Of a DNA stretch of 64,000 nucleotides, positions 1 to 64,000 are shown piece by piece. The stretch covers positions 1 through 64,000 of the forward strand of contig JAJPJE010000067.1 of the NCBI GenBank assembly GCA_021324365.1. The letters are read 5' to 3'. Source of the stretch: Terriglobia bacterium (GTDB lineage: Bacteria > Acidobacteriota > Terriglobia > Terriglobales > Acidobacteriaceae). The position numbers and the translations under genes are program-made. Each line of letters opens with the position of its first letter. Within the stretch, counting starts at the first letter, position 1. The notes below the pieces were generated by a model. It was not told the DNA's origin. It saw only the letters and a program-made list of their open reading frames with translations, and made no database searches.

Positions 1-86
1 CAAGTTTGCCGGGTGAGCGCAGGAAGCCTCTTCCCAAAATGCTAGAATAGCCCTTCGCGCACCACCTCTAAACCACGGACGCACGC

Positions 87-1139
87 TTGGACTCTACAAC
101 TTCTCCCAACCGCGAGATCACTTACGCCGAGGCTGGCGTAGATATCGAACGCTCGAACCGGGCAAAACAGCGCATCAAGTACCTCGCCCATCGCACGTTC
201 AACAAAAGCGTCCTCAGCGACATAGGTGGTTTCGGCGGGCTATTTTCTGTCGACAAGAAGAAGTTCAAGGATCCGGTCCTGGTCTCCAGCGTAGACGGCG
301 TGGGCACGAAGCTGAAAATTGCCTTCGAAATGGATCTGCATCAAACCGTCGGCGCCGATCTGGTCAACCACTGTGTTAATGACATTGCCGTGCAGGGTGC
401 CGCCCCGCTCTTCTTCATGGATTATTTCGCTACCGGGAAGCTGCAGCCGGACATAGCAGAGAAGGTGATCAGCGGCATCGCGGATGCCTGCAAACATAAT
501 GGCTGCGCGCTAATTGGCGGCGAAACCGCCGAAATGCCCGGATTCTATCCCGGCGGCGAATACGATCTGGCCGGTTTCATTGTTGGAGCCGTAGATCGCG
601 AAAAAATCATCACCGGCAAAGATGTTGTTCCTGGCGATATCCTGATTGGTCTGCCTTCCAACGGACTGCACACGAACGGATATTCCCTCGCGCGAAAATT
701 GCTGTTTGAAGTCTCTCATTACTCTCCGGAAACCTATGTCAACGAGCTGAAGAACAAAGTTGGCAACGAGCTGATGCGCACGCACAAGAGCTACTGGCCG
801 GTCATTAAGCGCCTGCTCGAGGCCGAAGCGGTGACGGCGATGGCTCACATCACGGGCGGCGGCATCACGGAGAACCTGCCGCGCGTGCTCCCGAAGCTCA
901 CGTCAGCCCAAATTCAGCTTGGAAGCTGGCCGGTGTTGCCCATCTTCAGTCATCTGCAGAAGCTTGGGAACATTTCCGAAGCCGAGATGCTGCGCACCTT
1001 CAACATGGGAATCGGCATGATCCTGGTTGTGCCCACGAAGAAGTTCAAGCGCGTGCAGTCGGTCCTGGAGCGCGCCGGCGAAAAGGGCTACACCATTGGC
1101 CGAATTGTAAAGGGCGAGCGCAAGGTCCTGTACAGCTAG
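87..1139 (+). CDS. purM: Phosphoribosylformylglycinamidine cyclo-ligase (AIR synthetase)
   Basis: PurM closes the imidazole ring in de novo purine synthesis, converting FGAM and ATP to AIR in the cytosol. The 350-residue product has the family's usual length. It carries the glycine-rich ATP-site segment SSVDGVGTKLKIA near residues 67-80, the following NHCVNDIAVQGA stretch, and the C-terminal AHITGGGITENLPRVLP signature near residue 255. The start is a TTG; the first clearly conserved residues (TYAEAGVDIE) begin about 12 codons later, so this start fits, although no strong ribosome site is seen. A TAGAAT box at 43-48 could be its -10 element. purN follows 48 bases downstream on the same strand, so the two purine genes are probably co-transcribed. 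Confidence 0.96.
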   Translation: MDSTTSPNREITYAEAGVDIERSNRAKQRIKYLAHRTFNKSVLSDIGGFGGLFSVDKKKFKDPVLVSSVDGVGTKLKIAFEMDLHQTVGADLVNHCVNDIAVQGAAPLFFMDYFATGKLQPDIAEKVISGIADACKHNGCALIGGETAEMPGFYPGGEYDLAGFIVGAVDREKIITGKDVVPGDILIGLPSNGLHTNGYSLARKLLFEVSHYSPETYVNELKNKVGNELMRTHKSYWPVIKRLLEAEAVTAMAHITGGGITENLPRVLPKLTSAQIQLGSWPVLPIFSHLQKLGNISEAEMLRTFNMGIGMILVVPTKKFKRVQSVLERAGEKGYTIGRIVKGERKVLYS

Positions 1140-1187
1140 CAACTCTGGTGCGGGTTCTCGCCCGCGTTGAAACAATACTCAGTTCTT

Positions 1188-1814
1188 ATGAAGCAGCTCG
1201 GCATTCTTCTCTCGGGACGCGGTTCGAACTTTGCGGCGATTGCAGAAAACATCAGCAACGGCCGGATTCCGGCACGAATCTCGATCGTCATTTCCAATCG
1301 CCCCGAAGCCCTTGGTATCGAGCATGCCCGCAAGCTCGGCCTGAATTCGCTGGTGATCCCTTCCAAAGGAAAAGTTCGCGAGCAACACGACGCCGAAGTC
1401 ATTGCCGCTCTCCGAGAAGCCAACGTCGACCTCATTTGTCTGGCCGGATACATGCGTCTGCTGTCGCCTGCCTTTATTCGAGCCTTTCCGCATCGCATCC
1501 TGAACATTCACCCATCGCTGCTGCCCGCGTTTCCTGGCCTGGACGCCCAGAAACAAGCGTTCGAGCACGGCGTAAAGGTTTCGGGCTGCACCGTCCATTT
1601 TGTCGACGAATTTCTCGATCACGGCTCGATCATTGTGCAACGCAGCGTTCCGGTCCTCGATTCCGACGACGATCACACTCTCGCTGCCCGCATTCTGGAG
1701 CAGGAGCACATTGCCTACACCGAAGCAATCAATCTCGTCCTTTCCGGCGACTTCGAAATCAGCGATCGGCGTGTGCTTCGGAAGAGTACGCTCGCCGGTA
1801 ATCGTGCTCTTTGA
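1188..1814 (+). CDS. purN: Phosphoribosylglycinamide formyltransferase
   Basis: PurN transfers a formyl group from 10-formyl-THF to GAR in purine synthesis. From the ATG at 1188 the protein has 208 residues. It shows SGRGSNF at residues 9-15, which binds the GAR phosphate, the catalytic pair N106 and H108 in NIHPSLLP, and D144 in VDEFLDHG. These fall at the same numbers as in the E. coli enzyme, which supports the ATG at 1188 over an in-frame TTG at 1167. It follows purM directly and is probably in the same transcript. Confidence 0.95.
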   Translation: MKQLGILLSGRGSNFAAIAENISNGRIPARISIVISNRPEALGIEHARKLGLNSLVIPSKGKVREQHDAEVIAALREANVDLICLAGYMRLLSPAFIRAFPHRILNIHPSLLPAFPGLDAQKQAFEHGVKVSGCTVHFVDEFLDHGSIIVQRSVPVLDSDDDHTLAARILEQEHIAYTEAINLVLSGDFEISDRRVLRKSTLAGNRAL

Positions 1815-1878
1815 GCTGACTCTACGCTCCTGATTTTGTCCTGTGGTCCTTTAGGTCCCTTATGGTTGAATACTTTCA

Positions 1879-2313
1879 ATGCTGAAAGTGAAACTCTTGT
1901 CTCCCAGCGCGAAAGCTCCGACCATTGCCCATCTCGGCGAAGACCTCGGTTATGACATCTACTCTGCCGAAACCGTCACCATTGGGCCGCGGGGATCGCA
2001 TATCGTTTCGACCGGCATCTCGATAGAGTTTGACCCGATCGACAACCGTCCGGTAGGCGCGCTCATTCGTGACAAGTCTTCGATGGCTGCGAGGCGCCTC
2101 ATCTGCACTGCGGGAGTGATCGACGCCGGTTATCGCGGCGAGATTCGTATTGTGATGGAGAATCTGGCCGACCAATCTGCCGAAGTTCATGCTGGCGATA
2201 AAATCGCAAACCTCATCCCCTACCCGGTGCTGACAAGTCCCGTACAGGTAGTGGAAGAATTAGCTGAATCGAAACGCAACGCCGGCGGATTTGGATCAAC
2301 AGGCAGAAGATAG
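1879..2313 (+). CDS. dut: Deoxyuridine 5'-triphosphate nucleotidohydrolase (dUTPase)
   Basis: Dut hydrolyses dUTP to dUMP and pyrophosphate, keeping uracil out of DNA and supplying the dTMP precursor. At 144 residues it is a typical trimeric dUTPase with all five motifs in order: EDLGYDIYS (21-29), IRDKSSMA (63-70), GVIDAGYRGEI with catalytic D82 (79-89), DKIANLIPYPV (107-117), and the glycine-rich C-terminal arm RNAGGFGSTGR (133-143). It lies 64 bases after purN on the same strand and may be co-transcribed. Confidence 0.96.
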   Translation: MLKVKLLSPSAKAPTIAHLGEDLGYDIYSAETVTIGPRGSHIVSTGISIEFDPIDNRPVGALIRDKSSMAARRLICTAGVIDAGYRGEIRIVMENLADQSAEVHAGDKIANLIPYPVLTSPVQVVEELAESKRNAGGFGSTGRR

Positions 2314-2484
2314 TCGAACTGTACACATCCGAGCGCAAGCGAGGATCTGTCGTAGCGAGTGCAGCGAGCTGTCCCTACCGAGACAGGAAATCGTCGAGGC
2401 TATAGCAGTCCCCCGCGAGCGCTTGAGATGACAGCATGACGTGCATGACTGGACCGAAGCTGCCCTCTCGCTATAATCAAACCA

Positions 2485-3783
2485 ATGCCCTCATTTGCCC
2501 CAGTTGACGAGCAACTCGCCTACATCCGCAAAGGTGCGGCGGAGATCATCCGCGAATCGGAATTACGCGAGAAGCTCGAGAAATCACGCGCAAGCGGCAA
2601 ACCGCTACGCGTCAAGGCGGGATTCGATCCGACCGCACCCGACCTGCATCTCGGTCATACGGTACTGATCCGCAAGCTCAAACATTTTCAGGACATGGGT
2701 CATACGGTCATCTTCCTGATCGGCTCGGCCACTGGCCTGATCGGCGATCCCACCGGGCGCAATACAACTCGCCCGCCGCTCTCGCGCGAAGAATTGGACG
2801 CTAATGCCGAAACCTATAAGGAACAGGTTTTTAAAATTCTCGATCGCGACAAGACTGAAGTTCGTTTCAATAGCGACTGGCTTCTGCCGCTGGGCTTCGA
2901 GGGGATGATTCGCCTCGCGGCAAAATTCACGCTCTCCCAGATGCTCGAGCGCGAAGACTTCCACAAGCGCTTCCAGGAAGAGAAACCCATCTCGGTTCAC
3001 GAAATGTTCTACCCGATGATGCAGGGATATGACTCGGTGGCGCTGGAGGCCGACGTCGAACTCGGAGGCACCGATCAGCGCTTCAACCTTCTCGTCGGAC
3101 GCGAGCTGCAGCGCGATTACAACCAACCTTCGCAGGTCGTCTTGACAATGCCGCTGCTCGAAGGCACCGACGGCGTTCAGAAGATGTCGAAGTCGTACGG
3201 AACTTACATCGGCATCGCTGAGGCGCCGCTGGTTATGTACGGCAAGATTATGTCGATCTCCGACGACCTGATGTGGCGCTACTATGAACTGCTCACGGAT
3301 GTTACCAGCGCTGGCATCCAGGAGATGAAAGAGAAAGCTGCGGGCGGCTCTGTCAATCCAATGCAATACAAGAAGCAGCTTGCTGCCCGCATCGTGACAG
3401 ATTTCCATGGGGCCGAAGCTGCGGCCCGCGCCGAAGCCGACTGGGCAAAGCAGTTCCAAATGCGAGAAGTCCCGAAGACCATTGATAAAGTGACGGTTCC
3501 CCTGTCTGAAATTTCTGGGATTGTGCAAGATACTCGCGATCCAATCAGGCACGAGAACGGCTGGCCAATCAAACTTGATCGATTGTTGTCTCGAGCCAGA
3601 TTTGTCGGTTCCGTCACGGAAGGCAGTCGCAAGATTAAAGAGAGAGCTGTAGAAGTAGACGGGATTATTCAAGCCAAGCCCCTAATTCACGTCCCGCTGA
3701 CGGTCGTGACGGGGCCAGTGACCATTGTCGTGAGACTTGGTCGTACTATCAAAGAAGTGACTATCTCACCCAAAGAGCTCTGA
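2485..3783 (+). CDS. tyrS: Tyrosyl-tRNA synthetase
   Basis: Class I aminoacyl-tRNA synthetase that charges tRNA-Tyr. The 432-residue protein has the HIGH-type motif HLGH at residues 55-58, a GGTDQRFN tyrosine/AMP-site segment near 193-200, the KMSKS loop at 233-237, and a C-terminal S4-like RNA-binding domain from about residue 365. This layout fits the TyrRS branch found in many Gram-negative phyla. The ATG follows a 171-base intergenic stretch with no gene. No T-box leader is visible upstream. Confidence 0.96.
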
Positions 3784-4055
3784 GCAGTCTTTGCCTATCA
3801 TGTTTGCGAGGGTGCCCGCCCCCAGTCGAAACAGCCCTAAAATGCCGGTACCGCTATCGCGATTCGGGTTTCTTTCCCCGGCCGAGGTCTGCCCAAACGG
3901 CTGAGATCTGTTGCTGAAGTGTTCTCAAGTTTTTTCCCAAGTGACTTTCCCGAACTTTTTCGACTCGGTCATATGCCCTCGTTCAACATGACAGAATTAC
4001 ATTTCGGATATTTCTGCAGTGATCTTTCTCGTCCGGTGTATTACTCTGCTCGCGC

Positions 4056-4958
4056 TTGCGTGCCGCCGCCATTGTCGCGCCCGCTGTGTCTCAGTCTCAT
4101 TTGCGCGCCTTTCGAACGAACCAATCTGTCGCCTGGATGCAATATCTCTACGATGCGGACGTCGCGCTGCTCCTGGGTGGCGACGGCACGGTTCACCGCC
4201 ACCTTCCAGAAATCATCCAACGCAAGCTGCCGTTCCTCGTCGTTCCTGGTGGAAGCGGCAACGACTTCGCCTCATCGATCGGTATCCACTCGCGAAGGCA
4301 TGCTTTGAAAGCGTGGGAAGCTTTTTGCACAAGCCAGCAAAACGTCGCTCTTATTGATGTTGGGATGCTTCAACAGGCATCTTATAACAACCCGCAACAG
4401 ACAACCGACACCTACTTCTGCTGTAGCGCATATCTCGGGCTCGATGCCGCAACTAACGCACTTGCGAACCGGTTGCCGCGATTCGTTCGCGCCCACGGCG
4501 GCTACATCCTCTCGCTGTTTCCTACGCTGCTGCGCTTTGGCACCCAACGCGTTCTAATTCGCGACCGCGATGGAAACGTCCTGCTCTCAGAAGATTCCAT
4601 GCTCACCTGTTTCGCTAACACGCCGCGTTACGGTCACGGATTGCGCATTGCGCCACGTGCGTTGCTGAATGACGGCCAGCTCGATCTCTGTTTCGTACGC
4701 CGCATCAGCAAACCGACTCTGCTTGCACTTTTTTCGCTTGTTTACTGGGGAAAACACCAGCGTCTGCCGTTTGTGGCAATGGAGCGCGGCCGGTATTTCC
4801 AAGTTCAGACGAAAACCTCGGTCGACGTATTCGCTGACGGCGAATATGTTGCGCAGACACCGGTCGATATCTCAATCCTGCCGAGCGCGCTATCCGTGAT
4901 TGTGCCGCCGGGCAGTCCTCTTCTCACCCGAAAAAGCGAAGCAAATTCGCTCCTCTAA
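4056..4958 (+). CDS. Diacylglycerol/sphingosine kinase-family lipid kinase
   Basis: A 300-residue member of the DagK/YegS-type lipid kinase family. The ATP-site motif GGDGT is at residues 41-45 and the PGGSGND loop at 64-70, both diagnostic. The C-terminal half is the beta-sandwich that ends in the conserved DGEY and VDISILPSALSVIVP strands. Only a TTG at 4056 can serve as start, because an in-frame stop lies at 4020-4022. The N-terminus is short and lacks the usual NP.SG strand, reading AAAIVAPAVS instead, so start and 5' integrity are less certain than the fold. Substrate unknown; phospholipid turnover is the family role. The 272 bases upstream hold no other supported gene. Confidence 0.82.
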   Translation: MRAAAIVAPAVSQSHLRAFRTNQSVAWMQYLYDADVALLLGGDGTVHRHLPEIIQRKLPFLVVPGGSGNDFASSIGIHSRRHALKAWEAFCTSQQNVALIDVGMLQQASYNNPQQTTDTYFCCSAYLGLDAATNALANRLPRFVRAHGGYILSLFPTLLRFGTQRVLIRDRDGNVLLSEDSMLTCFANTPRYGHGLRIAPRALLNDGQLDLCFVRRISKPTLLALFSLVYWGKHQRLPFVAMERGRYFQVQTKTSVDVFADGEYVAQTPVDISILPSALSVIVPPGSPLLTRKSEANSLL

Positions 4959-4964
4959 CACAAA

Positions 4965-4991
4965 AAGAGAGAGCCCGTTAAACTCTCTCTT
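4965..4991. terminator. Bidirectional hairpin terminator
   Basis: A 9-bp perfect stem (AAGAGAGAG paired with CTCTCTCTT) with a 9-base loop sits between two convergent genes, the lipid kinase and the glycine-zipper protein. An A-run precedes the stem and a T-rich stretch follows it, so it could terminate transcription on both strands. Confidence 0.65.
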
Positions 4992-5015
4992 CACTTTACG
5001 CAATTGCTTCGCTCT

Positions 5016-5681
5016 CTACGGCGGAGTTGGCAGCCGCTGCCGGTTGGACTTCGTGCCCGACTCGGATGTCGACGAATGATATCCGCTGGCCGAAAGACGA
5101 AGCGTAAGGTTCTGGTTGAGACGGAAATTCAGTTCCGTTTCCGCCGGAACGTTCAATTCATGCCCGCGCGTCAACACCTGTGTACCAGCGCCGGCTGCGC
5201 CACCTGCAAGGGCACCGATAGCAGCTCCCTTGCCACCGCCGGCGATGGCGCCAATCAAGGTTCCGGCTAGCGCACCCCCGCCAACGTACTCGCCGGTCCG
5301 TTTGTTGGCTCCCAGTCCGCCGGTACGGCTGCTGCCGATGGCAGATGTGCCTTCTGCGGCAATGTTGTAGCGGTGGCCGTTCACCGTGACCGAGCGCAGA
5401 TCCAGTGTCATATCTTTATTTCCGGTTGATACCACAGCGAGTTCTGCGCGCGATCCACGCGGAATCGCCACCTTGCCGTTCCGGTCGAGAACATCGGTAG
5501 TCACGGCACCCGGATAGATGTGTCCGATTTCGCTTTGACCGGCTTTGACGTTGATAGCCTGGTCGGTACGGACACGAATTTCCGTGCCGCTGGAGATCGT
5601 ACGAGAAGTTTGCGCCTGCATCGCGAGCGCCGCGAACAGTGCAACACAGATAGAAAGAAACGGTGTCGCCCTTCTGATCAT
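5016..5681 (-). CDS. Exported glycine-zipper protein
   Basis: A 221-residue protein with an N-terminal signal peptide (basic MIRR, hydrophobic stretch, cleavage after AMQAQ). A compact all-beta-looking region (SGTEIRVRTDQAI, RGSRAELAVV) covers about residues 25-115. A glycine-zipper segment rich in GAIAGG, GAAIGALAGG and GAAGAG repeats follows at about 135-165. The C-terminal region returns to beta-type sequence (AETELNFRLNQNLTLRL). The reading frame extends upstream, but the ATG at 5681 has a G-rich ribosome site and the signal peptide. Glycine zippers insert into or coat membranes; a periplasmic or outer-membrane role is likely, exact function unknown. Confidence 0.8.
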   Translation of the reverse strand: MIRRATPFLSICVALFAALAMQAQTSRTISSGTEIRVRTDQAINVKAGQSEIGHIYPGAVTTDVLDRNGKVAIPRGSRAELAVVSTGNKDMTLDLRSVTVNGHRYNIAAEGTSAIGSSRTGGLGANKRTGEYVGGGALAGTLIGAIAGGGKGAAIGALAGGAAGAGTQVLTRGHELNVPAETELNFRLNQNLTLRLSASGYHSSTSESGTKSNRQRLPTPP

Positions 5682-5837
5682 GAAACCACCCCCGCCTTTT
5701 GCTGAGCTCTTGAATCCGCACTCCTGCTTAGCTAAAAGACTCCTTTCAGAACTTGATGACACGGAGCTCTGAAGGTTTGCCCAGGCTTCCCGCAGAGCAG
5801 CACAGCTATAATCGTGCTCGTCAGAAGAGGAGGTTAG

Positions 5838-6416
5838 GTGGCTCGATTCGCGACGCGAGTGGTGCTGGTCGGAGTACTTTTTCTCATTTTTTGCACTGTG
5901 GCTGAGGCGCAGCGCGCGGAAGCAGGTTTCTACGGCGAATATCTCGGATTTTCGCCTGCTGCTCTCGGCGGCCCCGGCATCAAGGGCCTGCTCGCGATCA
6001 ACCTTCACATCGCGCTTGAAGGAGAATTCGCTTATGAGTTCAATCGAACGTTCAACGAAACCACGCTAGATCCCAGCGGCGCGACCAGCGTTATCAAGTC
6101 CCGCATGCACGCAACCAACCTGCTGGCCGGGGTTGCTTTCAGTAAACCATCTCCGAAAATTCGCCCATTTGTCACGATGAAGATGGGCCTATTGACAATC
6201 AATCCCAGTTCACTTCCGGCGCCTCTGGTGAGTACGAACACCATTCTGAATGACATTCGCGCCAGTCACCGTAACTTCGCTATTTTCCCTGCTGCGGGCG
6301 TGGAAGCCTATTCCGGGCGCTGGGGATTCCGTCTCGATATCGGAGACGAGCTCTACTTCCTGCATGGGGCGAAAAGCAACGTCCGCATCACATTCGGACC
6401 AAATTACATCTTCTGA
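5838..6416 (+). CDS. Small outer-membrane beta-barrel-like protein
   Basis: A 192-residue exported protein. The GTG start is preceded by a strong AGGAGG site at about 5826-5832. A signal peptide covers residues 1 to about 24, with likely cleavage after AEAQ. The mature part alternates short beta strands with turns (NLHIALEGEFAYEF, ATNLLAGVAFS, GVEAYSGRWGFRLDIGDELYF) and ends in ...ITFGPNYIF with a terminal phenylalanine, as expected for an outer-membrane barrel recognised by the BAM complex. Function unknown. It is divergent from the glycine-zipper gene, sharing a 156-base intergenic region. Confidence 0.75.
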   Translation: MARFATRVVLVGVLFLIFCTVAEAQRAEAGFYGEYLGFSPAALGGPGIKGLLAINLHIALEGEFAYEFNRTFNETTLDPSGATSVIKSRMHATNLLAGVAFSKPSPKIRPFVTMKMGLLTINPSSLPAPLVSTNTILNDIRASHRNFAIFPAAGVEAYSGRWGFRLDIGDELYFLHGAKSNVRITFGPNYIF

Positions 6417-6446
6417 TTATGGAGTTGCTATCGCACACCATCGCCT

Positions 6447-7418
6447 TCAGTCCGACCAGCTCGCGGGCTTGCGCTCCCATCGATGTGCTCGCAGCTTTTC
6501 CAGCATCGCCGGCGACAAGACGCCCTTATCGCTCGCGCTGAGATTCTCGGCAACATGGTTCGGCTTGCGCATACCGGGAATGGTCGTGCCCACTCGGCGA
6601 TCGGAAAGAATGAATCGCAACGCCAGCTCCGGCAGCGAAATTCCTGGCCCCACATCCTTTTTCAGTTTCTCCACGCGATCAATGGTCGGGCCCAGATTTG
6701 CCGGACCAAAATAGTGGGCTCGCCAGTCCTCTTTCGGAAACTTCGTGTCCTTGGTCATGTTGCCGATCAAGCTGCCTTCATCAAATGGCACACGTGCAAT
6801 CACGCCCACATTTAACTCATCGCAGACCGGAAACAGCTTGTCCTCCGGATTCTGATCGAAGATGTTGTAGATCACCTGTATCGCATCGACCCTGCCAGTG
6901 CGAAGGGCCTGGATACCATTCTCCGGCTCCCACCGGTTGATGCTCAGGCCAAAAGCATGGATCAGCTTCTTGCTCTTCAGTTCATCCACCGTGTCCAGGA
7001 ATTCCTGCTCCTTCGTCCAGTCATCCTGCCAGACATGAAACTGCAGCACGTCAATGGTGTCTACCTGAAGCGCATTCCGGATCTTCTGTGCATAGTTGAT
7101 TACGTGTTCTCGGGGAAAGACCTCGTCGTATTTGTACTCCGGCCGGGCGGGCCATTGCCGGTTCATTGGCGGAATCTTCGAAGCCGCGTACAGCCGCTTT
7201 CCGGGATTCTGCTTCATCAACTTACCTAAAAAGGTATCGCTCTTGCCTTCCCCGTAGGCCCAGGCTGTATCGAAGAAGTTGCAGCCCAGATCCACCGACT
7301 TCTGCAGCGCTTCCATCGATTGACGGTCTTCGGAACCGCTCCAGCCGCTTATGCCCCACAAACCATGACCTACTTCGCTGACGTCAAATCCAGTTCTTCC
7401 TAGCTTTCGATAGCGCAT
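6447..7418 (-). CDS. Aldo/keto reductase
   Basis: A 323-residue cytosolic NAD(P)H-dependent reductase of the AKR superfamily. The catalytic tetrad is visible as D50 (FFDTAWAYG), Y55, K81 (AASKIPP) and H128 (LQFHVW). The N-terminal MRYRKLGRTGFDVSEVGHG and the C-terminal cofactor segment GTTIPGMRKPNHVAEN are typical of the YdhF/YghZ-like branch. Substrate cannot be inferred. It stands alone, convergent with the barrel protein gene. Confidence 0.92.
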   Translation of the reverse strand: MRYRKLGRTGFDVSEVGHGLWGISGWSGSEDRQSMEALQKSVDLGCNFFDTAWAYGEGKSDTFLGKLMKQNPGKRLYAASKIPPMNRQWPARPEYKYDEVFPREHVINYAQKIRNALQVDTIDVLQFHVWQDDWTKEQEFLDTVDELKSKKLIHAFGLSINRWEPENGIQALRTGRVDAIQVIYNIFDQNPEDKLFPVCDELNVGVIARVPFDEGSLIGNMTKDTKFPKEDWRAHYFGPANLGPTIDRVEKLKKDVGPGISLPELALRFILSDRRVGTTIPGMRKPNHVAENLSASDKGVLSPAMLEKLRAHRWERKPASWSD

Positions 7419-7486
7419 GAATTCTTTCCTTTTCCGAGATTAATTCGTCTCTCAGGCCGGCTTCGGGAACCAACTGCAGCGTAAAA

Positions 7487-7505
7487 TTAACAAACTGTTA
7501 ACAAA
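7487..7505. promoter_or_regulatory. Tandem TTAACAAA repeats upstream of ppk (phosphate-box-like)
   Basis: Two exact copies of TTAACAAA start 11 bases apart (7487-7494 and 7498-7505), giving TTAACA-N5-TTAACA. This matches the direct-repeat spacing known for PhoP/PhoB-type boxes. A second related pair, TACAAACTG then TACAAC, lies at about 7529-7543, and a possible -10 (TATCCT) at 7554-7559. The position upstream of polyphosphate kinase makes phosphate-starvation control plausible, but this is inference. Confidence 0.45.
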
Positions 7506-7650
7506 ACAAGGGACTTAGCCGGTCAGGTACAAACTGTACAACGGCTCACACCCTATCCTAGTTTGCCGCTCTCCTTTATCATCAAAGCACACCCCGACCG
7601 GCCCCAGCTGATAAGCAAGTTCCGCACGGGTAGGAGTACTCTCCAGTTAT

Positions 7651-9825
7651 ATGGCATCCAAGGCAGGGACGTCACCGTCGAGAAAGCGCGACGAGTCTAT
7701 AGAGCTTGATCTCGTCCCGCGCCTTGCGTCCAGCTCCGGCGCATCTCTCGGCGACCCTGACCTCTTCATCAATCGGGAACTCAGCCTGCTCGCTTTTCAG
7801 CGACGGGTCTTGGAAGAAGCGCAGGATCCGACGAATCCTCTGCTAGAGCGAGTGAAGTTTCTTTCGATTCTGGGTTCGAATCTTGACGAGTTCTTCATGG
7901 TGCGAGTTGCCGGACTGATGCGCCAGGTGGAATCCGGCAGCGCTGACACAGGACCCGACGGCATGGATGCCGCCAGCCAGCTTGATGCTATCCGGACAGA
8001 AGTAGCTTCCATCATGGCGACGGCCAGCAAGTGCTTTCAGCGGCAACTCACCCCGGCTCTGGAAAAAGCTGGTATTCACATCCTCCAGTATTCGCATCTC
8101 GGCAGGCAGCAACAGGCACGCGCCGACAGGTATTTCCTGGAAACCGTGTTCCCGGTGCTCACGCCCCTGGCGCTCGATCCCGCGCGTCCCTTTCCTCATA
8201 TTTCGAACCTAAGCCTGAACCTTGCAGTACTGATTCGCGACAAGAAGGGCGAAGAACGATTTGCGCGCGTAAAAGTGCCCGACACGTTACCGCAACTGAT
8301 TGCTGTTGATCGCAAGACAAAGAAATCGGCGTCCGCCAAAGAACAATCATTCATTTGGTTGGAAGATCTGATTGCCGCAAACCTGAGTGCGTTGTTCCCC
8401 GGAATGGATATTCTCGATTCGCATCCGTTCCACGTCACGCGTGACGCCGACATTGAAATCCAGGAACTGGAGGCCGGCGATCTGCTGGAAACTACAGAAG
8501 AAGGTCTGCGGCAAAGAAAATTTGGCGATGTTGTCCGCCTGCGCGTTGGTGTCGGAATGCCTTCGCTGCTGCTGAAGATTCTGCTGAACAACCTGGAAGT
8601 CGATCGCAAGAATGTGTTGCGCCTGAAAGGGCATCTGGCGTTGAGTCGCTTAAAACACATTGCGGCAATTGATCGGCCCGAACTGAAAGATCCGCCTTTT
8701 GTTCCGGCCATACCACACGCACTCGATCCAGAAGGCGAAGAAGAGGACATCTACTCTGTACTGCGGCGCCGCGATGTTCTGCTGCACCATCCATTTGACT
8801 CGTTTCAGCCGGTCATCGATCTGCTCGAGAAGTCCGCTACTGATCCCGCCGTTCTCGCCATCAAGATGACGCTCTACCGCGTCGGTCGAAACTCGCCCGT
8901 GGTCAATGCACTTCTCGAGGCCATGGAGTGGGACAAGCAGGTCGCGAGCGTGGTCGAATTGAAAGCGCGCTTTGACGAAGAGAGCAACATTGAGTGGGCG
9001 AGAGCGCTGGAACGCCAGGGCGTTCATGTAGTCTACGGACTCCTCGGTCTGAAGGTCCACTCCAAGGTCGCCCTGGTCGTCCGCAAGGAAGGGGACAGCA
9101 TTCAGCGTTACGTCCACTTGGGGACCGGCAACTACAACGCCGTAACTGCGCACCTATATACCGACATCGGTCTGTTTACGAGTGATGAAGAGATCGGGGC
9201 CGATGTCACCGATCTCTTCAACTACCTGACAGGCTATTCCGCGAAGCAGGATTACCGGAAGCTCCTCGTGGCTCCCATCAATCTGCGGCAACGAATCGCC
9301 GAGATGATCCGCCGCGAAATTGCGCATCACCGCCAGCACGGGAATGGGCACATCATCCTCAAGATGAATGCCCTCGTCGACAGCGACATGATCCGCTTGT
9401 TGTACGAGGCATCGCGGGCCGGTGTGAAGATCGATCTGCTCGTCCGGGGTATCTGCTGCCTCCGACCGGGAGTACCTGGGATCAGCGATAACATTCAGGT
9501 TATCAGCATTGTAGGGCGCTTCCTCGAGCACAGCCGTATCTACTACTTCCACAATGATGGGGAAGAAGAGATTTTTGTGGGTAGCGCCGACCTGATGCCA
9601 CGCAACTTGAATCGCCGTGTCGAAGTTCTGTTTCCCATAGAAGACCGCAGGCTGGTAAGACACCTGCGCGATCGCGTGCTGGAAATCTATCTCGCGGACA
9701 ATGTGAAAGCCCGCCTCATGGAACCCGACGGTACCTACATCCGCAAAACACGCCAATCCGGGGAGGAAGCTATTAATGCCCAGGAAGTGTTGCTGCGCCG
9801 TCGCAGCACAAATGGGCGAGGATAG
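7651..9825 (+). CDS. ppk: Polyphosphate kinase 1
   Basis: Ppk1 reversibly polymerises the gamma-phosphate of ATP into inorganic polyphosphate. The 724-residue protein has the N-terminal FINRELSLLAFQRRVLEEA segment at about residues 30-50, the core, and two phospholipase-D-like C-terminal domains. The phosphohistidine is H470 in KVHSK, followed by RYVHLGTGNYN; the second catalytic histidine is H627 in LEHSRIYYFHN. The ORF uses an ATG about 150 bases after a tandem-repeat operator-like site. The convergent neighbour encodes a CHAD-HD protein, also expected to act on polyphosphate. Confidence 0.97.
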   Translation: MASKAGTSPSRKRDESIELDLVPRLASSSGASLGDPDLFINRELSLLAFQRRVLEEAQDPTNPLLERVKFLSILGSNLDEFFMVRVAGLMRQVESGSADTGPDGMDAASQLDAIRTEVASIMATASKCFQRQLTPALEKAGIHILQYSHLGRQQQARADRYFLETVFPVLTPLALDPARPFPHISNLSLNLAVLIRDKKGEERFARVKVPDTLPQLIAVDRKTKKSASAKEQSFIWLEDLIAANLSALFPGMDILDSHPFHVTRDADIEIQELEAGDLLETTEEGLRQRKFGDVVRLRVGVGMPSLLLKILLNNLEVDRKNVLRLKGHLALSRLKHIAAIDRPELKDPPFVPAIPHALDPEGEEEDIYSVLRRRDVLLHHPFDSFQPVIDLLEKSATDPAVLAIKMTLYRVGRNSPVVNALLEAMEWDKQVASVVELKARFDEESNIEWARALERQGVHVVYGLLGLKVHSKVALVVRKEGDSIQRYVHLGTGNYNAVTAHLYTDIGLFTSDEEIGADVTDLFNYLTGYSAKQDYRKLLVAPINLRQRIAEMIRREIAHHRQHGNGHIILKMNALVDSDMIRLLYEASRAGVKIDLLVRGICCLRPGVPGISDNIQVISIVGRFLEHSRIYYFHNDGEEEIFVGSADLMPRNLNRRVEVLFPIEDRRLVRHLRDRVLEIYLADNVKARLMEPDGTYIRKTRQSGEEAINAQEVLLRRRSTNGRG

Positions 9826-9851
9826 CTGAATCTCATACTACGAGGAATTAA

Positions 9852-11336
9852 TTAGCGCTTTTCTGCAGAAGTCCGCGGGGCGCTCGCTAGATTCCTGACT
9901 AGAACGGGCATCCCACATGTCTCTTCCAGCAGATATCGTGCTGCCGCCATTCGTTCGGCATTCTTCGTGTGCGGCTGAAACCCTTCTGCGTAAACAATGA
10001 CATACTCGCCGTAGCGCCTGACCTGCAGCCGACGCACCTGACCGTCATGCTGCGGGTCCAATGCATCAGCGAGCCGCAGAATGCCCGCTAGTCTGCGAAC
10101 GGTTGCCCGAACTTCGTCCGAAAGAGCCTGGAAGCGCTTTTGGCTTCCCGGAAGCGAGCCACGGTGAAAGCGAGCAGTTGCGCTGACGACGCTTAGGTCG
10201 TCTGCCGTCCAGCCAAAAGGAGGTTTCAGGCGCTGAATCATGCGCCCGGAACTTTTGTGATGTGATTGCTCGCCCTTAAAGCGCCCCACGTCATGCATCA
10301 GGGCGGCCGCTTTCAGCAACGTGCGCGAGCGGTCACCGTTCGCATCGAGCGCTCCCGCCTGCGCCAGTCCGTCGTATAGCTGCGTCGCCAGAGTCGTCAC
10401 TCGCTTACTATGCTGAAAATCGGGATCGCGGAACGAAGACCACAATCTTAGCCGCGTCAGAATCGCATGGTCCAACTGCGCACCCTGGGGCAGTTGCGCA
10501 CGCCAGACTTCCCACAATGATCCAGGTCCCACCATCTTCGCTCGATACCGCTGCACAAGAATGTCGCGTGTTTCGCTGATCTTCTTCTGCCAATGCACGC
10601 GCTCGTCGGACGTCGCGAACGCCCGTATGCGAATCGCTGTCTCCCAGAGCACATCCAGGTCGTGCACTTCGCCCAGCAAGTCCTGCAGCTCTTTCAGATC
10701 CGTCCCCCATCTGTCATGGAAGGAAGGAAGAAAATTTTCAACCAGGTAGCGTAGTTTCTTGAAGCCGATTCGCAGCCGATGCAAAGCCACCTTGCTACGG
10801 CTGCGCAGTGCAGTGCGATGCAGCTCTCGCGCTGCTGCCCATCGCTCCAACGCCATCTCCTGGAACACTTCGCTTCCGGGCTTCAGACGAGCCGTGCGCT
10901 TTGGAAGAGAAATTGCCCATGCCTGCCACTGCTTCGCATCGAATCCTGCGAGCACTTCGGCGGCATGTGTTTTATTGATCTGCTCTTGCTGACGGCAGTG
11001 TGCCAGCAGGCGCTGAGTGGCTGGATCGCCCGCCGATCCCAATTTTTCCACCCATTCGATCAGAACCTGCACGTCACGAAGCGTACCCAGCGCCGCAAAG
11101 ACTTCCTTGCCGACCCTTCGCATCTTCTTCCAATCGGGATTGGGGTCCACGGATTGGAAACCTTCAGCCAGGGATCGGCAGCGGCGGATGGCTACACGAA
11201 GGTCGTGCACTGGATCCGCGGCAAACTCGGCGCGTGCCTTCTTGGACTCCTTCAGTACCTCGTGCATCCAGTAGGAAAGCCCCGACTTGCGGTCTTTTTT
11301 TTCAGGCGCAGCGGCTGGCACTGCCTCGGCTGGCAT
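9852..11336 (-). CDS. CHAD domain protein fused to a Ppx/GppA-type HD domain
   Basis: A 494-residue protein with two parts. Residues about 15-290 form a CHAD domain: basic histidine helices HDLRVAIRRCRS (44-55), LHRLRIGFKKLRY (185-197) and EVHDLD (223-228). CHAD domains bind inorganic polyphosphate. Residues about 300-440 form an HD domain like the C-terminal part of exopolyphosphatase Ppx/GppA: H309, the HD pair H348-D349 in LMHDVG, RFHRG, and ILRLADALD. The adjacent, convergent gene is ppk. Inference: a polyphosphate-binding phosphohydrolase or regulator. The fused HD could act on (p)ppGpp, nucleotides or polyphosphate; sequence alone does not decide. No signal peptide. Confidence 0.87.
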   Translation of the reverse strand: MPAEAVPAAAPEKKDRKSGLSYWMHEVLKESKKARAEFAADPVHDLRVAIRRCRSLAEGFQSVDPNPDWKKMRRVGKEVFAALGTLRDVQVLIEWVEKLGSAGDPATQRLLAHCRQQEQINKTHAAEVLAGFDAKQWQAWAISLPKRTARLKPGSEVFQEMALERWAAARELHRTALRSRSKVALHRLRIGFKKLRYLVENFLPSFHDRWGTDLKELQDLLGEVHDLDVLWETAIRIRAFATSDERVHWQKKISETRDILVQRYRAKMVGPGSLWEVWRAQLPQGAQLDHAILTRLRLWSSFRDPDFQHSKRVTTLATQLYDGLAQAGALDANGDRSRTLLKAAALMHDVGRFKGEQSHHKSSGRMIQRLKPPFGWTADDLSVVSATARFHRGSLPGSQKRFQALSDEVRATVRRLAGILRLADALDPQHDGQVRRLQVRRYGEYVIVYAEGFQPHTKNAERMAAARYLLEETCGMPVLVRNLASAPRTSAEKR

Positions 11337-11404
11337 TCGTGAAGGGCCTCTTGCCAGATATTAGTGGGCGGGGAGGTTCGCCGCAATCGGCGGATACATC
11401 TCAC

Positions 11405-11908
11405 CTACGACAGTGAAGACAGGGGCAGGCGTGCCCAACCTGTCCTGCGAGCGGGCGCCACGAGCATCTCCACCGCGCGATCGATGACTCGTTGCAGTTC
11501 CTGCGCATATTTGCCGGAACGACGCTTTGCCAGTTTTCGCTTGGCTTCATCGGCTGAAAACCAGGTCGGATTCCGGTGCGGTTCCTGTGGCTGGAAAATC
11601 TGACGCACTTGCATGAGGTAAGCGGCAACCAGGTGCTCGGCGTTTCCTTTGTCGTGCAGATAACAGTCAAAGTGCTGATCGGAAATCCGCCCCCTCACAC
11701 CCGCCTCTTCAAAGGCTTCCATGGCCGCGGACTCTGCGGCAGTGAGATGAGGCTCGATGCTGCCCTTGGGGAATGTCCATTTACCAGAACCTGTGTTGAC
11801 CAGCAGAAACTCCAGTTCCAATCCCGTCCAGCGATAACAAACTGCCGCCACTTTCAATGGCGTGACCGATGGGGCACTTCTACGAAACAGGGCCGTTGCC
11901 AGGTTCAT
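11405..11908 (-). CDS. Nudix hydrolase with atypical Nudix box
   Basis: A 167-residue protein with a recognisable Nudix fold: beta strands LKVAAVCYRW and LEFLLVNT, then GKWTFPKGSIEP leading into the Nudix box at about residues 48-70. The C-terminal half of the box (E-A-F-E-E-A-G) keeps the metal-binding glutamates. The first box glutamate is replaced by leucine and the arginine of the REUxEE segment by methionine. The WTFPKG segment resembles the Ap4A/diphosphoinositol polyphosphate hydrolase branch, which hydrolyses diadenosine polyphosphates or polyphosphate. It follows the CHAD-HD gene's start by 68 bases on the same strand, so the pair may form an operon beside ppk. Confidence 0.85.
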   Translation of the reverse strand: MNLATALFRRSAPSVTPLKVAAVCYRWTGLELEFLLVNTGSGKWTFPKGSIEPHLTAAESAAMEAFEEAGVRGRISDQHFDCYLHDKGNAEHLVAAYLMQVRQIFQPQEPHRNPTWFSADEAKRKLAKRRSGKYAQELQRVIDRAVEMLVAPARRTGWARLPLSSLS

Positions 11909-12232
11909 TTCCTATCGCTCCGGAATCCAGAGTTCGTATGCCTCGCACTACGAGATGCACCATTTCTGCTGCACTCTCACCTTACCCTCATTTGGAAGCA
12001 AACTGCAACCTCTCAAGTCACCCGGTAACTGTCTTTTAAACAGATTTTCACAGACCACTAACGTTACTCGAGAATAGCCGAAGGGCCGAGATTACTTTGG
12101 TCTGCGCCTCGGCAGACATTTCGGAAAAAAGCCGACCCGCAAGGAGGGGAACATTGGCTCACTTGGGTTCGTATATCTCGACAGTCGCGGTGTGGGGCCG
12201 CAAACGAATCCTACGCACTTCAACGGGGGATC
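11909..12232. other. Intergenic region between divergent Nudix and TPR genes
   Basis: This 324-base stretch has no open frame that looks like a gene. It is expected to hold two divergent promoters. A short imperfect inverted repeat, CTGT-N7-ACAG, lies near 12028-12042, and a GGGGGA ribosome site sits directly before the downstream ATG. No convincing -35/-10 pair stands out. Confidence 0.5.
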
Positions 12233-13024
12233 ATGACAAATCGAACTATATCTGACGAGACGCCCAGTCTTGGCCGTGCGCGGCCGTTGGGTAGTTTCGC
12301 CGTGACGTTACTTGCCAGCTTGCTGATGGTGGCCGTGTCGGCCGCCCAGAGTGCACCGGTGGCTTCCGATTCGCTCTCGAAGACAATACAAGACGGCGAG
12401 CACCAGCTCGAAGATGGACGAACCACCCTCAACGAGCAAACGTTGCTGGCCGCCAGGAACGCATTCGCAGACTGCGTTCATGAAGATAGCAAGAACGCGC
12501 GTTGCTACTACGATCTGGCCCGTGCCGACTATTACCTGAAAAGCTCCCGCGAGTTGCAGAAAGATAAGAAGGGTGCTGAACACTGGCTCGATCAAGGCAT
12601 CACCGATGTGCAGCAGTCAATCGCGCTCAACGATCGTTCCGCCGATGCCCACGCTCTGCTTGGCGATTTTTACGGCCAGAAGATCAGCGGAATGATGTCG
12701 GGCATGAAATATGGACCGAAAGCCAATGCTGAGACCGAGCACGCTTTCCAACTGGACCCGAGCAATCCGCAGGCATTCGCGGTGATTGGCAGGAAGTACC
12801 TCTTCGCGCCCAGTATGTTTGGCGGAAATATCGACAAAGCCATTGACTCGTTCAGGAAGGCCACTACCCTCGACCCGCATTATGACGAGGCCTTCGCATG
12901 GCTGTCGATCGCGTATCGCAAAAAGGGCAACGCGCAGGAGGCGCAGAAGGCGATCGATGATGCACTCCGCTTGAACCCACGCAGCGTCTTCGCAAAGCGC
13001 ATCCAGGCAGGGGAGGCTCCGTGA
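12233..13024 (+). CDS. Exported TPR protein
   Basis: A 263-residue protein with a signal-peptide-like N-terminus (basic segment, then FAVTLLASLLMVAVSAAQS at about 21-40). It then carries tetratricopeptide-type helical pairs, clearest at residues 190-260 (IDKAIDSFRKATTLDPHYDEAFAWLSIAYRKKG and the next repeat). Mature part probably periplasmic. Such TPR proteins act as interaction scaffolds; no partner is known. The stop codon overlaps the GTG of the following CPBP protease gene (GTGA), which indicates translational coupling. Confidence 0.83.
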   Translation: MTNRTISDETPSLGRARPLGSFAVTLLASLLMVAVSAAQSAPVASDSLSKTIQDGEHQLEDGRTTLNEQTLLAARNAFADCVHEDSKNARCYYDLARADYYLKSSRELQKDKKGAEHWLDQGITDVQQSIALNDRSADAHALLGDFYGQKISGMMSGMKYGPKANAETEHAFQLDPSNPQAFAVIGRKYLFAPSMFGGNIDKAIDSFRKATTLDPHYDEAFAWLSIAYRKKGNAQEAQKAIDDALRLNPRSVFAKRIQAGEAP

Positions 13025-13890
13025 TTACCCCAGCAATGGAACACAGAACCGGACACGCCGGACCGCTTGTTCGCTATCCTGTGGCCAGCTACTTCGTATT
13101 GGCATTTGGCATCTCGTGGCTTGGTGCCCTGGCCGTCGTAAGCCCACACCTTCTTCGACACGAACCGGTGCCGAAGTTTACCGGACTGATGATGTTCCCA
13201 GTCATGCTGCTGGGACCCAGCTTCGGCGGCATTCTAATGACATGGCTCAGTAATGGCCGCGAGGGCGTTCGAGATCTTGCCGGGAGTATGCGGTGTGTAA
13301 ATTTTCCAGCGAGGTGGTATGCCATCCTGCTCCTGCCCGCGACGCTGATCTTGATTGTGCTTACCGTTCTGCGGGCGGAAGTGCTGCCGGTCTTCACCCC
13401 GAATCACTTCTACGCCGGTGCTTCGTTTGGAATCATTGCAGGCTTCCTGGAAGAAATCGGGTGGATGGGTTATGCGTTCTCGATGATGGCTCGCCGGCAC
13501 AATGCACTGTTTTCAGCCATGGTGCTCGGTGTGCTCTGGAGCATCTGGCATTTGCCGGTTGTCGACTATCTCGGGACAGCTACCCCACACGGCGAATTCT
13601 GGTTGCGCTATTTCCTTGCGTTCATGGCCGCAATGATTGCCATGCGAATCGTGATCGCGTGGGTGTACACCAATACGAAGAGCGTCCTGTTGTGCCAACT
13701 GCTGCACGCCGCTTCGACCGGAGCACTCGTCGTGCTTAGCCCGGCGCGGGTCAACGCCGCCCAGGAGGCAGGCTGGTACTTCGCATATGCAACTCTGCTG
13801 TGGATCGTCGTGGCAGTGATTGTTCTAGCCTGCGGATCGGAGCTTCGACTTCATCGGTCCGCTGCACTCGCCGCGCAGCGCGTAAGCTGA
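13021..13890 (+). CDS. CPBP-family intramembrane protease homologue
   Basis: A 289-residue polytopic membrane protein of the CPBP/CAAX-protease (Abi) family, with about eight hydrophobic segments. The family motifs are visible: FLEEIGWMGY (motif 1) at about 147-156, LWSIWHLPV (motif 2) at about 178-186, and QLLHAASTG (motif 3) at about 235. In motif 1 the arginine normally found in EExxxR is methionine here. The glutamates and histidines are kept, so activity is possible but the substitution is notable. Coupled to the preceding TPR gene by a GTGA overlap. An internal ATG at 13036 is an alternative start. Confidence 0.85.
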   Translation: MITPAMEHRTGHAGPLVRYPVASYFVLAFGISWLGALAVVSPHLLRHEPVPKFTGLMMFPVMLLGPSFGGILMTWLSNGREGVRDLAGSMRCVNFPARWYAILLLPATLILIVLTVLRAEVLPVFTPNHFYAGASFGIIAGFLEEIGWMGYAFSMMARRHNALFSAMVLGVLWSIWHLPVVDYLGTATPHGEFWLRYFLAFMAAMIAMRIVIAWVYTNTKSVLLCQLLHAASTGALVVLSPARVNAAQEAGWYFAYATLLWIVVAVIVLACGSELRLHRSAALAAQRVS

Positions 13891-13999
13891 CGCGCTGCGG
13901 ACAGGCAGTATGTCCTCAGGCTGCCAGTAGGGCTGGATTCTCCTTCCCGCAATCTGCGCTGTGATCGTTTATGCTTGTGGGCTGCAAAGGTGGGGAAAC

Positions 14000-16900
14000 G
14001 TGCGACGGCAACTGCTTCGCTTCAATCTTTTTGCCTTACTGCTTCTCTCGACTGCACCACTATTGAATGCCCAAAATGTTACGGAGAGCTCATACCAGCA
14101 ATTGCGCTGGCGCTTGATCGGACCTTTCCGCGGCGGGCGGACGCGTGCAGTCTCAGGTGTCCCTTCGCAGCCGAACGTCTTCTATGTCGGCGCGGTTGAT
14201 GGCGGGGTCTGGAAGAGCGATGACTACGGCCGCACCTGGTCTCCGATTTTTGACGACCAGCCAACGCAATCGATCGGTGCCATTGCCGTAGCACCTTCCG
14301 ATCCAAACATTGTTTATGTTGCCAGCGGGGAAGGCCTGCACCGTCCGGACCTCTCCGTAGGTGATGGGATCTACAAGTCCACCGATGCCGGGAAGACTTG
14401 GACCCACTTGGGCCTGCGTGATTCGCAGCAAATCCCGGCGCTAGTGATCGATCCGAACGATCCCAACCGGCTGTTTGCCGCTGTGCTCGGGCATCCCTAT
14501 GGACCCAATGAAGAACGTGGGATCTTTCGATCCACCGATGGCGGCCAGAGCTGGGAGAAGGTGCTCTACAAGGACCCGAATACCGGCGGAGCTGATGTCA
14601 AGATGGACCCCTCGAATCCCCAGATCGTGTACGCCACATTGTGGGAGGGCCGGCAGGGTCCGTGGGAGGACAACAACGAATTCGCCGGTACCGGTGGAGG
14701 ACTTTTCAAGTCTACGGATGGCGGCAACACCTGGCATCAGCTAACCAGAGGCCTGCCCAATAACCTCGTGCACATATATGTAGCGATCGCGGCCAGCCAG
14801 CCAAACCGGCTGTATGCCACATTTTCAACGACAGAGAAGGCGGAATACGCATCCGGCAAAGGGCTGGGCTTCTATCGCTCCGACGACGCTGGCGAGAGCT
14901 GGTACAAAGCCACTGACGACCCGCGTCCTGCGATGCTGATCGGCGGCGGCGATCTGCCGGTGCCCGCGGTCGATCCCACAAATCCGGATGTGGTCTACAG
15001 CACCAGCATCGTAACCGTGAAATCCACCGACGGAGGCAAAACCTGGATGAGCTGGCGCGGCGCGCCAGGCGGCGACGACTACCAGAACATCTGGATTAAT
15101 CCAAACAACTCGAAAGTCATTTTGCTGGTAAGCGATCAGGGTGCTCTGGTCACTGTGAATGGCGGCGACAGCTGGAGCTCCTGGTACAACCAGCCCACCG
15201 CTCAGCTTTATCACGTTGCCACGACGAACACCTTCCCTTATCGCGTTTGCGGCGGTCAGCAGGAAAGCGGCTCCGTGTGCACGCTCAGCCGTGGCAATGA
15301 TGGCGAGATCACCTTCCGCGACTGGCATCCTGTCGGAGTCATCGAGTACGGCTATGTCGCGCCTGATCCGCTCGATGCCGACATTGTTTACGGAGCGGGC
15401 CGAACGGAGGTCTCGAAGTTTCACTGGAGCACCGGGCAGGTCCAGAATATTTCACCGATTCCCGTGCGCGATGGTTATCGTGTTGATCGCACCGAACCCA
15501 TCGTCTTCTCGCCCGTCGATCCACATCAGCTCTTCTACGCTAGCAATGTGCTTTTCAAGACTACGGATGGCGGCCAGGCTTGGAAGGCCATCAGCCCCGA
15601 CCTCACGCGCCCTGATCCCGGTGTTCCAGCCAGCGTCGACGACGTGATCAAGCTCAACCCGAAGTCCGGCAAGCAGCGCGGCGCAATCTACGCTGTGGCA
15701 CCATCGTTTAAGGACGTGAACACAATCTGGGCGGGTACCGACGACGGCTTAGTTTGGATAACGCGCGATGGCGGCAGCAACTGGAACAATATAACGCCTC
15801 CGGGATTGATTCCCTGGAGCAAAGTGACGCAGATCGACGCCTCTCATTTCGACGACAACACTGCTTACGTTTCCGTCAGCAGATTTCGCATCAACGACCT
15901 GAAGCCATACATCTATCGCACGCATGATGGGGGCAAAACCTGGCAATCGATCGTCAGTGGCCTGCCCGATCAGCCTGTCGACACGGTGCGGGCTGACCCC
16001 GTTCGCAAGGGGCTTCTCTTCGCGGGAACGGAAACTGGGGTCTACGTCTCCTTCGACGATGGCGATCACTGGCAGTCGCTGCAACTGAACCTGCCACACT
16101 CGTCAATGCGTGACTTGGCCATCCACGACGACGATCTGGTTGTCGCCACACATGGGCGCTCATTCTGGATACTCGACGACATCACTCCACTCCGGCAACT
16201 GACGGGGGAAATCGAGAACGAATCTGGCCATCTTTTTCAGCCAGCACCTGCCATTCGCGTCCGGCGCGACACGAATACCGACACCCCGTTGCCGCCTGAC
16301 GAGCCTGCGGGACAGAACCCCCCCGACGGCGCGATCCTCGACTACTACATTGGGCAACAGACGAGCGGCCCGGTGACGCTGGAAATCTTCGATCAGCAGA
16401 ACAAGCTCGTTCGCCGCTATGCGAGCACCGATAAGCCGTACGCGACCGAGGATGAACTTGCCAAGCAGTTGATTCCGCTCTACTGGATTCGTATGCCTCA
16501 GGTGCTCCCAGCCGATCCCGGCATGCATCGCTGGGTTTGGGATCTGCGCTACGCGCCGCCGACTGCGACGCGCCACGGTTTTCCGATCTCCGCGGTTCCG
16601 CATGACACGCCGCGCGAGCCCCAGGGACCATTGGTTCTGCCCGGGCAATACACCGTCAAGCTGACCGCCGGGGGAAAGACTTTCAGCGCTCCCTTGGTTG
16701 TGAAAATGGACCCGCGCGTGAAGGCCACGCCAGCCGATTTGCAACGCCAATCCACATTGGGGACTCAACTCGCAACTATGTTGAGCGACAGCTCCGAGGC
16801 GGTGCTGGAGGCGCATTCGGTGCGGGAACAAATGGAGAAATTGACTGCGCGCGCCAGCGAAGCACCGAACTCCTCGCTGAAGACTACCGACGAAAAGCTG

Positions 16901-17206
16901 AAGGATCTGCTTGAGGGCAACGAAGCAACGTCAGCGCGTTCGGAGAAGCAAGCCGGTCTCGAGGATCTGAACGAAACCATTTCATCTCTTTACAGCGCGG
17001 TGTGGCAGGCCGATCAGGCGCCGACGAAAGCGCAGTCCGATGCCGCCGCCAAAGCCGAATCGCAGCTTCGTCCCCTGATGCAAAAATGGAGCGAACTGAA
17101 AGCAGGATTGTCGGCCCTCAACACTCAGTTGCGCGGCGCAAATCTGCCGGAGATTCGCCCCGAGTGGAACCTACAACCGGACAACATGGGCGTGGACGAA
17201 GAATGA
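14000..17206 (+). CDS. Large secreted BNR/VPS10-type beta-propeller protein
   Basis: A protein of about 1,068 residues from the GTG at 14000, chosen for its AGGTGGGG ribosome site and the signal peptide that follows (RRQLLRFNLFALLLLSTAP, cleavage near NAQ). An in-frame GTG at 13961 is less likely. The body has many BNR/Asp-box repeats of the form S.DGG.TW (KSTDAGKTW, RSTDGGQSW, KSTDGGNTW, TRDGGSNW, THDGGKTW), giving one or two beta-propellers as in sortilin/VPS10-like exo-enzymes. The last ~300 residues (after ATHGRSFWILDD) form a separate all-beta then helical domain. Large paralogue families of this type are common in Acidobacteriota; substrate unknown. Confidence 0.88.
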   Translation: MRRQLLRFNLFALLLLSTAPLLNAQNVTESSYQQLRWRLIGPFRGGRTRAVSGVPSQPNVFYVGAVDGGVWKSDDYGRTWSPIFDDQPTQSIGAIAVAPSDPNIVYVASGEGLHRPDLSVGDGIYKSTDAGKTWTHLGLRDSQQIPALVIDPNDPNRLFAAVLGHPYGPNEERGIFRSTDGGQSWEKVLYKDPNTGGADVKMDPSNPQIVYATLWEGRQGPWEDNNEFAGTGGGLFKSTDGGNTWHQLTRGLPNNLVHIYVAIAASQPNRLYATFSTTEKAEYASGKGLGFYRSDDAGESWYKATDDPRPAMLIGGGDLPVPAVDPTNPDVVYSTSIVTVKSTDGGKTWMSWRGAPGGDDYQNIWINPNNSKVILLVSDQGALVTVNGGDSWSSWYNQPTAQLYHVATTNTFPYRVCGGQQESGSVCTLSRGNDGEITFRDWHPVGVIEYGYVAPDPLDADIVYGAGRTEVSKFHWSTGQVQNISPIPVRDGYRVDRTEPIVFSPVDPHQLFYASNVLFKTTDGGQAWKAISPDLTRPDPGVPASVDDVIKLNPKSGKQRGAIYAVAPSFKDVNTIWAGTDDGLVWITRDGGSNWNNITPPGLIPWSKVTQIDASHFDDNTAYVSVSRFRINDLKPYIYRTHDGGKTWQSIVSGLPDQPVDTVRADPVRKGLLFAGTETGVYVSFDDGDHWQSLQLNLPHSSMRDLAIHDDDLVVATHGRSFWILDDITPLRQLTGEIENESGHLFQPAPAIRVRRDTNTDTPLPPDEPAGQNPPDGAILDYYIGQQTSGPVTLEIFDQQNKLVRRYASTDKPYATEDELAKQLIPLYWIRMPQVLPADPGMHRWVWDLRYAPPTATRHGFPISAVPHDTPREPQGPLVLPGQYTVKLTAGGKTFSAPLVVKMDPRVKATPADLQRQSTLGTQLATMLSDSSEAVLEAHSVREQMEKLTARASEAPNSSLKTTDEKLKDLLEGNEATSARSEKQAGLEDLNETISSLYSAVWQADQAPTKAQSDAAAKAESQLRPLMQKWSELKAGLSALNTQLRGANLPEIRPEWNLQPDNMGVDEE

Positions 17207-17211
17207 CAGTG

Positions 17212-17679
17212 TTACTTGCGGCCCAGATGCCTGTATCCGGGATGCACCCCAGAGGTGAGCCCCTGCTGTTCGGCTATCCGGCTGCACAGGTCGCGCAAAC
17301 GCGCACGCTCTTCGTGGCTCAGGGAAGAGCACAGGTCCTCTTCGTGCTCGGCGGCAATACGCGATAGATTCTGCAAGACCTGTTGTCCTCGCTCGGTGAG
17401 CTGCAGTTGATAGTTGCGGCGATCTTCCGTGCTGCGCCTGCGCTCGACAATTCCTTTGCTTTCAAGCGCATCAACTAACGCAACCATTCGACTCGGCAGT
17501 AAACCCAGGTGCTCTGCCAAGGCTTGCTGGCTGACGCCAGGGTCCATCGCGATTTTGCGGATTACACCCGCATCTGCAGGTGTTAAGCCAATTTGAGCTA
17601 CACGCTCTCCGAAGCGGCGCTCCGCATGCGCACCAAGTTGCGCCAGGAGGAAAGCCGCTCCCGTAGGACGCCGTTCCAA
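17212..17679 (-). CDS. MarR-family transcriptional regulator
   Basis: A 155-residue winged-helix regulator. The recognition segment is VSQQALAEHLGLLPSRMVALVDALESKGIVERR, followed by the wing (STEDRRNYQLQLTERGQQVL), the classic MarR pattern. The frame runs further upstream through an AT-rich region that looks like promoter rather than coding sequence. The TTG at 17679, with an AAGGA site before it, is the better start. It is divergent from a two-gene membrane operon and probably controls that operon and itself. The ligand is unknown. Confidence 0.88.
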   Translation of the reverse strand: MERRPTGAAFLLAQLGAHAERRFGERVAQIGLTPADAGVIRKIAMDPGVSQQALAEHLGLLPSRMVALVDALESKGIVERRRSTEDRRNYQLQLTERGQQVLQNLSRIAAEHEEDLCSSLSHEERARLRDLCSRIAEQQGLTSGVHPGYRHLGRK

Positions 17680-17710
17680 GTCTCTATCCTTCGTTAAATT
17701 CAGCGAAACA

Positions 17711-17748
17711 ATTATAGCAATTATAAATGATTCGTTATATAAATGATT
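17711..17748. promoter_or_regulatory. AT-rich operator region between marR-type gene and membrane operon
   Basis: In this unusually AT-rich stretch, TATAAATGATT occurs twice as exact direct repeats starting 16 bases apart (17722-17732 and 17738-17748). An inverted repeat, TTATA-N5-TATAA, lies at 17712-17726. It lies between the divergent MarR gene and the membrane protein pair. MarR dimers usually bind inverted repeats in the shared promoter, so this is the likely operator. Confidence 0.5.
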
Positions 17749-17779
17749 TAACTTTTGAACCAATGGACAGGAGGTCTCA

Positions 17780-18508
17780 ATGTCCAGCCAAGCTTTTGCT
17801 CAACCAGTCATTTATCATCGTGGTCCGCATTTGGGAGCGCTCGCAATCGCCTACACCGTTCTCTTCAATGCCGGACTGAGCGCGATCAGCGCATTCGGTC
17901 TTCCGTTCGGCGTTAAACCGCCGTTTTGGCCTGGCCCCTGGGAATCCTCAGATGTGATTGTTTCTTTCTTCCACACACATCATGCCGCAGTCCTGATCTG
18001 CGTGGCTTTGCAGATTGGCGCGCTCATTCCGCTAGGCATTTTCGCGGCGGCAGTTGTAAGCCGACTGCGCTTTCTCGGAATTAACGCCGCAGGTCCAAAC
18101 ATAGCGCTCTTCGGCGGATTTCTAACTGTATTCAATGGGATGGCCGCCGGTTTTACCGTGTGGACGATGATTCACCCGGGCATAACCCTGGATGTGACGC
18201 TGACTACGGCCCTTTACTATCTTTCGTATGCCTTTGGCGGCCCGGGTTTTTCCATTCCAATGGGACTCATGATAGCGGGAATTTGCGTTCCGGCGGGCTT
18301 TCGGAAACTTCTGCCAAAATGGCTGGTTGCATTCGGTCTGCTGCTCGCAGTCGCCGGCGAATTGAGTTGGTTGAACCTGATTTTCCCTGGAGCCATCTTT
18401 CTCATCCCGCTGGTCAGATTCGCAGGTTTCGTTTGGCTGATTCTTGCGGGCTTCATGCTACCCGGGTCCATACACCGCGGTAGCACGCAATCGCAGGTGG
18501 CGGCATGA
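17780..18508 (+). CDS. Polytopic membrane protein of unknown function
   Basis: A 242-residue protein with about six to seven hydrophobic segments and no recognised catalytic motif. An AGGAGGT ribosome site lies just before the ATG. Charged residues are few and mostly in short loops. Its stop overlaps the ATG of the next membrane protein (ATGA), so the pair is translationally coupled and may form a complex. The divergent MarR regulator suggests an inducible response, perhaps to a small toxic compound, but that is inference from context only. Confidence 0.75.
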   Translation: MSSQAFAQPVIYHRGPHLGALAIAYTVLFNAGLSAISAFGLPFGVKPPFWPGPWESSDVIVSFFHTHHAAVLICVALQIGALIPLGIFAAAVVSRLRFLGINAAGPNIALFGGFLTVFNGMAAGFTVWTMIHPGITLDVTLTTALYYLSYAFGGPGFSIPMGLMIAGICVPAGFRKLLPKWLVAFGLLLAVAGELSWLNLIFPGAIFLIPLVRFAGFVWLILAGFMLPGSIHRGSTQSQVAA

Positions 18509-18900
18509 AAGGCGTTGTTGAATTCTTGATGACAGCGAATGCTGCCCTGTTCTTATGGGGTGCCATGCAGCACGTGGGCCTTGTGCTTGGCCCGTTTTGG
18601 GAGCCCACGATTTTTTCTGCTGCCGCCGTGGAGACACTCTGTGCCGTGTCGTTGCTGATTGGAGTGGCGGTGCTCTTCAAGAAATCCAACAGCAGTTGGC
18701 TGAAGGCAATCGTTGCAAATGTAGTCGCCATAGCCGGAGTGATTCTCGGAATGATTGCCCTGGCTTTAGGACGTGGCCCGCGTACCGCCAGCAACGATCT
18801 GTACCACCGAATCATGCTCACCCTGGCTGTGGTGAGTATTCTCGTTCTGCTGGTTTGGCGCTCGCGTGACAAGAAGACGGGCACCACGGAAACGTCCTGA
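18505..18900 (+). CDS. Small four-helix membrane protein
   Basis: A 131-residue protein with four predicted membrane segments (FLMTANAALFLWG, FSAAAVETLCAVSLLIGVAVLF, IVANVVAIAGVILGMIALAL, IMLTLAVVSILVLLVW). The four-helix layout recalls DoxX-like proteins, but no signature residues are seen. It starts inside the end of the upstream membrane gene (ATGA) and so belongs to the same MarR-linked operon. Confidence 0.75.
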   Translation: MKGVVEFLMTANAALFLWGAMQHVGLVLGPFWEPTIFSAAAVETLCAVSLLIGVAVLFKKSNSSWLKAIVANVVAIAGVILGMIALALGRGPRTASNDLYHRIMLTLAVVSILVLLVWRSRDKKTGTTETS

Positions 18901-18927
18901 TCACGATCGGTGTTACACTCCGCCTCG

Positions 18928-19788
18928 ATGCTGTCAGCCTCAAACTCGCCTTCCCTCTACGTGGTGGGCACGCCGATAGGGAATCTCGAGGACATCACCC
19001 TGCGCGCGCTTCGCCTCCTGCGTGAAGTAAACCTGATCGCCTGCGAGGACACACGGCAGACGCAGAAGCTGTTGAATCACTACGAGATCACAACTCCGAC
19101 GATCAGCTATCACGAGCACAATGAAATGATGCGAGCGCCCGAGTTGATCGTCCGACTGGAAGATGGGGAAAGCATCGCGCTGGTTACGGATGCCGGCACG
19201 CCGGGCATCTCCGATCCGGGATACCGGCTGATTGCGCTGGCAATTCGACACCATATTCCTGTTGTGCCGATCCCGGGGGCCTCTGCGTTCTTATCGGCAC
19301 TGGTGGCAAGTGGTCTGCCCGGCGAAACGTTCCGCTTCGGTGGATTTTTGCCCGCGAAGGCAGGGCAGCGTCGAAAAGCTCTCGACGCAATACGAGAGTC
19401 CCCGCGCACGCAGATCTTCTACGAAGCTCCGCACCGGATTCTTGAGACATTGAAAGACATCGTGGATGTGCTTGGTGCCTCGCGGCACATCGTCATTGCG
19501 CGCGAAGTAACCAAGCTGCATGAGGAATTCATGCGCGGGACGGCGGCTGCGGTTCTTGCCGAAGCAGAATCGCGCGGGGAGTTGAAAGGCGAGATCACTT
19601 TGCTGATTGCGCACGCGGAACCGGGCGAGACCGGAGCCGCGGCCTCAAGAAACGGTGTTCGCGAACGTATGCAGGCTATCATGCAAACAGAGTCGCTGGA
19701 TGAAAAAGCCGCGTTGAAGCGCGTCGCGAAAGAAATGGGTATCTCCAAGAGCGAAGCCTATCGTGAGCTGCAGCGCAGCCGCAACTGA
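18928..19788 (+). CDS. rsmI: 16S rRNA (cytidine(1402)-2'-O)-methyltransferase
   Basis: RsmI 2'-O-methylates C1402 in the decoding centre of 16S rRNA using SAM. The 286-residue protein has the tetrapyrrole-methylase-like fold: N-terminal YVVGTPIGNLEDITLRAL (13-30), CEDTRQT, TDAGTPGISDPGY and PGASAFLSALVASGLP. The C-terminal helical region KAALKRVAKEMGISKSEAYREL is typical of full-length RsmI. The ATG at 18928 is preferred over an in-frame GTG at 18910. Its 3' end converges on the DUF218 gene with only 10 bases between them. Confidence 0.94.
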   Translation: MLSASNSPSLYVVGTPIGNLEDITLRALRLLREVNLIACEDTRQTQKLLNHYEITTPTISYHEHNEMMRAPELIVRLEDGESIALVTDAGTPGISDPGYRLIALAIRHHIPVVPIPGASAFLSALVASGLPGETFRFGGFLPAKAGQRRKALDAIRESPRTQIFYEAPHRILETLKDIVDVLGASRHIVIAREVTKLHEEFMRGTAAAVLAEAESRGELKGEITLLIAHAEPGETGAAASRNGVRERMQAIMQTESLDEKAALKRVAKEMGISKSEAYRELQRSRN

Positions 19789-19798
19789 TCTCTGGGCA

Positions 19799-20383
19799 CT
19801 AGTGCGCTTTTAGCCGCCAGCGATCCACCAATTCCCAGAAGATCAGTTTTTGCCACTCCTGAAGCGTCGTTTTAGCCCACTCGCGATGCCGCCACCAATT
19901 GACGCCGAACTGATCATCGGGAGCTGACGCGACAAAGACCCGGTATTCAGGCAGCATCTTCCTGAAGATCGCGCGTGCTCTCCGTGTATGGAAGTTCGAT
20001 GTGACCACGAGGACGCTGCGAGCGCCGCTGGATTGCAGGCACTTCGCAACATATGCGGTTTCCGCTACCGTTGAGTCGCCTTGTATCGGACACACATTCA
20101 CCCGATTTGCCTCTGGTCCCGCTGATTCTTGAATGAATTTTTGCGCGTAATCCGCATCCGGATGTCCGTATCGCCGGTTATCCGAGAGCGCGTCCAGGTA
20201 CATACGAGGGGCGAATCCGGCTCGCAGCATCTCAAGGCCCTGGTAGTATCGATTATCATTGCGGCCTCCATCGAGCACCACGATCGCATCTGCCTTGCTG
20301 GGGGAATCAACCACCAGGATTCGACCCGCAAATGCGGCGAACACTATGACCACCAATCCCAAGGCAAGCCAAAGCTTTTTCAT
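19799..20383 (-). CDS. DUF218 (YdcF/SanA/ElyC-type) membrane-anchored protein
   Basis: A 194-residue protein with one N-terminal membrane anchor (residues 4-22) and a DUF218 domain. The family hallmarks are VDSPSKADAIVVLDGG at about 25-40, GDSTVAETAY, and VLVVTSNFHTRRARAIFRKM near 125-145. Family members such as SanA and ElyC act in envelope barrier maintenance; the exact reaction is unknown. Divergent from the interrupted M28 peptidase gene. Confidence 0.85.
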   Translation of the reverse strand: MKKLWLALGLVVIVFAAFAGRILVVDSPSKADAIVVLDGGRNDNRYYQGLEMLRAGFAPRMYLDALSDNRRYGHPDADYAQKFIQESAGPEANRVNVCPIQGDSTVAETAYVAKCLQSSGARSVLVVTSNFHTRRARAIFRKMLPEYRVFVASAPDDQFGVNWWRHREWAKTTLQEWQKLIFWELVDRWRLKAH

Positions 20384-20485
20384 AGAGAGCTGCCCGAACT
20401 ATAGCTGAAGTGTTTGCGCCGCACATAACCCAAGGCTCGACTTCTGGTACCATTGCGGACTTCTTTCAACCCGAAGCAGGTTCGA

Positions 20486-21948
20486 ATGTCATTCCAGCGC
20501 GCAGGACTCGCCGCCTTTGCTTTTCTTATCGTTGGCGCCGCTTTCGCGCGTAATCCCCGCCATGCTTTCCCGCTGCTTGGTTTTCAGGATGCCGCTGCCG
20601 AACTGCACTGGGAACACATTTTCCTGGAAGCTCCCAACCGCCAGCGCGCCGAAGAGCACATGAAGGTACTCGCCGCCGAGCCGCATCCCGCCGGTTCACC
20701 GGAAGATCGCAAGACCGCCGACTACGTGGCCCACAAGTTTCGCGAAGCAGGCCTCGAGACTTCCATTGTCGAATATCGCGTATGGATGAATTACCCGGCG
20801 GAAGTCAGTGTCGATGTGACCGCCCCCGCCGCTGTTCACATGCACGGCCCGACCCCAGAAGAGGTCGACGGAAACTACGTTCGCGACCGTACCCGAATAT
20901 TGCCGGCATTCAACGCCTATTCCGCTTCCGGCGACGTCGATGCCGACGTAGTCTACGCCAACTATGGCCGTCCCGAAGACATCGACAAGTTACGTGAGAT
21001 GGGCATTGATTGTCGCGGCAAGATTGTCGTTATGCGTTACGGAGAAATCTTCCGAGGAGCAAAAGTCTGGTTGGCACAGGAGAACGGCGCGGCCGGGGTG
21101 ATTCTTTATTCCGACCCCATTGACGACGGCTATTTCAAAGGAGACGTTTATCCGAACGGACCATGGCGTCCTTCTCAAGGTGTTCAGCGCGGTACGGTCG
21201 AGTTTGGATTCGAGTATCCCGGTGATCCCACAACTCCGGGTTTTGCATCGTTGCCTTCCTTGCCGGATTCGAAACGCGTGCCACCCGCTTCCAATCCTGA
21301 TGTCCCGCACATTCCTGTAACTCCGCTATCGGCGCACGACATTCAGCCAATCCTTGCAAACCTCGACGGTCAGGCGTCTCCACGAGGCTGGCAGGGCGCC
21401 CTGCCCTTCACCTATCACATCGGACCGGGCCCCGTCCGAGTAAAGCTGCACGTGAAGGAGAATTCCGGATACCACACCATCTGGAATGTAATCGGCACCA
21501 TTCGAGGCACTCAGTATCCCGGCGAAACCGTGATTGCCGGCAACCATCGCGATGCGTGGGTGTACGGCGCGGTTGATCCCGTGAGCGGAACCGTGGCTAT
21601 GCTGGAAGCTGTGCACGGCTTCGGTGACTTGTTGAAAGCCGGCTGGCATCCCAGGCGAACCATTATTTTTGCCAGTTGGGATGCCGAAGAACAGGGTCTG
21701 ATCGGCTCAACCGAGTGGGCAGAAGAACACGCCACAGATCTGCAGAATGCCGTAGCTTACTTCAACACCGACGTAGGTGCCTTCGGACCAAACTTCCGCG
21801 CTTCCGCTACTCCGAGTCTCAAGCGCTTTTTATGCGATATCACCCGCGCCGTTCCGAGTCCCAAGGGGGGGTCGCTTTATGAGAACTGGAGTGGCTCGAA
21901 TCATGTGACCTCTCCGGCAAATGGCAGCGGATACGATGTAGCACTCGG
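20486..21948 (+). pseudogene. PSMA-like M28 metallopeptidase, 5' part (IS-interrupted)
   Basis: First 487 codons of a glutamate-carboxypeptidase-II/PSMA-like M28 peptidase. The ATG at 20486 has an AGCAGG site and opens a signal peptide. It holds a PA-domain-like insert (about 120-290) and most of the active site: H354 in GNHRDAW, the aspartate in AVDPVSGT, the EE pair in DAEEQGLIGS, and the aspartate in FNTDVGA. An IS4-family element enters after the codons for YDVALG. The frame then reads into the element and stops at 22066, adding about 39 foreign residues. The last zinc-ligand histidine lies in the separated 3' part, so this product should be inactive. Confidence 0.92.
21940..21948. repeat. 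Left copy of the 9-bp target-site duplication
   Basis: AGCACTCGG directly abuts the left inverted repeat of the IS element and recurs at 23325-23333 beyond the right repeat. Removing the element and one copy joins GTAGCACTCGG to GAACCTGGGC and restores the peptidase reading frame exactly (…DVALGNLGSGSDY…). Confidence 0.95.
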
Positions 21949-23324
21949 CACTGCTGTCCAAATTAGCCGGAATCGAGGCGGCGTGGTAACGAAAAGTGCG
22001 GCATTTTCAGACCCCGGGCTGCGGTTCGCGGTTGAGGTTGGCGTTTCTGCTGTCCAAGTTAGTTGACCAAGAAAGCGGAATCTGCTCGGCGACGGCGTCC
22101 AGCAGCGGCGGTGGTTGGAAGGGTTGGTCGATCCACTGCCACAAGTCGCGATAGACGAACAGTTGCTGGCGCAACAGGGCGGCGAGATTGGACAGGCTCC
22201 AGCCGAAGCGGGCGCGCAGTTGCAGGTACTTGAGCAGCAGTAGGGCGATGAGGGCAGTCCAGACCTGGACTTGCAGGGCGTTGGGGCTGGTGCCGACGAA
22301 GGTCTTGATGCGCAGGTTCTGCTTGAGCGCCTTGAAGAACAGCTCGATTTGCCAGCGGCTCTTGTAAATGGCGGCGATGGTGGAGGCGGCGAAGCGGCGA
22401 TGGTTGGTGAGAAACACCAGGGTGCGCTGCTGCGGCTCATCCCAGACCTCGAGGCGACGCAGGAACAGATCGCGTCCGCCTTCCCGCGCCGCTTTGTAGA
22501 GGAAGATGATCTCGTCGCGCTGCACGGAGCCGCGCTCGGGGATGGGACGGCGCTCCACGACGCCGTAATCGGTGTTGTCCTTCATGCGGGTAACGAAGAA
22601 GACGCCGGCGGCGTCGAGCGCGGCGAACCAGGCGTAGTCGTTGTAACCACGGTCGAACACCACGATGGTTCCCGGCTCGAACCGCAGGGTGCGGGCGATG
22701 CGGCTCTCGTGCACCCGGCCTTCGGTGACGACGGCATAGCTGGGCAGCAGGCCCTGATGATCGAGCAGCAGATGCAGCTTGACGGCGCCTTTGGTGCGCC
22801 GGTATTGCGCCCAGTCGAAGACCGTGGCGCAGAGTTCGATCAAGCTGGCATCCAGGCTCAGCAGCGGGTTCTTGAAACGGAAGCCGTGGCTGCCGGCGAC
22901 CTCGCGACAGCGGCTGAGCAACTGATAAAACACGCTGCGGTACAGTTGCCAGGGTCGATGTTCGTTGGCGTAGGCCAGGGTCGAGCGCTTGGGGGCGTCG
23001 GGCAGGCCCAGATGCCGCAACTTGCCCTCGGTGGCCCGCAGCCCGCCGCAAATCTCGCGCAGCGACTGCGCCCGTCCCAGGTGACAGAACAACATGGCCA
23101 CGAACTGGCCCCAGCAGGTGAAGCCCCGGGCATGGCGCTCCGCCCGATGCTCAATGACGGCGCGCTCGAACTCGGCGCGGGAAAACAACTGCAACATCTG
23201 GCTGAAAATGCTGGATACTCGTAGCACGGCGGCGGTGGTCCTCCTCGCTGGGGCTTACGTCTCTTCAACGCAAACCTAGCAGAGTTCTACCGCTGCCGCT
23301 CAAACGCTAATTTGGACAAGAGTG
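21949..23324 (-). mobile_element. Complete IS4-family insertion sequence, 1,376 bp
   Basis: Terminal inverted repeats of 19 bp lie at 21949-21967 and 23306-23324. They differ at two positions (CACTGCTGTCC versus CACTCTTGTCC, then AAATTAGC in both). One transposase gene fills the element on the minus strand, and 9-bp direct repeats flank it. All structural parts are intact and the host gene is otherwise undamaged, so insertion looks recent. Family assignment comes from the transposase motifs and the size; no named IS was matched. Confidence 0.95.
22007..23227 (-). CDS. IS4-family transposase
   Basis: A 406-residue DDE transposase. The N-terminal region (SIFSQMLQLFSRAEFERAV, ERHARGFTCWGQFVAMLFC) is the helical domain typical of many IS4-group enzymes. 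The DDE triad is visible as D in LLSLDASLIEL, D in IVVFDRGYNDY, and E in the IS4 signature Y-(2)-R-(3)-E-(6)-K, seen here as YKSRWQIELFFKALK. The start is a GTG at 23227. No frameshift or stop is present, so the enzyme is probably functional. Confidence 0.95.
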   Translation of the reverse strand: MLRVSSIFSQMLQLFSRAEFERAVIEHRAERHARGFTCWGQFVAMLFCHLGRAQSLREICGGLRATEGKLRHLGLPDAPKRSTLAYANEHRPWQLYRSVFYQLLSRCREVAGSHGFRFKNPLLSLDASLIELCATVFDWAQYRRTKGAVKLHLLLDHQGLLPSYAVVTEGRVHESRIARTLRFEPGTIVVFDRGYNDYAWFAALDAAGVFFVTRMKDNTDYGVVERRPIPERGSVQRDEIIFLYKAAREGGRDLFLRRLEVWDEPQQRTLVFLTNHRRFAASTIAAIYKSRWQIELFFKALKQNLRIKTFVGTSPNALQVQVWTALIALLLLKYLQLRARFGWSLSNLAALLRQQLFVYRDLWQWIDQPFQPPPLLDAVAEQIPLSWSTNLDSRNANLNREPQPGV

Positions 23325-23333
23325 AGCACTCGG
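23325..23333. repeat. Right copy of the 9-bp target-site duplication
   Basis: AGCACTCGG immediately follows the right inverted repeat and is identical to the copy at 21940-21948. Confidence 0.95.
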
Positions 23334-23982
23334 GAACCTGGGCAGCGGATCCGACTACACCGTTTTTGTCGATCACCTTGGCATTCCTTCTACCGATGTG
23401 CGTTCCACGGGTGATTATGGCGTTTACCATTCCGCCTTCGACAATTACGACTGGTTCCGGCGTTTCGGAGACAGCACATTCGAATACAGCCAGGAACTCT
23501 CGCGTGTTTTCGGTCTGCAAGTGCTGCGGATGGCCGAAGCCGATGTCTTGCCGTACGACTATGAATCGTACGGAATGGATATTTCTAACTACCTGCGAAC
23601 TGCGGAGACGAATGCCGCGGACGTCTTTGGCAAGCAAACCCCCAGCTTTACTGAAGTAAATGCCGCCGCCGCCCGCTTTACCCAGGCCGGCCGCCACATA
23701 GGGCAGGCAGAAGTAACGGCGCAAGATCCTGCTCAATTGAACCGAATCCTGATTCAGACCGAGCGATCGTTTCTGTTGAGCAAAGGCCTTCCACGCCGTC
23801 CTTGGTTTAAACACGCCATTTTCGCGCCTTCGGAATTGAAGGTGTATTCCGCATCAGTGCTGCCAGGGATCAGCGAGGGCATCGACCAACGTGACGTGGA
23901 ACTCACACGCGTGGAGATTGAGGCACTTACAAAAATCCTTAATCACGCCTCAGCCTTGCTGGAAAGCTATCATCCCAGGTAG
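23334..23982 (+). pseudogene. PSMA-like M28 metallopeptidase, 3' part (IS-interrupted)
   Basis: Remaining C-terminal coding sequence of the interrupted peptidase, beginning with NLGSGSDYTVFVDHLGIPSTDV. It holds the last zinc ligand in GVYHSAFDNYDWF and the transferrin-receptor-like helical dimerisation domain (from about VLRMAEADVLPYDY to LLESYHPR). Joined to the 5' part the protein would have 703 residues, normal for bacterial PSMA-like enzymes. The fragment has no start or ribosome site of its own apart from a possible internal GTG at 23398, so it is probably not made as a working protein. Confidence 0.92.
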
Positions 23983-24031
23983 CACCACCCGAAATATCCC
24001 GCGTTGTCTCTTCTGTAACTTATCTCTCTTC

Positions 24032-24060
24032 TTAACCATAGTTAACTTCTGGCGTATAAT
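24032..24060 (+). promoter_or_regulatory. Promoter with palindromic -35 for the metal-regulator operon
   Basis: A TTAAC-CATA-GTTAA inverted repeat (24032-24045) overlaps a -35-like TTAACC. After a 17-base spacer comes a perfect TATAAT at 24055-24060. The predicted transcript start lies about 3 bases before the ATG at 24070, and there is no Shine-Dalgarno sequence, so the mRNA may be leaderless. The palindrome in the -35 suggests autorepression by the DtxR-type protein. Confidence 0.65.
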
Positions 24061-24069
24061 CCTAGTTCC

Positions 24070-24744
24070 ATGATCACCGTGTCCAAAGAGGATTATCTGA
24101 AGGCGATTCTCGAAGCCGAAGGCGAGGGCCAGCAGGTGATTTCCGCGACCCTGGCGCACCGGCTCGCAGTTTCGGCTCCGGCGGTTACCATGGCTTTGCG
24201 GCGTCTGAAACGCGATGGACTGGTGAGCGTCCGATCTGACGGGCGAGTACAGCTCACCTCCGAAGGACGGCAGATCGCACGCCGGTTGATGCTTCGTCAT
24301 CACCTGATCGAGCGCATGCTGCATGAGCAATTCGGCATGGAATGGTACAAGACCCACGACGAAGCCGAGCGCCTCGAACATGCGGTTTCCGCGGACTTCG
24401 AAGCGAAGCTGGTGGCCAAACTTGGCGCCGGCGGCGTTTGTCCGCACGGCAATCCGGTGATGCCGGAAACCGCCGCTGCCCGCCGACGCCGCGGCATGCA
24501 GTTGCTCTCGGCAGTCGATGCTGGCCGAAGCTATCGGGTTCGCAGCACCTCCGAGCACGACCGCAAGCTGCTGGAACTACTCGACAAACGCGGCATTCGC
24601 CCCGGCAGCACTGTACGCGTGCTGGACCGAAACTGCGATGAAACGATGGTCCTCGATACCGACGCCGGCAAGGTTCACCTAGGCGAAGTGGCAGCGGAAC
24701 AGGTTTGGGTTACACCCGATGGCGATGGGAGGCGACAAGGCTGA
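24070..24744 (+). CDS. DtxR/MntR-family metal-dependent transcriptional regulator
   Basis: A 224-residue regulator with the full DtxR layout. The winged helix is at residues 1-65 (YLKAILEAEGEGQQVISATLAHRL, APAVTMALRRLKRDGLV). The metal-binding dimerisation domain is at about 65-145 (RHHLIERMLHEQFG, EAERLEHAVS, VCPHGNPVMP). A C-terminal FeoA/SH3-like domain is at about 150-215. It is followed by an Nramp-type transporter after 3 bases. The expected role is Mn(II)- or Fe(II)-dependent repression of uptake. MntR proteins normally lack the third domain, so this resembles the longer IdeR/DtxR form. Confidence 0.92.
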   Translation: MITVSKEDYLKAILEAEGEGQQVISATLAHRLAVSAPAVTMALRRLKRDGLVSVRSDGRVQLTSEGRQIARRLMLRHHLIERMLHEQFGMEWYKTHDEAERLEHAVSADFEAKLVAKLGAGGVCPHGNPVMPETAAARRRRGMQLLSAVDAGRSYRVRSTSEHDRKLLELLDKRGIRPGSTVRVLDRNCDETMVLDTDAGKVHLGEVAAEQVWVTPDGDGRRQG

Positions 24745-24747
24745 GAG

Positions 24748-26070
24748 ATGTCGCCTCTTTCCAAGTCGGACGTAAACGGCAAGCCGGTAAGACAGGCTGC
24801 GCCTGCCGCTTCGAATCCTTTCAAGATTCTTCCTGCTTACAAACGCGGAGAGTTGTGGTCTTATTTCGGCCCGGCATTTGTAGCCAGTATCGCGTACATT
24901 GACCCCGGCAACTTCGCCACCAATATCGAAGGCGGGACACGTTTCGGCTACACGCTGCTTTGGGTTCTGCTGTGGTCGAATGCCATGGCAATCCTGATTC
25001 AGTACCTTTCGGCCAAGCTGGGCATCGCCACGGGGCTTTCGCTTCCGCAGAATTGCCGGATCCATTTCTCGCGCACCACCACCTTTGTCCTGTGGATCGC
25101 TGCGGAATTGTCAGCCGCGGCTACGGATCTCGCTGAATTTCTCGGCGCTGCCCTCGGGTTCTACCTGCTCTTCAATATCAACCTCTTTATCGCCGCGCTG
25201 CTGACTGCCGTTCTTGTCTTCGTCATTCTTGCCGTAGAGCTTTATGGCTATCGGAAACTTGAACAGGTGATTATGGCATTCGTCTTCGGTATCGGCGCTT
25301 GTTATGCGATCGAGGTATTTCTCGCGAAGCCGAACTGGCTGCATGTTGCCACGGGCATAATCGTCCCACGGGTGAACGCCGACAGCATCTACATCGCCGT
25401 GAGCATGCTGGGTGCTACGGTTATGCCCCATGTCGTATATCTGCATTCCGCGCTCGTGCAAAAGCGGATGCAGGGCGACGAATTCAAGTGCGAAACCGGC
25501 CAGTGGATCGTCCGCCTGCGCCATGCCCGCTACGAACTCATCGACGTGCTTGCGGCCATGAACGGCGCGTGGTTGATCAACTCGGCGATGATCATCATGG
25601 CCGCCGCTGTTTTCTTCCACAGCGGACAACACGTCACCAGCATTGAAGACGCGCACCGTACGCTCAAGCCGCTCCTGGGACCGCTTTCCGCCGGCGCATT
25701 CGGACTCGCTCTCCTGCTCTCTGGCCTGTCTTCTTCCACCGTAGGAACCATGGCAGGACAGGTCATCATCGAAGGCTTTCTGCAGGTGAAATTCAGCATC
25801 TTCCTGCGGCGCTTCATTACTGTGCTTCCAGCACTCATCGTGATTGGTCTGAAACTCGACGCGCTGAAAATTCTGGTGCTGTCGCAGGTCATTTTGAGCT
25901 TCGGGCTACCCTTCGCACTGATTCCGCTCATCATCCTCACTCGTCGCGCGCGCGTCATGGGCGACCTCGTCAACAGCCGCCGCACGAATGTGTTGGCGTA
26001 CATTTCGACAGGTGTAATCCTGCTGTTGAATGGACTTTTGCTGTACCAGGCTTTTGGAGGGAATTTCTAA
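24748..26070 (+). CDS. Nramp-family divalent metal transporter
   Basis: A 440-residue inner-membrane transporter with about eleven membrane helices. The metal-site motifs are present: DPGN at residues 52-55 in helix 1, and MPH at 226-228 in helix 6. These bind and carry Mn(II), Fe(II) and similar ions with proton symport. It lies 3 bases after the DtxR-type regulator, so the two are one operon and the transporter is likely to be repressed when metal is plentiful. Manganese is the likeliest substrate, as in MntH. Confidence 0.93.
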   Translation: MSPLSKSDVNGKPVRQAAPAASNPFKILPAYKRGELWSYFGPAFVASIAYIDPGNFATNIEGGTRFGYTLLWVLLWSNAMAILIQYLSAKLGIATGLSLPQNCRIHFSRTTTFVLWIAAELSAAATDLAEFLGAALGFYLLFNINLFIAALLTAVLVFVILAVELYGYRKLEQVIMAFVFGIGACYAIEVFLAKPNWLHVATGIIVPRVNADSIYIAVSMLGATVMPHVVYLHSALVQKRMQGDEFKCETGQWIVRLRHARYELIDVLAAMNGAWLINSAMIIMAAAVFFHSGQHVTSIEDAHRTLKPLLGPLSAGAFGLALLLSGLSSSTVGTMAGQVIIEGFLQVKFSIFLRRFITVLPALIVIGLKLDALKILVLSQVILSFGLPFALIPLIILTRRARVMGDLVNSRRTNVLAYISTGVILLLNGLLLYQAFGGNF

Positions 26071-26196
26071 ACCCTGCTGCGCTGTTTTACACTGTAAGGC
26101 TGCGGTTCTGTCCGTGGGTTCCGTGGGTCCAGCTTTGAGTTTGTGGTTCCCAATCGAGAACTGTACTGCTTTCATCCAATTCAGTAAGAGGACATC

Positions 26197-28929
26197 ATGA
26201 ATAGCTTTGGCGCTCGTTCCACCCTGCGCGTCGGCAATCGCGAATACGAAATCTACCGTCTCGACGCGCTCGACAAAAAGGGTACCCGCACAACACATTT
26301 GCCCTTCTCGCTCCGTATTCTTCTCGAAAATCTTTTGCGCACCGAAGACGGGCGTAACGTTCGTCGCGACGACATTCTCGCCCTTGCTTCCTGGAGTCCC
26401 ACCAGCATTCCCACTCAGGAGATTGCTTTCACACCAGCGCGCGTACTGATGCAGGATTTCACCGGCGTTCCCGCTGTCGTAGATTTGGCTGCAATGCGCG
26501 ATGCCATGAAGCGTATGGGAGGTGACGCTGCCAAAATTAATCCGATTTCTCCGGCGGAACTAGTTATCGATCATTCCGTGCAAGTGGATGAGTTCGGAAC
26601 GACCAAAGCCTTTCTGCTGAACGCCGAATTGGAATTCCAGCGCAACAAAGAGCGGTATGCATTCCTGCGTTGGGGTCAGACCGCATTCAAAGACTTTGCC
26701 ATCGTGCCACCGGATACGGGCATCGTTCACCAGGTAAACCTCGAGTATCTAGCGAGGGTTGTTTTCGTCGGCAAGGAAGGCTCGAGCGGAAACCCGCTCG
26801 CCTATCCTGACACGCTTGTCGGCACCGACTCGCACACCACTATGATCAATGGACTCGGCGTGCTTGGCTGGGGCGTGGGGGGCATCGAAGCCGAAGCCGC
26901 CATGTTGAATCAGCCTGTCTCAATGCTTATCCCACAAGTGATCGGCGTTCGTCTTTCGGGATCGCTCAAAGAAGGATCGACTTCCACTGACCTGGTCCTA
27001 ACCATCACCGAAATGCTGCGCAAAGAAGGTGTGGTAGGCAAATTTGTGGAGTTCTTCGGACCCGGCCTGCACACGCTGCCGCTCGCCGATCGCGCAACCA
27101 TCGGTAACATGGCGCCCGAATACGGCGCGACCTGCGGCATTTTCCCCATTGACGCAGAAACTCTGAGATTTCTGCACCTCACCGGACGCAAGGACGATCA
27201 GATTGCGCTGGTCGAAGCCTATTGCAAGGAACAAGGCCTGTTCCACGCGGCGGATTCCCCTGAGGCGAACTACACCAAGGTGTTGCAACTCGATCTCAGT
27301 TCGGTCGAACCCAGCGTCGCGGGACCCAAGCGCCCGCAGGATCGCGTCTATCTCGGCGCGGTCGGTAAGAGCTTTTCAGAAGCGCTGCCCAGCCTGATGA
27401 AGCCAAGTTCAAAATCAGCACCTGCTCCGACGAATGGCAACGAGATTCGCAAACATCTGCACCATGGCAGCGTCGTGATCGCCGCAATCACCAGTTGCAC
27501 CAACACTTCCAATCCATCGGTAATGATCGCCGCCGGAATCCTGGCGAAAAAAGCCGTCGAGCACGGACTGGAAACGCCGCCCTGGGTGAAAACTTCACTC
27601 GCCCCCGGCTCGAAGGTGGTCACCGAGTACTACAACGCCGCAGGACTCACCCCCTATCTCGAGAAGCTGAAGTTTAATCTCGTCGGCTACGGATGCACCA
27701 CCTGCATCGGCAACTCCGGTCCTCTGCCGGCGGAAGTTTCGCAGGTAGTGAACGATAGCGATCTCGTGGTCGCGTCCGTTCTGTCCGGCAATCGTAATTT
27801 TGAAGGCCGCATTAACTCCGAAGTCCGCGCGAACTATCTCATGTCGCCGCCCCTGGTCGTCGCCTTTGCACTCGCCGGACGCATTGACTTCGATCCAGTG
27901 AACGAACCGCTTGGCACTGGAAAGAATGGCAAACCGGTCTACCTTCGCGACGTGTGGCCGACGGAAACAGAAGTAGAAGAGACGATTCGCAAGGCGATCA
28001 ACGCGGGACAATATCGCAAGACTTACAGCGAAGTGTTCGAAGGCGATGCGTTATGGCGTGGACTGAACGTTCCCAAGGGCGAAACCTTCGCCTGGGACGA
28101 GAAATCTACCTACATCAAGAAGGCGCCCTACTTCGACAACATGTCGACGCAGGTCCCACCGGTAAAGGATATTAAAGGAGCGCGCGTGCTGGCGAAGTTC
28201 GGTCACAGCATTACTACCGACCACATCTCGCCCGCCGGATCGATTAAGGCCGACAGCCCAGCCGGCAAATATTTGATCGAGCACGGCGTTGCCGTTAAGG
28301 ACTTTAACTCCTACGGCTCCCGTCGTGGCAATCACGAAGTCATGGTGCGCGGCACCTTCGCCAATGTTCGCCTCCGCAACAAGCTTGTACCCAATCGTGA
28401 AGGCGGATACACACGTCACCTCCCCGATGGCGCCGAGATGTCGATCTTCGATGCTGCGATGAAGTATCGTGAGGAGAATGTGCCGCTGGTGATCCTCGCC
28501 GGCAAAGAGTACGGATCGGGTTCCTCGCGCGACTGGGCTGCCAAAGGCCCGGCACTCCAAGGCGTGCGCGCGGTCATCGCCGAGAGCTTCGAACGCATTC
28601 ACCGCTCCAACCTGGTTGGCATGGGAATCCTGCCGCTGCAATTCATGGCCGGAGAAGATGCGGACAGCCTCGGCCTGAGCGGCGAAGAAGTCTTCGAAAT
28701 CAGCGGGCTGGAATCGATTCTGAACAACTTCAAGCCTGGAACGGCGATCACCGTTCGCGCAAAATCGGCGGATGGGTCAGCCAAGGAAATCAAGTGCACG
28801 CTGCGAATCGATACGCCCCAGGAAGTTCTGTATTACAAGCACGGTGGCATTCTGCAATATGTACTGCGCCAGTTGCTGGCAGGAAAAGAAGAGCCAGTGG
28901 GAATGGCGGACATCTCGACAAAGAGTTAG
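26197..28929 (+). CDS. acnA: Aconitate hydratase A
   Basis: Aconitase interconverts citrate and isocitrate in the TCA cycle. The 910-residue protein matches AcnA/IRP-type length. The [4Fe-4S] ligands are C434 (SCTNTSNPS), C500 and C503 (CTTCIGNSG). Other signatures are [21 protein letters not shown] near 207-227 and the C-terminal [15 protein letters not shown]. An AGAGGA ribosome site precedes the ATG. It stands alone, convergent with the membrane protein downstream. Confidence 0.97.
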
Positions 28930-28943
28930 AAGCCAAGGTGGAC

Positions 28944-28965
28944 GCCCGCTTGCCCGCGAGCGGGC
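28944..28965. terminator. GC-rich hairpin between convergent genes
   Basis: A 7-bp stem (GCCCGCT with AGCGGGC) with an 8-base loop sits between acnA and the convergent membrane protein gene. There is no T-tract on either side, so it could be a Rho-assisted terminator or a simple palindrome. Confidence 0.4.
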
Positions 28966-28967
28966 CG

Positions 28968-30092
28968 TCACATCTTTGCCAGCCCAACCACGCTGAAGAT
29001 AGCGTGCGTCAGCAACACCGCCGCCAGTACCGCCAGGATCAGTTCCGGCCATTTCGTCTGCAGCAAATCGGCGAAAACGCCAGCGATGAATACATACGCA
29101 AACGGCAGCGCCATACGGAAGAAGTCGATTCCGCCCTGGTGAGGCATGCCAATTCCCAGGAGCAAAAGCAAAACGAATATCATCAGCGGTGCCGTGGTGC
29201 TGAAGTATCGAGTCTTCGGCCAGGCTACAAAGGCAACCAGCGCTGCTACGAGCAATGCCAGGACCGAAGGCATTTCTGTCAGAAATCTGCCCAACAGCGA
29301 ATAACTGATCCATGTGCCGTAAAGGTTCGGCGAAATATGCAATGCCATGTGGTTTTGATCGGGCAATAACGCTCGCAGATCAAACTCACACAGTATCCAC
29401 GCCACCAGCAATCCTAGCGCGCATGCCGCCGCACAAATCGTTAGCGCCGCTCCTCGCCGATGCGGGGCCAGATACAGCACGAAGCAGAAAGCAGCCGGCA
29501 CCAGCAGAACACTGGCAAAGATGGAACTCACCGCCAGTCCAATCGAGATTCCCAGCAGCAGAATGCGCTTCCAGTTCCGTAGCACCACTTCACGCGGAGC
29601 ATATAGCGTGTGCGCCACGGCAATGCCGGTAAACACCATTCCAAACACTGCCCATGAAGCCGGTCCGCCAGGCTGTACTGTCGCTCCGTAGATGACGGCC
29701 CATGGCGAAAATACGTACAAAATCATGGCTACGTATCCGCCGGCGTTGCTGAACAATCTTCTCGACACATACCAGAGCGAGGCAGCGAGAGCCGTTGCCA
29801 TCAAAAGGAACGGAAACCGCAGAATGAGTCTGTTCCAGGCGCTCTCTCCTGCTTGCTGCGCGGTAAAGTTCAATGCCAACGCGGCCAGGGTGTGCGTCGC
29901 AGGAGAAATTATCGACGGCGCGTCAGTACCGCGGGCCCAGTACACCGTTTGGGGGTGAATGTATCCGACTTCGCTCTCCGCGAGCGGTGCCTTTGCGCAA
30001 AACCAAAGGCATTGCATGATGAACGCGAGTAATAGCAGCGCGCCGATTGCCTGCGGAAACCCGAAGCGCTCTCGGCTGAAATATCTGAGCAT
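28968..30092 (-). CDS. Polytopic membrane protein, possible GT-C-like glycosyltransferase
   Basis: A 374-residue protein from the ATG at 30092, with about nine to ten membrane helices. The first external loop (PLAESEVGYIHPQTVYWARGTDAPSI) sits where GT-C glycosyltransferases of the PMT/ArnT group carry their acidic catalytic loop. The helix pattern (ILRFPFLLMATALAASLWYVSRRLF) also resembles that group. It lacks the large C-terminal periplasmic domain and no catalytic residue can be assigned with certainty. It is unlinked to other sugar genes except the divergent GH27 gene, 158 bases away. Confidence 0.65.
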   Translation of the reverse strand: MLRYFSRERFGFPQAIGALLLLAFIMQCLWFCAKAPLAESEVGYIHPQTVYWARGTDAPSIISPATHTLAALALNFTAQQAGESAWNRLILRFPFLLMATALAASLWYVSRRLFSNAGGYVAMILYVFSPWAVIYGATVQPGGPASWAVFGMVFTGIAVAHTLYAPREVVLRNWKRILLLGISIGLAVSSIFASVLLVPAAFCFVLYLAPHRRGAALTICAAACALGLLVAWILCEFDLRALLPDQNHMALHISPNLYGTWISYSLLGRFLTEMPSVLALLVAALVAFVAWPKTRYFSTTAPLMIFVLLLLLGIGMPHQGGIDFFRMALPFAYVFIAGVFADLLQTKWPELILAVLAAVLLTHAIFSVVGLAKM

Positions 30093-30250
30093 GAGCAAAC
30101 GGTTGTTGTATCACGTCGCGTGCTGCTTGGAATAGTGCGGAAACATACTTCTATGTTGTCGTTTTGTTCATGTGCGTTTGCGTGCTGGAAGAAAGCGCAA
30201 CCATCGGTGTAGATTGGTTCGCTGGACAACACTAGCATCGGCCAACATCC

Positions 30251-31603
30251 ATGAAACCTGTTACCGCGCTCCTGGGTCTCATTCTTACGTCCTCTATCTG
30301 CCTTCGTGCTGGCGACACATTACTGGCCCCTACACCGCCGATGGGTTGGAATAGCTGGGATTCCTACGGCCAGACCATCAACGAACAACAATTTCGCGCG
30401 AATGCCGACTCTATGGCCAAGCACCTGAAGCGTTTCGGATGGCAATATGTGGTGATCGATGAGGGTTGGTACGTTCTGAATCCTGAAGCAAAGCCAGCGG
30501 ACTTCCGCCTGGCGCTCAGCGACGACGGCCGCTTCATACCCGCGCCCGCACGCTTTCCTTCTGCCACAAACGGAGCGGGGTTCAAGCCGCTCGCCGACTA
30601 CATCCATTCGCTCGGCCTCAAGTTTGGTATTCACATCATTCGGGGTATTCCGCGCGAAGCCGTTGCGAAGAACCTGCCCATCGCCGATTCGAATTTTCGC
30701 GCCGCTGATGCTGCCGATAAAAACGATGTCTGCCCTTGGAACATCTACAACTACGGCGTGAAGAACAACGCTGCCGGGCAGGCCTACTACGATTCCATTG
30801 CGAAGCTTTACGCGAGTTGGGGCGTCGATTTCGTCAAGGCTGATTGCATTGCCTCCCACCCTTATAAACCGGATGAGATTCGCATGCTGCGTGCTGCTCT
30901 CGACAGAACTGGACGGCCCATCGTCCTGAGCCTTTCGCCGGGTCCGACCCCCCGCGACAAAGGTGATGAGGTGGCTAAGTACGCGCAAATGTGGCGCATC
31001 TCGGACGATTTCTGGGACCACTGGGGACCTTGGGCCGGGCATACATGGTCACAAGGACTGCTCGCGCAGTTCAGCACAGCCGCACAGTGGGCTTCGTTTC
31101 ACGATCCCGGTCACTGGCCCGACGCAGATATGCTGGCCATCGGGCATTTCGGTCCTCACCCGGGAGAAGCCGAAGTGCGCGATACAAGATTCACTCACGA
31201 CGAGCAGATCACCGTCATGTCTTTGTGGTCGATGTTTCGTTCGCCTCTGATGATGGGTGGCAATCTTCTCTCGATGGACGAGTGGACCCAATCGCTGCTG
31301 ATGAATCCGGACGTGATCGCCGTCGACCAGCACTCGCGAGACAATCATCCGGTGATCACCACCGATAAGTCTATTGTCTGGACTGCGCGCGCCGAGAGTG
31401 GTGACGACTACTACATTGCCATCTTCAACATAAGCCAGGCAGAGCAGTCCCTGCACTATGAATGGAAAGATCTGGGCCTGCTGTCGGGCACCTATGCAGT
31501 CCGCGATCTCTGGACCTCATCAAACAAGCCTAATGTTTCCGCGATCGACGTCACACTGCGCCCGCACGCGTCGGTGCTTTACCGCGCCACGAAAATTGAA
31601 TGA
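30251..31603 (+). CDS. Alpha-galactosidase, GH27-like
   Basis: A 450-residue exported glycoside hydrolase: signal peptide at residues 1-20, then the GH27 start LAPTPPMGWNSWDSYG. The nucleophile is D198 in DFVKADCI. The likely acid/base is in RISDDFWD, residues 249-256. The first part is a (beta/alpha)8 barrel; the last ~80 residues are the usual C-terminal beta domain. It would release terminal alpha-galactose in the periplasm or outside the cell. Many related bacterial enzymes also act on other alpha-linked sugars, so exact specificity is open. Confidence 0.9.
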   Translation: MKPVTALLGLILTSSICLRAGDTLLAPTPPMGWNSWDSYGQTINEQQFRANADSMAKHLKRFGWQYVVIDEGWYVLNPEAKPADFRLALSDDGRFIPAPARFPSATNGAGFKPLADYIHSLGLKFGIHIIRGIPREAVAKNLPIADSNFRAADAADKNDVCPWNIYNYGVKNNAAGQAYYDSIAKLYASWGVDFVKADCIASHPYKPDEIRMLRAALDRTGRPIVLSLSPGPTPRDKGDEVAKYAQMWRISDDFWDHWGPWAGHTWSQGLLAQFSTAAQWASFHDPGHWPDADMLAIGHFGPHPGEAEVRDTRFTHDEQITVMSLWSMFRSPLMMGGNLLSMDEWTQSLLMNPDVIAVDQHSRDNHPVITTDKSIVWTARAESGDDYYIAIFNISQAEQSLHYEWKDLGLLSGTYAVRDLWTSSNKPNVSAIDVTLRPHASVLYRATKIE

Positions 31604-31746
31604 TGCGCCATTGCAACGCCGTGATCTGGCCAACGGGTCGTCAAGATATCAGGTATTTGCGATGCTGCAGGCTCAACATCACCATTACGAAATGGCAAAT
31701 TACCGCATTACTCAATGACTCAATGGCGCAATGAGAAAATAGCCAG

Positions 31747-32844
31747 GTGCTCGTCTCCGAGTTCGATTATTACCTTCCTGAGGAACTGATTGCACAGGAG
31801 CCTCTTGCGGACCGCGCAGCGTCGCGAATGCTGCATCTGGATCGCCGATCCGGAGCTGTAAACGATTTATCCTTTCGCGATCTTCCTCAGCTTCTTCATC
31901 CGGGTGACTTGCTGGTCTTTAACAATACCAGGGTATTCCCTGCCCGCCTGTACGGGCATCGCAGTGGCACGCGTGCGCAAACGCTCAGCTCGCAAAATCC
32001 CGCGATGAAGAGTTTCCTTCACGGTAGAGTCGAAGTACTTCTGGTTAAGCAGGCTCCCGGCTTGGAAGGCAACGACTGGATTGCCCTGGTCCGCCCCGGG
32101 CGGAAGATCGGAATCGGCGAGCACCTCCACTTCGGTGATTCAGGCGAGCTTGAGGCAGAGGTCGTAGGCCGCGGCGAATTCGGCGAGCGCACCTTGCGCT
32201 TCACCCAAACGGCTGATTTCTTCGAAATCGTGGAGCGCATCGGCCACGTGCCACTGCCGCCTTACATTGGCCGTGAGGATCGTCCTGGCGATCGCGACCG
32301 TTATCAGACAGTCTACGCACGGGAGCGCGGGTCGGTAGCGGCTCCGACTGCCGGATTGCACTTTACTTCAGAGATCTTGCAGCAATTAAAAGCTCGTGGA
32401 GTACAGACTGCTGAGCTTACGTTGCATGTCGGGTTGGGCACATTTCAGCCTGTACATGAGGAGCGCGTAGAAGACCACCAACTCCATCGCGAGTGGTACC
32501 GCATTACTCCCGAAGCCACTGAGAAGGTCAACCAGGCTCTTAAGGAACAACGGCGCGTCATAGCAGTGGGAACCACGACTGTGCGGACGCTCGAACATGC
32601 AGCACGCGCCTCGCAAGGCGGTCAGATCCAACCCGGCTCTGGCGAAACGGGGCTTTTTATCTATCCGGGATTCGACTTCAAAGTGGTCAATGCCCTGCTG
32701 ACCAACTTTCATCTGCCCAAATCTACGCTGCTGATGTTGGTTTCCGCTTTCGGGGGCAAGGAACACGTGCTCGCCGCTTACCGGCACGCGGTAGAACAGA
32801 GATATCGCTTCTACTCTTATGGTGACTGCACGTTTGTCGAGTGA
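31747..32844 (+). CDS. queA: S-adenosylmethionine:tRNA ribosyltransferase-isomerase
   Basis: QueA transfers and isomerises the ribosyl part of SAM onto preQ1 at tRNA position 34, forming epoxyqueuosine. The 365-residue protein has the N-terminal [24 protein letters not shown], the segment [17 protein letters not shown], and the C-terminal [18 protein letters not shown] typical of the family. The start is a GTG. The 143-base gap upstream is AT-rich and carries short repeats (ATTAC and CAATG words). The gene converges on the last gene of the minus-strand polysaccharide-like operon. Confidence 0.95.
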
Positions 32845-32861
32845 GGCTGTCCGCTCACAGC

Positions 32862-33572
32862 TTACGCTGCGTGCCATCCGGACATAGCCCGCGCCCGCCT
32901 TCGACGCTCCAGCAATGCGCGGAATGCCACTTCGATGAAGTATTTGGTGTCAGCCAATCCGAGTGCCGGGACTACAGTTACATCGCCCAGCAGCTCGGCA
33001 AGCCGAAGATAGGACGCTCGGCATTGGTGCAAGAAATCGACAGGGTATTCCGGCTTGCGGGCTCGTGCCGCTATTGGATCGGCATCCAGCAGGAAGCTGA
33101 TATCAGGGCGTGGCACGATCTTCATTACCGACCTCACGTACGCTCTCGTTGCCGAGTTGTTCAGCGGTAAATTCGCCAACTCGTCGTGTATGTAGCGATC
33201 CATGATGACGAGGTCCGCCTCTTCGCAGCTCACGCTTCTCGCGACGCTCCTCAGATGGAGCGCGTCGAGCGAGTACAGGCCATGCCGCACCAGGCTCAGG
33301 TGCCAACCCCTGACGTTTTTGTCGCGCCGCTCTACCGGTTTTTCCGGAGACCCAATCCCGTCCTCGCTCTTGAATACCTTATGAACGAAGCCTTCGCGAT
33401 AAGGTTTCAGGACAACCACATCATCCCAGAAAGCGAGCAGTTTAACCTTGAGACCCAAGTCCTCCGCGAGCATCGTGAGGCTTGAAATCTGTGTACTTTT
33501 TCCGGCTCCATCCATGCCGGAGAAGCTGATCCACAGCGGTTGTTTTTGATTGCGGGCTTGGCGCTTTTGCAT
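32862..33572 (-). CDS. Thymidylate-kinase-like P-loop kinase
   Basis: A 236-residue P-loop protein similar to thymidylate kinases: Walker A SGMDGAGKST at residues 18-27, a DRY-type motif in VIMDRYIHDELANLP, and an LID-like region LLDADPIAARARKPEYP. It differs from a housekeeping Tmk in the segment after Walker A and in the central region. Its place at the end of an eight-gene polysaccharide-type operon suggests another phosphoacceptor, perhaps a sugar, lipid or nucleotide precursor. That is inference; dTMP kinase activity cannot be ruled out. Confidence 0.78.
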   Translation of the reverse strand: MQKRQARNQKQPLWISFSGMDGAGKSTQISSLTMLAEDLGLKVKLLAFWDDVVVLKPYREGFVHKVFKSEDGIGSPEKPVERRDKNVRGWHLSLVRHGLYSLDALHLRSVARSVSCEEADLVIMDRYIHDELANLPLNNSATRAYVRSVMKIVPRPDISFLLDADPIAARARKPEYPVDFLHQCRASYLRLAELLGDVTVVPALGLADTKYFIEVAFRALLERRRRARAMSGWHAA

Positions 33573-33638
33573 TCTGCGGTCGAAGATCTACAGAGGGTCG
33601 TGATGCGACCATCTGGAAAAAGTAACTGCCTTATATAC

Positions 33639-34157
33639 TTAGTGTCCGCCAGCGGCGCTTGCAGTTGTCCTCGCTCCGGGAGGTAGTGACGGAGTTCCGC
33701 GGGACAGTCCGTAAATGATTCCAGCTGCGGCGCCAACTGCGGCGACCGCGCCGATTTTGATCAGCAACGACCGTGTTTGATGTTGCTTTGCGGGCGCAAT
33801 GGCACTGCCGGCTGGTCTGGAAGCTGCTCCGCCGGCTGTTTCGGCTCGCTGCGCGGCCGCAGCTCCAGTTGGAGCCGGATTGTTCTGCGGCTGCGACCTG
33901 TTCGAAGTTTGTGTCGCGCCATTCGGATTCGGATTATTGGGCACGGTGGCTGGCGTTTCAGGCGTTTGCTCCGGAGTCTCGCTCGGCTGCGTGGTTGCCG
34001 GTTGTTGCGGCCCGCGGCTTGGATCCGGCGTCGCACTCTGCGATGTCGAGGTTTGGGGCGACGTCTGCTGCGCCTGCAGCAAGTCAGGGCCTCCACCAAG
34101 GGCAAAAACGAGCGCGATCAACAGCAGATGACTCGGCCATTTTGATCTTTTATTCAT
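33639..34157 (-). CDS. Proline/threonine-rich exported protein with C-terminal membrane helix
   Basis: A 172-residue protein from the ATG at 34157 (GGAG site upstream). A signal peptide or anchor covers residues 1-29. A low-complexity region rich in P, T, Q, S, N and A covers about 30-120. A glycine/alanine-rich hydrophobic helix (IGAVAAVGAAAGIIYGL) sits at about 133-149, and the protein ends in a short polar tail. The layout suits a periplasmic spacer anchored at one or both ends. No family recognised. It lies between the ParB/Srx-like gene and the kinase gene in the same operon. Confidence 0.7.
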   Translation of the reverse strand: MNKRSKWPSHLLLIALVFALGGGPDLLQAQQTSPQTSTSQSATPDPSRGPQQPATTQPSETPEQTPETPATVPNNPNPNGATQTSNRSQPQNNPAPTGAAAAQRAETAGGAASRPAGSAIAPAKQHQTRSLLIKIGAVAAVGAAAGIIYGLSRGTPSLPPGARTTASAAGGH

Positions 34158-34176
34158 TGGAAACTCCACTCGGAAT

Positions 34177-34923
34177 TCACTTAGGCTCCGAAACCGCCTT
34201 CCGGGCCGAAACGGCCTTTGCCGTGTACGTACTGGCTTCCGCAGGCTGCATCGACGGAAGTCCCGTGACGTTTGCATCGGGATCGCTCCACAGGTGCCGC
34301 ACCCGGTTCTTCATATAACGAAAAATGTTGCTAACGCTCCCGTTGTACCAGCACACTTGTGACATTCGCTCTGAAAGCCCTAGAAACACGCGGAAGCGAT
34401 TGTGCACTGTCTCCGGCGAACTGAGCGTGCCCGCAGTCATTCGATGGTTGCCCTCAATGATCGTGATCGGGTGATCTTCGTCCAGGCCGATCAGGACTAC
34501 TGAGCTGTAGTCGTTGTCATAACGCAGCCGGTAGCTCAAAGACTGGATCTTGGAGATGAACTCACCGATCCGGCCCGAGAACTTGCGAGTTCGTATCTGA
34601 TGAACGATGTCCATAAGAGCGAAGCTTCCGTTTGCGATCTTTCTCCAATGCGCGCGCGGGAAAACGCGAATCCATGTCAGGTCTTGCGGCTCAAGTTCTA
34701 CTTCCCACCATTGCGTATCAGCCGGCAACTCGCGCCACATATGTCCTCGCCGACGAAAGAGCAATGCGCGACGTAGCTGGTTTTCTTCTTCGCTGCTCAA
34801 GTCCGCATCGAGTACCAGGTGTTCATAGCGGTGGCGATCGCGATGAAATTCTTCCTGATAGAACTCATTTTTGAGGAATTCCGCAATCACTTCAGCTTCA
34901 GTGACGCGTCGCAGTCTTTTCAT
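34177..34923 (-). CDS. ParB/sulfiredoxin-like fold protein (GNHR motif)
   Basis: A 248-residue protein with a basic N-terminal half and a central ITIIEGNHRMTAG segment at about 153-165. This resembles the G-x-x-R nucleotide/substrate motif of ParB N-terminal and sulfiredoxin folds. No DNA-binding HTH is seen, so it is not a partition protein. Its start overlaps the stop of the flippase gene (ATGA), so it is translationally coupled to a polysaccharide-export function. A role as an NTP-binding or kinase-like factor in the locus is possible, but I do not recognise a named family. Confidence 0.65.
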   Translation of the reverse strand: MKRLRRVTEAEVIAEFLKNEFYQEEFHRDRHRYEHLVLDADLSSEEENQLRRALLFRRRGHMWRELPADTQWWEVELEPQDLTWIRVFPRAHWRKIANGSFALMDIVHQIRTRKFSGRIGEFISKIQSLSYRLRYDNDYSSVVLIGLDEDHPITIIEGNHRMTAGTLSSPETVHNRFRVFLGLSERMSQVCWYNGSVSNIFRYMKNRVRHLWSDPDANVTGLPSMQPAEASTYTAKAVSARKAVSEPK

Positions 34924-36281
34924 GCTGCTTCCTCCTTTTCAAAAGAGTGGCGATGCTGCCGGAAAAAAGGAAGTGACACAATTACAAGCAAAATAACCAT
35001 CAAAACCAGTTGCACGACGACAACCTGGCGAAGGTTAGAGTGGATGAACTGGATTCCGAGAACCACTGCGCCGCTGATGCCAAGCTGTACCCAGCCGGTA
35101 TTGGCGATCTTTCGGGACATCTCGTAGGCCATCAAAACTACTGCGATGGAGTACGTGCCGGTCGCGGCTGCCCGCAGGCTCAGCAGAGCGTGCATGTCGG
35201 CAGACATCTGGAAACCAGAGCCAAAGATTGCGCTCAGGATTGTCGCCGGAAATGCCCCCAGGCCTATGATGAACAAGAGTGAAAGAAGCAAAACGACGGC
35301 CAACGGTACAATCAGCACGTTACTGTTTTCTTTGCTATCGTCCGCTCCCGCTGAAATGGGGAACATGGCGCTCACCACTGACCAGCACGCGAGATAAAGC
35401 ACGCGTCCCACCAGTGCAATCGCTGCGTACAGTCCCGCTTGGTCGTTGGTGAAGAAGTGCTTGACCAGCAGGATGTCCACGTTGTTGATGATCACTTGCC
35501 CGGCGAAGAAGACGACTGCCTGAACACCTTCACCGAAAGAGGCGCGAGCACCGGCCTGCCGGAATACTTTTAATTCCGGGGGCACCCTGGGAAAGAAATA
35601 CGCCAGCAGCACCGATACCGAGATGGCTGCAATTGCGCCATCTACGCCGTAGCCCATTTCGATGAAGACAATGGCACCGATCAGCTTGACCACAGTCTCA
35701 AGAATCAGATTCCAACTGAGTGCCCCAAACCTGCACGTGCCCTGCAGTCCGCCGCGCTTGGTGCCCAGCGGAATGTAGATCGCAAGTCCCAGCGCCATCA
35801 ATATCACCAGCCACGGAGATGGGAGGTTCAGGTAACTTGCCACCCATTTGCTCGTCAGCAGCAGGCCCGTGCCAATCAGCAGCCCAACTACCCACGACTT
35901 TCGCATCAGGGCCGCATACACCGTTGCTTTGCCCGACAGCGTGTCATTGCGGGCGATGATTTTCGCGCAGACCAGTTGAAACGACAGCGTGATGGCGGAA
36001 ACCATCATCAGAAGTGTCCCGGCGGCGGCAGCGTGGCCAAATGCTGCCGGTCCGAGCATGCGTGCAACAGCGACGTTGTATCCGAAGTTGAATGCGCTCA
36101 CCAGCCCCGAGCCCAGCAGCATGATGATGCTGCCGCCGAGTATGCGCGTATGGGCGGGCTCCGATCGCAGTGTTGCCACTGCGTCGCGCCAACCCAAACG
36201 CGGCGCGTCGGGTACGAGCGTGCCTGGTTTGGTCACGACTTCGCACCTCGATCCGAGAGCATGCTGGTCGGCAGCTTGCAT
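34920..36281 (-). CDS. Wzx-like polysaccharide flippase (MATE/MOP superfamily)
   Basis: A 453-residue protein with about twelve to fourteen membrane helices. The N-terminal GSIIMLLGSGLVSAFNFGYNVAVARMLGPAAFG is the classic start of oligosaccharide flippases of the MOP superfamily, and the repeat of this pattern near FFAGQVIINNVDILLVKHFFTNDQAGLYAA supports it. It would move lipid-linked sugar chains or intermediates across the inner membrane. Its 3' end overlaps the ParB/Srx-like gene (ATGA) and the STAS gene lies 48 bases upstream. Confidence 0.88.
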   Translation of the reverse strand: MQAADQHALGSRCEVVTKPGTLVPDAPRLGWRDAVATLRSEPAHTRILGGSIIMLLGSGLVSAFNFGYNVAVARMLGPAAFGHAAAAGTLLMMVSAITLSFQLVCAKIIARNDTLSGKATVYAALMRKSWVVGLLIGTGLLLTSKWVASYLNLPSPWLVILMALGLAIYIPLGTKRGGLQGTCRFGALSWNLILETVVKLIGAIVFIEMGYGVDGAIAAISVSVLLAYFFPRVPPELKVFRQAGARASFGEGVQAVVFFAGQVIINNVDILLVKHFFTNDQAGLYAAIALVGRVLYLACWSVVSAMFPISAGADDSKENSNVLIVPLAVVLLLSLLFIIGLGAFPATILSAIFGSGFQMSADMHALLSLRAAATGTYSIAVVLMAYEMSRKIANTGWVQLGISGAVVLGIQFIHSNLRQVVVVQLVLMVILLVIVSLPFFRQHRHSFEKEEAA

Positions 36282-36329
36282 TGAGCGTTCTTCACCACGA
36301 GCTGTCGTTTCATCAGTTCACCTCTCGGC

Positions 36330-36758
36330 CTAAGCGGCGGCCGAGTTCTCTGGCTCGGAGTAGATTTCCTTTTCGGCTCGCTTCAGCAGGATGGGGCTCA
36401 CGACCGGAAGGTTCTTCATGGTGCCGGGTAAGAAACGCTGGAAGCTCTTTACTGCGTCTCCGGAGCTCTCGTAAATTTCGAACAGACGGTCAGTACGCGT
36501 GAGTTCAAGGATTACCGCCGCCTGCGGCGACAGCTTCGCTAATTTCAATTCGCCATCGCGCTTCATGACCTCCGCCATGCAGCGCAGAAGCATATCGACA
36601 CCGGCCGCATCCATCTGCCGGATTTGTGAACAATCAAACACCAACTGCGGCCGATCCGTGTTCAGAAAGGGCTGCACCTCGTGAAGAAACATGCGGGCTT
36701 GCCGCTGATTCAACCGATCTGGCATGCGCTTCACGATGACAGGCTTACTCGTTTCCAT
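36330..36758 (-). CDS. STAS-domain protein lacking the phosphorylatable serine
   Basis: A 142-residue protein with one STAS domain, as in SpoIIAA-type anti-sigma-factor antagonists (LVFDCSQIRQMDAAGVDMLLRCM at about residues 39-61). In SpoIIAA the loop reads D-S-S-G and the second serine is phosphorylated; here it is D-A-A-G, so the switch serine is missing. It may therefore be a constitutive partner or scaffold rather than a phospho-switch. A strong GAGGAG site precedes the ATG, which lies inside the end of the nucleotidyltransferase-like gene (14-base overlap). Confidence 0.85.
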   Translation of the reverse strand: METSKPVIVKRMPDRLNQRQARMFLHEVQPFLNTDRPQLVFDCSQIRQMDAAGVDMLLRCMAEVMKRDGELKLAKLSPQAAVILELTRTDRLFEIYESSGDAVKSFQRFLPGTMKNLPVVSPILLKRAEKEIYSEPENSAAA

Positions 36759-37926
36759 ATCTCCTCGCGGCTACTAGATTTGCCGGGAACTCGCCGGCGT
36801 CCACCGAGGGCACCGGATTTGTGATGCTCGCCGGAGCAGTAAGCGCGGAACAGGGTTCCTGAACTGCTAGCGGCAGTGCCGGCGCATATTCGCGATGGGA
36901 CAGCGCGAACACACCCCGGAAGATTTGAGCGGGTAAAAAGCTGACCAGCGATGCTGCATTCGCGAGCACTCGAATGGGCGCTTTGCTCGAGGCCATACCA
37001 ATCAGCTTCGAATCCGAGATTTCCACCTCGGTATTCCGTGGGAAATTCCACAAGCGTTGAAAGCCAACCACCGAGTGAGTAACATCAAGTCCGGCCCCCA
37101 GGTAGCTGTAGGGCAACACGGTCACGTCTTCCACCACCGTTCCGCAGTCAACCACGGCATGATGTTCGAGAACCGTGCAGCGCGTGATCACGGCGGATGC
37201 TCGCACTCGTACCTTCGCTCCGATGTACGCCGGGCTGAGAACTCGTGCGCGCTTGTGAATGCGAGCGCCTCGTCCGACCCAGACACCGGGCTTCGCCTCC
37301 GTACCGATCGGCTCGATTTCCGTCAACTGCTGCAGAGAATCAACAGCAAGCTGCCGCAGATCGCGACTGTCGCACAACCGATTGCAGTAGCCATCGAAGA
37401 AATATCGCGTATTCGATCCGCGGAACTTCCGCAGCTGATGGCGTAGCGCGAACGCTGCATCATTGCGTCGCGATGCCGCCACCATGCAGATGTCCATAGC
37501 GTTCCCGTCACCATCTGCCATCGTCGTGACATGGCACTGTCGGTCGACATGGAACTGGAGGAAATCGTCGAAATCGAATTCGGTGTAGCATCCGATGCGC
37601 CATACCAGAACCGCGTCCGCGCCCGATTGCGAGAATTCGGTGAACACGTGTTCGGCCGATCGCCACACACCATCTGCCGAAGATTGGACCCACTGCACGG
37701 GGCAACTCTGGCCGGGCATTGCAGTTGGCCAGGAGTTGACAGCCGAATCGCTGATCACTGAGATACACTCCACTCCGCTCTTCGCCAGGCGGTCGGCGAT
37801 CCGGTACACAACCGGTCGTCCGAGTACATCGGCAAACGCGAGCGGCATTCCGCTCACCATTTCCGCGCCAGAGCCCTGCCTGTCTTCGGCGGGTGGTGCG
37901 ACTATCAGAATTGCTTTTACATCCAC
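36745..37926 (-). CDS. Degenerate sugar nucleotidyltransferase fused to a left-handed beta-helix
   Basis: A 393-residue protein from the GTG at 37926, chosen for its GAGG site 8 bases upstream; the frame also allows a start at 37980. The first ~230 residues resemble an NDP-sugar pyrophosphorylase fold (KAILIVAPP, LGRPVVYRIADRLAKSGVECISVISDS). The G-x-G-T-R nucleotide loop is lost, reading PPAEDRQGSG, so activity is doubtful. Residues about 225-310 form hexapeptide-type beta-helix turns (VWVGRGARIHKRARVLSPAYIG, TVVEDVTVLP). The C-terminal ~90 residues are low in predicted order. It lies between a glycosyltransferase and a STAS protein. Confidence 0.75.
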   Translation of the reverse strand: MDVKAILIVAPPAEDRQGSGAEMVSGMPLAFADVLGRPVVYRIADRLAKSGVECISVISDSAVNSWPTAMPGQSCPVQWVQSSADGVWRSAEHVFTEFSQSGADAVLVWRIGCYTEFDFDDFLQFHVDRQCHVTTMADGDGNAMDICMVAASRRNDAAFALRHQLRKFRGSNTRYFFDGYCNRLCDSRDLRQLAVDSLQQLTEIEPIGTEAKPGVWVGRGARIHKRARVLSPAYIGAKVRVRASAVITRCTVLEHHAVVDCGTVVEDVTVLPYSYLGAGLDVTHSVVGFQRLWNFPRNTEVEISDSKLIGMASSKAPIRVLANAASLVSFLPAQIFRGVFALSHREYAPALPLAVQEPCSALTAPASITNPVPSVDAGEFPANLVAARRYGNE

Positions 37927-39167
37927 GGCGACCACCTCGGTGCGGCTGCGCGAAAAATCGCGGATCGGGATGGAATCCATGCCGGCAATCGCCGAAAACG
38001 CGATATGGGTTCCAGTGCCTTGGCTCGCTGGTGAACATCAAACGAGCGCAGATATCTCCGGATAATTTGTGGCATTGTCATGCGCAACGCTGCATAGAAA
38101 TTTGCCTCTGCCATTTCATGCTGCCGCTCGGGTGATTGGACAAGTTCAATGATTTTCTCTGCCAAATGTTCCGGCTTTCCCCTGCGGTAAAACTCGATTG
38201 CCAGTCCCTCGTCATTTGCCATGTCGCGGAAATCATCGATATCCGCACAGATGATTGGCACCCCATACTGGCACGCCAGGTGTGCAACTCCACTGCTCCC
38301 AGTCGCGGATGAATAGGGCATCACCAACACAGTCGCACTTGCGAAAAGCTGTTGCAGCTCCTCCTCGGGGACATAGCCCGTGAATTCCACACGGTCGTTG
38401 TCTCCGACTTGTGCTGCTATTGATTCGACGTATCCCGGAGTCGTGGGGTGGTTCTCTCCGCCTATTACCAGCTTCACATTTGGGAGCTGGGCAGAAAAGA
38501 TGCGGAAAGCGTCGATCAGTTGCTCCAGTCGCTTGTAGGTTCCCCATTTCCCGAATGCCAGGATTCGGTGCACTGGGTTTCCACGCAGCTCGAAGTTGGG
38601 ATACTCGGGCCGTGCGGAAAGAATGCCATGGGAACGAAAATGCACATTCTCTCCCCGATACTTTTCCATCAGCGTGCGCCGATACGCCGGCAATAACACA
38701 GAAACGGAATTCGCAGCCAGCAGCATCCTGGTCGCGATGGAACCGGCAGCACGATAGATCCTTTGTGCCCTCACGCCTGCGTGCGACAAATCGATGTTAT
38801 CCATCAAGTGATGCAGCGTAACGTGCGTATAAACGCCCGTCATCCGTGTCAGTGCCGGAGTGGCCAATCCGTTAAAAGCTGGCAACGGATCTTTGCCGAA
38901 GGTGGAAAACAGCAGGTTGAACCAGACCACATCTGGTTTGATGTCGCGCACAGCTTTCAACAACCTTGGAGCATTCCAGAGATCGTTAAACCGCCAGCAA
39001 CGCTGCACATCAAATTCCGGCAACTCTGCCGTCTCCGGTGCGATTTCGTCCGCCAGCACGGTGACACTCAGGAGAGAGTCGGCCTGCAGTTCCCGTGCAA
39101 TGTGATACCCGTATTCGTTCAGCCCCCGCCGGCTCGGCGGAAACGCAGTTACCAAACAGATCTTCAT
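37917..39167 (-). CDS. GT4-family glycosyltransferase
   Basis: A 416-residue cytosolic glycosyltransferase of GT-B fold. N-terminal MKICLVTAFPPSRRGLNEYGYHIARELQ is typical of GT4 enzymes. The C-terminal Rossmann half has HRILAFGKWGTYKRLEQLIDAF, VEFTGYVPEEELQQLFASATVLVMPYSSATGSSGVAHLACQYGVPIICADIDDF, the usual donor-binding region, in which the EX7E-type motif is diverged. It probably adds sugars to the polymer or its lipid-linked precursor. It lies 14 bases after the giant TPR-barrel gene and overlaps the nucleotidyltransferase-like gene by about 10 bases. Confidence 0.9.
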   Translation of the reverse strand: MKICLVTAFPPSRRGLNEYGYHIARELQADSLLSVTVLADEIAPETAELPEFDVQRCWRFNDLWNAPRLLKAVRDIKPDVVWFNLLFSTFGKDPLPAFNGLATPALTRMTGVYTHVTLHHLMDNIDLSHAGVRAQRIYRAAGSIATRMLLAANSVSVLLPAYRRTLMEKYRGENVHFRSHGILSARPEYPNFELRGNPVHRILAFGKWGTYKRLEQLIDAFRIFSAQLPNVKLVIGGENHPTTPGYVESIAAQVGDNDRVEFTGYVPEEELQQLFASATVLVMPYSSATGSSGVAHLACQYGVPIICADIDDFRDMANDEGLAIEFYRRGKPEHLAEKIIELVQSPERQHEMAEANFYAALRMTMPQIIRRYLRSFDVHQRAKALEPISRFRRLPAWIPSRSAIFRAAAPRWSPWM

Positions 39168-39181
39168 GAGTCCCTTCTGGC

Positions 39182-42100
39182 CTAAAAAAGAGTCAGACGA
39201 AATACCGGCATGTACATAGCCTGCCTCTGGCCAGTGAAGCCGTAGAAATCTTGCAGTTGAAATCCCGCGGATATTCGCAGCGGATAATCAACCGGAATCG
39301 GACCGGTGCCATCGTCAATCGATCGGCGAATGGGCTTTAGGTAAGAGATGAGAAATCCGCTCTGGACGTTGTCATAGATTCCGTAACCCATCCCTTTTCC
39401 CCAGGCCGTGTTGAAGTTCACCTCCCAATTCTTGTTGGCGCGGAAATCAACCTGGCCCGCTGGCCGAAATGCCTGTGCGATCGCATATTCCGAGTCTTGC
39501 ACGCGCCACGACCTCAGGTATTCTCCTAATGCCGAAACCGTGAGTCGCGTTCCGAACTTTCTCTGGATGCCGCCATACGTCGACGTTGTGAAGAATTCGC
39601 GGATAAGCGGGTTGAACAGCAGATCGCGTGTCGAATATCCGGTCACGAACGAGGTTTTTCCCCACGGTCGCCCGACGGTGAACTGGATGTTCGCGCCAAG
39701 ATCGCGTGAACGGAGATTCTCGAGTGTGAAAGGTCCAGTCTCGCGGTACGCACTACCTTGGATCGAGATCCAGTTCCAGAAGGAACTCGAACTCATATAG
39801 ACGAACTGCCGAAACAAGTTCTGGTTGATCAGAACTGGGGAATCCTTATCCCGTCGGAGCGTGTACTGCAATCCCGCATTGAAGACCAGGCTGTTCTTTC
39901 CAAACCGCAAAACCGGATTCAAGGCGCCGTTAAACGACGTGTCGAACGTGTTGTTGTTGACGATGATCAGCTGGCTGGGCAGCGATAATTGTCCGTAAAA
40001 GTTACGTTCTTGCACATAGCCTGTGATAGCTGGCAGGCCGTTCACATGTGCTTTGAAGCCGCTTGTCAGCTGCGTTTGATACTGCGGGCGCGGCGGTGGC
40101 AGTGCGCCATTGGGTCCAGCTCCAAATAGACGTGCATCAAGCGTATAGATTGTCGGATCGAGGAATATGGGCGCTCCCGCGACATCTTCGGAAATATTGA
40201 ACTTATTCCAGACCGGCAGACCTTCCGAGCCTGCGAGCTGCTGCTCATTGAATTCAACGCTGTCATCATTTCCGCCGTCGAGCTGGCTAGCTTCTGCAAA
40301 GGCAGTGAGCGCATGCACGTCATCGTGCCGCTGCCGATAGACGCCAGCCATCGCCAGCTTGTAGTCATAGTTTTCATCCAGGTCGGATGGGTTCCCCAAC
40401 CGCGCCAGTTCCGTCTGAGCCTGGGCAGTTTCGCCTTGCGCCAGGTAGGCATTCGCGAGTCCTACGGCGACTACTTCATCCGCGGCTCCCTCCTTGCCCG
40501 CCCGTTGGAACATGCGTTCCGCAAGATCGAAGTCGTGCATGGAAAGGAAAATGTTTCCGGCCTCGATCAGATTGTCGGGAGTCACTGGGTTGGCCTCGCC
40601 AATCCTGGCTTCGGCAAATGCCAGGCTGATCTGCTCGCGAGCGTCATCCCACTTTCCTTGCTTTGCCATGACGCGAGCAAAGGCAAGTCGCACGCTGACA
40701 CGATCTGCATCGGGAGCATCGAGCGCTTCACTGAAGCGCTGCATCGCGGCATCTTTCTCGCCAAGCGTGAGCAGCGCATTCCCCGTAGCCAGCAGCACGG
40801 CAGCCTGGTCGCCGCCTTCTTTCTCCGCCAACTGCACGTATTGCAGCGTTTGACCGTGATCCTTCAGCTCTGCACTGGCTTGCGCCATTTGTGCATAAAT
40901 GAGCGGATCGTCGGGCTGCAATGCCAATGCATCTTTCAGCGTCTCGATTGCCTGGTTGTAATGACGCATGTAATAAAGCGTGTCCGCCAGGGCGAGCTGC
41001 AGCCGTACATCCTGCGGAGAATATTTCAGTGCCGCTTGATACTCTTTCTCTGCCTTCTGTAACAATCGCTCCTGCCGGTAAGCAGTCGCGCGCACCAGAT
41101 GCGTTGCTCCAGACTCGCCAATCAGCTTTTCTGCGGTGTCCACCTGGTCAAGTGCCGCTTTTGCTTTTCTGAGCTGCAGATCCGAGAATGCGAGGCCGAG
41201 ATGGGCGACTCCGTCTTTTGGACTCAATTTCAGTGCGGTTTGAAAGTCTTCTTGAGCTGCCTCCGGATTCTGCAGATCGTTCAACACATACCCACGGTTG
41301 ATGTAGGATTCCGCGAGTTTCGGATTCTTTTCGATTGCACGGGTGTAGTCGTCCACGGCCTGGCTGAGCAGTTGCGTTTGCTTGTGCACGTGTCCGGCAA
41401 GCAATGGGAAGTTCGGTTCTTTGGGCAGAATCTTTTCGTACTTAGTCACCAGAGCCAGCGTCTCGTCGTATCGCCCCAGGTTGTAATAGTCGTAGGCGAG
41501 ATAGACTGACGCGTTGCGATCTTCAGGGAGTTTTTGCAGGGCCCGGCGCGCAAGCTGCGCCGATTCGCGGTACTTCCCTTCGTGGAACAGATACCGTGCG
41601 TCTTCACGCTCAACCCGCGGATCTTCCATCATCTCCTTGGTGATGTACCCTGCCCATTTTCCAGCGAGCGGAATCTCGTGCTCTTCAATCGCCGCATTCA
41701 TCGCATTCGCAATAACCGTTGCATTGGCGGGCGCCACAGAACGGGCTTTCTCGTAGTTCGCTTCCGCATCTTTGTACTGACCTGCAGCAGCGTAAAGATC
41801 GCCCAGTGCAAGATAAGGCACGTAGTCGTTGGGATACGCGTCCGCAAGTTTCTGGAAGTAACTCGCAGCTGTCTTTACGTTTCCATCTTCGCGGTAGAGG
41901 TAACCCAGCCCTTCGAGGGCGTAGCGATTCTTCGGATCGCGATTCAGCACCGAGGCATAGAGCTTCCGCGCTTCATCCTTCCGCTTCAGCTTCCATAGAA
42001 GATTTGCGTATTGCAGAGAAATATTGGTGTTTTCTGGATCGAGATTTAACGCTTCTTTCAGGTCCGCTTCGGCACCGGTGTAGTCCTCGCCTGCTGTCTT

Positions 42101-43369
42101 GATTCCAGCACGAACGCGTAAAAATTCGGCGCGTTCCGGGCCTTGCAGGTTCAGCGACTGCATCTGCTGTTCCGCGTCGGCCACCACGCGCTTCGCGTCC
42201 GCGATGTCTCCCTCTTCACGGTAGAGCTCAGCCAGGTTCAAACGAAGCTGGATCGGAAAAAGCACTCCTTCTGGAACACCTTCTGCGGGAAGCCGGCTGA
42301 TTGCGATCTTGTATTCGGAAATGGCGTCAGCATCCCGGTTCTCGCTCTTGGCCAGCGCAGCCTTGATCGCATGCAAGCGATAATTATTTGGATCAATAGC
42401 TTCCGCCCGCGACAGGAACTGGCGAGTTTTCTCGGAATCAGCGGCAACCAGTTCCGCTTGTGCCGCGCTTAGTTGCAGCCCGATTTGCCGCGGTCCCATG
42501 TCCGCAGCTTTCGCGTAGGTTGCGGCCGCTTCCTTCTTATCTCCGTCCAACGCATAGCTGTAGCCAAGGTCGCCGAGGATTTCAGGCGTCGGCCGCGGAA
42601 TTTCCTTGAGAATTGCAATCGCGTTTTTGTAGTCGTGTACCTCGCGGTAATAGTTGGCGATCGCGCGGTAGATGTCCGGGTCGTTGGGAGATCTGCGTTT
42701 TGCTGCTTCCAATAGCTGGTGGGCTTTATCAGGCTGCCTCAGGCGTATGTAGGCTGTGGCCATCAGCAATTCCGCGTGCGCGGAAGGTTTCATTGCTTCG
42801 GCTCGCTGCAGGTAAGTTAGACCCTGCTGCACATCACCCGTTTGCATGTACAGCTCGCCTGCCATCAGCAATTCATTCTGGCGTTTTGGATTGGCCGCAA
42901 TCACCTGTAGCAGGAGACGCTTCGCCTGATCGGTCTGGCCCATCCGGGCGTAGGTTTGCGCCATCCCGGAGAGTCCGTCTACCGACGACGGACGAATCGC
43001 AAGACCTTTCTTATAGGCGTCAAGAGATGTGGTGTAGCGACCCGAAAGCCGGGATGCGTATCCTAGAAGAAACCACAATTGCGCATCCTGTGGCGCGGCA
43101 TGCACCGCGCGCTCGGCGTACTCGGACGCACTTGCGTAATCTCCCTTCGCCAGCGCAGTATCCGCAGCGCGGGCAAGACGACCGACTTCGATGCTGCTTC
43201 CCCACCCAATCTCGCTGGATGAGGAACTACCCTTCTTCCCTGGCGCAGAAGAGGACTTCTGGGGAGCAGAATTCTGATCCTGGCCACCGACTTCAAACGT
43301 CTGGCTGTGCGCCGTGATCGCGCCCGTCAATAAGGAACAGAACGTTACGATTGCGAGAAAACTTTTCAC
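39182..43369 (-). CDS. Giant TPR protein with C-terminal outer-membrane beta-barrel
   Basis: A 1,395-residue exported protein: signal peptide at residues 1-23 (cleavage near AHSQT), a short serine-rich linker, then about 25 TPR repeats over residues 60-1020, and a beta-barrel from about residue 1090 ending in ...VFRLTLF with C-terminal phenylalanine. This architecture is that of the polysaccharide secretin-type exporters BcsC, PgaA and PelB, in which a periplasmic TPR scaffold guides polymer to a barrel pore. It leads an eight-gene operon with a glycosyltransferase and a flippase, which supports a role as the outer-membrane exporter of an exopolysaccharide. Confidence 0.87.
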   Translation of the reverse strand: MKSFLAIVTFCSLLTGAITAHSQTFEVGGQDQNSAPQKSSSAPGKKGSSSSSEIGWGSSIEVGRLARAADTALAKGDYASASEYAERAVHAAPQDAQLWFLLGYASRLSGRYTTSLDAYKKGLAIRPSSVDGLSGMAQTYARMGQTDQAKRLLLQVIAANPKRQNELLMAGELYMQTGDVQQGLTYLQRAEAMKPSAHAELLMATAYIRLRQPDKAHQLLEAAKRRSPNDPDIYRAIANYYREVHDYKNAIAILKEIPRPTPEILGDLGYSYALDGDKKEAAATYAKAADMGPRQIGLQLSAAQAELVAADSEKTRQFLSRAEAIDPNNYRLHAIKAALAKSENRDADAISEYKIAISRLPAEGVPEGVLFPIQLRLNLAELYREEGDIADAKRVVADAEQQMQSLNLQGPERAEFLRVRAGIKTAGEDYTGAEADLKEALNLDPENTNISLQYANLLWKLKRKDEARKLYASVLNRDPKNRYALEGLGYLYREDGNVKTAASYFQKLADAYPNDYVPYLALGDLYAAAGQYKDAEANYEKARSVAPANATVIANAMNAAIEEHEIPLAGKWAGYITKEMMEDPRVEREDARYLFHEGKYRESAQLARRALQKLPEDRNASVYLAYDYYNLGRYDETLALVTKYEKILPKEPNFPLLAGHVHKQTQLLSQAVDDYTRAIEKNPKLAESYINRGYVLNDLQNPEAAQEDFQTALKLSPKDGVAHLGLAFSDLQLRKAKAALDQVDTAEKLIGESGATHLVRATAYRQERLLQKAEKEYQAALKYSPQDVRLQLALADTLYYMRHYNQAIETLKDALALQPDDPLIYAQMAQASAELKDHGQTLQYVQLAEKEGGDQAAVLLATGNALLTLGEKDAAMQRFSEALDAPDADRVSVRLAFARVMAKQGKWDDAREQISLAFAEARIGEANPVTPDNLIEAGNIFLSMHDFDLAERMFQRAGKEGAADEVVAVGLANAYLAQGETAQAQTELARLGNPSDLDENYDYKLAMAGVYRQRHDDVHALTAFAEASQLDGGNDDSVEFNEQQLAGSEGLPVWNKFNISEDVAGAPIFLDPTIYTLDARLFGAGPNGALPPPRPQYQTQLTSGFKAHVNGLPAITGYVQERNFYGQLSLPSQLIIVNNNTFDTSFNGALNPVLRFGKNSLVFNAGLQYTLRRDKDSPVLINQNLFRQFVYMSSSSFWNWISIQGSAYRETGPFTLENLRSRDLGANIQFTVGRPWGKTSFVTGYSTRDLLFNPLIREFFTTSTYGGIQRKFGTRLTVSALGEYLRSWRVQDSEYAIAQAFRPAGQVDFRANKNWEVNFNTAWGKGMGYGIYDNVQSGFLISYLKPIRRSIDDGTGPIPVDYPLRISAGFQLQDFYGFTGQRQAMYMPVFRLTLF

Positions 43370-43749
43370 AAGACCACCGGATTTCAGAGCTGTGGCTAGT
43401 TACGTTTCGCAAGCCGTGTTCCAAGTCGCGTATCCGGCGCATACTTGCTCGATTGTGCTGATTTCAGCGGCTATTCTGGATTCTCGACCTCGCCCTGCAG
43501 AGTACGAACGTTCTCTCATTGTCCATGGTGGTTCTCACTATTTCCTCGCGAGTTACATCGGGTTACCTATTCTCCCCAGAAGCTCACCTGTATAAATTGC
43601 ATTGCTTCAGTGACAGGTACGCTGAAGGCATTTCTAGGCGAGGCAATCAGGCGGGAGTTTTCGTTACGAAATATCGGAAAACCAGAAAACCCGAGCAGCA
43701 GGATGGGGAATCCTATTTGCACCGGAACGATGCTCACGGAGGCATATCG
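43370..43749. other. Divergent intergenic region of the polysaccharide-like locus
   Basis: This 380-base stretch separates the minus-strand TPR-barrel operon from the plus-strand membrane operon. Near the plus side, a TATAAA box at 43591-43596 sits between inverted ACCTGT (43586-43591) and ACAGGT (43613-43618). A second inverted pair, CTTCAG/CTGAAG, lies at 43605-43610 and 43622-43627. It probably holds both promoters. An open frame running through it from 43519 is not thought to be coding: the GTG at 43750 has a far better ribosome site. Confidence 0.5.
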
Positions 43750-45498
43750 GTGATTGCTGTTGCTCCAGGCAGCCCTAATCGCACTTTATCTGTAACTTTC
43801 ATTCTGCTGATTGCGCTCGCCGTCCATGGACCACTGCTTCTTATGCAGCTCCCTGCCGGCTCTTATGACGCTTACGTACACATGTTCTTTGCGTCACATT
43901 ATGCGCATCATTGGTTCAACCCTTGGAACCCAAAGTGGTTTGCCGGTTTCTCACAGACTACCTACCCGCCACTCGCGCACCAGTTGATCGCGCTCTCGTC
44001 CTACATCATGGGACTATCGCTCGGTTACATGTTTGTGCAATTGATTGCGGTGCTGTTGCTCGCCGTCGGAATCTACCGCTACGCGCGGCTTTGGGTAGAT
44101 GAAACTGCGGCAAGCTACGCCGCCCTTGGGAGCGTATTTCTCGGCTCCCTTGCCATGCTCGTCTACCAATCGGGCCAGTTGAATACGACCCTCGGCGCGG
44201 CGATCACGATCAATGGTATCCCGTATTTTTATCGCTGGCTTCGCGAAGCTCGCTTCGGCGATCTGCTGAAATCCTTCTTGATCACCGTCTCCGCAGCTGC
44301 TGTCCACCATCTGACGCTGGTTACGATCGTCTTGTTTTCGTTCCCGGTCATCTGGCTTGCGCTCGTAGATCGCAACAACGAAGCTGAAGGCGGCGAGGCC
44401 TCCACTGTCGGCATTCTCGTGCGCGCCATCGTATTTGGAATTATTTCCATTGCCGGCATCGCTGCCGTTCTGCTGCCGTTCTGGATTTCCTTCTTCAACA
44501 ATCCGGTCACGCAGGCGCCGATCCCACATCCCAGCCGCACGAATTACTTACTGAATCTGCATAACGGTCTCAATTTCTGGATTATTCCCTACGGTGCTCT
44601 GATTCTCGCCATCCCATTCATCTTCTTGCGTGGAACGCGAGAGCGCCGTCTGCAACCATTGTTTCTCGGATGGTGGATCACTACCCTCATCGGATTGGGT
44701 GGCACTACTCCCGTTCCGCATTGGCTCTTCGGACGCTTCTATTACGTCTTTACCTACGAGCGGTTTACGTTCCTCGCTACTTGCATGGCCTTGCCGTTTG
44801 CCGGATTGCTGGCGCAGCGCCTGATTGCGCGCTTCAACACGAAAGCCGTCGTTGCCCTCTGGATCGCAGCGGCTGCGACCTTCGCCATGGGCGTTGCCTG
44901 GCTGACGTTCAGCCCCATCGCCGTCACGCCTTTCGACACCAATCCAATCGCCTCGTTCTTGAATCGCGACGATCACTCCAAGTTCCGTTATCTCACACTC
45001 GGCTTCGGCAGTCTCTTCGACAAAGTCTCGATCGACACCAGCGCCGATAGCGTGGACGGCGATTACAACACCGCGCGTCTGCTGCCCGAAATGACCGCTT
45101 ACGGTGCCGCCAAGCTCGACAGTGCAAAGTATTACGGGGTCTCCGGCATGGAGTCGCTCCGGGCCATGCTGAAGCATGCCAGCCAATACGGCCTGAAATA
45201 CATCTTCGTGCGTGATCGCTATTATGAGCCGCTGCTTGCGTTCGCTGGCTGGCGTCCTGCGGAAACCTATGACGGCGGGATCGTCACCCTCTGGGTAAAA
45301 GATGACGTTCCCCCTGCGCAGCCCATGGATTTGGGTACGAAGCCCGCAGCATGGGAAGGCCTGCTTTGGGGAACAGCTCCCATCGGCGTAGCGTTTCTTG
45401 CGCTGCTTGCGGTGCTGCTGATTCCCGAACGCCGGCCGGCCTCTGTGCCGATTGAATTTCCATCTTCTGCCGACGTCGTTCTGCGGGAGGCTAAGTAA
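43750..45498 (+). CDS. Polytopic membrane protein, GT-C/PTPS-related type
   Basis: A 582-residue protein from the GTG at 43750, preceded by GGAGG. It has about ten to eleven membrane helices. A large first periplasmic loop carries an acidic-aromatic pattern (PAGSYDAYVHMFFASHYAHHWFNPWNPKWFAG) and a soluble C-terminal region follows (about 440-540). The first loop, with aspartate and histidines, resembles the catalytic loop of GT-C glycosyltransferases and the PTPS-related membrane family (name known to me only as a Pfam-type family). It could be a polymerase or sugar transferase for the neighbouring locus. Its stop overlaps the next ATG (TAATG). Confidence 0.7.
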   Translation: MIAVAPGSPNRTLSVTFILLIALAVHGPLLLMQLPAGSYDAYVHMFFASHYAHHWFNPWNPKWFAGFSQTTYPPLAHQLIALSSYIMGLSLGYMFVQLIAVLLLAVGIYRYARLWVDETAASYAALGSVFLGSLAMLVYQSGQLNTTLGAAITINGIPYFYRWLREARFGDLLKSFLITVSAAAVHHLTLVTIVLFSFPVIWLALVDRNNEAEGGEASTVGILVRAIVFGIISIAGIAAVLLPFWISFFNNPVTQAPIPHPSRTNYLLNLHNGLNFWIIPYGALILAIPFIFLRGTRERRLQPLFLGWWITTLIGLGGTTPVPHWLFGRFYYVFTYERFTFLATCMALPFAGLLAQRLIARFNTKAVVALWIAAAATFAMGVAWLTFSPIAVTPFDTNPIASFLNRDDHSKFRYLTLGFGSLFDKVSIDTSADSVDGDYNTARLLPEMTAYGAAKLDSAKYYGVSGMESLRAMLKHASQYGLKYIFVRDRYYEPLLAFAGWRPAETYDGGIVTLWVKDDVPPAQPMDLGTKPAAWEGLLWGTAPIGVAFLALLAVLLIPERRPASVPIEFPSSADVVLREAK

Positions 45499-46595
45499 TG
45501 TCGCGCGTCCTTCTTATTATTACTGTCGCTTTAACCATTCTGTTTCTGGCGATCGGCACGCTCTCGGCCGGCAATTCCGGACCGTCCAATACGCCCGACG
45601 GTGCCGTTCACGCCATGATGGCTCAGGTCCAGGCGAGGAACTGGAATGCCGCGTACTCCTACGTTGCCAACACGAACGCCACCGACCTGAATAGTTTCAT
45701 CTCCGGCCTGAACGGCACGAACGGCGATCTGCGTACATTCTCGAATTTGGCGAGCGTTCGTACCCGCGTGCTCCATGCCAGCGACAATGACGCTCTGGTC
45801 CATGCCGACATGCAGTGGTCCACCGCCGTCGGTGCGATCTATGATTCGCGCGATCTGCAGGTGGTCAGCCAAGACGGTAAGTGGAAAGTAGTATGGGAAG
45901 TTCAGAAGCAACCCAACGTTCCGCCACAGGTGATTCCGGTCACCTTCCTTCGCTGGGACGTCGTGACCCGTGGCTCAGGCGATGACTGGGGTGCCCAGAA
46001 CGTCGATGCTCCCCACGTGCGTATCGTCTCGATGAATGCCGTCGACTACGAGGGTGGCACCGTGATTCTCGGCGAAATCGTCAACGAGGACACCGTCCCT
46101 GGCTTTGTTTCTGTCAGTGCGACGCTGGTCGGAAAAAATGGTTCGACGCTCGGCGATGAGAGCAGCTTCGACAAGATCTCGCACGTGTTGCTCCCTAAAG
46201 AAGTCTCGCCGTTCCGTATTGATTTCCCCAAGGTTCCTCTGCGCGAAGTGAAGAACGTCCACATCCAGCCGAACTCGTTGCTGGTCCCCGCGTCAGCCGA
46301 TCCTACGATTGGCGTTCTTCACCAACAGCTCACGCAAGACTCCAGCGGACGCCGCGTCCTGCAGGGTGATCTCACCAACGAGAGCGGCCAGACCGTAAAT
46401 ATTCCCCACGTCCTCGCGACCTTCTACGACAACCAGGGGCGTGTGATTTGGGTCTCTGACGGCTACGTCGACCATGCATTATTGCCGCAAACGCCGGTTC
46501 CCTTCTCGCTCGCGTTGCGCGACGACATTGCTTCAAGGGTTCAGACGTACCGTGTAACGGTAAACCAGTACAGCATGAATCGCCAGCCAAGCTAA
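45498..46595 (+). CDS. Exported or anchored protein with NTF2-like and FxLYD-like parts
   Basis: A 365-residue protein with an N-terminal hydrophobic segment (residues 4-22). An NTF2-like domain follows at about 30-140 (PDGAVHAMMAQVQARNWNAAYSYVA … KWKVVWEVQKQP). Two beta-rich segments at about 165-365 (VILGEIVNEDTVPGFVSVSATLVGKNG; VLQGDLTNESGQTVNIPHVLATFYDNQG) resemble FxLYD-type domains. Coupled by one base to the membrane protein gene upstream. Function unknown; a periplasmic accessory role fits the context. Confidence 0.72.
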   Translation: MSRVLLIITVALTILFLAIGTLSAGNSGPSNTPDGAVHAMMAQVQARNWNAAYSYVANTNATDLNSFISGLNGTNGDLRTFSNLASVRTRVLHASDNDALVHADMQWSTAVGAIYDSRDLQVVSQDGKWKVVWEVQKQPNVPPQVIPVTFLRWDVVTRGSGDDWGAQNVDAPHVRIVSMNAVDYEGGTVILGEIVNEDTVPGFVSVSATLVGKNGSTLGDESSFDKISHVLLPKEVSPFRIDFPKVPLREVKNVHIQPNSLLVPASADPTIGVLHQQLTQDSSGRRVLQGDLTNESGQTVNIPHVLATFYDNQGRVIWVSDGYVDHALLPQTPVPFSLALRDDIASRVQTYRVTVNQYSMNRQPS

Positions 46596-46603
46596 GTACG
46601 AAC

Positions 46604-47464
46604 ATGCGACGACTACTTGAATATGCACTCTTAGCGGCAGCGTTGATTTTCGCTGACCGGGTTGCAAATGCGGGCGAGTTGCACGTCCCAACGAATGCAA
46701 CTGCCGGAAGCGAAGCGACCATTTCTACCTCCGGATCGGGCAGCGCAACCTTCTACCTTTTCGGCCCGGGCACTGCGGTCAAGCGTAGCATCCAACTTGG
46801 CAGCGACGTTCACCTCAGCGCAAAAGACCTTCAGTACTCTGGCAGTTACACCGCTGTGCTCGGCGGAGAAAACGCCGCCGCGACTTTTTACGTTTCGCCG
46901 GGCAAGGCAGCTGATCTCGCCTTTCTCGCCCGCCCGTCGCGCGTGCCGGCCAGCACCCGGCAAGTCATTTCGGGCACCGCGTTTGTCTTCGACGCCAACC
47001 ACAACCTTGTCACCCAGCCGACTAATGTGAATTTCAGTTTAGGTGTGAATGGCGGTAAAGCCGAGGCGCGCAGCGTGAAAACTAAGGATGGAGTCGCTTA
47101 TGTCATTCTGGATTCCGAGCGGCAAGCCGGCCCGGCGCAGTTTACCTCCAGCCTCGACGACACGAACGTGCGCCGCGTAGTTCAGGTCGTTGCTTCTGAT
47201 CCCTGCAATCTTCGAATGAGTGCGAAGCCTGCAAAGAATGCCATCCTGGTCGAGACAGAACCCATTCGTGATTGTGCCGGTAATCCAGTTCCGGACGGGA
47301 CGATCGTGACATTCACGGAAGTCGATAACACCGGACGCAGCACCGTCGACGCTCGCATCAAGAAAGGAATTGCGGAAGCCACACTCCCGCAATCTCAGAG
47401 CGCACTGCTCTCTGTTGCTTCGGGCGTGGTCGTCGGAAACGAAATTCACTGGGGTGGGCACTGA
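46604..47464 (+). CDS. Exported Ig-like beta-sandwich protein
   Basis: A 286-residue protein with a signal peptide (residues 1 to about 23, cleavage after NAG). Two to three beta-sandwich segments follow (ATISTSGSGSATFYLFGPG; GTAFVFDANHNLVTQPTNVNFSLGVNGG; GNPVPDGTIVTFTEVDNTGRSTVDARIKKGIAEATLP). The last has the pattern of invasin/big-type Ig-like domains. One cysteine pair (PCNLRM, DCAGNP) may form a disulfide. Third gene of a tight operon; the next ATG overlaps its TGA by one base. Confidence 0.72.
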   Translation: MRRLLEYALLAAALIFADRVANAGELHVPTNATAGSEATISTSGSGSATFYLFGPGTAVKRSIQLGSDVHLSAKDLQYSGSYTAVLGGENAAATFYVSPGKAADLAFLARPSRVPASTRQVISGTAFVFDANHNLVTQPTNVNFSLGVNGGKAEARSVKTKDGVAYVILDSERQAGPAQFTSSLDDTNVRRVVQVVASDPCNLRMSAKPAKNAILVETEPIRDCAGNPVPDGTIVTFTEVDNTGRSTVDARIKKGIAEATLPQSQSALLSVASGVVVGNEIHWGGH

Positions 47465-47970
47465 TGGCGAAACGTCTTTTTCCTCTGGCCTTCGGTCTTC
47501 TTTTTCTCTCTGGGTCTTTGTTTGCAGCCCAGCCGGTTCAGGTCCAATTGAGCACCTCCGGAGTTGCGCCTCGCGAAGTTGAAGACAATACAGAAAAGGC
47601 AATCATCCGTGACTATCAGCGGGCGTGGCAGTCTCTGGCAGCCGCTCTTTCTGAGAACCGCACGGACCTTCTCGCCAACGACTTCATCGGCTATGCACAG
47701 GACGAACTCCACCGCCGTGTTGCCGAGCAGCAGAACTCGGGCCTTCACACGCGCTTCATCGATCATGGGCATTCCCTGAAGGCCATCATGTACTCGCAGG
47801 ATGGCTCCGCCATGCAGCTTCGCGATACCGCCCAGATCGAAGTACAGCAACTCGATGGCAATAGCGTGATTCACTCCGACCAGATCACCCAGAGCTATCT
47901 GGTCGTCATGACCGCCGGAGAAAACCGCTGGAAGGTGCGCATCCTGCAGGCGCTCCCGTCTGAACAGTAG
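47464..47970 (+). CDS. Exported small NTF2-like protein
   Basis: A 168-residue protein with a signal peptide (KRLFPLAFGLLFLSGSLFAAQ). The mature part (IIRDYQRAWQSLAAALSENRTDLLANDFIGYAQDEL … ENRWKVRILQAL) has the helix-plus-sheet pattern of NTF2/SnoaL-like folds without catalytic residues. Its start overlaps the end of the preceding gene. Last gene of the four-gene operon; function unknown. Confidence 0.72.
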   Translation: MAKRLFPLAFGLLFLSGSLFAAQPVQVQLSTSGVAPREVEDNTEKAIIRDYQRAWQSLAAALSENRTDLLANDFIGYAQDELHRRVAEQQNSGLHTRFIDHGHSLKAIMYSQDGSAMQLRDTAQIEVQQLDGNSVIHSDQITQSYLVVMTAGENRWKVRILQALPSEQ

Positions 47971-47989
47971 ACAGGAATGTACAGTGGTG

Positions 47990-48835
47990 CTAACCACGGC
48001 TCTTACGGGCCACCAGCACCCGCGGAATTCCCTGCAGGTCTTCCACGAAGTCCACATCCTGAAACTGCCGCGCCATCTCCCGTACTTTTTCCGACTGCGA
48101 AAATCCAATCTCCACCAGCAGATGTCCTCCGGGCTTCAGCACGCGCCGCGCCTGCTGTAAGAGCTTCGTCACCACCTCGGTTCCTTGCGGCCCCCCAAAG
48201 ACCGCAACGCGCGGTTCGAACTTCCGCACTTCCGCCTGAACCTTGTCTGCTTCGCACTCGCCAACATACGGCGGATTCGATACCACCAGATCGAATTCAT
48301 CGTCGGCGAACCCGTCCAACAGATCGCCGGCTCGAAAAGTTACCCGTCCGCCTAACTGCAACCGAACTGCATTCGTCTTCGCGATATCCAAAGCATCTTC
48401 AGAAATATCAACGGCATAAATGTCGGCGCCCTTGAGTTCCGATGCCAGGGCCAGGGCGATGCATCCCGATCCGGTTCCCACATCCACAATTCGCGGCCGC
48501 TCTATGCCCTGCGCCAAGTCCAATGCTGCCTCGACGACGTGCTCCGTTTCCGGACGTGGGATCAATACCGCTGGCGTAACCAGAAAATCCAATCCCCAAA
48601 ATTCCTGATGTCCGATGATGTATTGTGCTGGCACCCCGCGCGCCCGTTCCGCAATTACTTCGGCATAACTCTCTGCTTCCTCGGATGTCAGTTCCCTCTC
48701 CGGATGGCCATACAAATAAGCGCGCCCGACGCCCAAGACGAACATCATCAGCATTTCCGCATTCAGCCGCGCCGATCCCACTGCAGCGTCTTCCAGTTGC
48801 TGGATTGCTCGCGCCAGTGCTTCCCTCAATTGCAT
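47990..48835 (-). CDS. prmC: Peptide chain release factor N5-glutamine methyltransferase
   Basis: PrmC methylates the glutamine of the GGQ motif in release factors RF1 and RF2. The 281-residue protein has the N-terminal helical domain, the PAVLIPRPETEHVV segment at about 88-101, the SAM-binding VDVGTGSGCIALALA at 117-131, and the diagnostic NPPY at 187-190. Convergent with the four-gene operon (19 bases between stops) and divergent from the M28 peptidase gene. Confidence 0.95.
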   Translation of the reverse strand: MQLREALARAIQQLEDAAVGSARLNAEMLMMFVLGVGRAYLYGHPERELTSEEAESYAEVIAERARGVPAQYIIGHQEFWGLDFLVTPAVLIPRPETEHVVEAALDLAQGIERPRIVDVGTGSGCIALALASELKGADIYAVDISEDALDIAKTNAVRLQLGGRVTFRAGDLLDGFADDEFDLVVSNPPYVGECEADKVQAEVRKFEPRVAVFGGPQGTEVVTKLLQQARRVLKPGGHLLVEIGFSQSEKVREMARQFQDVDFVEDLQGIPRVLVARKSRG

Positions 48836-48943
48836 CGTGCCCGTTCCGGAGTATCAGTTTATTCCTCCGTGCCAACACATTCCTGAAACCTGAAACATGA
48901 ACGCGAAACGAATGTTAATATTCCTGTTTTCTTTGGGGCCGCC

Positions 48944-50542
48944 ATGCGCAGATTCCTCTCCCTTTGCCTGATTTGCTTCTCGACCTGGGCGTTCGCTCAG
49001 TCGCCGAACTTTAACGGCCAGTCCTGGTGGGACTACGTCAAAGTCCTTGCCGACGACAACATGCAAGGCCGCGAGACCGGCAGCCCCGGCTATGACAAGG
49101 CCGCAGCCTACGTCGTTAGCCAGGCCAAGGCCGACGGCTTGCAACCTGCGGGGGTGAACGGCTTTTATCAGCCGGTGAAATTCCTAAGCAAGCAGATCGA
49201 CGAGGCTCATTCAAGTCTCGCCCTGGTACGCGGCGGCAAGTCCGAACCTATGGTGCTCGGGGATGACGCAATTTTCAGCACGCGCGTCGATCTTGCGCCT
49301 GTGGTCGATGCGCCGCTTGTGTTTGTCGGCTATGGCCTGCACGTCCCGGAAATGAGTTACGACGATTTTGCCGGCCTCGATATGAAAGGCAAAGTGGCCG
49401 TGATCATCGCGGGCTCGCCATCCAGTATGTCCGCCGCCCTGGCCTCTCATTACCAATCCACTGCCGAGCGCAGCAAGGCCATACGCGATACCGGTGCTCT
49501 CGGCTTCATCTCCATTCCGAATCCGGCATCCATGGACGTTCCTTGGGCGCGCATACGACTCGCTCGCACCCGCCCGAGCATGGAGTTGGCTGATAAGTCT
49601 CTCGTCGACTCCACCGGAATCAAGCTCTACGTGCTGTGGAACCCTGCTTCCGCTGACAAGCTGTTCGCCGGATCCGGGCACACATTCGAAGAATTGGCCG
49701 CGCTCGCCAAAGATCGTAAGCCTCTCCCCCGTTTCGCCCTGTCGGCTTCCGTTAAGGCCAGAACGAAAGTAAATGTGACCGAGGTCAACTCAAAGAACAT
49801 CGTGGCACGCCTGCCAGGCAGCGACCCGAAGCTGAAGACACAGAATGTCGTGCTCTCGGCGCACCTGGATCATCTGGGCATTGGAAAACCCATCAACGGC
49901 GACCGAATCTACAACGGAGCTATGGACAACGGCTCCGGCTCCGCCCTCCTTCTCGATCTGGCCGCACGCATGGCTCAGGAGAAAGTGAAGCTGCGCCGTT
50001 CGCTGCTCTTCGTTTGGGTCACTGCGGAAGAAGAAGGCCTGCTTGGATCGCGCTATTTTGCGACACAACCGACAGTACCAGCGAAGTCGATCGTTGCTGA
50101 CATCAACACCGACATGTTTCTGCCGATCTTCCCCATGAAGATCGTAACTGTCTACGGACTCGATGAATCCGATCTGGGCGATGATATTCGGCAGATCGCC
50201 GCGAAGAAAGATGTCAGGGTACAGCCCGATCCCGAGCCGTTGCGCAACATCTTTATTCGTAGTGACCAGTACAGCTTCATTCGCGAAGGCGTGCCTTCCC
50301 TGGCGATGAGTGTCGGCTTCGAAAAGGGATCACCGGAGGAAGTTGCCGCGAAGAAGTGGCTGACCGAGCGCTATCATGCGCCGTCGGACGATATCAACCA
50401 GCCCGTGGACTTTTCCGCCGCCGGCAAGTTCGAGGACCTTGTTTACGGGCTTGCGCTCGATGTATGCGATGCCGATCAGGTCCCTCACTGGAAGCCGAAC
50501 AGCTTCTTTAAGCGCTTCGAAACCGCCGGCGCCGCGAAATGA
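48944..50542 (+). CDS. Exported M28-family metallopeptidase
   Basis: A 532-residue secreted peptidase: signal peptide at residues 1-18 (cleavage after AFAQ), a PA-domain insert at about 110-250, and the M28 catalytic region from about 290. Zinc-site residues are H307 in SAHLDHLG, the aspartate in GAMDNGSGS, and the EE pair in TAEEEGLLGS. This is an intact co-catalytic di-zinc aminopeptidase arrangement. It is separate from the IS-broken M28 gene at 20.5-24.0 kb and could be partly redundant with it. Confidence 0.92.
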   Translation: MRRFLSLCLICFSTWAFAQSPNFNGQSWWDYVKVLADDNMQGRETGSPGYDKAAAYVVSQAKADGLQPAGVNGFYQPVKFLSKQIDEAHSSLALVRGGKSEPMVLGDDAIFSTRVDLAPVVDAPLVFVGYGLHVPEMSYDDFAGLDMKGKVAVIIAGSPSSMSAALASHYQSTAERSKAIRDTGALGFISIPNPASMDVPWARIRLARTRPSMELADKSLVDSTGIKLYVLWNPASADKLFAGSGHTFEELAALAKDRKPLPRFALSASVKARTKVNVTEVNSKNIVARLPGSDPKLKTQNVVLSAHLDHLGIGKPINGDRIYNGAMDNGSGSALLLDLAARMAQEKVKLRRSLLFVWVTAEEEGLLGSRYFATQPTVPAKSIVADINTDMFLPIFPMKIVTVYGLDESDLGDDIRQIAAKKDVRVQPDPEPLRNIFIRSDQYSFIREGVPSLAMSVGFEKGSPEEVAAKKWLTERYHAPSDDINQPVDFSAAGKFEDLVYGLALDVCDADQVPHWKPNSFFKRFETAGAAK

Positions 50543-50677
50543 AGTGTTGTCATCGCTTCGCGCAGGCTTACGAGACACGAGTTCGCGTGCGCCATTCCCA
50601 CCGGCGGCCCTTTATTGCCGCGCTCAAGGCGCGACGCGAAGGTCTATTTGTGTCTTTTGTGGTTGAGGCTCTGTTAG

Positions 50678-51364
50678 TTACCCCCGTTCAAACGCGTGTT
50701 TCTTCTCCAGTTCCGCCAACGCTTGTTTCAGGTCCTCCTCGAATCCGGCTGCATGCTTCAACATCTGCTCGGTAGCGGTCGCCCACTCTCCATTCAGGTG
50801 GATGAGTTTCTTCGTCGAAAGTCCTTTCGCGAGTTCGAGCAGATGCTGCGGCGTGGCATCTACATACAGAGCATCGATCGGATCGGCCATCCAAACCTTG
50901 TCCTGATTCCCTTTTGTTTGCCAGTACGCTTTACGTAGCAGCAGTTGTGTAATCTCGTCCTCGCTTTTGGCACCGAATGCCCAGCGGTTTCGCCTGAAGT
51001 CGTAATGGCGGCTGGAGAAATGGACCGGCACCAGCTTCCCGGATTTCAAAAACTCGACCTGCTTTCGGTCCACTTCCTTCCGAAGCGCATTGATTACTGG
51101 ACCTTCAGTTGCTTCTTTCTCGAGCGATGGCAAAACTTCCTTCACCGTACTCGACAGATTCACAGCAACCGGCGCGTGCAAGCCACTGCCGTCTGCCAAC
51201 TTCAGATCGGCATGGACCACGTAGAAGTCGGCCCCCGAGGTGGAACGATGAAAGGGCCAGTCAATGTTGATGTGCAAGGGAATTCCCGTCAGCGTCACGT
51301 AGATTGACGCCACACCGCTTCCGTTGTTGTGCGAATTCGTCTGTGCGTTTGTCATGTTGGACAT
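50678..51364 (-). CDS. Conserved-looking cytosolic protein of unknown function
   Basis: A 228-residue soluble protein without signal peptide. The N-terminal ~80 residues are beta-rich (SIYVTLTGIPLHINIDWPFHRST, ADFYVVHADLKLADG). The C-terminal half is helical and charged (TKGNQDKVWMADPIDALYVDATPQHLLELAKGLSTKKLIHL). I do not recognise the family. Codon use is like the neighbours and the frame is open, so it is probably real. It is divergent from rsmG. Confidence 0.6.
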   Translation of the reverse strand: MSNMTNAQTNSHNNGSGVASIYVTLTGIPLHINIDWPFHRSTSGADFYVVHADLKLADGSGLHAPVAVNLSSTVKEVLPSLEKEATEGPVINALRKEVDRKQVEFLKSGKLVPVHFSSRHYDFRRNRWAFGAKSEDEITQLLLRKAYWQTKGNQDKVWMADPIDALYVDATPQHLLELAKGLSTKKLIHLNGEWATATEQMLKHAAGFEEDLKQALAELEKKHAFERG

Positions 51365-51510
51365 ATGAAAACCTGGAACTGTATGTGTCTCAATTGTACT
51401 GAATGGGCTACTTCGGTGCGCGGCTGTCCGCCCTAGGCTTCTTTGGCATCGCAGAATCAGAAACTGCTGTGTCGTTTGTGGCCCCTGTGGTTATGCTTTT
51501 GTCGTAATTG

Positions 51511-52161
51511 ATGGATACCAAACGCATCGCGGACCTCCTCGCTCCCTTCTTGTGCGGTACGAGTATTTCTACCGACCAACTGAATGAAGTTTCTCTGTAC
51601 TTGGAACGGCTGCTCCGCTGGAATCAGCGCATGAATCTCACCGCGATTCGCGACCCGGATCAAATCATCACTCGCCATTTTGGTGAGTCGTTTTTTGCAG
51701 GCATGCAGATTATGGCAAGCGAACAGAGCATCACGCGGAATGCTATTGACGTAGGATCCGGCGCCGGATTTCCCGGGCTTCCCATCAAGATTCTTGCTCC
51801 GTGGCTCCCAATGCGCCTCCTTGAAGCGCAGCATCGCAAGGCGATATTTCTGCGCGAGGTGGTCCGCGACCTGGACCTGCAAAAGTGCGAGGTCCTGGCC
51901 GAACGCGCCGAGGTCCTGGTTCAATCGAAAGCTGCTGTTGCCGATCTGGTAACCATCCGCGCGGTTGAGCGCTTCGAGAACGTTCTGCCTATTGCCGCCC
52001 AACTTACCTCTAGTAAAGGTAGGCTGCTGCTACTGATCGGAAGGGAACAGGTCAGCATCACGCTCGAAGCACTCCCCGGCTTTCGATGGCTACCCCCCAT
52101 TCCAATCCCGCTCTCCGCTTCACGGCTCATTCTGATTGGCAGCAACAAAGAACCAGGGTAG
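51511..52161 (+). CDS. rsmG: 16S rRNA (guanine(527)-N7)-methyltransferase
   Basis: RsmG (GidB) makes m7G527 in 16S rRNA from SAM. The 216-residue protein has the helical N-terminal part (LERLLRWNQRMNLTAIRDPDQIITRHFGESF) and the SAM loop DVGSGAGFPGLPIKI at about 81-95. The ATG at 51511 is preferred to an overlapping TTG at 51508. In most bacteria rsmG lies immediately before parA and parB near the origin; here one membrane protein gene separates them. Mutations in rsmG are known to give low-level streptomycin resistance. Confidence 0.95.
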   Translation: MDTKRIADLLAPFLCGTSISTDQLNEVSLYLERLLRWNQRMNLTAIRDPDQIITRHFGESFFAGMQIMASEQSITRNAIDVGSGAGFPGLPIKILAPWLPMRLLEAQHRKAIFLREVVRDLDLQKCEVLAERAEVLVQSKAAVADLVTIRAVERFENVLPIAAQLTSSKGRLLLLIGREQVSITLEALPGFRWLPPIPIPLSASRLILIGSNKEPG

Positions 52162-52476
52162 TAAATAGTCAATAGGAACCACAAAGTGGGAATTTATGCC
52201 TTCTGCTACAGTGGAAGTGGGACGAATGCATTCAACTGAGGTAAAAAGTGGCAACAGTGTCAGGAACCGCGGCTGAAATCGCCGTAACTACACTTGCTTT
52301 GCATCCTCGTGTGCACTATAAACGGTGCAATTTTCCACAGGTAATCTGCAGCAGAATCAAAAGAGTAACAGGTGGCCAGAAGATAGCCGAATTTTGAGCA
52401 AGGTCGCTTCTCAGACAATACCTACCGGCTGTTTTGTGCTATGAAGTGGACCAATTGCTAGTAAATACCTGTCGAC
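52162..52476. other. Intergenic region between rsmG and the NagX-like gene
   Basis: A 315-base gap between two convergent genes with no supported gene. One TTTTCCACA word at 52331-52339 is one mismatch from a DnaA box, but it is isolated. No terminator with a clear T-tract is seen. Confidence 0.5.
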
Positions 52477-53622
52477 TTACACCTTCAAAAATATTCTCTG
52501 CCGATACAGAATCCAGCCCAGAATCAAGAATGCTACGCTGTAACTTAGACCGTACAGCATCGACGCATTGTATGGGCTGGCGATCGGGGCGTAGAAGTGG
52601 CTGTAAATCCAACCTTTCAGAGACATGCTCCCAACATGCACCTGGATTGAGAGATGGGCCACCAAGCTCGCCAGAGCGTAGAGCGCCAACGGGTTCATGC
52701 CCATCATCATGAACGGCTTGCCCCAAGTCTTCCAACCTTTGAGGTCGATCATCCAGTAACAGAACGCTAAGAACAGCAGGCTTAGCCCGGCGGTGAATAG
52801 GACGAAGGAACTGGTCCACAAGTTCTTATTGATAGGGAAGCTCAACCCCCAGATCTTTCCCAGAATCGCCAGAATGGCTCCGGCAATCGCCATTCCTGCC
52901 GCCTTCCGTTCACTACTGCGATTCGAAAGCAGGTATTCGCCGGTAAATACCCCCAGGAGGCAAGTGGCGATTGCAGGGATAGTGCTCAGGAATCCTTCCG
53001 GATCTCTAACGTGTTCAACATAAAGGTGGTTGTACATCACCAGCCGGTCGAACCAAGAGGCCAGATTGCCTTCAGGACTCAGATTGCCAACGCCATACCC
53101 AGGGACTGGAATGAGTTTCATAGCCGCCCAATAGCCGAAAAGAGCCAGAAGAAGGGCACTCAGCTGCCCGCGGCGGCTAGAGAACAGGAAGATGACAGCC
53201 GTGGCGAGGTATACGACGGCGATTCGCTGGAGTACGCCCGCAAAGCGCCAGGTCGCTAAATGAAAGTGCGGAAAGCCGTTAAGGAACACGCCTATAGCAA
53301 ATATTACGACCGCTCGCTGAAGCGAATGGGTTAGCAGGGAAGTCCGTGAGGCACCTTTTTTCTGGCGATTCCGGAACGAATAGACCATAGAGACGCCGAC
53401 AATGAAGAGGAAGAACGGGAAAATCAGGTCTGTTGGTGTCCAGCCGTTCCACTGCGCGTGCTCCAGAGGCCAATAGATGGAATCCCAATTCCCGGCGTTA
53501 TTCACGAGCATCATTGCAGCTATGGTGAGCCCACGGAACACGTCAAGAGATTCCAATCGACTGGAAATGGAGGCGGGCGAGGCGATCGTGACGTTTGGTT
53601 GAGGGGAAACGATGGTGGACAT
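52477..53622 (-). CDS. NagX/HGSNAT-like polytopic acyltransferase
   Basis: A 381-residue inner-membrane protein with about ten helices, from the ATG at 53622 (AAGGCG ribosome site). The start RLESLDVFRGLTIAAMMLVNNAGNW is the hallmark of the DUF1624/DUF5009 group, related to NagX and to lysosomal heparan-alpha-glucosaminide N-acetyltransferase. The conserved histidine-containing segments WPLEHAQWNGWTPTDLIFPFFLF and the short loop GFPHFHLATWRFAGVLQRIAV fit that family. Likely role: transmembrane acetylation of amino sugars during peptidoglycan or chitin sugar use. It sits between rsmG and parA, with its promoter next to the parS sites. Confidence 0.85.
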   Translation of the reverse strand: MSTIVSPQPNVTIASPASISSRLESLDVFRGLTIAAMMLVNNAGNWDSIYWPLEHAQWNGWTPTDLIFPFFLFIVGVSMVYSFRNRQKKGASRTSLLTHSLQRAVVIFAIGVFLNGFPHFHLATWRFAGVLQRIAVVYLATAVIFLFSSRRGQLSALLLALFGYWAAMKLIPVPGYGVGNLSPEGNLASWFDRLVMYNHLYVEHVRDPEGFLSTIPAIATCLLGVFTGEYLLSNRSSERKAAGMAIAGAILAILGKIWGLSFPINKNLWTSSFVLFTAGLSLLFLAFCYWMIDLKGWKTWGKPFMMMGMNPLALYALASLVAHLSIQVHVGSMSLKGWIYSHFYAPIASPYNASMLYGLSYSVAFLILGWILYRQRIFLKV

Positions 53623-53687
53623 TTGCGCCTTCGCGGGACACATTCTAAGTTGCGAGGGATTCTACACCCGCCTCGCTCTAACAGAGA

Positions 53688-53703
53688 TGTTCCACGTGAA
53701 ACA
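53688..53703. other. parS centromere site 1
   Basis: TGTTCCACGTGAAACA, the bacterial parS 16-mer to which ParB binds (consensus TGTTNCACGTGAAACA). It lies upstream of parA. Confidence 0.93.
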
Positions 53704-53728
53704 TTCTTGGGGATCACGTTTGGGGGAT

Positions 53729-53744
53729 CGTTCCACGTGGAACA
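53729..53744. other. parS centromere site 2 (one mismatch)
   Basis: CGTTCCACGTGGAACA, a near-perfect palindrome that differs from the TGTTCCACGTGGAACA form only in the first base. Confidence 0.88.
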
Positions 53745-53782
53745 TCTCCCATTGTTTTCCACCGCTGGCCTTCTTCCTAAAG

Positions 53783-53798
53783 TGTTCCACGTGGAACA
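53783..53798. other. parS centromere site 3
   Basis: TGTTCCACGTGGAACA, a perfect 16-base palindrome of the parS type. The three sites start 41 and 54 bases apart and all lie within 222 bases of the parA start. Confidence 0.93.
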
Positions 53799-53909
53799 AT
53801 TGCCCCTGACTTCCACGGCAGGCACAGCTTTTGCACACAAATACCTCATTGCACTGCGGACACGAACTTCGGTAGTCTGCAGTCCTCTGATGGTTTCATT
53901 CGAAAACTC

Positions 53910-54689
53910 ATGGGACGTGTTATAGCAGTTGCCAACCAAAAGGGTGGCGTGGGAAAGACCACAACCGCCATTAATTTAGCTGCATCATTTGCCGCCGCGG
54001 AGGTACCCACTCTACTAATTGATTGCGATCCGCAATCGAACAGCAGCAGCGGCCTTGGATATCCGAAAGATCCTCAACGCTTCAGCACCTATCACCTGCT
54101 GATGGGCGACGCCCAATTGGATCAGATCACGCTCACGACCGCACTCGACCAGCTTTGGATTGTTCCGTCCAGCAAGGAGCTTACCGGTGCGAACATTGAA
54201 CTGGTTACGCTCGACCGGCGCGAGTTCCGCCTGCGCGATGCCGTCGATCGCATACGCAATCGCTATCAGTTCATTGTGCTCGATTGTCCACCCGCTCTAG
54301 ATCTCCTAACTCTCAATGCCCTAGTGGCGGCCGACTCAGTTATCGTTCCAATGCAGGCCGAATACTTCGCATTGGAAGGGGTCAGCGAGTTGCTGGATAC
54401 GGTGGAGCGTGTCAAGCAGACATTCAATCCTGGGTTGGCGGTTGAGGGGGTTGTGCTGACGATGTACGACGACCGTACCAACCTTGCACAGCAGGTCACC
54501 GATGAGTTGCGGAACTACTTCGGGGATCGTCTGTTTACCACTTCGATACCTCGCAATGTGCGGCTTGCGGAAGCGCCCAGTCATGGAAAGCCGGCCCTCC
54601 TCTACGACGTGCGTTCGCGTGGAGCGGAAGCTTACATCAAGCTGGCGAAAGAGATCATGGACCGAGTGATGTTGCGTGCATCCGCCTAG
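53910..54689 (+). CDS. parA: Chromosome-partitioning ATPase ParA (Soj)
   Basis: A 259-residue chromosomal-type ParA without the extra N-terminal DNA-binding domain of plasmid forms. The deviant Walker A KGGVGKTT lies at residues 11-18, with the signature lysine K11; DCDPQSNSSSGLG and VLDCPPALDLLTLNAL follow as Walker A'/B regions. It works with ParB and parS to move the replicated origin regions apart and to control initiation. It starts 111 bases after the third parS site and leads into parB. Confidence 0.96.
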   Translation: MGRVIAVANQKGGVGKTTTAINLAASFAAAEVPTLLIDCDPQSNSSSGLGYPKDPQRFSTYHLLMGDAQLDQITLTTALDQLWIVPSSKELTGANIELVTLDRREFRLRDAVDRIRNRYQFIVLDCPPALDLLTLNALVAADSVIVPMQAEYFALEGVSELLDTVERVKQTFNPGLAVEGVVLTMYDDRTNLAQQVTDELRNYFGDRLFTTSIPRNVRLAEAPSHGKPALLYDVRSRGAEAYIKLAKEIMDRVMLRASA

Positions 54690-54708
54690 TATATCGCTAT
54701 ACGATATA
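54690..54708. promoter_or_regulatory. Palindrome between parA and parB
   Basis: TATATCG-CTATA-CGATATA, a perfect 7-bp inverted repeat with a 5-base centre, sits directly after the parA stop and is followed by TTTTT. It is too AT-rich for a strong intrinsic terminator. It could be an operator, a weak terminator or an RNA processing site that sets the parA:parB ratio. Confidence 0.4.
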
Positions 54709-54805
54709 TTTTTCCCCGGGCGAACGTAGCCGGTGGTCAGTCGCTGGGAACTGGATTTATGTTGTCCTCCGCCGGGTTAAACGGTGCCTCAAGTTAGGAG
54801 CTGAT

Positions 54806-55711
54806 GTGCAGACGATTACGCCAGACAAAAAACGCGCTCTAGGACGTGGACTCAATTCCCTGATACCAGCGGCGCGCAGCACGCCTCCAGCGGCTGCGCC
54901 TGTGGCGACGGGGCCGGTCGCGGTGATGCCGGGCGAAGCCGTACAAGACGTCGCCATTGCCGACGTCCTTCCCAATCCCATGCAGACGCGCGTCGACATC
55001 GATCCCGTTGCGCTGCAGGAACTGGCAGACTCAATCGCAGTTCAGGGCGTATTGCAGCCAATCCTGGTGCGCAAGGTCGGAGACGGCAAGCTCGAACTCG
55101 TTGCCGGCCAGCGACGGCTTATGGCATCGCAACGGGCAGGAAAGACGACCGTCCCCGCGATCGTTCGCCAGATTTCAGACGAGCAGGCCATCGAGATCAC
55201 TATTATCGAAAATCTCCAGCGCGAAGACCTGAACCCGCTGGAGCAGGCCGCCGCATTTGAGAAACTCAGTCAGCAGTGCGGACTTACACAGGAGCAAATC
55301 GCGCAACGCACCGGAAAAGATCGCACCACGATCGCGAATTACATCCGGTTGTTGCGTCTGCCCGATTGGGTTAAGCAAGGGCTGCGTCAGGGCGTGCTGA
55401 CAATGGGACATGCCCGGGCGCTGATGGGGCTCGACCCTTCATTGATCGAAGCGACCGCCCGCGAGGTGGTCAAAGACGCACTTTCCGTGCGCCAAACCGA
55501 AAAGCTGGTATACGACATCCTGCATCCCTCCCCTAAGCCGGAGAAGAAAGAACGCGTGGTTGATCCGAACGTCAAAGAAGCAGAGCGTGAACTCGAGCGA
55601 TCGCTCGGCGTACGCGCACGAATCTACGACCGTAGTGGGAAGGGCAAGGTCGTGCTGGAGTACAAGTCGCTGGAGGACTTCGACCGCATCGTGGAGGCAT
55701 TGTCGAAGTAA
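54806..55711 (+). CDS. parB: Chromosome-partitioning protein ParB (Spo0J)
   Basis: A 301-residue ParB. The N-terminal GRGLNSLIP peptide that touches ParA is at residues 13-21. The CTPase/ParB domain spans about 45-140, with LPNPMQTR, GVLQPILVRKV, AGQRRLMAS and IENLQREDLNPLEQA. The parS-binding helix-turn-helix is at about 165-190 (TQEQIAQRTGKDRTTIANYIRLLRLP). The C-terminal dimer domain is SLEDFDRIVEAL. The usual GERR box reads GQRR here, keeping the arginines. The start is a GTG after a TTAGGAG site. It spreads from the three parS sites upstream. Confidence 0.96.
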   Translation: MQTITPDKKRALGRGLNSLIPAARSTPPAAAPVATGPVAVMPGEAVQDVAIADVLPNPMQTRVDIDPVALQELADSIAVQGVLQPILVRKVGDGKLELVAGQRRLMASQRAGKTTVPAIVRQISDEQAIEITIIENLQREDLNPLEQAAAFEKLSQQCGLTQEQIAQRTGKDRTTIANYIRLLRLPDWVKQGLRQGVLTMGHARALMGLDPSLIEATAREVVKDALSVRQTEKLVYDILHPSPKPEKKERVVDPNVKEAERELERSLGVRARIYDRSGKGKVVLEYKSLEDFDRIVEALSK

Positions 55712-55763
55712 GTTACTAGGCAGTATTCACCAGACTGGTTTTACAAATGTGATTTGAAAGCGC

Positions 55764-55781
55764 GCGGCTTCAGCCGCGCCG
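55764..55781. repeat. GC-rich REP-like hairpin after parB
   Basis: GCGCGGCT-TC-AGCCGCGC forms an 8-bp stem. No T-tract follows. The sequence looks like a palindromic extragenic repeat that may also end the parAB transcript. Confidence 0.5.
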
Positions 55782-55815
55782 TTCTGCTCTTACTCAGTAA
55801 TCGGAACGTAATCCA

Positions 55816-55929
55816 GTGAACGCGCGCATACGCCGAATCATTCTGCTCATTATCTTGGCGCTGGTCATCGCCTGGCACCTTCACTGGATCCCACAGTGGA
55901 TCACGTCGGGATTCCACCTCCACCGCTAG
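55816..55929 (+). CDS. Small membrane protein (37 residues), tentative
   Basis: A GTG-started frame of 37 codons encodes a basic N-terminus (NARIRR), one clear membrane helix (IILLIILALVIAWHL), and an amphipathic tail with tryptophans and histidines (HWIPQWITSGFHLHR). The composition is unlike random sequence, but the ribosome site is weak (GGAA) and no second evidence exists. It lies between parB and a coiled-coil protein gene. Function unknown. Confidence 0.35.
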   Translation: MNARIRRIILLIILALVIAWHLHWIPQWITSGFHLHR

Positions 55930-56173
55930 TAATCGTTTTTCACCACAGATGGAGGGCGGCAATTATGGCCGGAGAACCGGGGCCGAGCCGAGGCTACTGA
56001 GCGGTGCCGGAATGGGTAGAAAAAGAGCCAAGCTGGCCGGAAGCGGAGCGCTTCCAAGCTCCGAAGAAGGCGGTATACGACCTCTGGCCGGGTACTACGG
56101 TAACTTCGCCTCTCCCACAAAATGGGAATAGCATTTCGCACAAAGACACTTTGCTTGCCGGAAGAGGGTCGAA

Positions 56174-56710
56174 ATGCGTAAAGCGTGGGCATTGGTGATT
56201 GTTGTCGGATGCGGGCTGGTGGGCAGCACCTTTGGACAGTCTCTGGGCGACTTTGCTCGCGAGCAAAGAGCAAAACAGGGATCCGCGACTGCGACCAAGA
56301 AAGTCATCACCGACGATGACATTCCCAAGCAGGACACGATTTCTACCGGGGGGCAAAACAGCCCGAACCCCCAAACCAACGCAGGCAGCCTCCTTGAGAA
56401 AAAGGACAAACCGGCTCAAGCGGATTCCGCGGCTGACAAGCTGAAGTCGGCAGAGCAGTGTAAGGCGGCCATCCAGCAGCAAAAGCAGACTGTCGACTCC
56501 ATGCAGAAAGAGCTGGACGAGTTGAAAGGTTCAATCCATTACGTGGAGGCAAACGCCTATTACAACGGTGTCCAGTACAACGAAGCGCAGGCGCAGAAGC
56601 AAAAAGAAGCTGAGCACCTGGAGAAGCAGTTGACCGAAGAAAAAGCTAAACTGCAGGACATGCAGGAACAGGCCCGAAAGGCGGGCTTCGGAAGCTCGGT
56701 CTACGAATAG
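56174..56710 (+). CDS. Exported coiled-coil protein
   Basis: A 178-residue protein: signal peptide at residues 1-21 (cleavage after TFGQ), a low-complexity middle part (about 35-85), and a long charged coiled coil from about 90 to 168 (KAAIQQQKQTVDSMQKELDELKG … KEAEHLEKQLTEEKAKLQDMQEQ). The conserved-looking SLGDFAREQRAKQ after the signal peptide suggests a family of envelope proteins with this layout; function unknown. Its stop codon directly abuts the stop of the convergent DUF2461 gene. Confidence 0.78.
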   Translation: MRKAWALVIVVGCGLVGSTFGQSLGDFAREQRAKQGSATATKKVITDDDIPKQDTISTGGQNSPNPQTNAGSLLEKKDKPAQADSAADKLKSAEQCKAAIQQQKQTVDSMQKELDELKGSIHYVEANAYYNGVQYNEAQAQKQKEAEHLEKQLTEEKAKLQDMQEQARKAGFGSSVYE

Positions 56711-57379
56711 TCAGTAGCGAAATCCCAGCGCTTGCGAGAGAAACTGCACCAGTGGACTAATCTGCTGACAGGCCCTGGTGAAATCCTTCATGAACTTCGG
56801 GCCGCAAATCTGCGACTCTGAAAACTCAATCCAGACAATATAATCCTTGCGCTTCAAGTCCTCGATACAGGGATGATCGGGCGGGAACCCACGCGGCGGA
56901 CGGGAGAGGACTTCGCCGTCGAATTTCAGCTTCTTACTGATTTTCTTCCATTCATCTTCGCGCGTCACAATCGCCTGCCGGATCTGGTTCAGCACCTTGG
57001 ATTCCGGCCGCCAGGAACCCCCGGCGACAAAGCACTGCTCGGGTTCGAGGTGAAAATAGAACGACGGTGCGTGGACATCTTTCTTTTCGGAAGCATGCCG
57101 GAACTGAATCCCGATATGCGTTTTGTACGGCTGTTTATTCGCGCTGAAGCGGATATCTCGATAGATCCGGAAGAGCGAACCGCCATGGGGCCGCGGATCG
57201 GCGATGATTTGCGAACTGATTTTCTGCAAGGGCGCCGCGGCCTCGGTGATGAACTGCAGACAGGGATCGCGTACGACGGCCTCGTAGCGGGCTTTGTTTT
57301 TCGCAAACCACTCGCGGCGGTTGTTGCGTTTCAGTTGCTTGAGAAAGTCGAATAGCCCGGGAGTGAAGTACGGTCCCAT
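56711..57379 (-). CDS. DUF2461-family protein
   Basis: A 222-residue cytosolic protein of the DUF2461/TIGR02453 family. The N-terminal FLKQLKRNNRREWFAKNKARYE, the central SLFRIYRDIRFSANKQPYKTHIG, and the HLEPEQCFVAGGSWRPES segment are characteristic. No biochemical role is established for the family. It converges on the coiled-coil gene with no bases between the stop codons. Confidence 0.9.
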   Translation of the reverse strand: MGPYFTPGLFDFLKQLKRNNRREWFAKNKARYEAVVRDPCLQFITEAAAPLQKISSQIIADPRPHGGSLFRIYRDIRFSANKQPYKTHIGIQFRHASEKKDVHAPSFYFHLEPEQCFVAGGSWRPESKVLNQIRQAIVTREDEWKKISKKLKFDGEVLSRPPRGFPPDHPCIEDLKRKDYIVWIEFSESQICGPKFMKDFTRACQQISPLVQFLSQALGFRY

Positions 57380-57418
57380 GGTCGGTCACCAATTATGAAA
57401 TCGAGAAATAGATTGTAA

Positions 57419-58171
57419 TCAGCGGCGGACAGATTCGAAATCCGGTACGGGTGTGCGCGGCTGCATATGGCGCCGGCGCGCGGCTTCCAGGAAGTATTCG
57501 AACAGCGCGCGCGACGAGGGTTCCTCGTCGAAGGTGCGTTCCGGGTGCCATTGCACTCCGAGCACAAAGTGATCGGAGGCGGTAGACTCAAGGGCTTCAA
57601 TCACCCCGTCGTGGGCGCGGGCCACAACACGCAGACCATCGCCGGGCGCGTTTACTGACTGGTGATGGCTGGAGTTTACCCAGCCTTCATCGGACTCCCA
57701 GACAGGACCAAGAATGCCGGCCAGGCGGGACTCGGGTTCGATTTGCACCAGATGCGCGCGCTCGATGAGGCGGCCTTGGGAGTGGTTCTCGACATGCTGA
57801 ATTAGCGTTCCAGTCCGCCACACGTTAAGACTCTGCAAGCCGTAGCAGATGCCCAGCACGGGTTTATGCATGTTGTACGCGTCTTGCAAAAGCAGTTCGT
57901 CGGCGTTGTCGCGGCGTGGATCGGCGGCAGCAGTGTGTGGGTCAAGGGATGCGCCATACTTTTCCGGATCAACATCAGCCGGACTACCTGGAAGCAGGAT
58001 GCCGTCGCAGGTCATGGCGAGCCGGGTAATATCGGCATTGCTGAGGGACAGATCGATCGGAACAGGCTCGCCACCGGAGATCTCGATCGCGCAAAGATAC
58101 TGCGGCAAAGCTCGCTGGTTGTATTCCGGCTTCTGAGAATGCGGATGGGGAATTGCGATCCGAGGTCGCAC
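57419..58171 (-). CDS. Class I glutamine amidotransferase-like hydrolase (peptidase C26, PuuD-like)
   Basis: A 250-residue protein from the GTG at 58171, chosen for a GAGG site 5 bases upstream. It belongs to the gamma-glutamyl-GABA hydrolase group. The nucleophile cysteine is in GICYGLQSLNV at about 106-116, the oxyanion region precedes it (DGILLPGSPADVDPEKYG), and the histidine-glutamate pair is in GVQWHPERTF. Family role: hydrolysis of gamma-glutamyl amides, as in putrescine breakdown. No polyamine genes lie nearby, so the substrate is open. Confidence 0.9.
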   Translation of the reverse strand: MRPRIAIPHPHSQKPEYNQRALPQYLCAIEISGGEPVPIDLSLSNADITRLAMTCDGILLPGSPADVDPEKYGASLDPHTAAADPRRDNADELLLQDAYNMHKPVLGICYGLQSLNVWRTGTLIQHVENHSQGRLIERAHLVQIEPESRLAGILGPVWESDEGWVNSSHHQSVNAPGDGLRVVARAHDGVIEALESTASDHFVLGVQWHPERTFDEEPSSRALFEYFLEAARRRHMQPRTPVPDFESVRR

Positions 58172-58351
58172 AGTCACCTCGTGAATAGTGTAACGCTCTC
58201 CACGCCAGCAAATTTGCACAGCGGGGTTTCTCAGGAGATGCCTCCTGCTATTGTTTTTATCAGGCCGTGGGTGTTTACAGGGTAGTCGTTATACTTCATT
58301 TCGTCTGCCGGACCGGCGTATCTAACAAGAGCACCGATTGGAGAGTGTTGA

Positions 58352-59101
58352 ATGCGAAGGCGAACGCTGGTTGTCCTGCTTTTCTGCGGGGTTTACGGGC
58401 TGCACGCGCAGACTGTCGACGAAATTGTTGCCAAAGCGCTGCAGGCGCGCGGCGGCGTGAGTGCCATTAAGGCAATTCAGAGCGAACGTTTGACGGGACA
58501 CATCTCGTTTGAGAAGAATTCGCCCGCGGGCTTTATGGTACAGATCAAAAGGCCCGAAAAGATGCGAGAGGAGATCGATTTCAGCGAGAAAACCATGATC
58601 GAGACGACCGATGGCTCGACAGGATGGAGGCTAATGGCGACGAATGGAACCGGCACACCTGAACAGCTAACGCCTGGCGAAGTGCAGAACATGGAAGGCG
58701 GCGCTGATATCGACGGACCGCTGCTCGATTACAGGCGCAAGGGAAACAAAGTCGAATTGGTTGGAAAGGCCAAGGTCGGCAACGAAGACGCGTACAAGCT
58801 CAAAGTGATAGACAAGAAGGGCGAAGTCCGTTACGACTACCTGGATGCCAACTCGTTCCTGGAGATAAAGTGGGAAGGGCAGGTGGAAAACGCGGGCAAA
58901 ACGAATACCTTCGCCTCGCTCTTTTCTGACTATCGCAAAGTACAGGGCGTGATGTTCGCATTCGCGATCACCTCGGGTACCGCAGACAATCCCAACGCGC
59001 AGAAGATCGTTTTCGATAAAGTCGAGGTGAACGTCCCGATGAGCGATACACTGTTCGGTAAGCCCTCACCTCCGACGCGGGCCGGACAACCTGCTCATTG
59101 A
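58352..59101 (+). CDS. Exported LolA/LppX-fold-like protein
   Basis: A 249-residue protein: signal peptide at residues 1-20 (cleavage after LHAQ), then helix TVDEIVAKALQARGGVSAIKAIQS, then a run of beta strands (SERLTGHISFE, GFMVQIKRPEKMREEIDFS, GSTGWRLMATNG). The pattern resembles outer-membrane lipoprotein-carrier (LolA) or LppX-like folds. Related proteins in Acidobacteriota are numerous. Function unknown; lipid or lipoprotein handling is the best guess. A conserved-looking VDEIVAKALQARGG start is shared with that group. Confidence 0.77.
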   Translation: MRRRTLVVLLFCGVYGLHAQTVDEIVAKALQARGGVSAIKAIQSERLTGHISFEKNSPAGFMVQIKRPEKMREEIDFSEKTMIETTDGSTGWRLMATNGTGTPEQLTPGEVQNMEGGADIDGPLLDYRRKGNKVELVGKAKVGNEDAYKLKVIDKKGEVRYDYLDANSFLEIKWEGQVENAGKTNTFASLFSDYRKVQGVMFAFAITSGTADNPNAQKIVFDKVEVNVPMSDTLFGKPSPPTRAGQPAH

Positions 59102-59201
59102 AGGCTCGGTGCCTGTCTGCAGATTGACGGCGAAAGATGTGCACCCTAAAATTCAGAGAAGCATCTTAATTATCAAGCTTTTGCAATATAGGGAGTCCCA
59201 C

Positions 59202-59513
59202 GTGCCGCTGTACGAGTACCAGTGCACAAAATGTCAGCACAGGTTTGAGAAGATCCAGAAGTTCTCGGATCCGCCCGTCACTAAGTGCCCTGAATGCGGG
59301 GGCAAGGTGGAGCAACTGCTCTCTGCGCCGGCGATCCAGTTCAAAGGCGCCGGATGGTATGTCACCGATTATGCCAAAAAGTCCGGCTCGCCGAGTGGAA
59401 ACGGCAAGGGGAGTTCGGACGTGAAAGCGTCGGAAGCGAAGTCGTCAGACACCAAATCAGCGGACACCAAGCCCGAGAAGAAGTCCGAAACGAAGACCTC
59501 TAAGAAGGACTAA
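59202..59513 (+). CDS. FmdB-type zinc-ribbon protein
   Basis: A 103-residue protein from the GTG at 59202, preceded by GGGAG. The N-terminal zinc ribbon has two CxxC pairs (YQCTKCQHRFE and KCPECGGKVE), with LLSAPAIQFKGAGWYVTDYAKK following, which is the FmdB_reg pattern. The last ~45 residues are a lysine/serine/aspartate-rich low-complexity tail with a repeated KSADTK-like unit. Family members are thought to be small regulators; direct targets are unknown. Confidence 0.88.
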   Translation: MPLYEYQCTKCQHRFEKIQKFSDPPVTKCPECGGKVEQLLSAPAIQFKGAGWYVTDYAKKSGSPSGNGKGSSDVKASEAKSSDTKSADTKPEKKSETKTSKKD

Positions 59514-59602
59514 AGCTCACTAATACATCTAGCCTTCGTAGTAACCATGACCAGCTTTGATACCTCACATCTGCCCTCTGCAAGCAGCTGTGGGTCGAAC
59601 CC

Positions 59603-60028
59603 TCAGGCAGCTTTTCGGCGAGGCGGAACCTTCGCACCTTCTCGACGCGCTTTCGAAAGGCCAATCGCGATTGCCTGCTTGCGGTTCTTATGCTCGCCCT
59701 TCTTCAGATGATGCATTTCCGTGCGAACTTCCTGTTGAGCTTTCCGGCCATAGCGCCGCGAGCTTGATTTCTTTCCACCGCGCCGGGAACTCGAGCGATT
59801 GCTCCGGCTGCGCGCACTCGCACTGTGACTGCCAGAGCTTCGGCTCGACTTACTTCTGCGGGACGAAGCGGATTTGCGCGACCGGCTGTGAGCGGACGCT
59901 GAACGGGAAGAGGACTTGCGACCTGTACGGCTGCGGGAAGACTTGCGCGATGAACTGCCGCGCGAACGCGCGGATGCGGAACCGGATCGCCTTCCTCCGC
60001 GGCGGCTGGATTTTTTCGCTGTTGGCAT
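59603..60028 (-). CDS. Serine/arginine-rich basic protein with DUF6496-like C-terminus
   Basis: A 141-residue, very basic protein. Residues 1 to about 92 are low-complexity S/R/K repeats (SSRSRTGRKSSSRSASAHSRSRK …), recalling histone-H1-like or SR tails. The C-terminal ~50 residues (AQQEVRTEMHHLKKGEHKNRKQAIAIGLSKARREGAKVP) match the pattern of DUF6496-type proteins found near stress and DNA genes. Probably a nucleic-acid-binding protein. It is divergent from the DNA ligase gene, suggesting a link to DNA protection or repair. Confidence 0.78.
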   Translation of the reverse strand: MPTAKKSSRRGGRRSGSASARSRGSSSRKSSRSRTGRKSSSRSASAHSRSRKSASSRRSKSSRSSGSHSASARSRSNRSSSRRGGKKSSSRRYGRKAQQEVRTEMHHLKKGEHKNRKQAIAIGLSKARREGAKVPPRRKAA

Positions 60029-60140
60029 CTCTATTCTCTCCTTGGCGTGGCGCGCATGCATCTATTGCCACAACTGAATGTGACGTCAGGCAACCTGTAG
60101 AAGGTTGTGCGCGATGGTTTACATTCATTGTTCACGATGT

Positions 60141-61901
60141 ATGCGACAACTGGCCGAAACCTGTGAACGCATCGCTGCAACGACGAAGAAGAACGAAAAA
60201 GTTCGCATCGTCGTGGAATATTTTCAGTCACAGGCGACTGTTGAAGCTTCGATTGCTGCAGTTTTTCTGTCCGGCCGCGTGTTTCCTGCGTACGAAGAAC
60301 TCACGCTGCAAGTTGGCGGAACTATGTTGTGGCAGGTGCTGCGCGAAATCGCTCGAATATCCGATGAAGACATGGCTGCTGCCTATCGCCGCTACGGAGA
60401 TTTGGGATCGGCAGCGCTCGACATTCTGCAGCCAGTCGCGCCCAAGCACAGCTCTCTGACTCTTGACCACGTAGAACGCGAGTTCCACCGCATTGCGGAA
60501 ATACGCGGCGCCGCATCGAAGGCATCGTTCGTGCGACTCTTGCTTTCGAAAGCAACGGCGCTTGAGGCGAAATATCTGGTCAAGATTATCAGCGGCGATC
60601 TGCGAATCGGTCTGCGGGAAAGTCTGGTGGAAGAAGCCACTGCAAAAGCCTACGAAGCGCCATACGCGGATGTGCAACGCGCGAACATGTTGTTGGGCGA
60701 TATTGGAGAAACGCTGCGCCTGGCTGCCGATCACAAACTCGGCGAAGCACGGATGCGCATGTTTCATCCGATTGGATTCATGCTGGCAAGTCCGGTGCAA
60801 ACTGCCGAAGAAGCATTTCGCTATTTCGATCATGCGCAGCTGGAAGATAAGTACGACGGCATCCGTGCACAGGCCCACGTGTCTCAAGGCGAAGTACGCT
60901 TGTATTCGCGCACGCTGGATGATGTAACGGAAGCTTTCCCGGAATTGCCCGACGCGCTCGCGGTCTTTTCCGATGATGTGATCTTCGACGGTGAAGTGCT
61001 GGCCTGGAGCCTGGACGAACAGCGCGCGCTGCCGTTTTCGCAATTGCAAAAACGATTGGGACGAAAGAAGGTGACTGCGGGCATGATGCGCGAGATCCCG
61101 GTCGCCTACGTTGTTTTCGACGTGCTCTATGCTGGCGGGGAACTTACGATCGATCGCCCATTGCGCGAACGAGGCGCGCTACTGGATCAACTGTTCATGA
61201 AGGCGGCGCAGTTTCCAGCGAAACGCACGGAACGCACCCGTAGCCGCGTACCACAAGGAACGCTGGCATTCGAAGCGGACATTATCCAGCAGTCCAGCGG
61301 TTCGATCCCTGGCCGCGTGATACGCGCTCCTCTTACCTCTGCCGATTCTGCCGAGCATCTCGCAGAGATCTTTGAACAAGCATTGGAACGCGGAAATGAA
61401 GGCCTCATGATCAAGGACCTGAACTCCTCGTATGCTCCAGGACGGCGAGGGAAGTCGTGGCTGAAGTTGAAGCGTGAGCTGGCGACGCTGGATGTGGTAG
61501 TGACCGCGGTGGAATTCGGCCACGGCAAGCGAGCTGCTGTATTGAGCGACTACACGTTTGCGGTCCGCGCGAGTGACACGGATGATCGCCTCTTGAATGT
61601 CGGGAAGGCCTACTCTGGCCTGACCGATGCCGAGATCAGCGAAATGACGAAGTGGTTCCTGGAACATTCGCTGGAAGATCAGGGATTCCGGCGTGCGGTT
61701 GAGCCAAAGATCGTGCTGGAAGTTGCGTTCAATGCAGTCATGAAGTCGGAACGGCACGAGAGCGGGTATGCATTGCGCTTCCCGCGAATCCTGCGACTGC
61801 GTCCAGATAAAACTCCTGACGAGGTCGACACTCTGGACCGGGTAGCTGAAATCTACCAGCGGCAGCTACTCTCGTTTCCCACAGGGAAACTAAGCTCTTA
61901 G
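60141..61901 (+). CDS. ATP-dependent DNA ligase
   Basis: A 586-residue ATP-dependent ligase of the archaeal/bacterial LigB-like type. The N-terminal DNA-binding domain is at about 1-205 (MRQLAETCERIAATTKKNEKVRIVVEYF). The adenylation domain has the nucleotide lysine K237 in LEDKYDGIR, then FDGEVLAW, VVFDVLYAGG and GNEGLMIKDLNSSYAPGRRGKSWLKLKRE. The C-terminal OB fold follows (VEFGHGKRAAVLSDYTFAV). It seals nicks in DNA and would be an accessory ligase beside the usual NAD-dependent LigA. The ATG at 60141 is preferred; the frame runs further upstream without conserved sequence. Confidence 0.93.
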   Translation: MRQLAETCERIAATTKKNEKVRIVVEYFQSQATVEASIAAVFLSGRVFPAYEELTLQVGGTMLWQVLREIARISDEDMAAAYRRYGDLGSAALDILQPVAPKHSSLTLDHVEREFHRIAEIRGAASKASFVRLLLSKATALEAKYLVKIISGDLRIGLRESLVEEATAKAYEAPYADVQRANMLLGDIGETLRLAADHKLGEARMRMFHPIGFMLASPVQTAEEAFRYFDHAQLEDKYDGIRAQAHVSQGEVRLYSRTLDDVTEAFPELPDALAVFSDDVIFDGEVLAWSLDEQRALPFSQLQKRLGRKKVTAGMMREIPVAYVVFDVLYAGGELTIDRPLRERGALLDQLFMKAAQFPAKRTERTRSRVPQGTLAFEADIIQQSSGSIPGRVIRAPLTSADSAEHLAEIFEQALERGNEGLMIKDLNSSYAPGRRGKSWLKLKRELATLDVVVTAVEFGHGKRAAVLSDYTFAVRASDTDDRLLNVGKAYSGLTDAEISEMTKWFLEHSLEDQGFRRAVEPKIVLEVAFNAVMKSERHESGYALRFPRILRLRPDKTPDEVDTLDRVAEIYQRQLLSFPTGKLSS

Positions 61902-61969
61902 ACGGCGAAAAGCGCCCCAATCTGCATCCCACCTATTGCGCTGCTCGAAAAATCAGAGACGGAGTTGCC

Positions 61970-62701
61970 ATGTCGCACTATTCGACTTTGCAGGATTACC
62001 AATTTGACGCCGATGTACGAGACATTCGCGGTGCAACACTGTACGGGCAAGAGGAGAAGAAGATTGGCAAGATCAAGGACGTCGTTTTTGACCACGATAC
62101 CGGAAGCATCCGCTACCTGGTTGCGGATGTCGGCCATGATCGAAAGGTCATGCTCCCGGTGAATCGACTCTTCCGCGCGGCAGCGGACGAAGATGCTTTT
62201 GAAACCGACCTTACCGATGCCGAACTCGACCATCTTCCAGCTTTCGACAATAAGGTGATGGAATCAGATGAGAGCTGGAAGAGTTATGAACAGCTTCATC
62301 GCAGTTCCATCGAACTGCGCGAAAAAGCGGCGATCCGCGAAGAGAAAAGAGATTTTGAAGAAGGCCCGGTGATGCACAGGAAGGGTTCGGACCGAATCGT
62401 AACTCCGCCGGAAGGCCCCCAAGGCGTACCCGGACGGGCAGCAGAAGAAACGCGGGAGCGTACGATACCAGCCGCCGAGCTGTTTCCCGACCGATTGACG
62501 AACAAGTTCACCAGCACAACTCCGGACGCACAGAAGCTCACGCTGGTACCGGATGAGGCGGCCAGAATCGACAGTGCTGCCTATGGAACCGAGACACTCG
62601 GTCCGAGGTGGGACGCTTTCGAAGAGAACTTGCGGACGGACCTTCCGAAAATCCGAAACCGTTGCGGGGTGTGCGCTCAACAGCAGCAAAGAGTAGCGTA
62701 A
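61970..62701 (+). CDS. PRC-barrel domain protein
   Basis: A 243-residue soluble protein. The PRC-barrel is at about residues 15-85 (ADVRDIRGATLYGQEEKKIGKIKDVVFDHDTGSIRYLVADVG … VMLPVNRLFR). After it comes a charged helical linker and a C-terminal region without recognised fold. PRC-barrels act as small scaffolds in RNA or ribosome and photosynthetic complexes. In soil bacteria such proteins often appear near stress genes. A strong hairpin terminator follows. Confidence 0.83.
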   Translation: MSHYSTLQDYQFDADVRDIRGATLYGQEEKKIGKIKDVVFDHDTGSIRYLVADVGHDRKVMLPVNRLFRAAADEDAFETDLTDAELDHLPAFDNKVMESDESWKSYEQLHRSSIELREKAAIREEKRDFEEGPVMHRKGSDRIVTPPEGPQGVPGRAAEETRERTIPAAELFPDRLTNKFTSTTPDAQKLTLVPDEAARIDSAAYGTETLGPRWDAFEENLRTDLPKIRNRCGVCAQQQQRVA

Positions 62702-62715
62702 GACCGGCGCGTATA

Positions 62716-62749
62716 AAAAATGCCTCTCCCGCAAAGGAGAGGCATTTTG
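62716..62749. terminator. Strong bidirectional intrinsic terminator
   Basis: TGCCTCTCC (62721-62729) pairs with GGAGAGGCA (62736-62744) around a 6-base loop. AAAAA precedes it and TTTT follows it, so it can terminate the PRC-barrel gene on the plus strand and the small membrane protein gene on the minus strand. Confidence 0.9.
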
Positions 62750-62762
62750 TTTCGAGTACCTC

Positions 62763-62987
62763 CTACCGCTCTGACTTTCGCTCTTTCAGCCACTCATGCG
62801 TATTCTTTGCATAGATTGCCAGGCAGATGATGTTCGCGGGAATCAGTCCACGAAGCCCTGACTCCTGGGCAATGTAAAGGATGACGAAACAGTTGATGGC
62901 CGCCAGCACCCAACCCCACCAGAGTTGGCGACCGACTGCAATCATAGAACTGACAGTAAGAAGACTGCTGAACCAATCGAGTTTCAC
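62763..62987 (-). CDS. Small PnuC-like membrane protein
   Basis: A 74-residue protein with two to three hydrophobic segments (SSLLTVSSMIAVG, WWGWVLAAINCFVILYIA, LIPANIICLAIYA). The tryptophan-rich LWWGWVLAAINCFVIL resembles part of PnuC-type nicotinamide riboside transporters, but at 74 residues it is far shorter. GTG start. Could be a small transporter subunit or a degenerate remnant; function unknown. Confidence 0.62.
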   Translation of the reverse strand: MKLDWFSSLLTVSSMIAVGRQLWWGWVLAAINCFVILYIAQESGLRGLIPANIICLAIYAKNTHEWLKERKSER

Positions 62988-63247
62988 GGGGTACCTGCAG
63001 AGATCGGGCGTTCCGGAATTTCTCGGATTCCACCACGATCATCTTTGAGCAGTGTGCACCCGAAAGTAAATCCGTCAAAACACCGGGAGGGAGAGACCAG
63101 GACCTGTCCGTCAGTAATCAGGTTATTGCAGCAGATCACAGATAATGGCCGGCAGATCGCCTAATTGCGGCGACACTTACCGGCCTTGCTATCCTCTTTC
63201 ACTACGAGAACCGACCGCAGCTTTTAAACAAATACCGGTGTCCGGTT

Positions 63248-64000
63248 TCACGAGTCCAGCAAATCGCCCTTGATCAGTTTCTGTCCACCAAGCACCGCAT
63301 AAAAAGCCCAAATCGTCAGACCCAGAATAATCGCGGGCACGAGGAGCGTGGCAGTCGAATACCATCGCGAGAGATCCGCCGTTAGCGGAACATTTCCCAG
63401 AGTATCCGCAACAAAGACGGCAACCGCCAGTGTCACAAAACCAAAACGAACGATGGCAAGTGCGGCGATAGCGTATACCAGAATCACTGAGGTGATATCG
63501 ATTGCAGGATGATGGCTGCCGATGGCTTTTGCTCCCACCCAAATGGCTACGAATATAGCTGCGGCAGCCCATTGGTTTCGCAACACGATTCTCAGGATCA
63601 GCAGCATGGCGAAGAATATAAGAGTGAATTCAATTGCACCCGGAATCTGGAAAAGCGTTGCACCCAATGCCGTCCGCCCGCCCATGAGGTAATCGGTCGA
63701 AGGCAGCGAGTACGGCTCTCCGAGCCGCAGTAAGATCAAGTTAGCGCCTTCGAAGATGACAATCCACGTCAGCCCCAGCAAGACGCCGAACAGCACGTCA
63801 CGAGCAACCAGCGAATCGCGAATCTTGCCGCTGAGAATGCGCGACCAGGAGATGATTGTCTGCGGCCAGAACTTTCGCACGTATGGCTCTAGGGCAACGT
63901 AGAGCGTCCAGACCAGGGCGGCCATGAACAAGCTGGAGCTTACGGCCATCATCAGCATTCCAATAGTCCCCACTTCGGGTACAAAGTGTTCATAGGAGAG
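63248..64000 (-). CDS. C-terminal part of a large membrane protein (5' end outside window)
   Basis: At least 251 codons of a membrane protein; the frame stays open through the window edge (…LSYEHFVPEVG before the first methionines). It has about seven membrane helices. The segment YVALEPYVRKFWPQTIISWSRILSGKIRDSLVARDVLFGVLLG resembles the C-terminal membrane region seen in acidobacterial serine/threonine protein kinases. If so, the kinase domain lies beyond the end of this window. A stand-alone membrane protein starting at 63973 (GTG) is less likely because upstream codons look continuous. Confidence 0.7.
   Translation of the reverse strand, partial: LSYEHFVPEVGTIGMLMMAVSSSLFMAALVWTLYVALEPYVRKFWPQTIISWSRILSGKIRDSLVARDVLFGVLLGLTWIVIFEGANLILLRLGEPYSLPSTDYLMGGRTALGATLFQIPGAIEFTLIFFAMLLILRIVLRNQWAAAAIFVAIWVGAKAIGSHHPAIDITSVILVYAIAALAIVRFGFVTLAVAVFVADTLGNVPLTADLSRWYSTATLLVPAIILGLTIWAFYAVLGGQKLIKGDLLDS

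Follow-up and report, generated by a model that had tools for sequence, protein, structure and literature searches.

Exopolysaccharide (EPS) export by a TPR-barrel protein together with a GT4 glycosyltransferase and a MOP flippase is of a kind already known from Pel, where a single polypeptide combines a TPR superhelix with a 16-stranded β-barrel and is accompanied by a GT4 enzyme and an inner-membrane protein of MOP type. The TPR-plus-barrel architecture is also found in Slam and other non-polysaccharide systems. Acidobacteria rank among the major bacteria of soil and reportedly make abundant EPS, for which the literature consulted assigns no genes beyond cellulose (PMC4885859; for the EPS chemistry of Acidobacteria, see PMC5259719). 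Here we analyze a window of 64,000 nucleotides from a Terriglobia bacterium (GCA_021324365.1, contig JAJPJE010000067.1) and find a locus that is a lineage-restricted new variant of TPR-barrel/GT4/MOP-flippase EPS export, for which we infer the product, the polymerase and the role of a putative nucleotide-binding domain. Nothing relevant to this combination of genes appeared in the literature searched, and the locus provides a concrete, testable EPS candidate in uncultured soil Acidobacteria.

Two divergent operons and their conservation

The ORF listing confirms the eight ORFs, A to H, that the original prediction had placed on the minus strand at 32862-43369. Intergenic gaps from A to H are +14, −64, −14, +48, −4, +19 and +66 nt (with G started at Met 34157), and these short gaps and overlaps make the proposed single transcript plausible. 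The genes do form one locus, but the unit is larger than the eight-gene operon first described: a further operon, U1-U4, previously overlooked, lies at 43759-47970 on the plus strand and co-occurs with A-H, giving a locus of about twelve genes in two divergent operons (Table 1). A scan for sigma-70-like promoters gave no site in the inter-operon region, and fewer sites than shuffled sequence.

Table 1. Features of the locus, in window coordinates.
Feature	Position	Strand	Description
A	39182..43369	-	1395-aa outer-membrane exporter: signal peptide, ~1000 aa of TPR, C-terminal 16-stranded β-barrel ending in Phe
B	37917..39167	-	GT4 glycosyltransferase; Glycos_transf_1 1.1e-20
C	36745..37980	-	Degenerate sugar nucleotidyltransferase-like domain plus left-handed β-helix; regulatory or acyltransferase-like
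D	36330..36758	-	Single STAS-domain protein; STAS 1.4e-11; MDAAG, lacking the usual phosphorylatable Ser
E	34920..36281	-	MOP (Wzx-type) flippase; Polysacc_synt 9.5e-9
F	34177..34923	-	ParB/Srx-fold domain; 4-nt overlap with E; fused to the E C-terminus in most relatives
G	33639..34157	-	Secreted Pro/Thr-rich protein whose C-terminal Gly-rich TM segment is conserved; ORF opens 34277, likely start 34157
H	32862..33572	-	Thymidylate-kinase-family P-loop kinase; Thymidylate_kin 1.6e-8
U1	43759..45498	+	Multi-pass membrane protein, PTPS_related (PF10131); ORF opens 43519, likely GTG start ~43759
U2	45498..46595	+	Membrane-anchored periplasmic FxLYD/DUF3426-like protein
U3	46604..47464	+	Exported protein, weak Ig-like (Invasin_D3) similarity
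U4	47464..47970	+	Small exported protein without recognized family
Inter-operon region, ~390 bp	43370..43758	.	Presumed promoters of both divergent operons, by position only

The earlier TPR (6e-63, Pfam, in A), GT4, STAS, Polysacc_synt and Thymidylate_kin domain calls all hold, with Pfam and NCBIfam backing them and the hexapeptide of C. Past the kinase end of the locus lie queA (31747-32844), a GH27-like α-galactosidase gene (30251-31603) and a gene for a PMT_2 membrane protein (28968-30098), none of which is a recurrent linked partner in relatives. About 4-8 kb beyond U4, the stretch 51508-55711 carries an rsmG-like gene (51508-52161) as well as a canonical ParB gene (PF02195 match 54938-55219), which suggests that the window may be close to the chromosome origin.

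C and E served as queries for relatives in 150 genomes of the order, from which 32 stretches were taken. C homologues are found over most of their length in ≈22 and E homologues in ≈37 of these genomes, and roughly a quarter of the genomes sampled from the order carry the locus. In the 32 stretches, tblastn places the eight families and three divergent-operon genes together, with the fourth, U4, recognized by clustering of unassigned genes; the gene-neighborhood comparison proposed with the original prediction thus finds its families co-occurring in related genomes. The same gene set recurs in 80 named genome loci, all from Acidobacteriota (Terriglobales) and nearly all MAGs, a set that overlaps the 32 stretches as some named records are the same contigs. 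Counted over 38 long loci (≥19 kb), F is present in 38, E in 37, U1 in 34, U2 and U3 in 33 each, A and U4 in 32 each, H in 30, G in 27, D in 26, a GH71/99-like hydrolase in 23, C in 18, B in 17, a GT2 in 12 and a DPM-like GT2 in eight. Within the phylum sample, the complete set was found in the family of the window alone.

At least three gene orders are observed among relatives, at 40-70% identity: the colinear A-H order of the window; a second in which U4-U1 and A-EF diverge and B-DPM-H-G-D-C follows on the other strand; and a third with A divergent from U1-U4-GT2, then the GH71/99 gene and EF-D-G-H. Linkage that is kept through rearrangement at this level of divergence makes mere proximity unlikely. 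In one arrangement, six loci have an ECF-type sigma factor gene next to C, for instance at L074:16144-16938 and L077:14986-15753, as a possible regulator. One genome (G112, contig C39) carries two fused-flippase copies ≈29 kb apart (L091/L092), one of them close to an A-B pair that has diverged (38% and 49% identity), which points to a duplicated locus. The distant matches beyond the family, namely an F-like ORF of G316 and a PTPS-like ORF of G260, are not the system, nor are the flippases of the f21 genomes, where no A or F is found; the F-like ORF of G316, which belongs to another family of the phylum (L194:1296-1877, E 4e-14), has no adjacent flippase and adjoins a gene for a large exported protein.

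The predicted exporter and its relation to Pel

An AF2 model of residues 1001-1395 of A, built from 46 sequences, is confident (pLDDT 89.7) and reveals three helices followed by a barrel of 16 long strands, bearing out the barrel that had been claimed from sequence. Re-alignment of the best 1000 Foldseek matches by VIA-align ranks PelB of the PelBC complex first (9h80_M, Z 20.8 over 300 residues), PgaA second (Z 19.6) and BcsC ninth (Z 17.9); with a gap of only 1.2 Z between PelB and PgaA, we assign A to the class of TPR-barrel polysaccharide exporters and not to PelB, and its cargo is presumably a polysaccharide. The C-terminal residue of A is Phe in 45 of 46 relatives, and a terminal Phe is common to many outer-membrane proteins. 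NCBIfam matches of A such as PEP_TPR_lipo fall below cut-off and reflect the TPR repeats only.

Since PelB is closest to the barrel of A, the parallel with Pel drawn in the original prediction holds for the exporter and for the overall TPR-barrel/GT4/MOP-flippase architecture, and a glycan hydrolase, as in Pel, is linked in relatives of the window locus. The parallel does not extend to membership in Pel, which we reject: PelG (PF16933) is absent by HMM from all 15 carrier genomes, where E matches PF01943 instead, and neither PelA, PelC, PelD, PelE nor PelF has a family match in the locus (Pfam, for the locus genes; NCBIfam, for ten of them). Unlike Pel, the locus adds U1-U4 and STAS, Tmk-like and NTase-like proteins, and in most relatives its flippase is fused to a ParB/Srx-fold domain. 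Gene content, the PelG result and this fusion set it apart from Pel. The PNAG and cellulose systems share the TPR-barrel exporter architecture through PgaA and BcsC, but the locus contains no processive GT2/PilZ synthase, deacetylase or Bcs subunits. As had been anticipated, Wza and Wzc are, like PelA, PelC and PelD, not found in the locus, and no named exopolysaccharide system matches it one to one.

A flippase with a ParB/Srx-fold domain

E matches Polysacc_synt (PF01943) above cut-off, as do 18 of 25 family members. We find that E and F form one polypeptide of ≈655-720 aa, with F at the C-terminus, in 79 of 111 loci, and are separate in 32, three of which (L148, L153, L172) end at a contig edge. 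F is a domain of the flippase, and not the separate regulatory addition that it had been taken for. In a tree of 92 F domains, 25 separate proteins, including that of the window, form one clade (support 98/86), while fused proteins are present in all deep groups; subject to the rooting of this tree, a fused ancestor followed by one fission would be the simplest reading.

The model of F is confident (pLDDT 90), and the 21 structural matches listed by VIA-align (Z 3.6-5.1) comprise sulfiredoxin, Noc/ParB/KorB and SerK/SbnI free serine kinases plus one Agrobacterium protein of no stated family; all listed matches with a stated family adopt the ParB/Srx fold, with weak Foldseek support. The fold thus agrees with the earlier description of F as ParB/Srx-like, but HMMs and profile-profile alignment do not: F gives no PF02195 match and no HMM support for ParB/Srx (Pfam, NCBIfam), and alignment to Acidobacterial ParB by hhalign is not significant (probability 0.9%), pairing GNHR with GERR. 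Homology of F and ParB is therefore suggested by fold alone, at a Z of at most 5.1. A sequence search of the PDB with F returns designed proteins only, and no F was found in viral contigs.

Conservation in F is highest in two stretches, FPRxxWRK and T[IV][LI][DE]GNHR, which the search chose as patterns and which presumably sit at the expected ParB/Srx nucleotide boxes (placed by eye, within the VIA-align range), with GNHR at the presumed P-motif position of the ParB-CTPase/sulfiredoxin/SerK group. Sulfiredoxin has GCHR here, with a catalytic Cys, and the Asn of F makes a sulfinic reductase unlikely. F may bind a nucleotide. Unlike ParB-CTPases, sulfiredoxin and SerK, F is fused to an integral membrane flippase, and we offer as a speculative, rather unlikely proposal that F is a nucleotide switch or small-molecule kinase that would make the flippase an NTP-controlled (CTP, ATP or GTP) glycan transporter, in a new class of TPR-barrel EPS machine confined to Terriglobales. 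No report of a membrane-transport use of the ParB/Srx fold appeared in the literature searched. A 2025 survey of ParB-fold fusions relied on PF02195, which F does not match, and its main text contains neither "flippase" nor "polysaccharide" (PMC12704722). The fusion joins a predicted nucleotide-binding fold to a lipid-linked-glycan flippase, making the coordination of MOP flippases with glycosyltransferases directly testable.

Proposed glycan assembly, accessory proteins and route of export

U1 has about 10 hydrophobic segments and adjoins the barrel gene divergently in nearly all relatives, and 14 of 21 family members match PF10131 (PTPS_related, best 7.5e-7), the window member itself giving no match. 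From these weak matches and from what we take PTPS_related proteins to be, namely GT-C glycosyltransferases, U1 is read as a GT-C-like enzyme; a sequence search of the PDB gives chance matches only, to glutaminyl cyclase. The original prediction saw no obvious polymerase, which stands insofar as no Wzy or PelF HMM matches in the locus, yet it overlooked this multi-pass protein, and U1 may be the polymerase. Among linked relatives B is 49-78% identical, and roughly half of the long loci lack B, so a linked GT4 is no fixed member of the set. Pfam finds no GT2 among the twelve window genes; homologues of the GT2 and of the linked hydrolase, which falls slightly short of the Pfam cut-offs for GH71 and GH99, are present elsewhere in the genome.

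C was correctly described as a degenerate nucleotidyltransferase plus β-helix: Hexapep is found in 14 and LbH_EIF2B in 11 of 18 members, and the family profile matches sugar-1-phosphate nucleotidylyltransferases (1.7e-10) and eIF2B-epsilon; resemblance to these enzymes without the GxGxRL loop suggests a regulatory role. H retains an invariant or nearly invariant GxDGxGK.TQ P-loop and DR[YF] (DRY) motif, matches Tmk of the PDB by profile (1.6e-17) and exceeds the Pfam cut-off for Thymidylate_kin, but at 37 bits stays below the cut-off of 83 for the dTMP kinase equivalog TIGR00041. D resembles SypA of the Vibrio fischeri syp locus as a single STAS protein within a polysaccharide locus (PMC4517449), but has Ala or another residue at the expected position of the phospho-Ser (Ser56 of SypA). 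The phospho-Ser of anti-sigma-antagonist STAS proteins of the SpoIIAA type is likewise missing from D. In an alignment of 22 homologues the main groups read MDAAG or IDSAG; most of the 22, and the window protein, have something other than Ser immediately ahead of the Gly position, so SypE-like phospho-control is unlikely. The SypA-S56A variant, which cannot be phosphorylated, is active in V. fischeri (PMC4517449), so D may act as a constitutive partner. G keeps its place in the locus with conservation limited to the short C-terminal TM part and, like F, has no meaningful Pfam or NCBIfam family.

We consider it likely that the two divergent operons encode one envelope-spanning EPS machine, given that the families co-occur in several gene orders across Terriglobales, that the barrel of A is nearest to PelB and PgaA (with BcsC ninth), that GT4, MOP flippase, PTPS_related, linked GT2 and GH71/99-like genes come together, that E-F is fused in most loci with a single fission clade, and that Wza-type exporters sit outside the locus. 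The probable product of such a machine is a sugar polymer, exported via a PelB-like outer-membrane pore. B would assemble a glycan on the cytosolic face of the inner membrane, perhaps controlled by a sugar-nucleotide-sensing C and by H, and E would carry it across, with F, as cytosolic C-terminal domain (split off by one fission in the clade of the window), binding a nucleotide and gating or coupling transport. In the periplasm, U1 may draw on polyprenyl-phosphate sugars, which the linked GT2s of relatives would make, to extend, polymerize or decorate the glycan, which the TPR superhelix of A would guide to the barrel for export; U2-U4 and G would be accessory envelope proteins, and the GH71/99-like hydrolase may trim the product.

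A credible alternative, which we nonetheless doubt, is a Wzx/Wzy-type pathway in which B and other glycosyltransferases make repeat units, E flips them, U1 polymerizes them as a Wzy-like enzyme and A exports the chain, the TPR-barrel replacing Wza/Wzc. The locus does have a MOP flippase and a GT4, and periplasmic polymerization is possible; E is Wzx-type and not PelG, U1 alone is, apart from E, a large multi-pass membrane protein and is linked almost without exception, and GT2s are linked in relatives. Against this, the window locus has a single usual cytosolic glycosyltransferase and neither Wzz, Wzc nor Wza, U1 matches PTPS_related and no Wzy or O-antigen ligase family, and the Wza-type exporters (PF02563) of this genome lie on contigs C65, C118 and C9, with none on that of the window (C36).

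Glycosylation of an envelope protein such as the Pro/Thr-rich, secreted G, with E flipping a lipid-linked glycan, U1 attaching sugars in the periplasm and A exporting or displaying the product, fits the kept place of G and the GT-C nature of PMT-type enzymes, but appears improbable: conservation of G is confined to its short C-terminal TM part, 23 of 38 loci have a linked GH71/99-like hydrolase, and A is closest to polysaccharide exporters. That A is a Slam-like or two-partner-like surface-protein translocator with sugar genes as neighbors of convenience, for which a weak TPR_Slam match below cut-off and the CdiB and FhaC barrels (Z 15-17) may be cited, is very improbable, as PelB and PgaA score higher and rearranged loci keep A linked with the flippase, GT4 and PTPS_related protein. 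Returning to the single EPS machine, its glycosyltransferase modules may occur in another locus as well: one relative (G044, contig C28) has at L196:7043-13077 a second gene resembling U1, accompanied by a B-like GT4 and a GT2 but not by E-F.
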